Positions 1 to 64,000 of a stretch of DNA of 64,000 bases are shown here, one piece after another. The position numbers and the translations under genes were made by a program. The notes under the pieces are model-generated. The model was not told the DNA's origin. It searched no databases and saw only the letters and a list, made by a program, of their open reading frames with translations. The stretch spans positions 106,987,145-107,051,144 of the forward strand of contig CM068830.1 of the NCBI GenBank assembly GCA_028554795.2, read 5' to 3'. Within the stretch, counting starts at the first letter, position 1. Each line of letters starts with the position of its first letter. Source of the DNA: Sinohyriopsis cumingii (Eukaryota > Mollusca > Bivalvia > Unionida > Unionidae).

Positions 1-2004
1 CCTTAAATCATCTTGAAAGTTAACAATTTTGTTTATAAGTGCTGGTAAGTGCTTGAATTGGATCAGACTCGCATTTGAACTATACATATTACACATTAGC
101 ACAATAGGCAAAAGGTCTTCAGTTTCCTCTGCATACAGCCAACTGTTTTAATGTGCCAACAAAATTATAAAGATAAATGCTACAAAACAGTCTGTCATTT
201 GTACTATGGATAATGCTTTTCTTTTAGATGGTAAAAGGGTTTTCCCCTTAGATGTTCAATATAGATGGCAAAAGGATTTTCCCCTTAGATGTTATTTATA
301 GATGGTCAAAAGGTTTTAGTCTGTGCCATTTTGGTGAACATATAAAACTTGAAGTTCAGTTGATAGTTTACATTTTCTTCATGAAATGTGATGCAATCAT
401 GGAGCAACCAGATGAGTGTTCTTTGTCTGATAAAAACTATGCATTGCTAAAAAATATCCCTTTACTGTATAAAAGCCCACCAAGTCATAATAATAATAAT
501 AATAATATGTACATCTGATAGTTACATAGATTGAGTACATATGGTTAATTGAAAAATTACAAGAACAAGGTAGTACTTTTTCATCTCATGACTGTGACTC
601 ATTTCTGCCTAAACATTTGCCATTTTTCATCTGAAAAACAGAATGAGAAGGTAATTGGGTTGAAGATGGCGGCAACCCCCTCCCCGCAGTCCACAGAATA
701 TAGAATAGGTCAACTGCACCCTCCTGCATGAAGTAAAAGGCAGCTAATGGAGGCAACCTTTGTGCCTCTGGATGCATCATGTAATGACATTCCAGCAGAG
801 AAAATGCTTAACTTTTACAAGATTACAGTTGATTTTAAAAAAATTGTGACTTTAAATTGTATCCTGAAAATGGTTGCCAAAGTTTTTCAGAAGCTTTGAA
901 TTTTGCCACCAGAACTGTATGAAACTTGGGCAGTATTTTGTTTTCTTCCAAATTTGATAATTAACCTTTGAGTTCTTTTTTTTCTCAAGTATTTTCAAAT
1001 GAGCATCTAAAAACCTAATGAAAGATTAAATCTCCACAGCTGGTCAGAGAGTGTAATTACCTTTATTTGCAGTTATTTCTTACGCAGCAGCAGTAAATAT
1101 ATCTGTTTTTTTTTTTTACTTCATTGAATTTTCCTTTTAAAATAGATTTGGATTTAAAAAAATTTCCACCCCCACCCCAATGCTAGTCTGAAATAGACTT
1201 GCTCTAAATCATAAAAAAATATGCATGCTTTAGAACATAATGCACATATACAAGCATTTTACATGTATGCACACTCATCCCATATGTAGATCTGTATGCA
1301 TGAGTATAGGGGCCATCCATTTAGTATGTTTGCAAAGATCTGGCAAAGTTTGACCCCTACTTACCCTCCCCCCCCCCCAACCAGACACATGCATACTTTT
1401 ATACAAATACCCCCCCCCCCCCACTTTGCCCCCCCCCCCACCCCCATTCTATAGCATGTCCTATATTTAATCCATGCAGAAACGATCAAGGATTAATAAT
1501 ATTAACGTGTTTAATAAAACAGCCCACCGGTGTTTAATGTCTGGCTGCATCAAAGAAATAAGCTGCGTAACTTTAAAAAGTTTGTCTAGTGTCTGCTAAA
1601 ATTCAAACGCCTGCTGAACACAGTCGAACAGGTTACGTATTGGACAAATTATTTTCGAGGTTTCGCCCCACCCCCCATGATGTCCTGCAAAATTGGTTAA
1701 TGCAAACACTTTAGAAGCTTCCACTATTGTGAGCAATACATATTTCTTATATTTGTTTCTAAAATCCGTCAAGTTTCATGACTGAGCTAAATTTATTTTG
1801 TTGAGTGAATTGTTGGTCCAGGTACCACAGGATATATGACGCACTAAACAAAATGTCCCATATCCTGAAAAGGGCTAGTCTTTTAGCACAAATCTAAAAA
1901 TCGGACTCAAATACTAAATTTGACATTTCAGTAACCTTATTAAATATGCAGTTTTCAGGTGTGAAGCATATAATTATTGTATATACTTGGATACATGTTC
2001 AGTT
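1..2004. other. Non-coding sequence, no gene recognised
   Basis: The stretch is AT-rich with scattered homopolymers, including C tracts near 1,369-1,378, 1,411-1,421 and 1,429-1,439. Short open frames (for example 252-518 and 549-731) are frequent by chance and show no recognisable domain. It could be intronic or intergenic; nothing decides between them. Confidence 0.6.
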
Positions 2005-2105
2005 GGGGCCCCGAGTGGCCGAAAGCGCTCTCCTTTACGGATCACTGCCATCTCACCTCTGTCTGTTTAGGTTCGAGTCTCGGATTTGGCCAGTGTGGGT
2101 ATACA
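2005..2105 (+). mobile_element. SINE-B head (tRNA-like part only)
   Basis: The sequence begins GGGGCCCCGAGTGGCCGAAA and continues with the same 100-bp tRNA-like head as the full copy at 3,792-4,028, including a B-box-like GGTTCGAGTCTC. The 3' body is missing. The copy runs directly into a dispersed repeat containing ACTGGCAGATCTGG. It is a 3'-truncated or rearranged SINE-B. Confidence 0.75.
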
Positions 2106-2849
2106 CATAATGTACTGGCAGATCTGGCTCCATGCAGTTAGAAGTAATCAGCACAGTTTTATCAAAGCATACCTTGTGGGGATTAGATTGGTTTGGCACT
2201 TTAAGGAGTGTCAACACAAATAAGTTAAAGTGAGGAAGCAGTTGGAGTAAAAAGCCTCATCAAAAGGGCACTCCACAGTAGCTGACCCAAGTTGATCCAG
2301 TGGTATGATTTGAACCTGCACCGTTTTTTGTCACAAGATGAGCACACCAACCACAGCCACCCTGGCTCCTTACCTTGAGGGGAGAAAGCCACTGCATATA
2401 CACCCATTGTCATAGTACTCTACCACCATGCATGCCTGGTGTATTGTTAGTAACTTTGAGGTTTATGTCAGTCTTATTATATGTGTATTATTGGGAAAGA
2501 GAACGAACCTCTTCACTGGAGAGCTCCTAACAATGACAAAGAATCGATTCCTCTAACTTGTAGATACATGTAATAATGACTGTGGATGGTAACATCAGTG
2601 TATACTTATGATGATGAACTTTGACCTCAGGAAATTTAGTTGTATTATAATTATCTAAGTGTGCTGTGTCTGTTTTACATTAAATATGGTAGCTTAAATA
2701 CTAAAGACATCAAACCTGTTTACAAAAGTCCCTCTTAATGGTAGAAGTGTTAAAGCTTTCTACTTCACCCGAGTACGAAAATGTTTGTTTGCTTTACTCG
2801 TGCAAACACACTGCATATACTAATATGTAAGTTAGATAGCATCAGCACT
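2106..2849. other. Non-coding sequence with one dispersed-repeat unit
   Basis: A unit of the AGATCTG repeat family lies at about 2,110-2,180. The rest shows no recognisable gene, RNA or transposon. Confidence 0.5.
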
Positions 2850-3395
2850 GATCTGCTGTTGCATAATGTGCTGTGGATCAGGGTGAGTCTTTGTTCTACT
2901 GACTAGTCATAGCAACACGATAGACCCAGATTTGTCATTGCATTTTGTGCTGGTAGATCGAGGTCAATGTTCTGATGACTAGCCTGAGCAAACAACATGG
3001 AACATAGATTCTGATCTAGTGTTACATAGTATGCTGGTAGATTGGGGTCAGTGTTGTTTGTTCTAATGACTAGTCCTAGTGAACAACATGCACAGATTTA
3101 TCATTATGTAAGGTGCTGGTAGATTGGGGTCATTGGGGTATGTTCTAATGGCTAGTCCAAGCAAACAACATAGATCCTGATCTAATGTTGCATCAGTGAT
3201 ATTTGTTATAATGGCTAGTCCTAGAAAACGACAGATTTACCATTATATAAGGTTTTGATAGATTGGGGTCAGCGTTTGTTCTAATGACTAGTCCTAGCAA
3301 ACAACATACACAGATTTACCTTTACATAAGGTGCTGGTAGATTTGGGTCAGTGTTGTTTGTTCTAATGACTAGTCCAAGCAAACAGTGTTGACAC
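2850..3395. repeat. Degenerate tandem array of about 80-bp units
   Basis: About six units share the order: CAGATTTA, a stretch with TAAGGTGCTGGTAGAT, GGGGTCAGTG, then TTGTTCTAATGACTAGTCC and AAACAACA. The array is the reverse-complement relative of the arrays at 24,060-24,905 and of the single copies near 16,090-16,250 and 20,480-20,680. Unit length varies through indels. Confidence 0.75.
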
Positions 3396-3791
3396 ACATT
3401 TTCAGGCACATGTTGACAAGTCAGGGTATGTGCATTTTTCTGTTGGGTTTGACTTGAACAGAAGTATATATAGTAAATTCGTTGCTTTGATATTTATGGC
3501 TCTTGACAGATTTAAAATGTTACTGCATGTGCAAAGTTTTGTCAACCTAGTTAAACCAGCCAGTTGTATTGCCCCCCCCACCCCAATTTGTATCATAAAC
3601 AAGGAATGGCAACGAAATGCTTCAGAAGATAATTCAGGAAATGTCCTCAGAAAGTGTCATTTCGTTATAAATGTTTCATCATAGATACATGTATCTTAGT
3701 CGGAATCTGAATAAATATTAATTTACCAGTCAAGGAAAAAACTTAATGCATACCATTACTTAAGTATGAACAAATTTTTACCAAGTTTATT

Positions 3792-4028
3792 GGGGCCCCA
3801 AGTGGTCTAAAGTGCTCACCATCATGGATCATTGCCATCTCACCTCTGTCTGTGTGGGTTCGAATCTCTGGTTTGGCCAATGTGGGAATGTGAAAAAGTT
3901 TGCCAGTAACTTCTCTTGGGTTGGTAGTTCTTTCCAGGGTTTTCCCAGGTTCTTCCTCCACCATTTATACTGGCCGCCATGTATAGCCTATCTTATGCTG
4001 AAAAATGGCGTTAAAACCTACAGCAACA
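3792..4028 (+). mobile_element. SINE-B, full-length copy with target-site duplication
   Basis: This tRNA-derived SINE has a head with a Leu/Ser-type look (AGTGGTCTAAAGTGCTC, then GGTTCGAATCTC). The body carries the conserved strings CCAGGGTTTTCCCAGGTTC, CCTCCACC and GCTGAAAAATGGCGTTAAAA, and the end is CAACAAC-rich. It is flanked by a perfect 12-bp duplication, ACCAAGTTTATT, at 3,780-3,791 and 4,029-4,040, which fixes the boundaries at 237 bp. The perfect duplication suggests fairly recent insertion. Other copies lie at 2,005, 21,505, 27,043, 29,000 and 34,609. Confidence 0.9.
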
Positions 4029-4429
4029 ACCAAGTTTATTCTTAGCTTAAATCTCAATTGTACAGTTGTTGAATGTTTAATGCTGTGGTTTGACATTTTC
4101 AGAATTTTCAACATTGTTTTTGTGACCTTTCTATACCAAGATTTCTGCTTATTTAAAAACAAACAATAACTTGTGTAGAACTTGAGACTTTTAGAATGAC
4201 AGCTATATTGGATTGTTTTTTGATGTGGAGATTCAGTCTGTACAGTATTTTGTGTCCTATCATTTACATGCTTATGACATAATGTTTACAATGAAAATTA
4301 AAACACTAAGCAAGATATAGGAGAATTATTGTTGATTGTGACTAATTTGTAAAATATGTTTGTAAGTATTAAGTTGCCATCATTTACATATGTTCAATAA
4401 ATAAATTTTCTTAAAGAATTTAACTATGA

Positions 4430-5480
4430 GTTCATCCTTCATTTCAGGTTCAACTTTCTTCTTGCCAATCAAAGTTCACATTACTAAATATTTCCTTCCA
4501 AGTATTTATTTCAAAAGCAGAAAATTAAAGGGTTTTGGGGGTGGTGATGGAATTAACTGTACTGGTTAAAGATCTTGTGTGATAGCCTTTTATCCATGGT
4601 CTGTTGGTCAAGTTTTTGCCACTACTAAACAACCAGGAGGATTGCAACCAAAATTTACAGACATTTTCAGTTTTAGGTCTGGTTGATTCTAAATTAAAAC
4701 AGTACACCTTGGATATCCAATATGGCCACAACAGCAGCCTTTGTTAAAATTGGGGGTTTCACTGAAAGACTTTTTATGTCTATTGGTCCTTAAAGACAGC
4801 GTTTACCTTAGATATGGAAGATTATACTGATAATGGATTTTCACTAAATGTCATGTGATGTCTTGTTGGTTTTAACTTAAAGTGGTGCTGAATCAGCATC
4901 CAGTGTGGTGTTGATTTTTAAAACCTTGTCACTACTTCTCCTGAAGATAGGGGTTTCATAAAAGACTTTTTATGATATATACATGGTACTTGATGAAAAT
5001 GGTGCAGATCCAAGATGGTCACCATGGTGGCAATTTTGAAAATCTTGTTATTGATACTCCTGAACATGTTGTCAAATTGGCATGAAGTAGTCATAAAAAG
5101 GCTTCTTGTAAAGTTAGTTTGGCCCTAAATGAAAATGGAGCTGGTCTGACCATGGCAGCCATCTTTAAATTACACCTTCTAAATAGATGGTCACAAAAGC
5201 ATTAGAGTTTTCACCGAAATACTTGTGATGATCTCTTGTTGACCCCTAGTCATGTCATTGCTACACCTGAATGGAAGGTGATATTGACATGGGTGTTTCA
5301 CCTTTTTATGTTTACTTGGTCCTAAATAAAAATATTTTGATCTTATTTCCAATGTGGCCACCAAATGGTTTCAACACTGCAATTACAATAGAAACTGTCT
5401 TGGATTCATTTTTGGCCAGCCAGGTATCAGGCCCTTCAATGGAGTTATGTTTTCTTGACAAGGTCTGTATGAGTACAGCA
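4430..5480 (-). repeat. Degenerate repeat family C, inverted relative to 18,880-20,340
   Basis: Units of roughly 140-170 bp contain CCAAGATGGTCACCATGGTGG, AAAATCTTGTTATTGATACTCCTGAA, a TCATAAAAAGGCTTCTTGTA-type segment and CCTAAATGAAAATGG. These match, in reverse complement, the units at 18,880-20,340 (AAGATGGCNGCCATNNTGG, CATTTAGGACCAACTA, AAGTCTTTTAGTGAAAACCCCATG). Divergence is high, so the family is old. Confidence 0.75.
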
Positions 5481-5499
5481 TATCTATAGGGTGGTATAC

Positions 5500-6969
5500 A
5501 ACTTGTACAACTTGATAATAAACCACTAAAAATGAATGATCAATCCATCAATATATATTTTTGTTACCCTTTAGTCACTCAGGAATTACTTTTGCGCAAC
5601 TATTCTTTTTCACTCATTAATGATATTAAGTATTTATATATTTATTTGTCTGCTTACTGAAAATCACTTTAAATTTTTGGAGTACAATCTTCATGGCTAA
5701 GCTAGACCATGAATTTAAAGTCGCAATGAAATATGAACCAAGCTGATATTCAAGGTTCCACCACCACAAGAACTGCTCATGTCTTAACAACATCAGTGTA
5801 TGTAGTGCTGAGAATGCAACAGCTATGAATGATGGGAAATACTGTAATGGTAAGAACAAAACCAATGAGATAAAACCATGGCAGCTTTCACAGAATGGAA
5901 GTTTAATAATTTCTTCCCTACTATGTTCCTTACTGTGAGACATATTCATCTTTATTAGACAATCAGAAAGTGCTTCATATACGATGATTCTGCACATATT
6001 TTTGATTTTAATAGGAAAACTAGTACGAATAGTTGCAACGGTTAGAAAGGAAAGAACTTAGAACATTTACCATCTGAGTACACGTTTAAATTTAGATAGG
6101 CATGTACACATAATTCTGTACGATTCATGTTCATTTAGACATCGGTGTTACACATGTAACACTAGCTACCTATCTGAATGCATATACGGTGTTAATTGGA
6201 ATACTTGGTCTTGTTATCTGACTGGCCTGGATTAGTAGAAAGTGAGATCAGTGGAAATGGCATCAGTGTTAAGATTCTGCATTGATATTTCTGCAACTTG
6301 TATACAGGAATAGTACATGCTATTGCTGTTCAAACAAGAGACAGCATTTGACAGAAGTTAGATTGTTCTGTAAGTTCTGTATTCAAGGCCTTCCGAGTCA
6401 AATTCATGGTGGCATACAATAATACAATGTAATCGGTGAACATAAGAAAACCAATGCAAAAAGAAAATCATTGACCATAAGAACATCAGAGCTACAGTAA
6501 CTTGTTTGGCAGCGCACTGGACTGTAATCCAAGAGCCACAGGTACAATATCCACCCAGCCCAGCCTGATTTGGCTGCCTCAGCGCTTATTGTCTTGGAAT
6601 AATGTAGCCAAAGATGTGTTAAAAGTATCATTACATTACAACAAACAAAATAAAAGTGTCCAATGAATCTGGTTTGTAAGCAAGGGAATTGCATATGATA
6701 CCTCCCTAATCATCAAACTCCTTTACCAGATTCAGACTAAAAATATGGCTGGAAAAGTGTGAAAAACTTGAAACTCCCTACAGTGCTTTATTTATGAATT
6801 ATTTATTTAATATATATTTTGGGATAAGCTCCTAGGTGTCTGTTCCATAAGTTTCACACAAGTGTATGAACCAATCCCAGGACTCCAAAGACGCAAACAA
6901 AGGGGTTTAACCTCTGAGCTGTCCTGTACCAGAACTAAATATAGAGGGTTTTATCCATTATTCAGAACT
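5500..6969. other. Non-coding sequence, no gene recognised
   Basis: Open frames on both strands, including a 123-codon minus frame at 5,626-5,997, show no recognisable domain, no repeat relation and no splice context that I can support. Confidence 0.5.
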
Positions 6970-7115
6970 GAGGGCTGTTCCAGTGAAACATATACCACCC
7001 ACCCCGGGACTGCACTTCAAAAAAACTTCTGTAGGAGGTTGTGTTTTGAACTATTTTGATTCTGACAGTGGAAGGTTGGTTAGGAAAATCACTTCTGTTG
7101 TGGGTTGTGCTAAGA
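6970..7115 (+). mobile_element. Partial DNA-transposon/MITE copy (left terminus plus interior)
   Basis: The segment starts with AGGGCTGTTCCAGTGAAACA followed by TATACCACCC. The interior contains ACTTCTGTAGGAGG, TCTGACAGTGG and CACTTCTGTTGTGGGTTG. The same interior appears at 10,905-11,000 in the same orientation, and there it is followed by the reverse complement of the terminus at about 11,020-11,052. Together the two copies imply an element with terminal inverted repeats of about 30 bp and no coding capacity. Confidence 0.6.
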
Positions 7116-10100
7116 AAATGAGAAATCGCTGGTGGGGTTGTCAGAAAGAAGAAAAAAACCCCACAAATATATATTTAAAATTGCATCTACCCCACTCCAA
7201 GCGGTCTAACGTGAATAAAACATTGGGTCAGAAAATGATGCCAGTACATGCGAGTGCACGTAATTTGTACGAATTTGCGTACTTTTAAAGCAGTGATACG
7301 CGTTCGGAAAATTACGTCAACGCCGCGGATATAAAAAATGTGCGTTGCACAGTATGCAATTTTTATTATACTTTTAACTTTAACTTTAAAAGTGCATTTC
7401 GCGACATAATTCGCACTGCCGCAGCTGTCTCACAGCATTTGATGCAACATCCAGATATCTGGATACTTCAGTTTGACATGAATGGCTGTTAAACTAAATT
7501 TGATTTGTTCATTGGCCCTGGAAAAAGCATTTTATGGAGTTTTAGCCTTACTTTCATCGTGGAAGTTTTACAAATGCGTGTTTCCAATAAGGGCCACACA
7601 GGAAACCAAAATTATATCATTATTTCTGTATATTCCTATTAGTATTTTCCCAGTGGTAGTAATTTTCTGATCTGATGTTCATTTCTTGTGCAATTTTTTA
7701 CACATCAAGAATTTTCACTGTATCATTAAAAAACAATGTAATGTGCACCAAATTGAGTTGTTTGAGAAGAAATTAATTTTTTTTAACCCAAAAATCACTG
7801 AAGCTACGAGTTCTTGCCTTAAAGTCTCACATTAAATAACATTTGAAGTAGCCACGATAGTTTAGGATGCAACTGTACCAATTTCACCTTTGGTATATCC
7901 AAATCTTGAATGTGATGGAGGAACATAGCTCCAAAATAAACACATCAATTTTAGAACCTGTTCATTGACTATGAATCAAGTATCAGAGTCCAACTGAATT
8001 GCTAGAAATTTTTGAATTCTTTTGACAACATCATAATTAGCTGTCAAATATGGAGTAAGCCTATAGTCTATGCCATCCCAACCAAGACCCCACCACAACC
8101 ACGTGACCATGCCCAATGACATCACAGTAATAATCGCTATACAACTAGAGATGACATCTCCTCGAGAATTTTGATTTCAGTAGAGCTGTAACAGAGTGGA
8201 ACAGTAAGAAAGAGTGACAGATATTTAAGTGTCAGGGAGATATTTAACAATGGCTATTCCCACCACCACCACTTCCTCATTGGAGATCACACACACACAA
8301 AACTTGGAGTACATCCTGAAATCCTGGCAGCATGCCTGCAGAGGAGATAATCTGACTATTCAATTTTATTGGTCTCTGGTTATCCCATGGTATTTCTGTT
8401 ACTTGAACATTATCTTACAGTGTGTCCATTCAGCATGGTTGAAAAAGGCTTACAACCATTGAGAGTTGTTCAAGGACTCACATTTATGATTACTACAGAT
8501 GTGAAAGAACGAGAACCATACTATAAATCAGTGAAGATAAAATAGAGTATATATGGGTTTGACTGTCCCTGATTGGTTGATAATGAAAGTAAGTTTTAGT
8601 AAAAACAATCTTTTGAGAGCTTGTCCTACTTGTAACTGAAGAAAGTGAGGGACATTGTTTTATTAACATAATTTCCATCCCTTTACAGACCCGAGTTTGG
8701 ACGACTCATTACTGAAATCAGCAGCTGACTCTTTGGTGCAGTATTGAAAGCACACATTTAAAATTTGTATAGATCCAGAAAATGGTGCGACTGTTATGTG
8801 TCTATACTGATATAAATTTGATCGTGAGCACTCAAAATTTTTAGTTACTGAATTTTAATATTGTGGTGTTTGCACAAATTTACAGTGGGAACTGAATTAG
8901 TGCAGAGTCCTGAACTCTTGAGTTTTGTGCAGAAATATGGAATCCAAGCAGAATAAATCCAGAAATGTAGAAGTTTTCAATCTTGGATTTAGTCTCCCCA
9001 TTGTGTTTCACACTGATTTGCATATTCACAGAACATTTGTATAGTAGTAGGAAAAGTTAGTGAGAAATTTAGATACATATCATAAACAAGACAAACAGTA
9101 CGTGGGGGGAGAAAATCATAAGAACAGGCTGGAATGGAGAAGTATAATAAAAACAATGAGTAGAAGTGTGCCTCTTTTTTATGTGTGCAACATTATTTTC
9201 TTAGCTTCAGTAAGAAATTTCATCAAAAGGAAGACAATAAAGGGTGTACAGTTAACTAAACCAATATGAATTTAGCTACTTAAAAGCTGTATCAAATTGC
9301 TTTTAACCTTCTGGTCTGTTTCTGTCCATTCTGGTGATATGTCCACTGAATCAATATGGTTTGAAAAAATATTTGGCAAATTTAAAAAATTTAAAATCTT
9401 TTGGCAGATTATGATAATACCCTACTTCTGCCTGAGAGATGTGAATAATTTTATTTCTTGGTTTGTTGGTTGATTCAGTGTGGTTTGAGTTTGGATTTTT
9501 TGGTGATTTTTTTTACAATATATTAGGTGGAGGAAGAACCCCGAAAGACCACCAACTTAAATTAGTTGATCTGTGACACAAACTCACTCTGTGAGATGTT
9601 TAAGTGATGTAAAAGCAAGCACCTTAGTACACTTGGGAACATGGAGCCTCTGTTGATTTGACGTTTATCTCCAACAGCTGAAGTCATTTAGACATGAGAT
9701 CTCAGGGTTTCAGTAGATCATTATGGCCTTTACACCATTTTCAGATGAAGAGAATCTATATATGGCAGCCAGTTTTACTGCTGAAGAAAATCCAAGTCCT
9801 TTTGAGACACCAAACACCACTTATGTAGAACCACTGACCTTCCACAAGTAACTGGCAACATTCTCATTTACATATTGGAGGCACGTAATGACATGACAAG
9901 CATCTTGTACCACTGCCATGGAAGCCCCTCAGATCTGTATCACAAGACAAGCATCTTATACCACTCTGCCATGAAAGCCCCTCAGGCCATAGGTATTAAG
10001 TCTCATATGAAAGACTAGAAGTGGGAGACAGAACCTGTGACAACTGGATTGAAAGTGCAGAATGTTACTGCTAGGCCATCAGTGATGATTATGATGCTGT

Positions 10101-10904
10101 TGACAATACAGTTAACTGCAATGACATTGATTTTATGAGTACTCTGGGAAAAATGATTCCTTAACTTTCATCCATTTTTTAAAATCTATGATATAAAAAT
10201 GTTTGACTTGCTATATTTTTTTATAACTTTATATTAGTCTTGCAACAAGGCGTAAAAATAAGACATCGGTAACTGAAAAAGTTGTTCTTACAAGAAATGA
10301 TATAGTGTAAAAGTAGACAAATGATGCAACATCACTTCCACAGGCATGTTTTTTTTCCTGACAAATCATATAAGTTTACCAAAACATTTATTGGAAAAAA
10401 TAATAACAATGAATCATAGAATTTGACCACACATTTAAAGCAATACAAGATTTAACTTTTATTCTAATCAAAAGCAGCATGCATGAGAACAAAGAAAAAT
10501 AGCAAGACATATTGATCACTTTAGGAAACACAGAGTTTAGTAAGAATATAAATTCATAATTTCTGTATTAGAATAGAAATATCTATTATAAAATCTGTAT
10601 TCATGGATGTTAAATTAGTAGGTATTAAGGGACTGATCAATGACATCTACAAATAATAAACCACCATAAAAATCTGTGATTTCACAGTATCAGAGACATA
10701 CTTGGCTGACAGACAAACAAACAAAAGGACAAAAGACTGATTATAATGAATGAATACAAATAAAAATATGCAGTAGATTATATGATGTATATGAATTCAG
10801 TAGATTACCTCCAGCCAGCTGTCATTTAAATTGCTTCTGTCCCCAACCCAATATTAAAATCGCTTCTACCGCCCACTAACCCATAGCCAGAAATTATGTT
10901 AAAA
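7116..10904. other. Non-coding sequence with small SINE-B relic
   Basis: A short stretch at about 9,518-9,560 (GGTGGAGGAAGAACCCCG) matches the SINE-B body in reverse orientation but is not flanked by a recognisable head. No gene is supported. The open frames at 7,482, 8,229 and 9,060 have no recognisable features. Confidence 0.5.
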
Positions 10905-11052
10905 AATATACTTCTGTAGGGGGGAGTGTTTTTCGATTAAAACGCATCTGACAGTGGATCATAATTTTTTTTAATTGCTTCTGTTGTGGGTTGGTTGAAT
11001 TTGAAAGTGCCTTCCCCCTGGGGGGTATATGTTTTACTGGAAAAGCCCTGAA
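10905..11052 (-). mobile_element. Partial DNA-transposon/MITE copy (interior plus right terminus)
   Basis: The copy contains CTTCTGTAGGGGGGAGTG, CATCTGACAGTGGAT and GCTTCTGTTGTGGGTTGG. It then ends in the reverse complement of the AGGGCT-TTCCAGT-AAACATATACC terminus seen at 6,970. It is the complementary half of the element at 6,970-7,115. Confidence 0.6.
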
Positions 11053-11615
11053 GTGAATTTATTAAACTATTTTTCAATCTAGCACACAACCAGTTTGCCC
11101 GTTACATCTTCATAATTTCAGGAGTGTACTGACCCATCTCCAGCACTCCTAACCAGGAGACGAGATGCATACCATTTGATAACACAGAATGTAACATCTG
11201 TGTTAATATGTCATATTATGTATATATACAGCACACTTACTTAATGGTGAAATGATGCACTCCTGTCACATATCGATACAATTATTGATAAACATATCAA
11301 ATTTCATGGTCTTTTCATCTTTAAAAGGTATGTCATTGCTGGGATGGTGTCATTTTTATGTTTGGCAAGATGTCAAAGACTACCTGTTAGGTGTCTATGA
11401 TTTTTATTCAACTGTTTAGGCCATTTCATGCTGGTCCATTTGGTCAGGTGCTAGACTCATCTGACGTGGATACTGTAAATGTTCTGCACTGCATTAATGT
11501 TTTTAAAACATCTTGGCACCATATTTATGTCTTCACTTAAATCTGGAATTCAGTACTCTGCTATCTTCAAAACAACTTCCTTTTGTAAAGGAAATTGTAT
11601 CTTGAACAAGTATGA

Positions 11616-11895
11616 GTGTGGGTAAGCAGATGACTAAGAATCAGTGTGGGTAAGTGGATGACTAAGAATCAGTGTGGGTAAGCGGATGACTAAGAATCAG
11701 TGTGGGTAAGCGGATGACTAAGAATCAGTGTGGGTAAGCAGATGACTAAGAATCAGTGTGGGTAAGCGGATGACTAAGAATCAGTGTGGGTAAGCGGATG
11801 ACTAAGAATCAGTGTGGGTAAGCGGATGACTAAGAATCAGTGTGGGTAAGCGGATGACTAAGAATCAGTGTGGGTAAGCGGATGACTAAGAATCA
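11616..11895 (+). repeat. 28-bp minisatellite, 10 copies
   Basis: The unit begins GTGTGGGTAAGCGGATGACT and ends AAGAATCA. Ten head-to-tail copies differ only at the AAGC(A/G/T)GA position. The array is nearly homogeneous, so expansion or homogenisation is recent. It sits inside repeat D copy 1; copy 2 has only a single diverged equivalent (near 26,039). Confidence 0.95.
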
Positions 11896-12244
11896 CCTCC
11901 TTCACATAGTACTTCCTGCGTATGTAAATAAATGCCACAGCCACAAACACTCTTGTTTTCCAGTGAAAAGGAAATTGTTGAATTAGCAAATGGAAATGTA
12001 GCTTTCAGAAAGCGAATCAAATCGTTTGGCACACGGTGATACTCTTCAGCTCTACTGTTCAGTCTCCCAAACTCGAAGATATAAGACTTTATCTGATTGC
12101 TTGATAAAATTAACGATTATGTTACTAACACAGGTCATTAGAACATGATCTCCCATTCGGTTGCTGTCATAGCTACACGTAGGACAGCAGAGATCTGATT
12201 TTAATCAGAATGATGAACACTGTGACTATAACTTGCGCAGTTTG

Positions 12245-12750
12245 AAATCGGGTCCCATGCCAGTTCTTTGCTAATTTATTTTATCCCATCAGCACATTCA
12301 GTCACTGATTACATATATCTCTGTAAAAGGAGAGATTCCCAACTTGTTCCAGATGTACAATTAAAGTATGTTACAGCCACTTATGTACAAAGTTTTCTCT
12401 TTTGCTTTGTCAAGTTTGGATGTCAACATGTCCAGTATGTTATGCAGGAAATATGCCACAGTTGGTTCTGATTGGTGGCTATTGTTTTACTCTGTACTTG
12501 AATAATCGATAACCACCAATCAGAATTAAATGTGACATGTTTCTTTGCTTGACACACCGGAAGCATAAACCTCAAATTCAAAGCAAGTAGACAAGATGCA
12601 ATGCAACAAAGAAAGTTTGTAATGTGGTTATTAAATAATCAGTAAATTACAAAAGTCATACATGGGGAACAAATGTGGAATGTGTTATTTACACTGATAT
12701 GTTATCAGTGGCCAAGCATGCTTTAGATATAAAATAATCAGCAGGAATGG
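12245..12750. repeat. Large foldback palindrome, copy 1
   Basis: Two imperfect inverted arms of about 250 bp meet near 12,497. The central arms are TTCTGATTGGTGG and CCACCAATCAGAA. Outward pairing continues through GAACAAGTTGGGAATC-type and AATCAGTGACTG-type blocks in the left arm (as reverse complement) against GGAACAAATGTGGAATG and ATCAGTGGCCAAGCATG in the right arm. A homologous palindrome lies at 26,190-26,705. Confidence 0.75.
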
Positions 12751-13306
12751 GATGTAGAGATGTATTTCAATCCATGTGAGTAAGCCACCTTGTGTCTGTC
12801 AATTTCTTGAAGACAAGTGTTGTCAAAAACTAGTTTTTCTGAAGAAATGTCACCTGCTATGGCTGTATCAAATGAATTGTCAATTTAACGAATAAAAATA
12901 ACTGATAACAACTGATAACAATCCATGACTGCGAAGATTGAATTAACTTGTACAAGGTGAGTATCATTTTGCATCGATCCTTCACCTCTTATTTTGGCAT
13001 GGAGAAGTATCGATATATCGATTAAATGCCTAACATGCATACACACACTAACCAAATTATCCTGCTCAGGCAAAATTAGGCATCATTTTCCTGTTGGTGT
13101 TTTTGTTTTGGGAATAGTTGTCAATGCTATTTTCCTGCATTTAGGGTTTGGGGACTACAATCTATAACACAATGTCATAAAAAGCAGGAAATGTTGAATA
13201 CTTTTAAAGCACCAGTGTTATTTATACATGTAGCTTTTACATTTAGGTAAATTTTTCAGACACAATTGCATGCAAAGTTGAAACTTCATCTTAAGGGTAT
13301 GACTAA

Positions 13307-13635
13307 CTGCTCCAGTGGCCTAGTGGTTAGAGCGTCCACCTTGGATGCAGGAGGTCGTGGATTCGATCCCTAGCTGAGTTATATCAAAGACTTACAAAAA
13401 TGGTACTAACAGCTGCCTTGCTTGGCGCTCAGCGTTAAGAGGTTAGTGTTCAGCCTGGTTGGCCTGGTCTCAGGGTAATGTGACTGGGTGGGACATCATG
13501 CTACATGTCTGCGGCATGATGCCCCAGTGCTAGACATCACTATAAACTGTTACACTGCAGACATCATAGCGTTATGACTGAAAAATTGTTAAAGTTACGT
13601 TAAAAATCCAAATCACAACACAACAACACATTAGA
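13307..13635 (+). mobile_element. SINE-A copy 1
   Basis: This tRNA-derived SINE has an A-box-like TAGTGGTTAGAGCGTCCACC and a B-box-like GTGGATTCGATCCC. The shared body includes CAGCTGCCTTGCTTGGCGCTCA, AAGAGGTTAGTGTTCAGCCTGG, GGGTGGGACATCATGCTACA and ACTGAAAAATTGTTAAAG, followed by an AAAAATCCAAATCACAACAC tail. It is flanked by GTATGACTAA at 13,297-13,306 and GTATAACTAA at 13,636-13,645 (one mismatch). Two further copies in this window have the same length. Confidence 0.9.
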
Positions 13636-13923
13636 GTATAACTAAATACACGTAAAATGAATATCATAGTGACCTAATTTTCTTCCTCTCCTGAGTTTGT
13701 TAGGTTTTGGGATGTCTATCCACAGCATTTCACGTAACTGTTAATTTGTGGATATTATTTTTTACAAACAAAAACAATCTACTTGTTACAAAAATGGGTT
13801 TAGCATATTATTTAGTTTTTGCTCGTCTTAAACTGAGGAAGGAGAACATGTATCATCTTCTGGAGAGAAATTCTCCAGCAGTATGGTCATTTTCACCAAC
13901 TTGCTCCAAATTCTTCAAGCAAG

Positions 13924-14612
13924 TGTTCCACATAAAAGCCTTATTGGCATGATTCATTCATGTGTTCCACATAAAGGCCTTATTGGCATGATTCATGCAT
14001 GTGTTCCACATAAGGGCCTTATTGGCATGATTCATGCATGTGTTCCACATAAAGGACTTACTGGCATGATTCATGCAAGTGTTCCACATAAAGCCCTTAC
14101 TGGCCTGATTCATGCATGTGTTCCACATAAAGGACTTACTGGCATGATTCATGCAAGTGTTCCACATAAAGGCCTTACTGGCATGATTCATGCATGTGTT
14201 CCACATAAGGGCCTTATTGGCATGATTCATGCATGTGTTCCACATAAAGGACTTACTGGCATGATTCATGCAAGTGTTCCACATAAAGCCCTTACTGGCC
14301 TGATTCATGCATGTGTTCCACATAAAGGCCTTATTGGCATGATTCATACATGTGTTCCACATAAAGGCCTTATTGGCATGATTCATGCATGTGTTCCACA
14401 TAAGGGCCTTATTGGCATGATTCATGCATGTGTTCCACATAAAGGACTTACTGGCATGATTCATGCAAGTGTTCCACATAAAGCCCTTACTGGCCTGATT
14501 CATGCATGTGTTCCACATAAAGGACTTACTGGCATGATTCATGCAAGTGTTCCACATAAAGGCCTTACTGGCATGATTCATGCAAGTGTTCCACATAAGG
14601 GCCTTACGGCAT
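13924..14612. repeat. 39-bp minisatellite, about 18 copies with higher-order structure
   Basis: The unit begins GTGTTCCACATAAAGGCCTT and continues to GATTCATGCAT. Because 39 is a multiple of three, long open frames exist on both strands (13,883-14,614 plus; 13,958-14,659 minus), each a 13-residue repeat. Variant units recur in the same order ten units apart (units 1-6 resemble units 11-16), so a block of about 390 bp was itself duplicated. I see no start context, splice site or domain that favours translation. Confidence 0.95.
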
Positions 14613-14659
14613 GATTCATGCATGAAAGTGATCATAAAATGCACAGACAGGACCACCAA

Positions 14660-15160
14660 TTACTAAATGCACTTTTGCTATGTTGATATGACTGAGAGGA
14701 ACTTTGGGGTTATGAATACGAACACAGACAAAAATAATTTGGGAAATTCACTGAGATTGATACTAGGCATTATAGTTATCACCTCTTCTGTCCATCTGTA
14801 TGTCCATTTAGATTCTCCAGTGTAAAACAAAAATTTCTCTTAATATAAATTTTCCCAAATATCTAAGAATGCTGATCAACCTGTTGCAGATTTCTTTTGT
14901 TATCTCCATACCATTCTACCAAAATCATACATGAGAAGGGTGGGGTGGGTCATATTAAAGCAATCCTTGGTTTGGGATTATATAAAAAAATTAAATGGTA
15001 CAAAATGAATGGCAGCATAATGAATATATTGTAAATCTATTATTTTTACATAACTCAATTTAAAAAGCAAAACAATGATCTGGTAATAAGTTTCAACCAA
15101 ACAGTAAATAGTTAGCACAGTGGTTGAGAAAATTAATAGTAAGCGCTCCCTCATTATCAC
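14660..15160. other. Non-coding sequence, no gene recognised
   Basis: AT-rich sequence between two tandem arrays. No recognisable gene, RNA or transposon was found. Confidence 0.5.
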
Positions 15161-15164
15161 AGTA

Positions 15165-15600
15165 CCTGTTATAAGGTGAGAACAATCATGGATCCCATTT
15201 CATTGAATGGTCATTAAATTATATGCATTAAAACTTCAGTATAAGGTAGACTCACTATAAGGCTCATCATTATAACACAGTTCCCGTTATAAGGTGAGAA
15301 CAATCATGGATCCCATTTCATTGAATGGTCATTAAATTATATGCATTATAACTTCATTATAAGGCTCATCATTATAACACAGTTCTTGTTATAAGGTAAG
15401 AACAATCATGGATCCCATTTCATTAAATGGTCATTAAATTATATGCATTAAAACTTCATTATAAGGTAGACTCACTATAAGGCTCATCATTATAACACAG
15501 TTCCCGTTACAAGGTGAGAATAATCATCGATCCCATTTCATTAAAATATAGTTTAATCATATGCATTATAAGGTAGTCTCACTATAATGCAGTACACTAT
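15165..15600 (+). repeat. Tandem repeat, about 118-bp unit, four copies
   Basis: Each unit holds GTTATAAGGTGAGAACAATC, ATGGATCCCATTTCATT, AATGGTCATTAAATTATATG and GACTCACTATAAGGCTCATC. Copies begin near 15,162, 15,281, 15,381 and 15,499. The second lacks part of the CACTATAAGG segment and the fourth decays at its end. Confidence 0.85.
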
Positions 15601-16321
15601 ATGGCTTCTGTTATAGTGTTGTAAAGATACAGTATCATAACATAATAAAAATGTAGTAGTGAAACATTATTAATATTAAAAACATAAAAAATAACTAAAT
15701 TAACAGGAAAAACCTTCTCATATGGTATATGATTTATATGTTATTGAACAAATAAAACCAGGAAATACTTGTTACAAGAAATGTCTTAAAAACATAGCTG
15801 AAAAACATATAAAATTAAAGGCTTGCACCTGTTTCTGTATAGTTACACTGATTTCATGCAAGTCAAGACTTAAAAGAATAAAAAGCCTAAAATACAAAAT
15901 TAAATCAGTGGACTTGCAGTTGAAATCATTATTTCTAATGAAATTATGACCAGATAATAATGAATATTCAAGTGTATGGACACACTGTATAAACAGTCCA
16001 AATATTTGAACTTAAATAGGTATGTTCAAATTTTATACTTGAGATTGCCCTGATGAACTACGAGTTAAAAAGTTGACTACCATATATATTCACTAATAAA
16101 CTGAGTCCAACTGCAAACAACACAGACCCTGATCTGCTGCTTCAAAATACACCAGCAGATCTGGGGTTTTATTTGTTCTACTGATTACTCCTAATAAATT
16201 GTACATACCCAGATCTGGCATAAATGTGCCAGCAGATCAGTGTTTGTGCAGTATGGAGTGGGACTTTTATGTGCATATAAATAGTAAAACCTCGGTTTAA
16301 TAATTTTTCAAAGCTGATGAT

Positions 16322-16371
16322 ACAATGATTACTTAAAACAATGATTACTTAAAACAATGATTACTTAAAAC
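16322..16371 (+). repeat. 16-bp tandem repeat, three copies
   Basis: The unit ACAATGATTACTTAAA is repeated three times without change. Confidence 0.9.
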
Positions 16372-16578
16372 AACGGCATTTGATTTTTTTTACATGTCTA
16401 CTTTGCATTACAGCAGAAACTGTCCTGACAGACAAAAATCTGCCAAAAATTAATGGTCAATCAAGACAGGTGGTTTCCCAAGGCAGTTGTTTTTCAAGAC
16501 AGGTTTTACTGTATTTAAAAAATTCTAACACCTTCCTGCACTTTCAGGAGAACAAAATACAAAATATCAACTGATACA

Positions 16579-16853
16579 TAGTATCAATGCTAAATATACA
16601 CTGTAGTATCAATGCTAAATATACATCATAGTATCAATGCTAAATATACAACATAGTATCAATGCTAAATATACATCATAGTATCAATGCTAAATATACA
16701 TCATAGTATCAATGCTAAATATACATCATAGTATCAATGCTAAATATACATCATAGTATCAATGCTAAATATACAACATAGTATCAATGCTAAATATACA
16801 TCATAGTATCAATGCTAAATATACATTATAGTATCAATGCTAAATATACATCA
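16579..16853 (+). repeat. 25-bp minisatellite, 11 copies
   Basis: The core AGTATCAATGCTAAATATAC recurs every 25 bp with variable ATCAT/AACAT/ACTGT linkers. The array is very homogeneous. Confidence 0.95.
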
Positions 16854-16859
16854 GTAAAC

Positions 16860-18875
16860 ATGAATCATCCACAAAATACAATATATGTATATAGAGCTAT
16901 CAAAAGAGTAGGCATCTTAGCAGTAGATATATTTGTGTAAATTTTAAATATTAGCCAACATTAGCTTCCTACATACAGTAGGTCTTCTCCTGAATGAGTC
17001 TATTCTGACATTCGTGTTTCCATCAAAGTCAAGGAAAAATACAAAATCTTTCTCAAGAAAATGAAATGGGAAAATGTGTATCACATTTTGTTACACATTT
17101 CTGGCATTATGCCTCATTTAGACCCGAGGTCAGGCTATCTTAATTGAGAATCCATCCTGGAATGTATATGCTAAACAGTGTGTCTCTTGTACCTGGGTTA
17201 ACTATGTATAATCATACACTAGCTGTCAGTAACTGATACAGAGTCGAATGTTTAGCAGGTTTTAACATCCTGCAATTCTAATTTTCTTATAACTTAAAAT
17301 GGTGCAAATTTTAAAACCTTTTGCATGCTGTTAAATGTCAACAGATCAGGTTCCTCAATCAAGGATATGTATCACCTTCACTCCCCTCCCTTCCTCCCTA
17401 TGGTCAAGATACATGTACCAAGCAAACACATAATACAGTCACCCAGTTCCATGCTCTATAAACAGTGCTAACCCAAACTAAATAGACTGGTAGATAGAAT
17501 CCCATTTTTGAAGTAAGACAAGTAAACATTTCCAAGGCACTAGTTTGGGACAAGTACTTTTTTTCCTATTTTAAACCAAGCTGCCCAAGTTTGATACTTT
17601 AATCACTTTATATACTTTTCTCTGGCCATTCATGTCCTCTGGGCATATTGGGAGCTTGAATCTACCTCCCTATATGTTCATTCACATTTTGTAATATATC
17701 TACCATAAATGGTCATTGATAACTGTCGCATGTGTGCATGTTCTATTACTGCTAGACCGGAAATGGGTTAAAGAACAAATTATCAACCAATCAAACACTT
17801 CAAATAAATCTGGTATAATGGTTAATTAGCATTGTTTTAAACAAACTTTTGCTACGTTTTGTTTACTCAACCCAGATAATCACAGCCTGATATCCCTTTG
17901 AAATCAATCCAACAAGTCAATGCAGTTCAATTTCCTTTATGAACTGATTAAATGACAATAATGATTCTTTAATTTCTGTCACAGATTTATAGACAGTATT
18001 AACTTTAACATGTGACACTGCATTTTAATCAGAACAATTAGGCTAATTAAGGAGCCATCTGTGTTTGCATTAAACAACAAAATTCATGTTATGATCACTT
18101 TATAATTCGTTGTCAAATGAGGTGGTCTTTTCTATTTGGATAAGATGAGTTTAGAAAATTATTTTCACAAAGAAGGGTATAAACAAGTTTCAAAGAAGGA
18201 AAATTCATGTGAAAGTGGAAGGATAAAATCTAAAGCTGCCATTGTGTTTGAGGTAACAATTTCTCCACAAGAGACATAAATCTGACTGGTGGCATAAAAT
18301 GTAAAATTTGACACAAAAGATATAAACCTTTTCAACTACACCAGGATGAAATTATCCATGGCTTTAATTTACTGATTCTGAATGAAAAATGTTTTGCAGT
18401 TATTGCAAACAATATTCCAAATAGGCTCAGGCTGGAAATCTAGCCAGTGTATTCGTCAGTGAAACTGAACAATTCAGGACTTAATCAATCAAGTCTGATG
18501 ACAGTTTTGGACCTCACAAAGTCTATGCATCACAATATATGCATGACACTAGCTGCATATGCAAATAATTCCTGACGTTGGAGTTGCTGACACTCCACCT
18601 GGAAAGGCCATTTTACAACTACATGAGAATTAAACGAAGAAAGAAAAGCCAACTAACTTTCCCAATGCAGAAAAACATTTTCTAATATGAAAATGCACTC
18701 CTGGACAAGAATGGTGATGAACTTAGAGCTAATTATAAAAACTGATTCAGGGCATGAGAGTTTGTTCTCTCAACTGACAAAGTCTTGAGAATACATGCTA
18801 GGGAAAGATTCTACCCTATGCTACTCTATGGGGCAATAAATAGTATAGATTTATAAGACAGTCATCACGATGGCT
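16860..18875. other. Non-coding sequence, no gene recognised
   Basis: No long open frame, RNA gene or obvious repeat was seen. Intronic or intergenic DNA is the default reading. Confidence 0.5.
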
Positions 18876-18879
18876 GCCA

Positions 18880-20340
18880 TACTGAATGCATGATTGGCAC
18901 TATTTTCATCTAGGACCAACTAGGTATCATAAAAAGTCTACTAGTGAAAACACCATGTTGATATATCACTGACTTGGAAAGCAGCAGAAAATTTTAAGAT
19001 ACTACCTTCCATTCAGGAGGAGTAGTAGAAACAAGATCTTCAAGGTGACTGCTGTGGCAACCACTTTAAATGTCAAATCAGCATCATTTAAAACAAACTG
19101 GACATCACAAGAAGTCCTCTGGTGAAAACCCATCATCGATATGACTTTCTGGTCAAACAGAGTTGTTATAAGATCATGGCCATAATGGATCTCAGAGTGG
19201 CACCATTCAGGAACAATGATATGATTTTCAAGATGGCTAAAATGGCAGCCATATTGGATGTCTGATTGACACCATTTTAAGTTTTTTTTAGAGAAAACCC
19301 CATTCTGACATGGTCATCCATTCAGAATAAGATTTTCAATACAGCAGCCATGGTGGCCATGTTGGACATCAGATTGGCACCATTTTCATTTAGGACCAAC
19401 TAAACATCACAAGAAGTCTTTTAGTGAAAACCCCATGTAGATATGGCTATCTATGAAGGAGTAGTCATAACAAAATCAAGATGGTCACTGTAGTGGCCAT
19501 GCTGTATGTAAGATTAGCACCATTTTAATTCAGGAACAACCCAACTTTATGAAAACTATTTTAGTACAACCCCATGTTCATGTGACCATACAGAAGTAGC
19601 AATAATAAGATTTTCAAGATGACTGCCATGGTGGCCATTTCAGACACCTAATCAGCACCATTTCATATTTAGGACCCACTAGAAATCATAAGAAGTATTT
19701 TAGTGAAACCCCCATGTTGATATGACCATTCATGAAGGAAGAGTAGTGATTAAAAAAAATTCAAGAGGAGAAATGATAAGATTTTCAAGATGGATGCCGT
19801 GGAGTTCAAACTGGGTGTCAAATTGGCACCATTTTTATTTAGGACTAACTAGACATCATAAGTCTTTTTGTGAAAACCTCATGTTGAAATGACCATCAAT
19901 GTTGGAGGTGTAACCCCAATTTTTTTATGAAGATGGTCACTCTGATGGCAATATTGGATCCAGAACCACACCATTTTCATTTAGAACAAACCAAACATTA
20001 TAAGAAGTATTTCAGTGAAAACTCCATGCTGATAAGAAAATCCATTCAGAAGGAGTAGCACTACCAAGATTTTCAAGATGGCAGCAATGTTGGCCATTTT
20101 GGATATCTAATCAATTTTAGGACCAACATATCATAAGAAGTCTTTTAGGGAAAAACCCCATGTTGATATCACCATCCAGCCAGGAGGAGTAGCAATAAAA
20201 CAAATCAAGATGGCCACTGTGACAGCCATACTGGATGTCTGAACACCACCATGTTCACTTATGACCAACTAAACCATGGGATGAATAGGTGTATAAAGTT
20301 TCATGGCAATCCTTTAAGTAGTTTAGTTTATGATGGACAG
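18880..20340 (+). repeat. Degenerate repeat family C, about nine units
   Basis: Units of about 140-170 bp repeat the order TTCAAGATGGCNGCCAT, TTGGAT-TCNAAT, CACCATTTTCATTTAGGACC, AAGTCTTTTAGTGAAAACCC, CATGTTGATATGACCATCCA and GGAGTAGCAATAA. The block ends with TTTCATGGCAATCC and GATGGACAGACAGACAATAG, which looks like a transposon terminus. The same family lies inverted at 4,430-5,480. Confidence 0.8.
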
Positions 20341-20479
20341 ACAGACAATAGACAATAGATCATCCCAAAAGCTCTTCTGGTCTATGACCAGTACAGCTAA
20401 TCACGTAAAAGACAAACCGATTTGGCAAGTGTACCAACTCAAAGAGTAATTTTTTTTAATGGATTTTACTACTTGTACC

Positions 20480-20680
20480 ACATGTACTCCCGTATAAGTC
20501 CAAGTGCAAACTACAAAGACAAAGATCTCATGCTGTATAATGCACTGGCAATTCTGGGTATATGCAGTTTGTTAGGAGTAACAATTAGAACAAACAAAAT
20601 AGACCTTGATCTGCCAGTGCAGTATGCGATCTCAGATCCAGGTCTATGTTGTTGGACTCGACCTCTAAGTCAACATATAT
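20480..20680 (+). repeat. AGATCTG-family dispersed repeat, two diverged units
   Basis: The stretch contains GTTAGGAGTAACAATTAGAACAAACAAAA and TGATCTGCCAGTGCAGTAT, matching the 24,060-24,905 array. The open frame at 20,422-20,682 overlaps this repeat and is not considered a gene. Confidence 0.7.
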
Positions 20681-20831
20681 GAAACATTACATTTCATCCA
20701 TACTGCTCATATCAGAAACTAAATAAAAATGCCAGGAGACAAGTTTTTGCCCTTTCCATTTTGATTAATTTCATAGTCAAATAAACTGAATAATATACCA
20801 TGTTATGAATGCTGTTTGTGAACATGGAGAA

Positions 20832-20833
<2 letters not shown>

Positions 20834-20859
<26 letters not shown>
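20834..20859 (+). repeat. (CA)n microsatellite
   Basis: About 13 perfect CA dinucleotides. Confidence 0.95.
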
Positions 20860-20862
<3 letters not shown>

Positions 20863-20999
20863 AATTATCCCAACATCCTGTGATATCTTGACACCTGAGA
20901 TCCTTTAGTGTTAATTCAGCATTGTCGCTGTTGAAAAAACTACAGATATCATCTCCCAATATGACTGATGTGACCCTGTAAATAGAAATAATAATATAA

Positions 21000-21500
21000 A
21001 TATGATCTCTCTATACAACAGATATGACTATACGGAAATATTAATACTGTCAATGTTGTCTCTATATGACTGATATGACTGTCTAACACTGCCAATATTG
21101 TCTCTACATGACTGATATGACTGTCTTTGGAAATATTAATACTGTCAATATTGTCTCTATGTATGATTGATATGACTGTCTAACACTGCCAATATTGTCT
21201 CTGCATGACTGATATGACTGTCTTTGGAAATATTAATACTGTCAATATTGTCTCTATATGACTGATATGACTGTCTAACACTGCAAATATTGTCTGTACA
21301 TGACTGATATGACTATCTCTGAAAATATTAATACTGTCAATATTGTCTCTATATGACTGATATGACTGTCTAATACTGCCAATATTGTCTCTGCATGACT
21401 GATATGACTGTCTTTGGAAATATTAATACTGTCAATATTGTCTCTATGTATGACTGATATGAATGTATATGGAAATCTTAATACCATCAATATCATCTCC
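21000..21500 (+). repeat. Tandem repeat, about 97-bp unit made of two related halves
   Basis: Two half-units alternate: TGACTGATATGACTGTCTAA with CACTGCCAATATTGTCTCTG, and TGACTGTCTTTGGAAATATT with AATACTGTCAATATTGTCTC. About five dimers are visible. The halves share CAATATTGTCTC and CTGATATGACTGTC, so the dimer grew from an older unit of about 48 bp. Confidence 0.85.
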
Positions 21501-21504
21501 GTAT

Positions 21505-21733
21505 ATGACTATTGTTGTTGTATAGTTTAAAGGCATTTATCAGAGCAAGATAGGCTACACATCGTGGCCAGTATAGCTGGTGGAGGAAGAACTCTGGAAA
21601 ACCCCAGGAAGAACCACCAACCCACCAGAAGCTACTGGCAGGCTTTCTCACATAGCCACGCTAGGCAAGCTTGAGACTTGAATCCACACAGACAGAGGTG
21701 AGATAGCAGTGATCCGGAATGGTGAGTGCTTTA
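21505..21733 (-). mobile_element. SINE-B, reverse-oriented diverged copy
   Basis: Read on the plus strand it starts with TTGTTGTTG, then ATAGGCTACACATCG, GGTGGAGGAAGAACTC, GAAGCTACTGGCAGGCTTTC and the reverse-complemented head CACACAGACAGAGGTGAGAT. It is more diverged than the copies at 29,000 and 34,609. Confidence 0.8.
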
Positions 21734-21739
21734 GATAGT

Positions 21740-22635
21740 ATTAACTGGGAAAGTAACAACTTTAAATCAGCTATTTGTCTAAAATCCCAACCCCCATTTG
21801 TATTTGCTTTCTTCATATACTTCATATACACAAGGCAATTATTTATTCATTACAATAATCAAGCATTATGAGCTTCAAGACAAATTTTCAGCTCTTATTT
21901 GATAAATTTCTGATTTAATGATTGGTAATAAAAAAAATTAAGAAATATGACTTATTTAGCCTTTATTGTCTAAAGTAGATTTGGATGTCCGTGGTACCAT
22001 AGCTATCTTAAAACAACATTCATATAAAAGTTCACATTTTGAATTACATTTATAGTATCTAAACTTAAGTTATTTACCATGTCAGAACTGGTTAAAACAA
22101 AATTTTGTAGGTGAAAACATAATGAGAGCTCTTGCTGTTTGTGCCAACTACTCCAAGATCAAAGCAAAGCTGATTATAACTACATACATGTATTTATTTT
22201 GTGTTAAATATCATGCAAAAATATACTTTCCACTATAAATAAAAGCCACATCTTTACAATTGTTTAAGTCAGTAATAAATGTGAAATTTAAACTTATGTA
22301 GCCACTCCGTGTTTTGTATTTTTTAAAAATTTGTTTATCCAAAGGAAAAAGATACTTGGTGACATTACGGAATGCATGACATGTACATTTGTCTTTGACA
22401 TTTTCTGTGTTTTTACATTTTAATTTCACATCTAAAGCAATCTGTAAAGGTTCTAATTCATGATAACTTCCCAGCCAAAATGCTGTCGTGAAAATTCAAA
22501 ATGCATTCAAATTTATTAAAATCTGGATTTGGACAAGAACAATGAAGAATATAAGAAAACGAAATAAATCAGTCAATATTATTTCCCACGACAAAATTTT
22601 AACAGGGTTTAATTTAACTGGATTAATATCATGAG
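21740..22635. other. Non-coding sequence, no gene recognised
   Basis: AT-rich. The minus open frame at 22,211-22,429 has no recognisable features. Confidence 0.5.
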
Positions 22636-22639
22636 CCAC

Positions 22640-23555
22640 CATCTGGTTATAATTCTAGTGTACATGTACTGTAGTATTATTCATAGTTATAACTCTGGTG
22701 AACTGTACTATTATTATTCCTGGTTAAAACTCTGGTGAACTGTACTATTATTATTCCTGGTTATAACTCTGGTGAACTGTACTATTGTGTACTGTACCAT
22801 TACCCATGGTTATAAAGTCTGGTGTACTGTACTGTTGATGGTTGTAACTATGGTGTATAGTACTATTATTCATAGTTATAACTCTGGTGTTCTTTACTAT
22901 TCATGGTTATAACTGATGTACTGTACTTTCATGGTTATAACTGATGTATTGTACTATTTCATGGTTATAACTTTGGTGCACTGTACTATTTATTCATAAT
23001 TATAGTTCTGGTGTACTGTATATGTACTGTAGTATTATTCATGGTTACAACTATTGTGTACTGTACCATTACCCATGGTTATAAAGTCTGGTGTACTGTA
23101 CTGTTGATGGTTGTAACTAGTGAACTGTACTATTTATTATTCATGGTTATAACTGGTGTACTGTACTATTCATGGTTATAACTGGTGTACTGTACTATTT
23201 CATGGTTATAACTGGTGTACTGAACTATTCATGGTTATAACTGGTGTACTGTACTATTCATGGTTATAACTGGTGTACTGTACTATTTCATGGTTATAAC
23301 TGGTGTACTGTACTATTCATGGTTATAAACTGGTGTACTGTACTGTTGATGGTTGTAACTAGTGAACTGTACTATTTATTATTCATGGTTAATACTGGTG
23401 TACTGTACTATTCATGGGTATAACTGGCATACTGTACTATTCATGGTTATAACTAGTGTACTGTACTATTCATGGTTATAATTGGTGTACTGTACTATTC
23501 ATGGCTATAACTGGTGTACTGTAAATTATTCATGGTTATAACTCTGGTAGACTCT
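22640..23555 (+). repeat. 29-30-bp degenerate minisatellite, about 30 units
   Basis: The core is CATGGTTATAACTGGTGTAC followed by TGTACTATT. The right half (about 23,130-23,550) is regular. The left half carries indels and insertions such as TTATTATTC, and includes a larger block (GTACTGTACCATTACCCATG with GTACTGTTGATGGTTGTAAC) that is repeated further along. Confidence 0.9.
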
Positions 23556-23710
23556 ACTGCTCAAACACTTTCAACACCATTATGTCTAATAAACAAAAGT
23601 TTGTGATTCAGTTTATGACATGACTGTACAGACATTGCATAGTTCAACAATGCTGTTCTCTCATTTGCTGTGTGTTATGCCACAGCATAATACTATATAA
23701 GCTTGCTATA

Positions 23711-24028
23711 TACACCGCTCCGGTGGCCTAGTGGTTAGAGCGTCCGCCTCGGATGCGGGAGGTTGTGGGTTAGATCCCCGGTCGCATCATACCAGAGACT
23801 TAAAAAAAAAATGATACTAACAGCTGCCTCGCTTGGTGTTCAGCATTAAGAGGTTAGTGTTAGGACTGGTCGGCCTGGTGTCAGGATAATGTGAATGGGT
23901 GGGACATCATGCTACATGTCTGCGGCATGATGCCCCAGTGCTATACATCACTATAAAATGCCACAATGCAGAGTAGCGATATGACTGAAAAATTGTTAAA
24001 GCTACATTAAAAATCAAAATCACATCAC
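23711..24028 (+). mobile_element. SINE-A copy 2
   Basis: The head is CCGGTGGCCTAGTGGTTAGA with GTGGGTTAGATCCCC as the B-box region, followed by the same body as copies 1 and 3. A 12-bp target duplication, AAGCTTGC(T/C)ATA, lies at 23,699-23,710 and 24,029-24,040. Length is 318 bp. Confidence 0.92.
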
Positions 24029-24059
24029 AAGCTTGCCATAAAAGTCAAATCCAATTGCA

Positions 24060-24905
24060 AACTGCAAAGACCAAGATCTGTTGTGACCTAAAGCTCAAGA
24101 TCTGTTGTGACATAAAGCTCAAGATCGGAGTCTATGTAGTTAGGAGTAATCATTAGAACAAACAAAACACACCCTGATCTGCCAGTGTATTATATAATGG
24201 AAGATTAGGTCTATGTAGTTAGGAGTAATCATTAGAACAAACAAAACACACCCAGTGTATTATACAATGGAAGATTAGGGTCTATGTAGTTAGAAGTAAT
24301 CATTAGAACAAACAAAACACACCCTGATCTGCCAGTGTATTATATAATGGAAGAGTAGGGTTTATGTAGTTAGGAGTAATCATTAGAACAAACAAAACAT
24401 GCCCAGTGTATTATACAATGGAAGATTAGGGTCTATGTAGTTAAAAGTAATCATTAGAACAAATAAAACACACCCTGATCTGCCAGTGTATTATATAATG
24501 GAAGATTAGGTCTATGTAGTTAGGAGTAATCATTAGAACAAACAAAACACACCCAGTGTATTATACAATGGAAGATTAGGGTCTATGTAGTTAGAAGTAA
24601 TCATTAGAACAAACAAAACACACCCTGATCTGCCAGTGTATTATATAATGGAAGAGTAGGGTTTATGTAGTTAGGAGTAATCATTAGAACAAACAAAACA
24701 CGCCCAGTGTATTATACAATGGAAGATTAGGGTCTATGTAGTTAAAAGTAATCATTAGAACAAACAAAACACACCCTGATCTGCCAGTGTATTATACAAT
24801 GGAAGATTAGGGTCTATGTTGTTAGGAGTAATCATTAGAACAAACAAAACACACCCAGATCTGCCAGTGTATTATACAATGGAAGATTAGGGTGTATGCT
24901 GTTTA
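24060..24905 (+). repeat. Higher-order array of AGATCTG-family units
   Basis: Units contain GTGTATTATATAATGGAAGA, TTAGGGTCTATGTAGTTAGG, AGTAATCATTAGAACAAACA and AAACACACCC. Units with and without CTGATCTGCCA alternate, and the alternating pattern repeats, which indicates higher-order amplification. Confidence 0.9.
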
Positions 24906-24909
24906 CAGT

Positions 24910-25635
24910 TGGAAGTAGAGATGGTAAGTTATACTGCTGCCATGATGTTTAAGATATTCTGAATATGCATGTTATGCAATGGATGTGCAGACAGACTCAC
25001 AGGCTGACCAGCTGCACATTGTGGACACTGTCTATTCCCTTGTCTTGATACAGCTTTCTCTACCAGTCCCACACCTCCTACACCTTGATTTCTGTTCATG
25101 TTAAATGACGGACATAAAGGAGTGACCTGTAATTTCAAGAATATCTCTTTTCAAAAATATTCTCTCAATGAAAAAATGGTTTCTGAAATTACACATGCAA
25201 TTTGCATGCTTTTCCTTACAACTTACCTTCGATTATTTCAAGAAACACTGAATATGAATTTAAGGAACAGACACTGAAACTACTCTAATCTGGCAATAAT
25301 CTTTTTCTGTCTATGATATATAGGTTATCAGTTTACTCTGAAGGTTCATTGAGTTGTTAGAATGACCAGTCTGCAAACGAGAAAGGATTATCTAAAAAAG
25401 GGACATCTGATTATTTTTGCATTTCCCAATGAGTAGATGTGTTTCAAAAATCTGAAACTGAAATATTATTTCCCCTGCACTAGATATTTAAATGATTCAC
25501 GAACAAAACTGTTGCAGATATAGTACCAACAAAATAAATATTATTGTTGTACCAGTAGCTAATGAAATTAGACACATGTGCTGCGTATTGCTACGATTCA
25601 TAATACCTGCCTACACAATGATACATTATTTATGC
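24910..25635. other. Non-coding sequence, no gene recognised
   Basis: The minus open frame at 24,929-25,138 has two CxxC pairs by chance but no recognisable domain or context. Confidence 0.45.
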
Positions 25636-25639
25636 AAAT

Positions 25640-26930
25640 ACTAATTTTTTGGTCTTTTCATCTTTCTTGGTCTGCGAGTGGTAAGGTAGTGCTGTTTTAT
25701 GTGTTGATATCTTGATTATATTTCAGTATGCAGATTACAGATATACATAGAGTTAACATCTGCTCATGTGCCATTCTCATCCCTGATAGGATAAAATAAA
25801 AATACTTCCAAAACAGACTACCAGTACCTGTTAGTTGTCACTGATTTTTCAGGCTGCTCCACGTTATCAGATGCAGTTCTCAGCTTTGTCACCAAACCCT
25901 TTGTTTCTGCACTGCGTGAACGCTTTACAAACATTTTATTTCATGTCATAACTTAAATTTGGAGGGCATTACGTGTTTTTCAAAACAAAAAATGGTGCAT
26001 TTTCCTCCAAAAGGAAAACTGTACCTAGAACAAGTCTGAATGTGGGAGCAAAAATGTCTAACAACCAAATCCATCTCACTGTACTTACTGCAGATGCAAA
26101 ACAACTGATGCAGACACATGCAATCAACCCCTACTTCCCTTCTACAAATTAAGACAAGGTCACAAGAACTAATGTGAAATGGAATCTGCTCCTTCACCAA
26201 TTCTGTGATAATGTTTGTTTCATCCCAACGCTGAATTCAATCACTGATTACAAATATCAACAAAGAAGGAGACATTCCAAACTTGTTCCACATGTACAAC
26301 CTAAGTACTTTACAGATCATTTGCACAAAGATTCTTTTGCTTCGCACCTATTTGGATTAAGTTTTGATGCAATGCTTACTATGTCATGCAGTGAATAAGC
26401 TGCAATGAGTTCTGATTGGTGGATATTGTTTTATCCATGATTTTATCAAACAATAACCACCAATCAGAACTGAATCTAACATACTTCACTGCATGACTCA
26501 TCAGAAGTGTAGCCTTCATATTCAATCCAAGTAGACAAGATAGGAAGCAACTGTGAAGCTTCGTATAAAAGTGGTCATTCAATGCCCAGTAAAATGTTTA
26601 AATCATACATGAAGAACAAGTCTGGAATGTCTCCTTTATATTTATATGGTTATCAGTAGCTGAACATACTGACAGGATAAAATAATTGGCATGGAATTGG
26701 TACCTTGTGTTTATTTTTTTTCTTAAAACTGAAGCAATTGAATGAATATGCCTGCAACAGCAGTCTCAAATGAATTCTCAAATTAAAGAATGAAATGGCA
26801 AACAACTAATACTTATGCATAACAGGTGAAGATTAAAGAAACTTGTATAGGGTTAGTATTATTTTGTAGATTCTTCACCTCTTGCATGAAAAAGTATTAA
26901 TATCTCAACTAATTGTTTGAGCCCTAGCAG
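25640..26930 (+). repeat. Long repeat D, copy 2
   Basis: Collinear with 11,290-13,075 (landmarks are described there) but without the 28-bp array expansion. It contains the foldback at 26,190-26,705. Confidence 0.65.
26190..26705. repeat. Large foldback palindrome, copy 2
   Basis: The arms meet near 26,438. The centre pairs TTCTGATTGGTGGATATTGT with ACAATAACCACCAATCAGAA (one mismatch). Further out, GTCATGCAGTGAATAAG pairs with CTTCACTGCATGAC, and GAACTTGTTCC-type sequence pairs with the region near 26,610. The inner arms are better preserved than in copy 1. Confidence 0.75.
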
Positions 26931-27042
26931 CTATACTGGAATCACTGAACATGTGGTCATGTTTTCTTACCTGTTTTCAAATTTGTATATCATACAACTT
27001 GCAACAACTAACATATGGAAAAACCAGTTTAAACCATAAGTT

Positions 27043-27205
27043 GTTATTGTTATTGTTGTGGGGTTTAACGCCATTTTTCAGCACACGATAGGCTATACAT
27101 GGCGGCCAGTATTATTGGTGGAGGAAGAACCCAGGAAAACCCCGGAAAGAACCACCGACCCACGAGAAGCTACTGGCAAGCTTTCTCACATACCCACATT
27201 GGCTG
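27043..27205 (-). mobile_element. SINE-B, reverse-oriented, head missing
   Basis: The 3' body is present (GGGGTTTAACGCCATTTTTC, CACACGATAGGCTATACATG, GAAGCTACTGGCAAGCTTTC) and ends at CCCACATTGGC without the tRNA head. This is a typical 5'-truncated SINE. Confidence 0.85.
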
Positions 27206-27265
27206 AAAACCATAAGTTGATGGTGGATGCTGGAAAATACAAAATGGTCTGTTATATGTACTAGA

Positions 27266-27537
27266 CACTTACATCCATTCAGTGTAAACTCGTCTAAAAC
27301 TTTAGCTAGGGCACTTACAGCCATTCAGTGTAAACTTATCTAAAATGTTAGCTAGGGCACTTACATCCATTCAGTGTAAACTTGTCTAAAATGTTAGCTA
27401 GGGCACTTACATCCATTCAGTGTAAACTCGTCTAAAACTTTAGCTAAGGCACTTACATCCATTCAGTGTAAACTCGTCTAAAACTTTAGCTAGGGCACTT
27501 ACATCCATTCAGTGTAAACTCGTCTAAAACTTCAGCT
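27266..27537 (+). repeat. 46-bp minisatellite, six copies
   Basis: The unit holds CACTTACATCCATTCAGTGT, AAACTCGTCTAAAAC and TTTAGCTAGGG. Units 2 and 3 share the variant AATGTTAGC. The array is otherwise nearly identical. Confidence 0.95.
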
Positions 27538-27539
27538 AG

Positions 27540-28245
27540 TTCAAATACTTTGTGTACATTCACCTTTACCTGCAAGCATAAATCAGAGGTATTTGAAGAA
27601 CTGATGCCAGAACCATGATGCTCCCAGTCCATTCTGTCTGTTGGCACTTCCCCGATTTGAGATTCCATGAATTTTGGAATGAGGTCTGGAGTTCCAAAGC
27701 ATTTCTGACGTTTCTGGATTATAGAAAGTATTGATAGATAATAACCTTGTAGTGGTCAGGGTAGATCAGATTTACCTGTCCTTAATTTCCATGTACATAC
27801 AGTAATTAAAACTAAATACTAATATATATGGTGAAAACAAAATTATGTAAAGGGCATCTGCTTGGATATTTTTCAGGACATGAAACCCATATATATATAT
27901 CTAAAATGGTCAGAGAAGAAAAGCAGAGGGTCGAAGGATCACTCAACAGAAGACTCAAAATATTATACAGTCAAATATGTTGTTTCAAATGAAAAACCCA
28001 TCGGAACATGTATCACAAATCCCACATGACACCGTTCTTAATAGCTAATCTTCACATGTATTTGTTTATGCTGAAAGGATGCTGTCTGGCATGATAGTGA
28101 TTATTTTTGGCATAATGCCAAATTTACTTGTACTTTAGTCATTGAAACCAGTCTGTCATGTATTTAACCTCTACATATGGTTTACTTCTGAGCTAATAAT
28201 CTGCTAAATACTAGACACCATTTGTTGCCAAACATGGTACCTAGG
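27540..28245. other. Non-coding sequence, no gene recognised
   Basis: No supported feature. Confidence 0.5.
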
Positions 28246-28373
28246 AGAACTAGTCCTACAATGTAAGACATAGCACATGTTTTTGTTTTAGTGCTGACAC
28301 ATCACCCCACTGAACAAAAAATATCGGGTGATGTGTCTTACGTTGTAGGACTACTAGGAGAATATAAGGTTTA
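28246..28373. repeat. Nested foldback, about 128 bp
   Basis: The outer arms pair CTAGTCCTACAATGTAAGAC with GTCTTACGTTGTAGGACTAC. The inner arms pair GACACATCACCC with GGGTGATGTGTC. It could be a small palindromic MITE or a hairpin RNA source; no target-site duplication was identified. Confidence 0.7.
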
Positions 28374-28384
28374 GGGTTAATAAG

Positions 28385-28850
28385 GTCAATAATTGCCATT
28401 AATAAAAATTTCATTAATCGTCATTAATAAAAATTTCAATAATCATCATTAATAAAAATTTCAATAATCATCATTAATAAAAATTTCAATAATCATCATT
28501 AATAAAAATTTCACTAATCGTCATTAATAAAAATTTCAACAATTGCCATTAATAAAAATTTCATTAATCATCATTAATAAAAATTTCAATAATAGTCATT
28601 AATAAAATATCAATAACTGCCATTAATAAAAATTTCATTAATTGTCATTAATACAAATTTCAATAATTTCAATAATCGCCATTAATAAAAATTTCAATAG
28701 TCGTCATTAATAAAATTTCAATAATTGCCATTAATAAAAATTTCAATAATCGTCATTAATAAAAATTTCATTAATTGTCATTAATACAAATTTAAATAAT
28801 CATCATTAATAAAACTTTCAATAATCATCATTAATAAAAATTTAAATAAT
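28385..28850 (+). repeat. 25-bp AT-rich minisatellite, about 18 copies
   Basis: The core CATTAATAAAAATTTCA(A/T)TAA recurs at 25-bp spacing with TCAT/CGTC/TGCC variants. Confidence 0.95.
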
Positions 28851-28999
28851 TGGTTAGAATATAATAATACTGCACAAGATTTATGCAGCAAACTTTCAAA
28901 TTTCTGGACAACATGCATGCATTTTCTAAATGGATAACTGTATATACATATAAAGTATACACACTGTATATGTACATATGGGACATATGTATAGAGTTT

Positions 29000-29224
29000 G
29001 TTGTTGTTGTTGTAGGGTTTAAAACCATTTTTCAGCACACGATAATGGTGGAGGAAGAACCCGGGAAAACCCCGGAAAGAACCACTGACCCAGGAGAAGC
29101 TACTGGCAAGCTTTCTCACATACCCACATTGGCAGAATCCGAGACTCGAACCCACACAGACAGAGATGAGATGGCACTGATCCATAACAGAGAGCGCTTT
29201 AGACCACTCGGCCACTCAGGGCCC
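29000..29224 (-). mobile_element. SINE-B, reverse-oriented full copy
   Basis: In reverse complement the copy runs from GGGGCCCTGAGTGGCCGAGT and AAAGCGCTCTC through the body to a (CAA)n tail. The open frames at 28,781-29,251 on both strands are translations of this SINE and its flank, not genes. Confidence 0.88.
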
Positions 29225-29229
29225 CTGTA

Positions 29230-30673
29230 TTTGTGGCAGTTGACTATATAGTGCCAAATAAGTTTACATATCCACAAAATACAAAATAAAGACAAAAAGT
29301 GGTAAAATTGTTAAAATACAAATGAAAAGTAATATTCTCAATTTCAACTTAAAATGTTCAAAATCGTCTCTGCATAAATACATAATGGGGCAAAAAGGCT
29401 GCATTCGCTAGTTCACCTCTTATGTAATGCAGGTTGGTGCATCAAACCTATATTCTAAATCCCTGAACCAGCATGGGTGGGTGTGCAAATTATGTGAATA
29501 AATTAGTCATACTTAGGAAATATGGAAACCGAGTTTAAAGCCTTTTGCTCACGTATTAATCTGGACACCACCTGAATTTTTGTCTGAATCTATATGATGG
29601 ACTATTTTACACGAAAGTAAATCAAATATTTAGAACAGTTCGCCTGTTAAACTTTAAAATCATCTTACGCATAACTACCAATGCTCGGAAACCAAATTTA
29701 CATAATGTTTTTGCTATGCAGTCTGCATAAGCCTACTGTTTCTCTTTCTGTACAATGCCGCTCCAAGCATATATGTCGGTCTTGATGTCTACAGAAAGGA
29801 TATATTTTTGATCTTGGGATAAATTATTTTAATTCTGGATGAACTCTGTGCTAAAATTTAAAGTAGATAACGCCGGTGTCGGTGATCTAAATAAGAGTAT
29901 ACTTTTCTATACTGTGGCTGTTGGCTTTTTATGAAATTAGATTTAATACCAGTACTGTATATAGCAAGTCTTCTGAATCTGTTGGTTGTTTCCTTTTAGT
30001 GGAATCTGGCCAGAATGCTGTATTTTCAAACATGCTTTTAAAAATAAGCATTAGTTTAAATTTTGTTTTCGCTGACCTCAATAATCCCGCGAACCAGAGC
30101 GAGAGATTCCGGATGTGATGTGTTGCCTCCGGAAGAAAAAAAAAAAAAAAAATCCGATTCATCTGTGTATTTCATATATCTCCAGGTCAGTACGCACATC
30201 TTGGATGACATCAGCGCTACTTTATTAGACTCTGCACCATCGCTTCTATGTAAGCGTCTGTGCAATCTGGCATTTTAATACCTGATTTTGGATATTATCC
30301 CAACGTTAACAAGCTCAAATGATATGTTAAGATTAATAAATTAATTTTAAACACTTGACTGCAGTACCTGCTAAGCGTAGAGTAATATCAATCCTACAGA
30401 TCAACAACATTGCGAAACTTTATTTGTAAACTGTCCAATCTGTCCAACTTGTAATAAATCAAGCAGCAGGGAGAGTGACCAGACCATTTCGGGGAGGGTC
30501 TATTTATGAAAAATAAAGCATTCTACGAAAATGAAAATTACAAGGTTAATAACGCCAAACCTAAGCCTCTAACCGACCGGGATTTTCTCTAATTGGGTTA
30601 GCTCATTTTGTTACTTTATCTTTGTCGTTCGTGTTTTTAAATATGTATGCGTGTTCGTTTAACCACCCGGCTA
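29230..30673. other. Non-coding flank of element 1
   Basis: No gene recognised. A CpG-richer block at about 30,080-30,260 includes an A17 run. At 30,462-30,481 AGCAGCAGGGAGAGTGACC resembles the end repeat of element 1 in opposite orientation to the copy at 30,674, which may mark a rearranged end. Confidence 0.5.
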
Positions 30674-30700
30674 CTCATTGTTGGTCGCACCCTCCCTGTT
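30674..30700 (+). repeat. Element 1 left inverted end repeat
   Basis: CTCATTGTTGGTCGCACCCT and the next five bases are the perfect reverse complement of 42,305-42,329. Polinton inverted repeats are normally 100 bp or more, so this is either a conserved remnant or an inner part of longer decayed ends. No clear target duplication was found. Confidence 0.6.
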
Positions 30701-30763
30701 GATGTAGTGTGTGCGTAATAAAATCATTAATGATATAAAATAATAATGAGTAATTGTACGCCA

Positions 30764-31614
30764 AGTATGGAATCTCGCACAGCTAGATTAGCTCTAGGAT
30801 TAGCTCGAGAACGATTAGAGACAATTAAACAATATATTCCAGTCCGTGATTCTGTCAAGCAATAACTACAAGCGCGTCAGGATTATCAGGTGGAATTTGC
30901 AGAACATACAGAACAGGTATTTAAACCAATTGTCGAACCAACAAAGAAAATTGTTACAACAACTGAGGCGACTCAAAAAGCTCTTGAGACATTACTTGTT
31001 AATATTGTTGTCCGTATTCAAGCAGCTCAACCAACACCCCAGCAACCTCCTCAACCACAACCTGAAGTTCACCACAACCTCTGCCAAGAGTCAAACTAAA
31101 CATCATAAATAAATTCACGCCTGAAGGCATTACCGCTGTCAAAGACCCAAACCAAGTATATAATATTGCCGCGTTTAGATATCATGATAGAGATAAGTAT
31201 GTAAAACCCGAATAGGTTAAAACTCTAAAAAAGCTGCAGATTGGGGCAGGAATATATATTGCATCGCTGCTGATACTCCGCAAATCAGATCTGGGCAACA
31301 TATTAATAGTTTTGACTTCTTCAACAATACAGTATATGAGTATATTGAACAAGTAAAGCAAGAAAGGAGACTAAAAGAAGAAAAAATGAAGCAGCAACTT
31401 GAAAAAGTAAAAACAGAAAGGAAATCAGCCTTAAGAGCATGGAAGAAAAAAGCAGATAAAACAAAAAGTGAGGAAGAAGGAGCAACTGAAAGTGTTCTTG
31501 TTACTCGAGGAAGTGGTATTATTACTCCATGTCACAATAATGTCCTTGCCGATGTTGAACGATTAGAAATTCTGATTGGCGGAAGACGAGCAGGTAATAA
31601 TAGCCAATAAATTA
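30764..31614 (+). pseudogene. Virion-region gene(s), element 1, coiled-coil/basic, unrecognised
   Basis: An ATG at 30,764 opens a 32-codon frame (ESRTARLALGLARERLETIK) that stops at a TAA. A shifted frame continues through a helical stretch, a P/Q-rich linker (PTPQQPPQPQPE, about 31,030-31,065) and, after further shifts, a strongly charged helical segment (about 31,386-31,480, KMKQQLEKVKTERKSALRAW). It then ends in a segment with ADVERLEILIGGRRAGNNSQ. Whether this was one gene or two is unclear. The position, left of the capsid genes in a Polinton-type cluster, suggests a minor virion or scaffold protein. I do not recognise the family. Confidence 0.5.
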
Positions 31615-32176
31615 TTAACGAAGCAGCTGATATTTGTCAACGATTATTTACAGGCGGTATCATGGACATAATGTTTAATGGTCCCTCATTGATGAAACCG
31701 TTGATGATTTCCGCAGTTGTTGAGGGTATGCACTTAGATCAGTGACACGAAAATAAGATGATCTTACATGATGTTCAACGTGGACCGATCATGGTCAGGG
31801 TGATAAATTCGCGATTACCAGCATATAAAGTTACCTACGGAGATGTACTCGGCGATGTTGTTCAGGGTTTATTTAGAAGGATAGCCCGAAAAGCAATACC
31901 GATTGCAAAGCAATTATCAATGAAAGCTATTGACGTTGTTCGGGATAAAGGAAATGGTGCAGTTGGTAATGTTGCCGGTAAAGCATTCTCAGCAATCAGG
32001 GATAGACTAGCATGCATATTGCGACGAAAACCGCAGTCAGTAAAATTACCCAGCACTGAAGTGATGCCTGCAAATGTTACTAAAATAATAAATCAAGTTG
32101 CAAATCAAAAACTAGCAAAGTTGGCTGGTATACCACTATCAGAAAAAGAAAATAATATAACTGCTAGTCTGATATA
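31615..32176 (+). pseudogene. Small basic virion-like protein, element 1
   Basis: The same frame as the preceding gene continues past a TAA with AADICQRLFTGGIMDIMFNG, and after another stop a shifted frame starts MILHDVQRGPIMVRVINSRL at 31,758. Residues about 35-90 of this frame are basic and amphipathic (GDVVQGLFRRIARKAIPIAK, later DRLACILRRKP), which recalls the membrane-active or core-condensing small proteins of Polinton and adenovirus virions. That likeness is by composition only. The frame ends at 32,175, 45 bp before the capsid-like gene. Confidence 0.5.
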
Positions 32177-32219
32177 GTAGGAAGTGGTCTTCGTGTTAGA
32201 CGATAACAATTATACTAAA

Positions 32220-32968
32220 ATGTTCAAACGTATATCTGCTCCAGCATTTGACATGGATGCACCAGTTCTCAAAGATGAATCTGTGCGCGATTATCAATAT
32301 TATTCTTATGAAGCACGAGAGCCAAATCAGCATGGACGAATCGAACTTCAAGTTCAGGATACAAGCAGATATTTCTTGCCCGCCGAGGCATTCATTGAAG
32401 TTCAGGTTAGACTGGTAAAAACCGATGGTAATCCCTATGCGGATGCGCAGGGTGGATTTGTTAATAAAGGAATTATGGCATTATTTAACAGTGCATGATA
32501 TATTACTGATGGTCGGGAAATTGAGGTTTGTCATAATGATGTTGATGTTGCTACGAAAATATTGGGGTTATCCCGATACAGCGATGATTATTCACGGTAA
32601 AAATCAAATTGATGCTCAGGGAAGATTTAGTTGTGCAATACCACTGTCATAAATCTTTGGCTTCTGCAGAAATGTTCGAAAAGTTATCTTCAGGGCAAAA
32701 CATACAGTTGTTCTTCTTCGAAAATCCACGGACGACGATGCTATCTGGCACGCTGAAGGAATTGATGGTCCTACAACCGTGGCACTTCATGGAAATGACA
32801 CTGACAAAACATTCGTTGTGAATGCCAGTAATGTCATCATCACTCGCTGAAGAACAACGACTGTTCTCTTTTATGAACATCAGCGTCAAATCAACGCTAT
32901 CATGGAACTACTACAGACTCGATCACGAGTAAACGTGTTGGCAGATTTGTTCAAAAATTTCGTATGAG
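32220..32968 (+). pseudogene. Double-jelly-roll major capsid protein candidate, element 1 (truncated)
   Basis: The frame begins MFKRISAPAFDMDAPVLKDE. It passes a stop at 32,497 (GCATGA), reads on to DVATKILGLSRYSDDYS, stops, and shifts into a frame with GRFSCAIPLS, IFGFCRNVRKVIFRAKHTVV and DDDAIWHAEGID. The pattern of SRYFLPAEAFIEVQVRL near the N-terminus and an IFGF-type motif midway fits my knowledge of capsid proteins in this branch of Polinton-like viruses. The C-terminal half expected for a double jelly roll (about 450-600 residues in total) is missing. What follows 32,850 is a short unrelated-looking tail ending at 32,968. A 5' alternative start lies at 32,184. Confidence 0.55.
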
Positions 32969-32969
32969 C

Positions 32970-33584
32970 ACACTTATTTTTCCAGATAAAAAGAATTAAT
33001 CCTTTTGAATCCAAATAATTTGAACTAACTCCAAACAACACAGCAGACACTTTCCAATGTAAGAGCCCAGCTGAGATTATTTCTCTAAAACAAAAGTTAT
33101 ATCGTATTCTAAAACCCAGTTTCGAAAATCCCCAAGTTGCGAAATCTAAAAAAGGGGATGTCACGTGATCGTGTTTATATCACGTACGCCTAACATGACC
33201 CTGACGAAAACCAATCATTTTACTCAAAAAAAATAAAATTAAAAAAAAATTTTTTACATCTTAAATCACGTAGTTCCATCATGACCTCGACAACAACCAA
33301 TCATTTTAAAATAAAAACAAACTTATTTACGTGTCTGCTACTAATTTTTAATCAAGGTCCGGAACTAGGTCAACATTTTGGTGTTTACGAAAGAATGGTT
33401 CAGGTCAACTGATTTTCTGGAAAAATATCATCTACAGTGAATTAATTTACATTAAAATAGCATGTAATGAGAAATATACAAACAAATAAAATAAAATAAA
33501 TATATCTTAAATCAGATATAATGAAATCAAATATACATAACAGTATAACCACCCACCATCGATTTAAATAGATCTTAAAGCATA
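32970..33584. other. Gap between virion genes; short direct duplication
   Basis: Two related segments, 33,178-33,245 and 33,266-33,330, share ATCACGTA, CATGACC, GAC, and AACCAATCATTTTA. The rest is AT-rich with no gene. The missing C-terminal half of the capsid gene may have been lost here. Confidence 0.5.
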
Positions 33585-33818
33585 ATGGTATATATTTACG
33601 GAAGATCTTCTTTAAGTTTTACTCAGAGTAAAACTCAGCAAGGCGACTTGTCTAAATATACAACTCTTGACGAGAGAAAGGATGAACTCGCTAATCTTTT
33701 GAGTCGCACAAATATGGACCAAAATGAAGTTATTTTTCAGAATAAACCAGGACGATTAAAGACGAGTAGTATCCCTTTGACATATTATTATACGGCTTCC
33801 AGATGCGACCGAAGATAA
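33585..33818 (+). pseudogene. Unrecognised small virion-region gene, element 1
   Basis: A 77-codon frame starts MVYIYGRSSLSFTQSKTQQG and contains LSKYTTLDERKDELANLLSR. It is polar with no membrane segment or known motif. It precedes a fibre-like gene, so it may be the N-terminal piece of the same protein. No stronger assignment is possible. Confidence 0.4.
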
Positions 33819-33877
33819 CTTAGTGGTGTTACTAAAATATTAAAATTAAACATCAGAGGAATAATTTTTTATCAGTC

Positions 33878-34350
33878 ATGGGAGAAAGTGCTGGACCCAT
33901 TAGAACAATCGGAGATATTATGTATGGCGAACTCAACATGAATAAAAATACAATTAATGTGAAAGAACCAAAATCAGACGATGATATGGTAACAAAACAA
34001 TATGTAGACAGCAACAACAACACGATCAGAACTGAGATCAATGATCGTTTATTAACGCAGGTGATACAATCACTGGTTCTCTCAATATATTTGATAATAC
34101 AATTACTAGTCTTGGAAAACTAGAATCAAGCGATGACGCTGCAACGAATAAATGCGTCGATGATAGAAACATTCCGATGATGAACTCGTTAATGAAAATG
34201 ATGGAAAGACCGCATTTAGATCTGAATATTCTAATAATGTACAAACGCTTTTAAATTTGCGTAGAAACATAAATAGAACCATTAATGGATTTGTTTTCGT
34301 CATCGCAAGAATTACTGCAACATATCGTCGCTAATACAACTCCGTAAAAA
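33878..34350 (+). pseudogene. Fibre-like protein with repeated motif, element 1
   Basis: The first frame (33,878-34,123) reads IGDIMYGELNMNKNTINVKE and KSDDDMVTKQYVDSN. After a frameshift near 34,060 the same pattern recurs: GDTITGSLNIFDN, then LESSDDAATNKCVDDRN. Repeats of the form 'GD-h-GxLxMxxNxI..L..P.S.DDAATKxYVD' are widespread in phage and viral tail fibres, so this is probably an attachment or fibre protein. A further shifted part reaches about 34,348 before the next gene. Confidence 0.55.
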
Positions 34351-34356
34351 ACCACG

Positions 34357-35078
34357 ATGATATCAGCAGGCTCGACCAACCCTCAGATCAGCGTTAACTT
34401 TCCAACTGCGATTCCAGCGAAAGAAATAACACTAGCACATTTACGAGTATATCATAACTGGCCAAATATTAGATCAAAATCATTCGGTATGTTGCACGCA
34501 AATAAGTCTCTGGTATTTGCGTATATTAAAAAAAACCCAGATGGAACCCCCGATTGTCAAGTTGTTGGTATTCCCACAAGTAATATCAAATTAAACAAAT
34601 CAATAATGTTGTTGTTGTTGTTGATGTGGGGTTTAACGCCATTTTCAGCACACGATAGGCTATGCATGGAGGTTAGTATTAATGGTGGAGGAAGAACCCG
34701 GGAAAACCCCGGCAAGAACCACGGATACACGAAAAGCTACTGGCAAGCGTTCTCACATACCCACATTGGCCGAATCCTAGACTAGAACCCACGCAGAGTT
34801 GAGATGGCAGTGATCCGTAACGGAGATCGCTTTAGACCACTCGACCACTCGAGGACCCCAAATTAATAATGAATTTCAGCGCAAAATCAGATCTATCAGA
34901 GGAATATAATTGAAAATAGCTATCAATGTTCACTAACCAAAATTATCAGCCGAGATATAAGTAAGCTTTCTAGATTATGCTGTTGATATATATCAATCGT
35001 CAAACCGAACTGTATTAGGATGGCCTGAAATACCACCTGTTTATCAAGGACCGTTAGAGCCTAAACTTTGGCAAATAT
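34357..35078 (+). pseudogene. Penton-like/minor virion protein candidate interrupted by a SINE, element 1
   Basis: The frame starts MISAGSTNPQISVNFPTAIP and continues LAHLRVYHNWPNIRSKSFGM. At 34,609 it runs into a reverse-oriented SINE-B. Beyond the SINE the viral reading resumes (NEFQRKIRSIRGI, then after stops SSNRTVLGWPEIPPVYQGPL) to about 35,078. A statement about function is inference: element 2 has a gene of similar place (62,114) beside its capsid gene. The interruption makes the unbroken frame to 34,785 a chimera of virus and SINE. Confidence 0.5.
34609..34859 (-). mobile_element. SINE-B inserted in element 1 virion gene
   Basis: The copy is reverse-oriented. On the plus strand it runs from TTGTTGTTGTTGTTGATGTG to the head CACTCGACCACTCGAGGACC. 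Target duplication AAATCAATAATG (34,597-34,608) and AAATTAATAATG (34,860-34,871) has one mismatch. The insertion post-dates integration of element 1. Confidence 0.9.
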
Positions 35079-35167
35079 AAAAAAAAAAATATTTTTAAAA
35101 CTTCCAAAATATCAAGTCTGCTATTTTAAAATTTTATGCTTTTCATGGTGAATTACTTGCTAACAGG

Positions 35168-35276
<109 letters not shown>

Positions 35277-35349
35277 AGAATGCGAATGCATTTGGAGACT
35301 TACAACATTTTTTTCCAATATTGCACAATATTACAATAAGGACGTATAA

Positions 35350-35992
35350 CAACATTTTATTGAAATGATAGAACATTTATACAGAGTACATAAGATCTTA
35401 AAAATATTAACAAAGCTATCATTGAAACGGTGATTAGATATGATGTACTTTTCACCGAAATCTATATAAAGAATCTTAGACGGTTGTTTCTCAATCATTA
35501 TAAAATAACCGAAACAGAATTGCCAGCATTTAAATTACCAGGATTTAATTACAACGAGCTAACAAAAACAGTCAACGATATAATCGATGGATATTTTCCA
35601 AAAGTACTTGAAGCATGGAGAAAAATAGCCACACCAGCAGCTATTCTGAAGTATAACAATGACCCATACGGCGGAGGTCGTCATATTTTACCAGGAATTG
35701 TAAATATAATATCAACGATCGCAGTCAATCTTGTATGTGATGCAATTGATGGCAGCTATCAAGAATATCTTGAAAAATCCAGCCAGGCTCAACAGGGATA
35801 TATTTTATATACATTTAAACCTCAAGTACCTCCTGGATATTTGATCGTACAAGAACCCATTAATCCGGTTTATCTGCGATGTCATAATCCGCTATGATCA
35901 AGGATACATTTCAAACTTACTGACCAGACAGGACACATTCTTGATTTGCGACATGAAGTTTTGACTTTAAATCTGTATGTAAGATCATAGAT
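35350..35992 (+). pseudogene. Unrecognised virion-region gene, element 1
   Basis: The longest frame (35,430-35,897, 155 codons) contains YIKNLRRLFLNHYKI, NDIIDGYFPKVLEAWRKIA, NDPYGGGRHILPGIVNIIST and QQGYILYTFKPQVPPGYLIV. A shifted frame then reads FKLTDQTGHILDLRHEVLTL to a stop at 35,990. The last motif, a 'TDQxGxxLDLRxExxT' strand pattern, is common at the C-terminus of small Polinton capsid-associated proteins, by recollection. This could therefore be the distal part of the gene at 34,357 or a separate jelly-roll protein. Confidence 0.45.
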
Positions 35993-35995
35993 CTT

Positions 35996-36292
35996 TTTGT
36001 AGATCTTCACGCTCGTGACAGAGTCAGGGAAAGTAAAACAAAAAATAGATTTCTGAGTCGAAACTGGCGTTTTACAAATAATGAGTTCTTCATTAAATCA
36101 AAGGGGTATTATATAATGCATCAACACGTAAGAGTTTTTATATACAAGAAAGAGATACTTGAATGCGCCGTCAGAACAATATTGACACTCTCCTGCCTTG
36201 ACTTTATCAAAGCAGAAAAATTTAGTGTTAATATAATTATTGATGAATACGGCGATGACGAACTTTTGTTAATGGAAGAACAATTAAATAGC

Positions 36293-36328
<36 letters not shown>

Positions 36329-36330
36329 AT
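35996..36330 (+). pseudogene. Unrecognised gene ending in a GA microsatellite, element 1
   Basis: An open frame without an early ATG reads VDLHARDRVRESKTKNRFLS and on through MHQHVRVFIYKKEILECAVR to DDELLLMEEQLNSW. There it enters (GA)n at 36,295 and becomes an Arg/Glu repeat. The microsatellite has probably replaced the original C-terminus. No family recognised. Confidence 0.4.
36295..36327 (+). repeat. (GA)n microsatellite
   Basis: About 16 GA dinucleotides inside the 3' end of a gene relic. Confidence 0.95.
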
Positions 36331-36429
36331 ATTATTACGAGTATGTGCGATACAGATCAGATTCTGAATTATGCACATTCTTGCATTGAATTTGATCAGC
36401 TTAAAAATGTATTATCTGATTCTGAATAA

Positions 36430-37480
36430 ATATAATCCTTGACAAAGTCAAGTCAGAATAAAAACAAATATAAATGATAAAATCATTGAATCTGATTCAG
36501 AATAAAACTCTAATTTAATCAAATTTACGGGTATATTGCCCATAATGTTTCAGAGTATCAAACAATTTCATCAAATTGATGGGTTTATTATCATTAATGA
36601 CGTTATTTTCAATGATTTTATCAATGATTTTAAAATGAATTTATTGTTATTAATATTATTTCAGATTAATGGTTAATTTCACAGATTTGACGGGTACATT
36701 ATCCAGATGAAATCATATTATTATACAAATTCATCAAATGGACGGGTATATTACCCAAATTAAATCAGATTATCAAACAATTTCATCGAATTGATGGGGT
36801 AAATGGCACTTAAAATAATACAAATCTCATCGAAAACAGAACAAATACACAATGATAAAAATTTCACCCATGACTTTGTCAAGAAACAAATAAATATATT
36901 ATAATATAATTTGTTTGTACTGATTCTTGTCCATATTTCAATATAAATGATGCTCAACCTTGATGAAGTCAAGGCAGTCAGATTTGATAATTTGATGGGG
37001 TAAACGGTACTCAACAGTAAAAATCTTACTGAAAACAGAAAATTACATAATAAATATTATTATTAGTATAAAGAAATATTATAATCTGAAACAATATTAT
37101 AATCCGAATAAATATTATAATCTGAATAAAAATAAAAAATATTATTTGCTGATTACAAATTTGATAGGGTGAATGGTACTCAAAATTGTGAAAATCAGTT
37201 AGATTTTATAACTTGATGGGGTAGACGGTACTCAAAGTAATAATTGTAGGACTTATTTCATAATTTGCTGGAGTAAATGGTACTACAAAATAATGCAAAT
37301 CCTACTGAAAACAGAAAAATACATCATAATAATAAATATCATAATGATAATAATAATAAGAAGAATCATTTTATATAAAAAAAAACCATTTCTGAATAAA
37401 AATAAATAATTTTATCAAAATTAAAAAATCTGAAACAGAATAAATATTATAATCTGAATAAGATCAGAATGAATATTACA
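36430..37480. repeat. AT-rich region with a scattered short motif
   Basis: Variants of TTGATGGGGTAAACGGTACTCAA recur near 36,790, 36,990, 37,165, 37,213 and 37,265, and a TGACGGGTATATTGCCCA-type version appears near 36,525, 36,690 and 36,743. Between them are runs of AATAAATATTATAATCTGA. No gene is supported. Confidence 0.6.
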
Positions 37481-38010
37481 TGTACTATTATTTGTTGACA
37501 TGTTCACTTTCACAGTCACTAGTGACTTTGTCATTGTTTTCATTACAATCCGTTAATCCAGATAAGATGAAACTCTCGCTGTTGCCATAATTTACACTTT
37601 CACAATCCCCTTTAGTGACGTTTTCACTACTTCACTTTCACAATCACTAGTGACTTTGTCACTGTTTTCATTTTCACTTTTACAATGGATCGTTTCACGA
37701 TCTGACATAATCTTTCTCAACTCTCTTACGCGTGTATTCACAATCTTTTTTGTTTCGTATTTGTGAGATAATTCTGATCAAATTTTTTCACTCGCGCTTT
37801 AGCTAGTAACGAATTTTTTAACCTCTGTGTCTTTGATTGTCGCCAAGGATTGTAACATAGATGGTTGAATCAGCTTAATGAATCGGTATTCTACAGGTAA
37901 TATATACCTATTTTCAAATTTTCGTTGTTGTAATGATTCAAAATCACAAGTAATTTTAATTATTTCAAATTACGCTACTCCAAAGACAGTAATTGCTACA
38001 TAGGTGGTTA
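37480..38010 (-). pseudogene. Unrecognised minus-strand gene relic, element 1
   Basis: From about 38,000 leftward one frame reads TCDFESLQQRKFENRYILPV and LIQPSMLQSLATIKDTEVKK to a stop near 37,800. A shifted frame further left is acidic and repeats NENSDKVTSDCESE / NENNDKVTSDCESE (about 37,655-37,610 and 37,540-37,500). The two halves may be one protein with an acidic tail. No family recognised. It lies between the virion genes and the HNH gene. Confidence 0.4.
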
Positions 38011-38149
38011 TTAATGTATAATACTTACGATCACCAAAAAATAACGCTGAGGTCATTACGCATTAACAAGCTTGGTAACTATTTATTACACTACCGGAGA
38101 GATCTTTGCTTGAGTTATCTCCCTTCATCTGTTTGTATTTAATACAATC

Positions 38150-38969
38150 GGGAGATACTAAAATATGATTTTTTGTTTATATTTCTTCGAAAACACCGAT
38201 CTTGGAATATTATCTGCAACACATTGTACATAACGCATTGAAATACCAAACTATTTTGCAGCTGCTTTCATTGATTGTAATATTATTTCTTCACCAGTCT
38301 CTGTATTAACAGATTTAATTGCCCTCCATGCAAATTTACATTGTTTACTAATACCACCAAATTTGCTATTTTGACTTTGATAGCTCGTAAATTACCCAAG
38401 GAATTATCGAGTTTCCTGCCGTTGATATGATAAATCACAAGTCCATTTTTGATTAATCCATGAAAACATTCGTACACGAATTTATGACAAAGGTATATGT
38501 TATTTCCACCCCACCCCCCGTATTGAATATGAGATAACTAGTATTATTAACAAAACGGACTGGGTTTTATTCGACAGTTCCTGATTACACCATCTCGAGA
38601 CGCTTTATAATTCTTGATGATGGGATGTTTCACATATTCATTTTGCTCTATTTATATATAAATTTTTGTCTAAATAATTTTCTTGAAAATCTGGCTAGAT
38701 AGTCTTCAGCGTTTTTATGAGATATTCATTGGCATTATATTTTGTATCATAATATCTTTTTAGCTCTCTATATTTTTAGCACCACATTGCACACACAACT
38801 GCTTTACCCCTCTAACCCCAACACCAAACTTCAAACACGGTTTTGGTCCTTGACTCCCTGTTCTAACGCTTTGTAGGTGAAATACACATAATTCGTTTAC
38901 GCAGGCTTTCTTACAGGGAGTTAAAGAACCTATCATTAACCATTTACAGTTATTCTTTGTTTGAATCAT
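38150..38969 (-). pseudogene. HNH homing-type endonuclease with NUMOD-like modules, element 1
   Basis: Reading leftward, the ORF at 38,969-38,760 is Cys-rich (PCKKACVNELCVFH, then PCLKFGVGVRGVKQLCVQCG), which looks like an N-terminal zinc-binding part. After decay, HPIIKNYKASRDGVIRN resembles the NUMOD4 'Y.vSn.G.vr' strand. Next, VIYHINGRKLDNSLGNLRAI matches the HNH core (H.NG...DN...NL). A shifted frame then has SVNTETGEEIILQSMKAAAK, matching the NUMOD1 pattern. Stops and frameshifts are frequent between 38,480 and 38,760. The domain order zinc finger-NUMOD4-HNH-NUMOD1 fits free-standing homing nucleases. HNH His and Asn are still visible. Confidence 0.65.
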
Positions 38970-38990
38970 TATGTATATATTAATATTTCA

Positions 38991-39097
<107 letters not shown>

Positions 39098-39109
39098 TTA
39101 ATTATAATA

Positions 39110-40384
39110 TGGAAGAGTTTAAGAGATTATCTACAATCAATCTTCACAGAAGAACCCCTGACTTGCGGAGGCGAGCTCAGGTTGATCCGACGGAAACCTG
39201 GAAAGAATTTCGCAACGAAGGTGCAGCTCATGTCTGGTCAACATTCAGAATTATACGCGACACCGAAGGTGTTGTCTATGCTTCAATGAATGACCAACGA
39301 GCGGCGACGATTATTAATTATCACGACAATCAAAGATATTTTTTTAGAATAAATTTTTTGTAGCGGTAGATATCGTAAAACCAGATACTTGCATTATGCG
39401 TGACAAACGTGACCATGTCCGTCTTCCTGGAAATACTGTTACGTTAAATAAAAATTCCAAACGAGGAATGTTGACTGGTATTGATAAACCGTATTATAAA
39501 CGAGCGTATGATGTGACTGCAGTTTTTTTTTGTAATATATCCGCTGGATAATAAACCTAGCGTTGGTGATCTCAAAACGATGAAATATTCGACGCAGAAT
39601 TGTGTAGCCGAACGAATTACAGAACATTTCACAAACACGATACGTGGAAACGGTTTAGCAGATCTAAGACGTAAAAAAAGAAATGAGTGGGCAGAAACAG
39701 TTAAAGGTACCGGAGCATCTATCAAAGACGTTGCTGAACTGGGAAAGAAACTAAAATGTTCAATAAAAGTAAAAACAATAACCGAAGAGTTCTTGCACGA
39801 ATCGAAATATAAATCTAAAGGAGCTCCGATAAATATTATTGATCATAATGCGCATGCGTGGACATCGGTGGTGACAATATTTCTACGAAATCGAACTGTT
39901 AAGTTCCATCAAGGTGGTATGTTTATCAAAAATATCAGTAAAAGCGATCCTGTATCAATGTAGCTATTTCAAAGTTCCAATGATGGAAACTGTGATCAGT
40001 TTGTACGACCTAATGGAGATATTTATCGTACAAAATCTCTCCACGAAGAAATGAAACATTTGCCTTGAAATATAACCATGACGATGCTGAACAATTACTG
40101 AGTAATTGTTTTACCATTCTGTATGCTGCTGCTCATTTTGCTCAGAAAGAAAATTCATGGAAACCAACACGTTTGGAATTTCTTGAAGAAATACAACACA
40201 GTTGTGTTGAATATGGACACTGTGGATTGTGGAATACCAGATACAAGTATAAGGATATTATCTCGGTTGATATGTTTGCATTTTATCCTGGAAGTTTGCT
40301 TGGAATGGGAGAGTATTCTAAATACTTTGGATTTGGATATCCAACACACGAGATGACCAGAGTCGCGATAAACGGACCGTTACC
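39110..40384 (+). pseudogene. Protein-primed family-B DNA polymerase fragment, element 1
   Basis: An ATG at 39,110 opens MEEFKRLSTINLHRRTPDLR, which stops at 39,361. A further frame (39,366-39,530) and, after a frameshift in a T run, the frame at 39,540-39,960 follow. The last has NCVAERITEHFTNTIRGNGL, WAETVKGTGASIKDVAELGK and INIIDHNAHAW. After a stop and another shift, 40,065-40,384 contains EKNSWKPTR-type linker sequence and then IISVDMFAFYPGSLLGMGEY, which has the 'D..xx.YP' look of PolB motif A. Exonuclease motifs are not clear to me. Sequence breaks abruptly at 40,384 where the antiparallel integrase tail begins, so motifs B and C are lost. PolB is the best reading from motif A, gene place and general likeness. 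Confidence 0.5.
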
Positions 40385-41110
40385 ATATAAATATCTTACA
40401 GTCACATTAATTATTACTTGTTGTTTTAAGAAGGAGTCATTTCGTAGTATTGGTATATGTTTTCTTGTGATCGCATTGATAGGTTTCATAGAAATTGCAC
40501 GAGTAATTTTATTATTTATCGCAGCTCTTACACTTGGTAGTCTTGCAACCCATTCACGAGAATTCTTGTCTTTCTGCATTATTTCCTTCTCATACTGATA
40601 TCCAAACAATCGCTTAGCAAGTGTTTGATTATATCGTTCAACAATTGTCTGATTTTGACTTTTATTTTCTCCATCAGAGAAGATGCTGCATCAAGAAATT
40701 CCTTGCCAGGATCAACCTGTAGCAACTGTGGCCACCGTACACCATCTTGTGGTCCGGATCCTCGTTGATAAAATCGTTCAAACGCAGATGCAACTTCACT
40801 TGATGTTTTGGTCGATAGTGGTTCTGTTTCTTTATACCGACTAGCAACGTCAACGATAGTTAACGCATATTTGAATGTGCGCGATTGACGTCTACCAGTT
40901 TAACAGTATTGTGTTGTAAAAAAGAAAATATCTGCCTGATTAACTTCATTTGGAGTGCTGACATCAAAATGTGAGTACTGAAGTTTTTAGGTGGTTAAGT
41001 ATATATTTGCCATATTGCCTGTCGTGCTAACCAGTTTTCAGCAACATAACCTGTACCATTTGCTGCATCATCAATTTTACTAAATCGATTCCATAATAAT
41101 GATCGGTTGA
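40384..41110 (-). pseudogene. Retroviral-type (rve) DDE integrase, element 1
   Basis: Reading leftward, an N-terminal helical part (GYVAENWLARQAIWQIYT) is followed, after a stop, by HFDVSTPNEVNQADIFFF with the first catalytic Asp. Next come KYALTIVDVASRYKETEPLS, then WPQLLQVDPGKEFLDAASSL with the second Asp, and TIVERYNQTLAKRLFGYQYE with the Glu. A helical tail (WVARLPSVRAAINNKITRAI) ends in VTVRYLY at 40,384. The D-D-E residues survive but stops and frameshifts break the frame. The sequence type differs from the integrase of element 2 and has no chromodomain; its C-terminus is deleted at the junction with PolB. Confidence 0.8.
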
Positions 41111-41113
41111 TAA

Positions 41114-41431
41114 ATTACTATAGCACTAGTTTGCCTATCGCAGATTTTACTAGGACGCTAGCAAGTTTTCTCTGAATGATTTATTTTTTTTTATGGAATT
41201 TAACGAGTGAATCAACTTCACATCTACAATATGTCGTTGTTGTAAATCCTTATTTTTATACGCTACATCATGAACGTGACATGCTTGATCAATCGCATTT
41301 ATTTGATACTCTCCAGGTTTTGGTTGATCTCGTTCGTCAAGTCCGATATCAAAATGTTTTTCTCCTGGATACTTAGCCCATGGAGCTCCTGGTAATTTTC
41401 CCAGTGAAGCAGCGATATCACCAGGAGACAC
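41114..41431 (-). pseudogene. Phospholipase A2-like protein (VP1u-type), element 1
   Basis: The frame begins MSPGDIAASLGKLPGAPWAK at 41,431. It carries NAIDQACHVHDVAYKNKD, the catalytic HD pair with the following Tyr and Asp, and RHIVDVKLIHSL, where the helix normally has another Asp. A stop at 41,150 is bypassed by a -1 shift into VLVKSAIGKLVL, which looks like the native C-terminus. In parvoviruses and related viruses such a domain opens endosomal membrane at entry. The glycine-rich calcium loop expected before the catalytic helix seems shortened or absent, so activity would be lost. It lies just upstream of the integrase on the same strand. Confidence 0.7.
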
Positions 41432-41620
41432 TTTGTGTCCTGACTATGTCAGCAAGATAAATTTGTATTTGCTTGTACTACATTATACACACTTACCTGT
41501 AAGGGCACGCTTATTTTTTTATTTTTTTTTTCTTTGTTATTATTGTTGTCAATCCACTGGTGGCGATGGGTGCTCTGCATCGAACAAAATATAAATCCAT
41601 ATTATTTATTATATTTGCAC
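41432..41620. promoter_or_regulatory. Divergent intergenic region, PLA2/ATPase
   Basis: A 190-bp AT-rich gap separates the minus-strand PLA2 start from the plus-strand ATPase start. A T-rich run lies at 41,513-41,531. It would have to hold both promoters; no clear TATA box is visible. Confidence 0.3.
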
Positions 41621-41624
41621 AACA

Positions 41625-42300
41625 TGTATATCATTGATTTTCCAGCGACATGGAAGCAAGAACCAGTGAAACATCATCCAGCGCTAGCAAATTCTATCAG
41701 AGAAACTTGTCAAAGGTTCATCTGGGTCTGGTAAGACGCAGTTGTTGCTTAATCTGATAATGAGATATCTCAAGTGGGATAAATTATATTTAGTGTCACC
41801 ATCTATAGAAGATCAGCAATGCCACAATGTGCTCAAAGATTTTAATGAAAACGCAAAATTGTTGGACGAGGACGGCAATGATATTTTTGATTTTATAACC
41901 GATATTGATGAAACCGCATCTTTAGATGACCTCGGTTGATTTATTAATAATCTCTTAGTATACGATAATGTGATGCTGGATAAACAATCAAATCCAGCTC
42001 GGATATTTTCTCGAGGCAGACAAAAATATACAGACGTGATTTAAGTTACTCAGCGATATTCACAAATACCAAAAGTGATCAGAGATAAATGTATTATTTA
42101 AGTTGTGTTCCATGGAGTCGATACAGATACTCTGCGAAACATTCGTCAAACTTGGTGTTCAGGGGATATGGATATGATTAAGTTCAAAACCTTCTTTTCA
42201 AAAGCACAAGCAACACCACACGGATTTATCACGATAAATTTATATGATCCTCGGTCGCGATATCGTGTAGGGCTTGATAAAAAATTTCGTTTTACAAACA
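41625..42300 (+). pseudogene. A32/FtsK-type DNA-packaging ATPase, element 1
   Basis: An ATG at 41,625 gives MYIIDFPATWKQEPVKHHPA. A frameshift just before the P-loop leads into the frame with GSSGSGKTQLLLNLI (Walker A, from 41,715) and KLYLVSPSIEDQ. Beyond a stop at 41,938, NNLLVYDNVMLD occupies the Walker B place with Asn where the second acidic residue is expected. YTDVI and VTQRYSQIPKVIRD follow as the sensor strand. The frame at 42,105-42,290 gives KTFFSKAQATPHGFITINLY and RYRVGLDKKFRF as the C-terminus. The ATPase drives genome packaging in Polinton-type virions. Stops, one frameshift and the altered Walker B indicate a pseudogene. It ends right at the inverted end repeat. Confidence 0.8.
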
Positions 42301-42302
42301 GC

Positions 42303-42329
42303 AGCAGGGAGGGTGCGACCAACAATGAG
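42303..42329 (-). repeat. Element 1 right inverted end repeat
   Basis: CAGGGAGGGTGCGACCAACA plus five bases is the perfect reverse complement of 30,674-30,698. It directly abuts the ATPase C-terminus, so any longer terminal repeat must lie further out or be lost. Confidence 0.6.
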
Positions 42330-42815
42330 CGTCACCAAAATACCAACGGGCTCATATCCCAAACAATAAACAGTTTCTTGAAATCATTACCAAGAATACA
42401 TAAAACTTACTCATGTATTAGCACCTCGATGAGAAGAAGAAAATGCTCTTAAATAGACTGGAAATACAGATGTCGGTGCTGACCCGGAAGGGATAAACGC
42501 GATCTGAGTCCACCTTTTCGACTTACGAATCATGGGTTGACTGAGGATTTGGACTCGGGACACTATCATTGCCAGTTCAGTACCAGCGAATGAAGTCCTT
42601 GTCTATTTTTAGAGCAATTTTGTTTCTCTTTACTTTTAGGCATTCTTGGTATTGATTAAAGATAACTGATCATTCTTTAAAACTGTAGCATTCAGGTGTA
42701 ATAGTCTGTCTCTATTTCGGAGACAGTGCACAGTGAGTAATGAGGCATTGGTGCTGTTCTGGAAACTAAATCTCAGACCCATTGCACGGTGCTTTTGTTT
42801 ACAGTCCTGCCTCTA

Positions 42816-43133
42816 CCGCACCGGTAGCCTTGTGGTTAAAGCGTCTGCCTCGGAAGCGGGAGGTCGTGGGTTCTAAACCCGGCCGAGTCGTACCAAAGAC
42901 TTACAAAAATGGTACTAACAGCTGCTTCGCTTGGCGCTCAGCATTAAGAGGTTAGTGTTAGGACTGGTCGGCCTAGTGTCAGTATAATGTGATTGGGTGG
43001 GACATCATGCTACATGTCTGCGGTATGATGCCCTAGTGCTAGACATCACTATAAACTGCCATACTGCAGATATCGTAGTGATATGACTGAAAAATTGTTT
43101 AAGCTACATTAAAAATCCCAATCACACACATAC
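42816..43133 (+). mobile_element. SINE-A copy 3
   Basis: The head CCGGTAGCCTTGTGGTTAAA with TGGGTTCTAAACCCGGCC precedes the common body. A perfect 15-bp target duplication, ACAGTCCTGCCTCTA, lies at 42,801-42,815 and 43,134-43,148. It sits about 490 bp beyond element 1. Confidence 0.93.
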
Positions 43134-43689
43134 ACAGTCCTGCCTCTAAAAAATGCAGGATAACATATGACAAGAACTTCACCGTGAATTCATGTTTAAA
43201 GGTATGTTAAATTAAGACAAGATTTAAGACATGAATGTTGAATTACCTCTATCCTACCGTGACTGATATTTCTTTATAAATGAATTAAGGAAATTACGCG
43301 CTGTTTAAAGCAGACATCTGATTGAAATGGCTCCTCCCATTGCTCTAGGAATGAACTCGAAAAAGACAAAATTATACTAACATCGTTAGTTATTAAAATA
43401 TAGAAAATTAATGTTGCCAGAGTAAACAATACTAACTTCTGTTAGCGCAATACACGACATATAAAATATCAACAAAAAAGATCAAAACGTGTATCGGCTA
43501 GTTGGGGGTTGGTGGGGCATATTTTGTATTTACTTCCAGAAACTGATCAAATGGGGCTACCATTAATTTTTTTTAAGGTGCACATCAGAAGGAAGGCCAG
43601 GCTGTATACTCTATATCGCTAATTACATCATACAATCGTACACCAAAAAAAGGGAATTAAAGTTGTTTTATTTTTACAGCAACCATGAT

Positions 43690-44166
43690 AACTATCACGT
43701 TTGCTCAGCCGCAGTTTATATATAAGTCGTGTATAAACTAAGATATTATTAATGCAAGCCAGAGTTAATCTCTTACGCAAGGTTACCGTGACCGGAGAGA
43801 GGATCCGACACTTGGATCGGCACAGGCTTTATATCGAGCGACTTCCCACCTCGGTGTTACAGCTTTGTCCAAGATCAGAGGAACCGCGAGGAACCGGGGC
43901 GTGTTCTAAATCCGTCCCCACGTGGACAGACAGCGAGAAGGACATTGTGCACTAAGTATGATTGGATCAGATCAAAGAGACATCCAGCCGGAATTGATAC
44001 GGAGGGTGTGGTAACAATTTCGATCCGAATTATAACTTCTAACTAGCAAGCGAAAATTTAGTTCTCCTGGGATGATTGCTGAGCAAATAGGATTACTCCG
44101 AGAAAGCCACTCGTAATTTGGCGGGAGATTCTAAGGCAAGATAAAGCTTCGTAAAAGTCAGTAAGT
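43690..44166 (+). promoter_or_regulatory. Possible TATA promoter with first exon and splice donor
   Basis: TATATATAA lies at 43,717-43,725. The next 300 bp are CpG- and GC-richer than the surroundings, and TCA|GTAAGT at 44,161 is a good splice-donor sequence. A 67-codon frame (43,752-43,955) has no recognisable domain and could be 5' UTR. This would fit a 5' exon of a plus-strand cellular gene with coding exons outside the recognised sequence. A solo LTR is an alternative. No transcript evidence exists here. Confidence 0.3.
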
Positions 44167-44169
44167 TAT

Positions 44170-44968
44170 TTGCTCGATTTTGCAGAATATTATGGCATTG
44201 TAATTTTAATTATGTGTAGTATGCATACTTAATTACTAGGATTGTTTAATACGCAGAATTAGCTTTCTAATGTTTAATTACATACGTATTTGAGAAATGA
44301 CCTTGAGTTATATGTAGAGAATTATATAGAATTATGTAGATTGTTAGCTTGTGGTCGAAATTAATTTTGTAATTCGCTGTTAGGTTACTTCGTTGTAAAC
44401 TAGTACATTTATTCATGTGGTATACTAGAATTTACAGATGCTTGAATTGTGAATTTGGAAAATGGTTCAAGTGTGTAAGCCATGATGTAACTTAATATTG
44501 ATGTATGGATATATCAGAGCATAGATATTTGAATATTTGTGTACTTTGTATAAGATTTAATGTAAAGAAATGCGTCTGATCGTTGTGATATTGTTTAGTA
44601 TAATCGGATTAGGAATCGGTACTGATGTGAAGCAGTATATATATGAGAAGTAATTGATACCGTGCTTTTATTACGACGTTGTTAACCATACAAGAAGGTA
44701 TGAGTATTTCGATATGAATGAATGCGTGACCGAAGAAATTTAATAGCCTTTATATGATGAGAGGCTGTGTGTAGTGTGCGATGAGAGGACTTAGGAAAAT
44801 ATTGTAAACATCAGGATCATTCTAGAAGGTTATTTTCCATTAGGTAATGTTTTCTTATTTCTGAAAAATGCTAATTGTGACTTGAAGTCAAGTAGAAAAC
44901 TATATAATTTTGTACTTGTTAGGACTTATTCATGCGTGCTTTCACATATAGTACTTTCAGGTTGTATT
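44170..44968. other. Non-coding sequence, no gene recognised
   Basis: AT-rich; if the donor at 44,161 is real this would be intron. Confidence 0.45.
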
Positions 44969-44969
44969 T

Positions 44970-45100
44970 GTAGGTTACTGCATTTGTATAGGAAAATATG
45001 AACGAGTTTTTTGGATGGAATACTGCACGACCTTGGGAGTGCAGTATATCCTTCCGACAAAACGAGTTAATATTTTCCCATACAAATGCAGTAACCTTTT
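44970..45100. repeat. Foldback hairpin element, about 130 bp
   Basis: Arms of about 55-60 bp: AGGTTACTGCATTTGTATAG, then GAAAATATGAACGAGTTTT on the left; AAAACGAGTTAATATTTTCC and CATACAAATGCAGTAACCT on the right. The inner arms pair GGATGGAATACTGCAC with GTGCAGTATATCCTTCC. It is a perfect shape for a palindromic MITE or a hairpin RNA. Confidence 0.85.
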
Positions 45101-48100
45101 TATTATATGCTCATTTGTTTTTAATTCTACCTAAGACTTAATTATATAAACAAAATACACTACAAGAAACAACGTAAATGAATGTATACCGCATTACAAA
45201 CTAAATACACAAGCGCATATTCATCATTACACAAATCAACATTATTATGCGCACATAACTCCGCCCAGATAAATTTGAACTTAGTCGCGCGCTCGACATA
45301 ACCTTCGAAAGAAAATGGCGTGTCTAGTTAAAATTGAAATTTGGAGTCATATTGTGAATAAATGTGCATTGCAACAACTTTTCCATTTGATCTGGAATGA
45401 ATAGAATTTGGTATTTTTCTCGATTCTAGGAAATTTCGTGATTATGGACTGGATTCGTATGTGACAATTCCACATGAAATACATGAGATTAACGAAGCTA
45501 TGGAGAAGCTTTTTATACATCTGCAAATATGTTTCTGTTTCTGTCACTGAATGTTTGAAATCATAATGTGGGAAAAATATGAAGTCTTTCAACTGCCATT
45601 ATCAAAAAGACGCTATAGAATTTAATGCTTATTTCATTTTGAGTGGAGTAAGGAGGATGTTATTGCACTTATCATCGAAATTACAGTACAATTTCGAAAT
45701 GTGTAATCCAGACTGAGAACCTATGACATGGCTCATGTAATTCGGATTTGCAGAATTAAGAAAATACATTTTGAGGAAATTCAGGATGTAAAACTGTAAG
45801 TATATTTTATTTTGCCATTCTTATCTCCAGTTAAAGAAGAGAGTATATGACTTGTCATTTGTATGTTATTTGTAAGGACCTTATCTTGCGTCTGTTATAT
45901 ACTGTATCTAGCCTAAATCCAAAACATTGTATCAACGCGGAATGTGCGAAAGCAGCTGGTATGTGGCAGTCCACGAAACATCTGTTTTAGTTCATTCAGA
46001 AACAATTTTAAACAACCACAACGTAAAGAGCCTCTTACGCGAGTGTACATGATTTGTGTACAAATCAAAAGTGCTGGCGTCTGCGTCCATTTTTTCTTTA
46101 CAATAGAAAGTAGTTTCGTTATGCACGTGAATGCTATATGTGTATTGTCGAGCGGGTTCAATATTGGGTAATAATGCACGATTCTGACAACGTAAAGTTA
46201 ACGGGGAAAAAATGAGCATATGATAATATGTTGTAACCAGTTGGTCTGAATTTTATTTTCTTCAAATTATTGAATTCAAGTGATTATTTTCTCTGGAAAT
46301 ACAAAAGTACTCTGATAAAATTCTTGAATAAAGACAGTCACTAAAATTTATACTTAACTCAGACCTGGAATTATATTACTGTGATTCACTAAAAAGACCG
46401 TTGACACATCAACACTCTATAAGCTTTAACAGACACGTCATCACATTCCGTTTTTGGATTTCTTCTGGACTTGTACCGGTTTTTATTCAGGTCTTTAAAT
46501 TTCCAGACTTGTGTCTGTAATTCTTGGATTATTTTGGGATTGAATTCGCAATACCGTAAGTTCTTTTTTCTCATTTTCACATTGTATTCTAGGGGAAAAA
46601 TTATTTCTTACATTTTACAAATACCATGATATCTCGACGAAAGTGATCGATTAAAAAGGTAAACAACAACAACTACAACAGAAAAACCGAACTTAGGTCT
46701 GTGTTATAAATGAACCATTATAATCTTTTTTTTTCTTCACTCTTTTCTGTTACTTATTTTAAGCGCGTGGACTCATAACTACTTTTTGCACGTTTTCAAG
46801 CTCTTCAGTTTCGGAGGCAAGCAAATCGTGCATGTAGTCCGCAGTCCCATGATATCTCGACGAAAGTGAACGATTAAAAAGGTAAACAACAACAACAACA
46901 GAAAAACCGAACTATAGTCTGTGTTATAAATGAACCATTATAATCTTCTTCTTTTTTTTAAATTGATGTCAAGCCCGCTTCGTGTGTAGTGTACATAGTA
47001 GAAAGACAATCAATAGTCTTTTATTTCCACAGACATCAGTATAAAAGCATTTCCAGGTCTAACTGAAAACAGTAAAACCATACTACAAAACTGGGGCGTC
47101 ATATGACTATTTTACTTGAGTTATGTTCTATTAGAAACTGGGGAAACCTTTTTGCATTAAACACAATCTTAGTTTCACGATTTTTCGACTTCCTGAAACA
47201 GACATAAAAGTACAATACAACTTTATTAAACGGTGTTCCTTGAAGTGTCGCCTCCCATTTTGGCTGCTAACATTAATGATGAAAATGTACGCAAATCTAT
47301 ATTGAACCGCCCATATGAAGTGTCTGACTTCAAGGGTAGATGGGGGCGGGGGACAAACGCCCCCACCACCCCTAAAATAAGCGTGAAATAACCGGAATTT
47401 TATTCCTGGAATACGCTTCCTTTGCAGCTAGGTGGTTTAAATGCAGGGACCTTCCGGGTCTTTTCCGTCTCACATATCTTACAACTACCTGTTTACGCCC
47501 CCACCCCAATAATATTTCTGAATCCACCCCTCGTTTGCGCAGACACTATTAAATCTACATCTGACTGAAGAAGGGGGTCCGTGGAACCGTGGAAAGCAGC
47601 TTGCTGTTAGTTTTATCTCAGAGAATGCATTTTGCTTTTCAACCGATGTTTTCTACGTTTATAAAAACAAATAATAGCAAAATAATTGGCAATACATTTC
47701 TGTGTCCTGGTCATAACGGAAATAAAATTAAAGCGATTGTTATTAATAAAATAAATGGAGAAAAACAGGGAAAACAGACAAAACATCAGCTTTGTCTGAA
47801 ACATACATGCGTGAAAATGGGCAAGGTCAACAACACTGAAATGATTGATAACTCTCGAATAGCCAGTGCTTTCCTCCTGACATACAGAATTTTAATGGCC
47901 ATGTCTCCACAAGAAGACAAAGTTAAAATTAATTGGTTTGTGTGTGTGTGTGTGTGTGTGTGTGAATAACCAACTGTTTTACTACTTCAATTATTACAAT
48001 ATTTCACAAGAATATTGAAGATGAAACGTTGTATGTGTAGTACTGCTATTTTGTACAGGCATTCAGGTTACCATATATTAGAATTAAATATACACAGAAT

Positions 48101-50490
48101 ATGCGCGTCAAAATCACGAATATATTCAAACAAGACTAGAAAAAAGTAGAGAATGAGGACTTAGTTGATGTGTGATCCAGAAAATTGTGTAACACACATT
48201 TATAAAAACGCAGTATCTCAGAGCAATACACAGCTATTAGGCCAAAAGGATGAAAAAGAGACATGTACCAGCCTATTAATATATTCTAAATTTCTAGGTC
48301 AATCTTGGAATTTTTGTTTGTTTGTTTTGTTTTGGTTTTTTATATTTCCATTCTGATCACTATGGTTATTTGCGCAGTAAAGATTGTTCTAGAAGCTGCA
48401 AATAATCGAACTGTTTTCCTTTGTAGCATTTTGGTCAATCCTACAGTCAAACAAATCGCAGAAATAGCCAAGGTACTCAGAAAAAACTAATGGCTTCTTC
48501 TATGTTTTTTTTTTTTTTGGGGGGGGGGTGCGGGTTGCAGAGATATTTCCAGAGAACAAAATGTATGATTTTTCTGTAAATTACTGCGCCCAAAAACATC
48601 GGATGTATATTTTAGTCTCGTTCAAATAGCTAAAGTTCTTCCGAATCCCTATTGATAAATTCTTTAAAATTTCCCATTATTTTTCTACCGAAAGTTATGT
48701 TTGAATCGGTATCATGTGTTTTAGTGAAATCTTTCATTAGTTTTTTAATAAACATCTTATTCTACTATAGGATGGAGAATGTAAATATTCTTCAGAAATT
48801 AACTTTATGTTCAAACAGTCGGTTTAGCGAAAATACGTCATTTAAATTATCCAGGTTAGAATAATGGATTTCTATAGCATACAGATTACAGAGTAATTAC
48901 ATAATTAATTATTTGTGATAGGCAAACATTATTCTTTGGTTTAATAGTTTTAAAAATGTACAGAAATTATTGATCTGTTCTGTGACTGGTTTTTAGTGTT
49001 TACACATTTCATATAATATGATGCATGAATCATAATAAAAAACATTTTATCTGACGTTTACAACCAGCTGGAAGCAATTTAAATTAAACCTCAATGCCTA
49101 TATAGGAAATCAATGAATCATGTATCTATGTTTGGTGCACCAACTCCTCAGCGAAGACTGTCACCGGATATTTACTAAACAGAGAATGCAGATGGACCTT
49201 CGCCACATTTTGAAATAAACTTTCAATGGCTAATGATAACAGTCCAATAGGATAATCTCTTTTAATTTAAAATTTCAACATTTAATAGTTTGAGATTTTT
49301 AATAAAATTGCTTTAAGACTGAATAATGATTATACATACATGATATGTTTGGTTTTCTTTAACGTTGAATGTATTAGCTGCATTTCATAAATTGAAGTTC
49401 CAGAGACCGTTTCCTATTTAGCAATACTTTAGGTAAATTCCTTTTTTTCTTTCATTTTTTTTTCTTTTGATTCATTATACGGAGATTTAGTAAATCGAAG
49501 GTCTTTTACCCACAACAGCACGTGGATTATATTTAAAGTGTTTAAAAAAACAAAATTACTATAAATCTAGAAATTGCTTTCCGGTCTCCAAGGATCACGT
49601 GATGCTTATCATCATGCAAACTGTGTAACTAAAACAAATGAAACTTCAAATTAAAATCCATGGGTAGCTTGCGTTACTGCGCGATGAAAGTTATTTTCAT
49701 GTTCTGTTACGATTCTGGAGACATTCAAAATTGCTGCGTGAGTAACTACAACCGAGATCCAGCGCGTTATTACAGTGCACCGTATCAAGCAAAGGACGCG
49801 AGTCTGAAAAGAGTAATGTAGACTTAGCACTTCATGCCGATTATGATGTATTCCTGTTATAAAATCGGTGATTACACGAAAAATTAGCATAACACCACAA
49901 AGAAATGCTATAACAGATCTCGCTAATTAATGATGGAAGAAAATATATGTTTATGGATAATGCAAACAGTCAGATTCAAGGTCATTCATTAGGTACCTCG
50001 ACTCCGATGATCTTAATTTATTGTCCATGAGCCGATGAATGCCTGTCAAGAACTTTTATTTTGTAACCAAACGTTGAAATTACTCAGCATTCCATCTATT
50101 GACTTTTATTATTATATATGGCAAAATTTTACAAAACCAAATTACATTAGGGATAATGCTTTAGACCTGAAATAAATATCCATGAGGCCATGCATTCGTT
50201 CAGAACCGGCTGTTTCTGTAACGGGTGTCGTTTTTTAACATTTAATCACACATACCTCTAAATGGCGATTATTCACTTTATTTTTATCATCATGCATCCG
50301 TATTCCTTTGGAAGGTCATTATTTACACTCACTAAGAAACGCTTACGGCAAAACGCAATGCTAAAGTTTACATCCGACTTGCTCCTTTGTTGAGCCATTG
50401 AGTGCCTGGACACCATTCTAAAAGTCCACAGCGATCAATAATTTTAGTTTGGAAGTTTATCGATGACAGTTAAGCTGCAGAGCATTCTAT
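45101..50490. other. Non-coding sequence with segmental duplications
   Basis: A 105-bp direct duplication (46,622-46,730 and 46,846-46,955; both contain ATCTCGACGAAAGTGA and GGTAAACAACAACAA) is present. The block 46,240-46,780 is collinear with 52,035-52,640. Open frames at 45,913-46,219 and 47,589-47,969 lack recognisable domains. The rest holds nothing that I can support. Confidence 0.5.
47939..47964 (+). repeat. (TG)n microsatellite
   Basis: About 13 perfect TG dinucleotides. Confidence 0.95.
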
Positions 50491-50492
50491 AA

Positions 50493-50771
50493 TCAGGATC
50501 GAATAGGCATTGGTTATAATATATCAGGATCGAATATGCATTGGTTATAATATATCAGGATCGACTAGGCATTGGTTATAATATATCAGGATCGAATATG
50601 CATTGGTTATAATATATCAGGATCGAATAGGCATTGGTTATAATATCTCAAGATCGAATAGGCATTGGTTATAATATATCAAGATCGAATATGCATTGGT
50701 TATAATATATCAGGATCGAATAGGCATTGGTTATAATATATCAGGATCGAATGTGCATTGGTTATAATATA
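50493..50771 (+). repeat. 31-bp minisatellite, nine copies
   Basis: The unit contains ATCAGGATCGAATAGGCATT and GGTTATAATAT. Variants at ATA(G/T)GC and CA(G/A)GATCG are mixed along the array. Confidence 0.95.
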
Positions 50772-50774
50772 TTA

Positions 50775-52335
50775 GATTAATATTTAGAACACAAATTAAT
50801 ATTTAATTTAAGACGAGTAAATGCGCTTACAATAACCACACTGATATTTAGTTATTACTAATGTTTAACATCATCTTCTGTGCTTTGTTTTCCTATGTAG
50901 ACCTTTTTCTAAATGAAAGATGGTTGAATACTGTCAAGTTGGGACTTTAAGCTGATAGATGTAATTTCAAACGAAAATGATAAAAGAACAGGGTTAGTAT
51001 AGTCTATCACTTGCTGTGATGCAGTCTCAGTCAACTATGTTATAATAAGCAACCAATTAATTTAAATGTACTCATCAAAGAAGTTACTACAAGTATAAAG
51101 ACATCTTTCAATGACTTGGGATCGTTCAGCTGAAATTCATTTGGCAAAGATTTCATAGGGTTTTCTTCTTGATTTATTTGTTACACATTATTTTTTCTAC
51201 ATCATTGTCAGTTAATGTTTTGCCAGTAATCTCTTTGAAGGTTCTATTTGCTGAATTTTTTCTCAAGTCGTATTTGTATCCAGTTGAATAAATTTTGTAA
51301 GGATATTTGTTTATTCAATGTTTATGTTTATTACCGCTGTAATTATGATTTTAGTCGCTTTTTGCTATTATCCCTTCACCATCATATCGATCATCGCACA
51401 TGCATATTTATAGTCATCGTTGCCGTCGTTGTTCATTTGCACTCTCGTGGTGGTGCAATGGTTAGAGTGCCGAAATCGCTTCCTAAAGGGTTAAATCCTT
51501 CCAAAGTATCATCCTGGGTCGTCTTGTGCTGCTATGTGTATTTAATTTGTATTGTTTGTTATTTTTTATTGTAGTTTTTTTTTTATAGTTTTTTTATGCC
51601 ATTGAAATGTAACATTTTATGTTGGACTTAATCTTGTCCATAGTAAAGTAGATTTTCTACTTGATCTGAAATTTTGTGTGTGTGTTAAAATTCTGCAAAC
51701 AACAAATACATATCTAAAATATTTTCTATGTGTAAGGGTTTAATATCAGGATCATTATTAATATAGGTACACATGTTTATTTGAGTTTTGGCTATTGGAA
51801 ATTTCCAACAATGTACTTGGTCTACCTGACATAGTCCTGGTTATATATTATAAATTTATTAAAAGACTTTCTAATAACTAACATTTTATTTTGTAAACAT
51901 TAAGAGCTTTCTAGAAGGTGATTTTACATTAGCTAATGTGCAAGACTATATAATCTTGTTACTGGAAAGATAATTAATTAGTGCTTTAAGATCTAGCAGA
52001 ATCAATTTTGTATTATTGTTGCGTCAAGATGTTCATTTGGGCTGGAATTTATTTCTTCAAATTATTTAGTTCAGTGATTATTTTCTCTCTAAATACCGCA
52101 TGCACATAAAAAATAATATTCTTGGATAGAGACATTCACTGGAATTTATAGTTGATTCAAGCTTGGAATTGTTTTACTGTGTGTCAACAATAGATTGTTG
52201 GTACAACAACACGATACATGCCGCCACATCAACACCTACAGCGTTGGACTTAATTTGGATTTCCAATAAAATATATTCAGAACTTTTTTATTTAGGAGTT
52301 GTGTCTTTAATTCTGATTATTTCTTGATTTAATTC
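50775..52335. other. Non-coding sequence with a possible tRNA-like SINE head
   Basis: GTGGTGCAATGGTTAGAGTG followed by GGGTTAAATCC at 51,448-51,500 resembles A- and B-box spacing of a tRNA-derived SINE, but no body or target duplication is visible. No gene recognised. Confidence 0.4.
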
Positions 52336-52336
52336 G

Positions 52337-52390
<54 letters not shown>

Positions 52391-52475
52391 TAATAACAAG
52401 GACTTTGCATAGCGCCTAATCTTTAGAAGCTCTAAGCACTTTACAACATTAGACAACACCTATAAGATAAAAAAA
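52337..52475 (+). repeat. (TAA)n array joined to a dispersed repeat end
   Basis: About 17 TAA units are followed by CAAGGACTTTGCATAGCGCC and CTCTAAGCACTTTACAA, a pattern that I recognise as the end of a repeat common in marine invertebrates. It interrupts the segmental duplication at 52,035-52,640. Confidence 0.65.
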
Positions 52476-52639
52476 CAGATAATGATATGATTACAAAAAC
52501 AAACACCATGAAATTAGAAAACAATACAGTACGTTCTTTTTTATTTTTATCTTATATTCTAGAGAAATAAATTATTTCTTGAATTTTACAAAGCTTGTTG
52601 TTTTTAATTCTTTTCTGTTACTTATTTTAAGAGCATAAC

Positions 52640-55130
52640 TCGTAACAATGTACTTGAGCAACTATTTACTCTATTGCTTCTTACAGTAAAACCTGTCTTG
52701 AAACACCACTGCTATGAGAGACAACCTGTCTTGGGAGACCACTGCTATGAGAGACAACCTGTCTTGGGAGACCATATTCTCAATGCTTGGTTTTATTCAT
52801 TATATAATTTTATGACCTGTCATGAGAGACCACCTGTATTATTTGGCAGAAGGAGTGATCTTTTAAGACAGGCTCTACTGTACTAAATAACCTACTTGTA
52901 TTAAACGTGACTAATGTTTTCCCTCGTCACCACCACCGTCCTGAACCAATCAATCTCCGTCAACAACCAGCGCCTAACTACCTTGATTGCAAAATACATT
53001 GCTTCTCCGCAATAAATCACCGCACGCTATAGTCATTGCCTATTACCTGACCGTTTGTCACTTCAATCGATCTTTACAAAGATCAAGTTTTTGAGCAATA
53101 ACATCTTTGCTTTCCCTTAACTAGTATAAGCCTACTCGATTGTGAAGGTCGTCTTCACCATGCGTATTTCCTGTATGTTTATTTTTAAAAACAAAAATCT
53201 TATTCAAATTTATATCCTATTCTTCAGCAACTCAAAACGTGCTTTTTGGAGGAATTACATTCGAGTTTATGCTTAAGGTTCTTTAGCGGAGCGGAGAACA
53301 ATGCCTTTGGGTGGGCAGTCATTTTTCGGCAGTCTGTACAAAAGTTTCCACCCCCACCCTTGAGAATGGCTAGTGTTAGCAGGGTTTAGTCAAACACGAC
53401 AATTTAATGTATGTCAAAACTCTGTTTAAGAGAAAGTTTCGTAATATTAAAAATGCTTGCCATGTCAGTTCAACTAGTTTGCTTCTGGTTTGCAAATATC
53501 ACTTCCAAGCATCAAATCTTCAAATTATGGAGCGGTACTGTATCGATTTCTTGCCGAAAGAAGGAATGGTAAAAACTACATGCTATTATCTTCGCTAGCC
53601 CAGGTTCCTATATCTTAACCCTATCTACACCCTGGCAGATATGTTAGTACTTTGTCCTAGCGACATCTATTGGATTTCATGAGTTACTTCCCTCAGTATA
53701 CAATGCCAACCCAACTAATCAATATCGTGTAGCAGAGGTGCATTGTACATCGGCCGATAACGGTGGAGGTAACTGACTTAAAAACTACACTTTACAAGTT
53801 TAACATCGAAAGTTTGACTACGTGCCAGAGATAAGCCATTACATGTTTATTTGAGTGAATGGTATTTGTAAACACACAGACCGGCTATGGAAAAAGCATA
53901 TTTATCAGTCCATTCAAGTTGTGTCCCCTTGTCTCGATCATGTAGGAACAGTGTTTAAATTTGAACAACTTGATTTTGATTGGATGAAATGGCTTGCCAC
54001 CACAGACAATAAAATCCACAGACCCGAAGCACTTAACTATCTATCCGATCCGCCAAAGTGTAGATATCATTAAGATATCGTACCCTTGGATAGCGATGAT
54101 AGCTTGCTATTGCAAACGTAGCCTCTAAACTGTCACTCTTTGACAAGGCTTACTGCATAAACGGTTCTTCTCGCATCAACACTTTAATCGCTCTAATTTA
54201 ATGGGGCGCCAGTGCTATTTGCCTTTGTTAGTTTGTGATTATATTTCATAAAGTAAATTATTGGATAAACATACTGAAGGAGTGTTAGAGTGCGCAAGGG
54301 ATTGGGGATAAGGCAGTAGCAAAGCTTACCGATAGGACCATGCCTAATATGAGGTGGGTTAATAAAAAAAATCATGGGCCTTATGCTTTGCATACTCTTG
54401 CTATATTATAGCCACGTCTCTGGGGTAAGATAGCTATATTACCGAGTTGATGATAAATGATAACTTCAGCTTCAAAAATGTCTAAGAGCCGTTTGTACTA
54501 CAAATAGTAACGAGTTAACTCTTCTTTGCTTTTCTTTTGTTTTTAGTCTTGGATACCTACTTGTATTTCTTTGAAAACACCCAGACAATTACGTGCTGCA
54601 GACAGCCAAACTCATTAAAGTTTTATCTGATAATGCAATACACTTGTTAAATATTAGATTTTGTTATCAAAGTTTTGTACTCTGTCAGTTTCAATGCTGG
54701 ATGTTAGTAGTGAAGTGGGTCACCCTAGGGACAATGGGACTTTAATGTTAAAAAACGGTGTATTCACTCTGAAGACAATGGGACTTTAACATGGGAAATT
54801 TAATATGGGAAATACAGGACCGACACTTGGGGGACAATGGGAAAATGCATTACAGAACCCCCTGAGTAAGTCTGGGGACAAGGGGAATTTAACATGGAAT
54901 CTATATATCATGCATACTGGGCCTGTTTATGGACAAGGCAAAGTTGGGTCTGTATAGCGTCTGGGAGATTGGTAACAATGTTGTTTAGGGAGCAAAGAGC
55001 GGGTGAGCTGGTGTGCATCGGGCTGACCTCAATCAGGAATAAAGAGTGGGACTTAGATTTATATAACACATAAAACATACAGCATACAGTCACAAACACT
55101 TATACAACTGACTAAATAATGTACAGGCAA
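52640..55130. other. Non-coding flank of element 2
   Basis: A short tandem with GAGAGACAACCTGTCTTGGG occurs at 52,690-52,770. A degenerate repeat of GGGACAATGGGACTTTAA lies at 54,725-54,900. The frames at 53,407-53,598 and 53,855-54,073 show no recognisable domain. The left boundary of element 2 is not identified. Confidence 0.5.
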
Positions 55131-55138
55131 GAAAGCAA

Positions 55139-55175
55139 CTCTTTTCGAGGCATCTGAGTGGCCCTGAAAAGGGCC
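55139..55175 (-). terminator. Histone-type mRNA 3' end: stem-loop plus downstream element (minus strand)
   Basis: On the minus strand GGCCCTTTTCAGGGCC (55,175-55,160) is a perfect six-pair stem with a TTTC loop, the metazoan replication-dependent histone stem-loop consensus. It is preceded by AAA and followed by ACTCA (cleavage normally follows CA). After exactly 12 nt comes CGAAAAGAG (55,147-55,139), then TTGC, a good match to the U7-snRNA-binding element. It lies 18 nt after the stop of the minus-strand gene at 55,194-55,518. Confidence 0.8.
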
Positions 55176-55193
55176 TTTAATGCTTTGTTAACA

Positions 55194-55518
55194 TCATTCC
55201 GTTAACACAGAAGGCAACGCATAAGTCTTTTTCTCTTCCTCAAACTTATTCTGACTTATGGTCCGTCTATAAGGACTCTCGTCAAACAGCCTTGTCTCTC
55301 CACATCAATTCTTATTTTCCAAACGCTCGTATCCGTGATCCTGATAATTGTCCATGATGATCTGACATAAATGGGTAAGTCTGTACGGAACAGCATTGAT
55401 GATACGAGAGTATACTATTCTACGTTTGTTCACATCTTCTGACGAGAATAGGTGAAGGGAATGCAGTGAACTGCGGTTCGGATCGAAACGGATTGAGTTT
55501 ATTCACCAATCCAAACAT
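55194..55518 (-). pseudogene. Unrecognised minus-strand gene ending in a histone-type 3' signal
   Basis: A start at 55,518 gives MFGLVNKLNPFRSEPQFTAF. A frameshift near 55,445 leads to EDVNKRRIVYSRIINAVPYR and LTHLCQIIMDNYQDHGYERL. One in-frame stop follows, then RLFDESPYRRTISQNKFEEE and the end at 55,194. About 110 residues, charged and soluble-looking. It is not a histone: no histone-fold sequence from H2A, H2B, H3 or H4 is recognisable in any frame. It diverges from the gene at 55,669. It probably belongs to element 2, but this rests on place and equal decay. Confidence 0.5.
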
Positions 55519-55559
55519 GCGTTACAAAATTCACTCACAATATGGAATCGGTCTTCCAA

Positions 55560-55668
55560 TCCGAAGAGAGCAGTCTGTGACGGCACATTGGCTATATAGA
55601 TGTGCTAGCGTCTATGCGCAGTCAATCCATGCGACACAGTTTTCAAACATGACGGAAAATAAAAGACA
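55560..55668. promoter_or_regulatory. Shared divergent promoter with TATA and CCAAT
   Basis: CTATATAG at 55,592-55,599 is palindromic and can serve either strand. ATTGG (inverted CCAAT) abuts it at 55,587. The plus ATG at 55,669 and the minus ATG at 55,518 lie 70-75 bp either side. Out-of-frame ATGs at 55,629 and 55,649 precede the plus start. The arrangement resembles divergent histone gene pairs. Confidence 0.5.
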
Positions 55669-56275
55669 ATGGATTGGGGTGTACCGGCTGTGGAGACGAG
55701 AAGTGATGATACAGTAGTGGCTACCAAGGTTAACACAGCTCTACTTCCAGAAGAGGTCGATTTTAATTGGGATTTAGTCGATTTTCTTTCTTCGCAAGAA
55801 TTTATTCTGGTACCAGTACCTTCGCCACCTTCTCCCTATTTACCACATGTCGACGATTTTGAACAGATACAGAAAGAAGAATTGGATAATTTTTACAGCA
55901 GCAGAATAAAACAGAACAAGCTTTTCTCCTTCAAAGCAACAGCAAGAAGAAGAGGCAAGAAGGAAACGACAGGAAGAAGCAGCAGAGAATAAACAAGGTC
56001 TAAGAGAGAAGGAAGACAGTGAAAGTCAAACGGTAACCGTACTCTTAGACATTTTAGCAGAGTTAAGGAGTCTGAAACAAATGTAAGAGACTTCTTTATT
56101 ACCACCCAAGAGAAAAATACCTTCTCGAGCCAAACAACCCAGCTCTGTTGCTACGCTTACCATACCACCCCTAGTGATTTCTACCAAATCAGCATCGAAT
56201 GGAACCAGTCCAGAAGTAGGCCTTGATCGTGGCAAAGGCTTAAGGCAGCTAAAGATGAATACGTCCCGTTCCTGA
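55669..56275 (+). pseudogene. Unrecognised plus-strand gene with coiled coil, ending in a histone-type 3' signal
   Basis: The frame opens MDWGVPAVETRSDDTVVATK. A Pro-rich acidic part follows (VPVPSPPSPYLPHVDDFEQI). A frameshift near 55,920 leads into KQQQEEEARRKRQEEAAENK, a likely coiled coil, and TVLLDILAELRSLKQM. A TAA at 56,084 interrupts, then the same frame gives PPKRKIPSRAKQPSS and a basic tail (LDRGKGLRQLKMNTSRS) to a TGA at 56,273-56,275. Length is about 200 residues. The basic tail and coiled coil would suit a virion or DNA-binding protein, but the family is unknown. No histone similarity extends beyond the short RGKGL string. Confidence 0.5.
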
Positions 56276-56306
56276 GTTGTATTTTTTAAACAAACACATA
56301 CCTAAC

Positions 56307-56343
56307 GTTCCTTTTCAGGGCCACCCAATTCTTTCGAAAAGAG
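56307..56343 (+). terminator. Histone-type mRNA 3' end: stem-loop plus downstream element (plus strand)
   Basis: GTTCCTTTTCAGGGCC differs from the perfect stem-loop at 55,160 in two left-arm positions (one wobble, one mismatch). It is followed by ACCCA, the canonical cleavage context. After exactly 12 nt comes CGAAAAGAG with GAGAGC beyond it. It lies 31 nt after the stop of the plus-strand gene. Similarity with the other signal is limited to stem-loop, CA and CGAAAAGAG, which points to function rather than a duplicated terminal repeat. Confidence 0.75.
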
Positions 56344-56579
56344 AGAGCATTTCAATTGCCAAAATCAATTAAAACTCAAATGTCCTATTTTACCCACGAT
56401 ATACGTATGTGAGTGAGTGAGTGAGTATAGGTATTAATGAAAAAAATCAAAACTAAGAGACACGTTTTCTGTCTGGTCTATCCTGGTACAAATTTTACAA
56501 TCCAATTCAGAATACAATACTTAAAAAAGTTAATAGACTTCTTCTGTGTCTTTGTTCACTTTCTCTCTTTTTTGAATTT

Positions 56580-57008
56580 CTTCACTTTCACACTTTTTCC
56601 TCCTCTTCCTTCTCTTCGTCTTCTTTTTATCTCTTTTTTCTTTCTTTTTTCTCTTTCTGCACGTATCATGGGTTCTTTCTTTGGGGAGGGTACCTCTTCT
56701 TCTTCCTGTTGGGAGCCCTTCTATTCTTCTTTCTCCTGTTGTTTCTTAGAGCATTCTGAAGACCAATATCCTTCCTCGTGAGAATGATAGCAGGTATCTT
56801 GACTTTTGTCTCTTCTGGCACCTGTTTTGTTTTTTGGACGGCCTAGACACTCTGAAGACCAATGGCATTTCTTCTTACAGATATAACAAGTGTCTTGACT
56901 TTTATTTCGAAAGGAGGGCGAGTAGTCTGTCGGCGTGTCTGAAGAATATTTTCTTATGACACCTCGCAAAGCTCTGATCGTAAGTTCGATCTGTATGGGC
57001 TCTTCCAT
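56580..57008 (-). pseudogene. CCHC zinc-knuckle protein, element 2
   Basis: The start at 57,008 (MEEPIQIELTIRALRGVIRK) is preferred over the in-frame ATG at 57,059 because a TATATATA box lies on this strand at about 57,064-57,072 and would start transcription between the two. A zinc knuckle, DTCYICKKKCHWSSEC (C-x2-C-x4-H-x4-C), is followed by a second, decayed one, DTCYHSHEEGYWSSEC, where the second Cys and the His are lost. The frame ends at 56,721, and shifted Lys/Glu-rich frames continue to about 56,580. A nucleic-acid-binding role is likely. Whether it belongs to the virus or is a co-inserted sequence is not certain. Confidence 0.5.
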
Positions 57009-57059
57009 CGTTCTGCTCAGTTTGAGAGTGAAATGAATATTGGAAGGGAAGACACACAC

Positions 57060-57078
57060 CCGTTATATATACCCTAGT
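57060..57078 (-). promoter_or_regulatory. TATA box of the zinc-knuckle gene
   Basis: GGTATATATAACGGG on the minus strand lies about 55 bp upstream of the preferred ATG at 57,008, a normal TATA-to-start distance. Confidence 0.45.
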
Positions 57079-57245
57079 CTGCCATGGATATAAAGTGACC
57101 CATGGCGTTTAAAATGTAGTCATTTGACTTTTTGCAGTCAAGATGAAATTCGTGGAGAAAGGAGAAGGAGACAAAAACGTCATTTATCGCCTCATACAGT
57201 AGCTGAAGTCTTGGCATAAATTCAAGCCAGTGATTTTGAAGATGC

Positions 57246-58829
57246 ATGAGTGAGCCCGAATCCAAACCCAGAGATGCTACAAACAACCAAAGTTCACCAC
57301 GATTAGTAAACCCTGAAAAGTACTACCACATTCGAGAGACAGAAAAGCGCTCCTCTAAAAAATTTAGAACCACAAGTTACACGTACACGGTGAAGTTTAA
57401 AGATTTCAAGTCTGACGTACCGTTGTAGAAAGCAGATGGGTTCATCATTGAAGCGTGGACTTCTTTGTTAACCACACTGAAACGGCAATGTCAAGCGAAA
57501 GAAGACGATCGCTTGAGACTTTCCTTCATCACCACGGTTTGAAGTCCCCGTTTGGATCGAGTTTAGCAGCCCAGCAGAACTGACACCTTCTAAAGTCACC
57601 GACATGATTCAACACGTGCAACAATCCAACAAGTTTCACATCACCGATGGTAAAGTGACACTGTTCATGACCCAAGAGTCTCTTCCCCATGGAACAGGAA
57701 GCAAAAAGGTGTTATTGATCGACGATCTTCGTAACACCAAAACAAGTCTCGTCCAAATTAACAACCCTCAAGACCAGATGGGCTATCGTGGTGGGACGAA
57801 CGTATGCCGACGAAAACGGCAAGGCAGAATGGAAAAGAGCCTGAGAGAACATTCGCAAATTGAACCGTCTCAAACAACGAAGCGAACCAGAACTCCTGTT
57901 ACAGAAAGCAGGGCTATCCAAAGACACACCCAGTGGCATTCATGAAATGCAAAAATTGCAAGATGTCTTTTCACCACGCTACACCTTAAAAGTGCACCTT
58001 CAAGAAGTACGTGGACCTCTGTTATTTGGAAGCAATGACTTGAAAGACGGCAAATATATTCACGTCTTTCATCACAATGAACGTTTCGATACCATTACCA
58101 GTATCACTGGATTCCTGGAATACATATATTATTGTGAGAAATGTGACTATGGCTATAACAATGGAGAGCAACACAAGCATTGTTGATCGAAATGATCAGG
58201 ATGTTTGGTCTCTCAACCCTGTCTAGACAAACGACAACAACAAGAGCATTGCCCAGCGCACTTTTGTCAGCCCGACCTGCTACCAGCAACATCTGAAGAC
58301 TCAAGGTTCACAACAGAAAAGTGCTTGTCAACTCCTGAGATTGTGCCCTACTCGCGGCAAGGCATACGTACGAATAATGTCAAGACACGCGTATTTTCAG
58401 GAAAGAAACGTTGTCATATATGTCACCGAATCGTGGAATTGGAACATCAATGCTACATTAAAAAAACATTCTAAACATCAAGAGGAAGGCAATGACCAGA
58501 AGAAAGAGATTTTCATCTTTTTCGATTTCAAATTCATGCAAGAGAATGGCATTCACATTCCTAATTTCTGTGTGGCTCATCGAGCGTATGAGAAGTGCAT
58601 TCAAGAGCCTATCTTTAGTCATTGCTCTCACTGCAGTAAAATTCCAGGAGGACGTGAAAAAATATTTCGGGGACCAAACATGCTAGCCGATTTCGCCCAA
58701 TGGATGTTAGACCCCATCGACGAGACGTGGAGCCAAGAGGACATCGAACGTTACGGAAATAGTCATGTCCATGCGACGGTAATGGCTCACAATTTCTCGG
58801 GATACGATGAACAGTTTCTTTTGAGATAA
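57246..58829 (+). pseudogene. Protein-primed DNA polymerase B, N-terminal half, element 2
   Basis: Successive frames give an N-terminal part (MSEPESKPRDATNNQSSPRL; FRTTSYTYTVKFKDF) and then DTPSGIHEMQKLQDVF. YIHVFHHNERFDTITSITGF leads into a zinc motif, YYCEKCDYGYNNGEQHKHC (58,127-58,183), and a second, CHICHRIVELEHQC. The exonuclease begins with IFIFFDFKFMQENG, where ExoI normally reads D-x-E and here has Lys in place of Glu. ExoII is intact-looking, AHNFSGYDEQFLLR. The gene then stops at 58,829, and the whole polymerase domain (palm motifs A-C) is absent before the ATPase at 59,170. Order and motifs match Polinton PolB closely. At least four frameshifts occur. Confidence 0.85.
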
Positions 58830-59165
58830 TATACGGTACAAGGCACCTAAGAATCCGTCACTGAGGACAGTCACTCCCTTCAGGACAGGACTGTTATGGA
58901 CATTCCCGAAAGACCATTTGGGGAGGACACCTGTGTGAGATTACCCCATGTAGAGACTGTAAGAACATTACACACTGTCCATATGACACCTTGGTTATCA
59001 AAACATGTTGTACAGAGACTTGTTTATTTTCCAATATGATCGTTTTGATGTGTTTTATATCGTTGTACTTAACCATTTGGCTTTTATGTATTTTTGTGTT
59101 TCGTGTTGTTCCATTTTAACTTGCAATAAATGTGTCCTGAAAAAGGTATTAAAGCTCTTGTCTTG
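58830..59165 (+). other. Replacement sequence at the PolB deletion, with Cys-rich/membrane frame
   Basis: One frame (from the stop at 58,862) reads HLCEITPCRDCKNITHCPYD and KTCCTETC, followed by a hydrophobic segment (LMCFISLYLTIWLLCIFVF), to a stop near 59,118. It has no ATG close by. AATAAA lies at 59,125-59,130. This stretch takes the place of the missing polymerase half. It could be filler from elsewhere in the genome or part of another viral gene. Confidence 0.4.
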
Positions 59166-59169
59166 TTTG

Positions 59170-59883
59170 TCTTCGTGTCAAAAGTGACATTCCTTGCACA
59201 AAGGCTACCTCTGCTGTCTCTGCTCCCTCTTCCTCCACTTTCAAAGTCATCGACGAGCACTTAGATTGTGCCAGTTGGGAGGCCTTGTAACTTCGCCATC
59301 TCTCTAACATGTTAATTGATGGACCTAGCGGTTTAGGCAAAACCGAATTTGCCAAACGTTTGATCGAACATAAACATCATTTGACCGATCGTCCACCTCA
59401 ACGAATCATGTGGTGTTACAGAGAGTGGCAATCGGTGTGCAGCCTCTTGCGAGAAAGTCAAGGTAAGTCCATCGTATTTGTGGAAGGCATTCCTAGCGAA
59501 GACAACGGAATCGTGTCTGACCCCAGTCAAACCCATCTGGTCATCTTTGACGAAATGTTAAGAGAAGACAAAGAAGAAATTAAACTGTGGTTTACGCGCA
59601 AAGGGCATCATCGTAATGCCAGTGTTATTTACATTACTCAAAATTTGTTTCAACAAAGTAAAGCCCATCGCACCATCAGTCTCAACTCTCATTACGTAGT
59701 ATTGTTTAAAAGTCCTAGAGATAAATCGCAAGTGCAAGTCTTAGCCAAGCAGTTAGGAATGCCTTAGCTAACTCATCGGTTTGAAACCCACCACTCCCGA
59801 ATATTTGCGATTTCGTACCCATTTGTTTCATCATTGCTGTCAAGATGGAGGGCCTGTCCTGTACAAGTCTCCGTTGTCGACTT
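59170..59883 (+). pseudogene. A32/FtsK-type packaging ATPase, element 2
   Basis: The frame starts upstream of the obvious ATG: FKVIDEHLDCASWEAL, a TAA at 59,288, then MLIDGPSGLGKTEFAKRLIE with a Walker A. THLVIFDEMLRED is Walker B with both acidic residues, VIYITQNLFQQ the sensor strand, and SLNSHYVVLFKSPRDKSQVQ the following conserved region. A stop at 59,765 is bypassed by a shift into PTTPEYLRFRTHLFHHCCQD, a plausible C-terminus to 59,883. Core motifs survive better here than in element 1. The family packages DNA into Polinton and other tectivirus-like capsids. Confidence 0.88.
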
Positions 59884-60390
59884 AAGCAAACAAATCTATA
59901 AAAAAAACTCGGACACTCTGGGTCTGTCTCACACATAGTCAGCATTACGTCCCTTCAGTCTCATCTTCCCGTCAAATTGATTTGTGCCTTGTACGGTATT
60001 AGTCGCGAAAAAAAATCCACAAATACTTGCTCATGTCTTAGAAGCAAGTCTCAAAGAAGTCTTACGATGGTTTACGGTGACAGCACGTCAATTACTGCAA
60101 GGCATGATTCAGATTCCTCATTAAACCAAACGCTTTTTTGACAGAAACAAAGTAGCCTTGACACAACTGGCCGATTTCCGCATCAACACTCAAACCAAAA
60201 AGCAAATCATTTTGAAACCTGGTGGGAGCGGTTCTCCCTTGATGAAAAGTCCACCACCATCACTGCAACCACCAGTGGTCAAGACACACGCAACCCCACG
60301 AATGCCTGAGGAAGAAGAGGCACGAGAAACTTTCAAACACCGACAGCAGCTCCCATTCCTAGTAAGATTTCAGCGTCCTTGTTGATCCCT
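59884..60390 (+). pseudogene. Small conserved-looking basic virion protein, element 2
   Basis: A frame with VKLICALYGISRE breaks at an A8 run near 60,010 and shifts to HVLEASLKEVLRWFTVTARQ. After a stop it gives FFDRNKVALTQLADFRINTQ and TKKQIILKPGGSGSPL, then a Pro-rich tail to 60,383. A small protein with an 'NKxALxxLA...R...KR..L...GG' ending sits between ATPase and integrase or near the capsid genes in many Polintons. I recognise the type but cannot name a function. Confidence 0.55.
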
Positions 60391-60414
60391 TCCCCCGCAC
60401 CTCAATGAGAAGAA

Positions 60415-61770
60415 ATGAAAGCTTGGCTTAAACATATGATGTACACTCCTCCTTCGACAGAAGTGAAAAAGAAGGGAAACCAGAAGTGAAAAAAGAAAAG
60501 ACGACCAAAGTAATTCCACGACCACCTCCATCACGACCTTCGACTTCTACTCCCGTGGTCCATCGGACACGTAAATCCGTTTCAGAACCACCCTTTCGCC
60601 CCGTCCAAAGTAGCATCAGCAAGAGTGGGTAACTTATTAAAAATGGAGAAGGTGTTAGCCGGCATTTACTACGATCCATCCCATCCTGTAGGTTACGGAG
60701 GAGATCAGAAATTGTATCGTGCTGCCAAAACCCATTCGACAAGTCTCCATTTACCTCAAATACAACGATGGTTACAGGAACAAGCCACGTACACTTTACA
60801 CAAATCCATTCGTCGAAAATTTTCCAAACGTCTCACTCGAGTGGAGGAAATCGATCATCAATGACAAGCCGATTTAGCCGATGTCTCTCATTTGGCCACC
60901 TACAATCGTGGCTACAAATATTTGTTTTGTGTTATCGACGCCTTTTACAAATTTGCCTGGGTCGTACCATTGACTTCCAAATCGAGCAGTGAATTAGTGC
61001 AATCCCTACAACTGGTGTTGAAACAAAGCGGTATTCACCCTCTTCGATGGCAAACTGACAAAGGTACCGAATTTCTTAACCAAACTTTCCAAAAAGAACT
61101 AAAGAAACGTGACATTCACTCTTTCACCACCGAGAATCCAGAAACCAAAGCCAGCATCGTGAAAGGTTTTCAACGCACCTTGAAAGAACACATGTGGAAA
61201 TATTTTACGCATCACCACACTCTCGAGTACATCGACGTCATACCGCACCTGGTTCAAGCGCACAACCAATCTTACCATCGAAGCATTAGACGACCCCCCC
61301 CCCAAGAAGTGATTATCGACAACGAAGTGACCGTTTCTGAACGCTGTTGGCAGTAGGAGATTGGGTGCGCATTGACAAAACCAAACGCACATTCGACAAA
61401 GGTTACTCATCCAACTGGACCACCGAATTGTTTCTTGTCACTGGTCGAGTTCATTGTCGTCATCCTGCCGTCTATAAATTGGAAGACATAAACGGGGGAG
61501 CGTTAAAAGGAAAGATTTACTTGCCCGAGTTACAACGTGTCACCAAAAAAGAAGACGTGTACGACATCGAAAGCATTCTCGAACGCAGAACCCGTCAAGT
61601 GGAAAAACGACGTGTCAAAGAAGTCAAAGTGCGTTGGAAAGGATATCCTCCCAGTTTTGATTCTTGGATCGACGCTTCGAAAGTCATCGACTATAAAAGA
61701 AGTGACCATCATACCCTTCCACACAGCCTCATCTACCGCTACCACTACAGCGACAACTCTTTCACCTAAG
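60415..61770 (+). pseudogene. Integrase (rve) with C-terminal chromodomain, element 2
   Basis: From 60,643 the frame gives MEKVLAGIYYDPSHPVGYGG and the N-terminal part to a TGA at 60,862. In the same frame, QADLADVSHL carries the first Asp of the triad and YLFCVIDAFYKFAWVVPLTS follows. Next is LRWQTDKGTEFLNQTF with the second Asp. At the third catalytic place the sequence is ASIVKGFQRTLKEH, with Lys/Gly where Glu is expected. After a +1 frameshift near 61,350 come VGDWVRIDKTKRTFDKGY (SH3-like DNA-binding part), then a chromodomain from about 61,550 (VYDIESILERRTRQVEKRRV; VRWKGYPPSFDSWIDASKVI). The chromodomain would tether integration to modified histones. Lost Glu and stops make it inactive. 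Pro/Lys-rich frames at 60,415-60,640 may be its 5' part or a separate gene. Confidence 0.88.
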
Positions 61771-61820
61771 TCTTCTCTGCAAGATTAACAAAAGCAATCA
61801 TTTTGGGTGTAGTGTGGAGA

Positions 61821-62063
61821 ACGTGTGCCTAAAACACAAATCGTCTTTTTCTGCCAAATCTTTGTGGTGTATTGTATCATCGGTCTGGCCATCGCCAATT
61901 TGAGTTTGCAACAAGGAGACAAAAATTGTGGACTATTTTACTAAGCAGTTGCATCGGTTACCTTCTTCCCAATCCTTCCCTGAAATACTCCTCGAACGGA
62001 AACGAGAGCCTTTCGTCTAACGACAGTCACCACTCCAACAACAACCACATTTTGGGCGAATAA
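61821..62063 (+). pseudogene. Small membrane protein, element 2
   Basis: A frame with KTQIVFFCQIFVVYCIIGLA then ANLSLQQGDKN is one membrane segment. A frameshift leads to KLWTILLSSCIGYLLPNPSL, a second hydrophobic segment with a Pro-Asn-Pro end, and a Ser/Asn-rich tail to 62,063. I recognise the 'LW..LLSS..GYLLPNP' type as a small protein that accompanies Polinton capsid genes in invertebrates; its role is unknown to me. Confidence 0.55.
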
Positions 62064-62113
62064 ACTCCTCTGACTTGGAATGACCCCTCGGACAGCCACA
62101 TAACTGTGGAATT

Positions 62114-62670
62114 ATGAACAACAGCAACCAATTTTACTTAACCGTACTCAGTGACAGTTCCATGGAGGTGTTTCCCCATAACACTTTGTGTTGTTACACG
62201 GCCAAATTACCTCAGGCCATCCAATTAGATCACGAAGCCCATTGGGAAGTGGCTTTAGTGGAAATGATTTACCCTACACAAATAAAAAAATCACTGAAAA
62301 GCAAACCATTTTCCAGGTCGAAATCCTGAAAGCATAATTGCAAGAAGAAATAAATATTGTCGGATTTTCAGATGACACAAAGTCAGCAAGCAATCCATCA
62401 TTTAGCATCTACACGTTGAAAATTTCGTCAGACTATCATTTTAGTGTTGAACATTTGGTGGCCACCATTGCGGACAGGTTCGAATTAGCCTTTGGTAAAG
62501 CCCTGAACAGAGCCAAAAGAAGTGTTAAGATTGAGTATAGTAAAATGGCTCGTCGCCTAATGATACAATTTCAGGATTCCGACAAATTGTCCCTCAAGTT
62601 TAATGGTAGTTTGTTTAAACTTTTGGGTAGACATCCACAGACTCAGACGTTTTTGATTATTAAATCATAG
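62114..62670 (+). pseudogene. Penton-like minor capsid protein, element 2
   Basis: The frame begins MNNSNQFYLTVLSDSSMEVF and HNTLCCYTAKLPQAIQLDHE, then HWEVALVEMIYPTQ, a pattern that I associate with the protein encoded directly upstream of the capsid protein in Polintons. A stop at 62,329 and a shift lead to IYTLKISSDYHFSVEHLVAT, KRSVKIEYSKMARRLMIQFQ and LFKLLGRHPQTQTF to 62,670. At about 185 residues it may be shorter than intact homologues. Penton identity (single jelly roll) is inference from place and type. Confidence 0.65.
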
Positions 62671-62678
62671 AAACAAAA

Positions 62679-63932
62679 ATGATGTACCGAGAGTCTTGCG
62701 CCTGTTCCAAGTCGGAACTGGATCTGTTTACCATGATGCCTACTAAGAATCCCAATGGGTCGAATTTCATCCCATCTTTTCTGTCAAATACTCAGGGTCA
62801 GCCCCCATCGCGTTTGAAATCAAAGGACAACCCGAAAATTGCATCGATCTGAATAACAGTTACTTGTACTTGAAAGTGAAAGTGATTGACACGTCAACAG
62901 ACGGTCCCGGTATAAAGAACGATGATAAATCGCCCCCCCCCCTCCTCTTTCAACAATTTCATGCATTCCTTGTTCAGTGAAGTGGACTTGTATTTGAATA
63001 ACAAACTGGTCAGTAGCAGCATGGACACTTACCCTTACCAAGCGTACCTGGAAAATATCTTGACGTACGGAAAAGAAGCTAAGAACACCCCTCTGAATGG
63101 TTGTGTGGTATGGAAACCTGACACAGCGGGCAAGTTTGACGATACCGACTTGATTACAGATAAAGACCCCAACCACGATTTGGGATTCAATGCCCGACGA
63201 AACAAAATCAAAGGTCCCAATAGAAATTTAGAACTGATGGATCGTTTGAATTTAGAGATGTGGTTGCAAAATAAGTATTTGCTAAATGGGGTGGATGTCC
63301 GACTCAGACTGAATCGTAGCAGTGCCGCTTTTCATTTGATAAGTGATGCTGTCTATTACAAAACCATCATCTAACGACCGCCAAGTATCCGATACGACGC
63401 GTGGAATTGAAAACTGTCACCATTCCAGCTGGACATCAATCCATGATCGAAGATCATCTGTTCCAAGGGCAGTTACCCATACGTTTGATCCTTGGTATCG
63501 TCAAAAATACAGCCTTCAAAGGAGCCTTTGATGAAAATCCTTTTGAGTTTCAGCACTACAATGTGTCCAAGATCGAAGTCAGTTAGATGGCAAAACCTTG
63601 TGTACCAGACCTTTCGAACCTGACTTTAGTGACGAGAAGAAGAATTACTTGACCCTGTACGAAGCCACATGCCAGTTATGAGCCAACACCAGTCACGGCA
63701 TTACGTACGAGGATTATGGAAAAATGGTTACACTTTGTGGGCTTTTGATTTCACCCCAGACCAAGGCAGCGTCGAGGGACATTTCCACCCATTAAAATCA
63801 GGACAGATTCGTGTGGAACTTCAGTTTCCAAAGCCAATACCCGTAAACAACACGGTGATCGTCATCCTGTATGCCGAATTTGATAATACCATAGAAATCA
63901 ACAGTTTGAGAGAGGTCATTCCAGACTATTAG
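62679..63932 (+). pseudogene. Major capsid protein, double jelly roll (F54H12.2-type), element 2
   Basis: ATG at 62,679 gives a Cys-containing N-terminus and SELDLFTMMPTKNPNGSNFI, typical for the family. Frames then change at about 62,795 (ENCIDLNNSYLYLKVKVIDT) and at a C-run near 62,935-62,943. The long frame 62,922-63,374 follows (NNFMHSLFSEVDLYLNNKLV; TYPYQAYLENILTYGKEAKN; RNLELMDRLNLEMWLQNKYL). Later frames contain VELKTVTIPAGHQSMIEDHL, QLDGKTLCTRPFEPDF and finally GLWKNGYTLWAFDFTPDQGS with IVILYAEFDNTIEI to 63,932. Almost the full length of about 415 residues is represented, so only small lesions broke it. It forms the icosahedral shell of Polinton virions. Confidence 0.9.
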
Positions 63933-63937
63933 AAGTA

Positions 63938-64000
63938 ATGGAAGACTGTTATCCCTCTTTGAATAGTGGAGAATCTATGGACATGGCATAGGAGGAGACA
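63938..64000 (+). pseudogene. Start of a further gene, element 2 (cut by window end)
   Basis: An ATG six bases after the capsid stop opens MEDCYPSLNSGESMDMA, ending at a TAG at 63,989. The short spacing suggests another virion gene in the same cluster, already broken; too short to name. Confidence 0.35.

Follow-up and report, generated by a model that had tools for sequence, protein, structure and literature searches.

Why should the non-histone genes of a virus-like mobile element end in the signals of a histone mRNA? To our knowledge, the SLBP/U7 3′ end is regarded in animals as a device of histone genes only. The question is raised by a 64-kb stretch of Sinohyriopsis cumingii DNA (the window, meaning the whole stretch analysed), where a preliminary description had proposed that two non-histone genes of a Polinton carry histone-type 3′ signals. 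The analysis reported here upholds that proposal and widens it: this Polinton family very probably carries histone-type 3′ ends on at least five accessory genes, processed by the SLBP and U7 of the host.

The two signals lie between 55.1 and 56.3 kb at the outer ends of a divergent gene pair, arranged tail-out and 1.1 kb apart. On the minus strand, the 3′ end of the leftward gene (55136..55180) consists of a perfect stem-loop with 6 bp and a TTTC loop, GGCCCTTTTCAGGGCC at 55175-55160, then ACTCA and the purine element CTCGAAAAGAG. On the plus strand, the 3′ end of the rightward gene (56302..56347) consists of a stem-loop with two changes, GTTCCTTTTCAGGGCC at 56307-56322, then ACCCA and the purine element TTCGAAAAGAG. 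AC(T/C)CA stands directly behind both stem-loops, and CGAAAAGAG is found 12 nt past the stem on both sides (55147-55139, minus; 56335-56343, plus). One perfect and one two-change stem-loop, AC(T/C)CA and the 12-nt spacer are thus all present where the preliminary description had placed them, and the Rfam Histone3 model (RF00032), which it had suggested running, matches both sites. The match at 55136-55180 (minus) scores 33.8 bits, just under the gathering threshold of 34, with an E-value of 5.8e-6 over the whole window, and is the top-scoring Rfam match listed for the window; that at 56302-56347 (plus) scores 17.2 bits (E 9.1) and is weak when taken alone. There is no third RF00032 match in the 64-kb window. 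A scan at the gathering threshold reports neither site, the better one falling 0.2 bit short. Pair 2 of the plus-strand stem is mismatched, which probably impairs the stem in this copy. Chance was assessed with 40 first-order random sequences matched to the window in dinucleotide composition, in which a hairpin of at least 5/6 pairs plus AAAGAG was sought on both strands. Such a combination is expected 0.175 times per 64 kb in these 40 simulated sequences and is observed twice; a strict consensus stem is expected 0.025 times and is observed once. A chance origin of the window signals is ruled out by the simulated sequences together with the reversed genome-wide control given below.

The genes behind these signals are decayed in the window, since both are broken. 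The leftward accessory gene (55205..55435, minus), approximately 76-77 aa long in sibling copies, has in-frame stops here and is 62% identical by tblastn to the L049 protein. The rightward gene (55669..56275, plus), which starts with the ATG at 55669 and encodes approximately 189 aa in siblings, has a frame change and a stop here and aligns to the sibling protein in two tblastn pieces of 48% and 64% identity. The accessory proteins of the window are only 48-64% identical to those of the abundant family described below, and the leftward stem and purine element are still intact. The rightward gene also exists beyond the window copy, because a 96-aa protein from a 618-bp public contig (P0001) shares its start, with the same start Met and 59% identity. 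Searches of the accessory genes against Pfam, PHROGs and PDB gave no convincing match. Between the two genes, the intergenic region 55436..55668 (no strand assigned) presumably acts as the promoter region of the divergent pair; on the rightward gene's side it holds TATATAG at 55593, 26 nt before an initiator-like CAGTC.

According to PMC4028283, Polintons are defined by a type B DNA polymerase (PolB), an RVE integrase, an A32/FtsK-like ATPase and terminal inverted repeats (TIRs), and in these same features the present element resembles Polintons/Mavericks and adintoviruses. Sibling L085 encodes a type B DNA polymerase (DNA_pol_B_2, 89.5 bits) and a packaging ATPase (Pox_A32, 33.8 bits), and sibling L086 an integrase with a chromodomain (rve, 53.4 bits; Chromo, 31.6 bits). 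The element is therefore a Polinton, as polymerase, integrase, ATPase and TIRs are present. It likely also has a protease and a capsid: a candidate adenovirus-like cysteine protease matches Peptidase_C5 below the cut-off (E 0.032), and the capsid-like gene, the candidate for a double jelly-roll capsid protein, has no match in Pfam or among PDB sequences. In L085, two BIR (inhibitor-of-apoptosis) domains of 53.9 and 83.9 bits are encoded at 2048-3215, between PolB and the ATPase.

The window retains a worn version of this gene set. An open fragment at 58227..58829 (plus) lies at the position of the siblings' PolB, identified as such in L085, and has no Pfam PolB match. It is followed by an A32/FtsK-like packaging ATPase at 59291..59767 (plus), whose Pox_A32 match (E 0.0032) is below the cut-off and most of whose listed homologues carry PF04665, and by an RVE integrase with a chromodomain at 60865..61769 (plus), split over two frames (rve, 41.8 bits; Chromo, 29.5 bits). 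An interrupted gene at 62916..63932 (plus), by eye the counterpart of the 491-aa and 443-aa ORFs of L086 and L087, is the putative major capsid gene, judged by its position; it is without a histone signal. A small CCHC-like (zinc-knuckle-like) ORF at 56721..57062 (minus) matches Pfam zf-CCHC_5 only at E 0.6, and the window scan gave no RF00032 match there.

The window belongs to a 2.90-Gb assembly in which C1-C19 are chromosome-sized. Across this genome the exact core pattern, CCTTTTCAGGGCCACYCA followed after 5-9 nt by CGAAAAGAG, occurs 8,496 times (4,211 + 4,285), and its reverse 0 times. The first places listed, all on C1, are often arranged tail-out in twos with 1.1 kb between them, and a third core site, its tail outward, lies approximately 16-25 kb away from such pairs. 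Of the 8,496 sites, a few dozen were read; these all lie in dispersed Polintons, and the others presumably do so too. In 13 pairs, picked by the pattern itself and hence biased, the stems are perfect at 26/26 sites; they stand at the outer ends of a divergent gene pair encoding approximately 189 and 77 aa, with the stop approximately 20-27 nt upstream of the stem where the C-terminus is intact.

An unbiased sample was drawn by searching the genome with the ATPase fragment alone, which is blind to the stem-loop. This search gave 31,670 first-look candidates; the 150 that were scored have no stops in the match, so the family seems very abundant. The matches are 86-88% identical to the window. 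From them the first match on each of C1-C19 and C31, the window excepted, was taken with its upstream stretch, giving 20 copies, and three stretches were lengthened by 700 bases. The rightward gene is present in 19 of the 20; in the remaining copy (C2; L066, L089) it falls outside the stretches read, and that copy is left out of the 19. In all 19 the stem-loop stands 21-30 nt past the stop, and GAAAAGA is kept in 18, the purine element of L090 being degraded. Rfam was run on 19 stretches (L065-L080 and L082-L084, with L081, L090 and L091 left out). RF00032 matches all 17 stretches that hold the rightward gene, 15 of them at or above gathering; L065 (33.0 bits) and L084 (23.0 bits, stem impaired) fall below it, and L066 and L071 give nothing. 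The leftward gene lies inside five of the ATPase-chosen stretches, with its signal present in four and lost in L065. These copies come from one genome and share recent ancestry, so the 19/19 does not amount to 19 independent events. Scans of viral contigs with the capsid fragment, the ATPase and the ATPase alignment gave no relatives, nor did a scan of genome contigs with the ATPase alignment. A pattern scan of viral contigs picked up three loci without any Rfam match, and the contigs that bear them have phage-like genes.

The signal extends to the other end of the element. Nine right-end stretches, seven reached through the outer site (L055-L061) and two through the ATPase (L086 and L087), contain three further small genes, A, B and C. 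A Histone3 match follows gene A in 8/9 (L060 being without), gene B in 9/9 and gene C in 9/9; gathering is reached at 6/9 C sites and at no A or B site (19.8-33.5 bits). At least five genes per element thereby carry a histone-type signal. Judged by eye, A, B and C seem to derive by divergence from a single helical, charged repeat, which C seems to contain twice, and none has a Pfam match above the cut-off. An extra histone-type stem-loop, AGCCCTTCTTAGGGCT, lies at 440-485 of L058 behind another ORF (26.6 bits).

The A and B stems read AGCCCTTTTCAGGGCT, in which the outer pair is altered on both sides. Over 48 sites, counting only those with at least 4/6 pairs, stem pair 1 is G-C in 29, A-U in 18 and mismatched in one, a compensatory change from G-C to A-U in A and B, which may be a single event because A and B are possibly duplicates. 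As a measure of conservation, the frequency of the commonest base was averaged over four segments: the 60 nt ahead of the stem-loop, the stem-loop itself, the purine element and the stretch after it. The values are 0.951/0.989/0.963/0.909 for the rightward gene (17 copies), 0.963/0.992/1.000/0.931 for gene A (8 copies), 0.903/1.000/0.960/0.937 for gene B (9 copies) and 0.874/0.979/1.000/0.826 for gene C (9 copies), where the rows of gene A (8 of 9 copies) and seven of those of C were selected for carrying the signal. Stem-loop and purine element vary less than both flanks at A, B and C, and slightly less at the rightward gene. One could read the signals as a neutral leftover, captured once together with a host histone 3′ flank and persisting because the copies are recent. 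The copies are indeed close relatives, with ATPases 86-88% identical to that of the window, and the flanks are also well conserved. This reading is most unlikely, however, given that the signals are kept across lineages in which the accessory proteins have diverged by 36-52%, that there are five sites with differing spacers, that the outer pair changed in a compensatory manner in A and B, and that the least variation falls in the stem-loop and purine element.

The host histone genes carry signals of the same kind. In one array unit, H1, H2A, H2B, H3 and H4 all reach RF00032 gathering, with CTAGAAAAGA behind H1, H2B, H3 and H4 and CCCGAAAAGG behind H2A. The same CTAGAAAAGA is found at 8/8 A and 6/9 B sites (14/17), and the outer Polinton sites carry CTCGAAAAGAG. 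As in a histone mRNA, the Polinton ends have a 6-bp stem, a 4-nt loop, ACCCA and a purine element approximately 12 nt on, and the stop codon lies roughly 20-30 nt upstream. They differ from it in that the genes are non-histone and sit in a virus-like mobile element, and in the A-U outer pair of A and B. Sequences, positions, conservation and likeness to the host histone signals are all direct observations, and by their sequence the Polinton 3′ signals are of the histone 3′-end type, with the purine element as the putative U7-pairing site. A single U7 could serve the purine elements of host and Polinton alike. A search for U7 with RF00066, in which 65 of 801,960 candidates were scored, was empty, as it was for the control genomes; by pattern, three matches were found vs six in the reversed control, and the likeliest of the three had no support from Rfam.

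Many histone gene pairs are divergent, tail-out and about 1.1 kb long, as is the pair in the window, which raises the idea, voiced with the first description of the locus, of a degenerate host histone pair beside the Polinton. It is contradicted by the absence of any histone Pfam match in the two pair genes, which holds for A, B and C as well, and by the relatives of both genes, which are non-histone genes of other Polinton copies. Moreover, of the 150 histone matches that were scored, the majority belong to an 8.3-kb tandem array, located on C14 and on small contigs, and the exact core pattern fits none of the array's five genes. For this reason the core sites are not the histone cluster, and a histone origin of the pair is barely conceivable.

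The position of the outermost two signals could point to another role. In 7/7 copies with both ends read, they form the innermost part of the TIRs: the inverted repeat starts 5-11 nt before the stem-loop and extends outward for 306-437 aligned columns at 87-98% identity, these lengths being those within the stretches read, with the outer ends lying beyond. The leftward gene and gene C therefore both end inside a TIR, and the spread of TIR identity suggests insertions of different age. The stem-loop might accordingly be a DNA element of the TIR, a site for replication, integration or packaging that merely resembles the histone signal. Two of the five sites, those innermost in the TIRs, suit this idea, but the three others are internal, each past a stop codon and on the coding strand. 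Nothing would oblige a DNA site to retain its strand and its polarity relative to the gene, nor does it account for a purine element at the histone distance that takes, in A and B, the form of the host histone element. A TIR element is thus very unlikely, and an RNA 3′ end is the preferred reading.

The genes with and without such ends fall into two groups. No histone match is found in L085 (PolB end, BIR genes and ATPase), or before gene A in L086 and L087 (ATPase, integrase-chromodomain and capsid-like gene); nor is there one in the interval from protease to gene A in any of the six stretches that include a protease. Instead, AATAAA lies 107-112 nt past the protease stop in 6/6 copies and past the capsid-like stop in 2/2 copies, at 39 nt in L086 and at 109 and 207 nt in L087. 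No AATAAA lies within 300 nt past the stop of the ATPase (two copies), the integrase (one) or the PolB part (one). With AATAAA behind protease and capsid-like gene and none at the ATPase, integrase and PolB stops, the arrangement fits one unit closing after capsid/protease. Among the stem-loop genes, AATAAA or ATTAAA occurs between 60 nt before the stem and the end of the purine element in 4/17 (rightward), 1/8 (A), 0/9 (B) and 1/9 (C) copies, and within 150 nt past the purine element in 7/17, 3/8, 0/9 and 1/9, respectively. A backup poly(A) end is therefore possible for some of them. In their 3′ ends, the accessory genes resemble histone genes, and the core genes resemble polyadenylated ones. 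Each accessory gene may form its own Pol II unit. In the 5/5 copies where its start is printed, gene B has TATAAATT 21 nt before CAGTC (four copies) or TAGTC (one), and no single shared promoter word was found.

A mechanism can be proposed from histone biology, in which the processing and S-phase timing of such mRNAs are established. Host Pol II would start at a separate promoter for every accessory gene; host SLBP would bind the Polinton stem-loop, the host U7 snRNP would pair with the GAAAAGA element, and a cut past ACCCA by the host's histone cleavage complex would leave a poly(A)-free mRNA. As long as SLBP is present, this mRNA would persist and be translated; thereafter it would be destroyed, giving S-phase expression of the accessory genes. 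For transcripts of the integrase, capsid-like and protease genes, ordinary polyadenylation at AATAAA would supply the 3′ end. With two signals at the inner TIR edge, the outermost genes end in the TIR, so that transcription would be closed before flanking host DNA. SLBP/U7 processing, S-phase expression and a benefit to the element are what we infer from this analysis. A virus lineage with AATAAA for its core genes, SLBP/U7 for its accessory genes and the outermost two signals in its TIRs is, on balance, the probable picture. The preliminary description had tied histone-pathway 3′ ends to S phase and to late or structural expression. The signals themselves hold up, being kept 3′ of the same two genes in related Polintons of the same genome, but the late or structural link is not supported: the capsid-like, ATPase, integrase and protease genes are without the signal in the copies read, and AATAAA comes after the stops of the protease and capsid-like genes.

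Histone-type ends could also be used without coupling to S phase, with SLBP serving poly(A)-free mRNA that is kept in store or translated in oocytes, embryos or the germ line, all of them places with stockpiles of histone mRNA. High copy number requires germ-line activity, which speaks for such a use. Control of maternal histone mRNA outside the cell cycle is likewise known (PMC12803260). Germ-line use of this kind is a possible but doubtful substitute for S-phase timing.

Other DNA viruses offer partial parallels. The mRNAs of mimivirus and its virophages have hairpin-directed 3′ ends, polyadenylated by virus machinery and with no fixed sequence. These Polintons likewise appear to mark mRNA 3′ ends by hairpins, but with a copy of the stem-loop and purine element of host histone genes. 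The adomaviruses, also animal DNA viruses, touch histone biology through 'histoid' proteins (PMC11071296, in which 'histone' is used only for histone-like proteins); these are histone-like proteins, unlike the Polinton feature, which is an mRNA 3′ end on non-histone genes. The words 'histone', 'stem-loop' and polyadenylation are absent from the main texts of PMC4028283 and PMC11071308. No report joining histone-type mRNA 3′ ends with Polintons was found in a literature search that left most subscription journals uncovered.

We know of no earlier virus with histone-type 3′ ends on its own non-histone genes, and this would be the first virus to use them so. Host-manipulating genes would then be coupled to S phase, and RNA data in agreement would reveal an unusual viral route into S-phase gene control. 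A mobile virus that has copied the SLBP/U7 end onto several genes would mean that the pathway can be captured, and hints at how, without any poly(A) tail, a Polinton may keep pace with the DNA replication of its host. The animal genome would in turn be seeded with many mobile histone-type terminators, and the family provides a large natural set of stem-loop variants.

The window also holds other sequences. A second, distinct and decayed Polinton-like element was assigned by eye at 31746-42452; it has an integrase fragment at 40579-40899 (minus; rve, 28.3 bits, below the cut-off), and the RF00032 window scan gave no histone-type signal in it. Repeated copies at 24254-24880 resemble the mir-7 precursor below threshold, the best scoring 32.7 bits against a gathering value of 51.8, and tandem repeats at 13832-14659, open on both strands, code for VPHKGLTGMIHA-like units.
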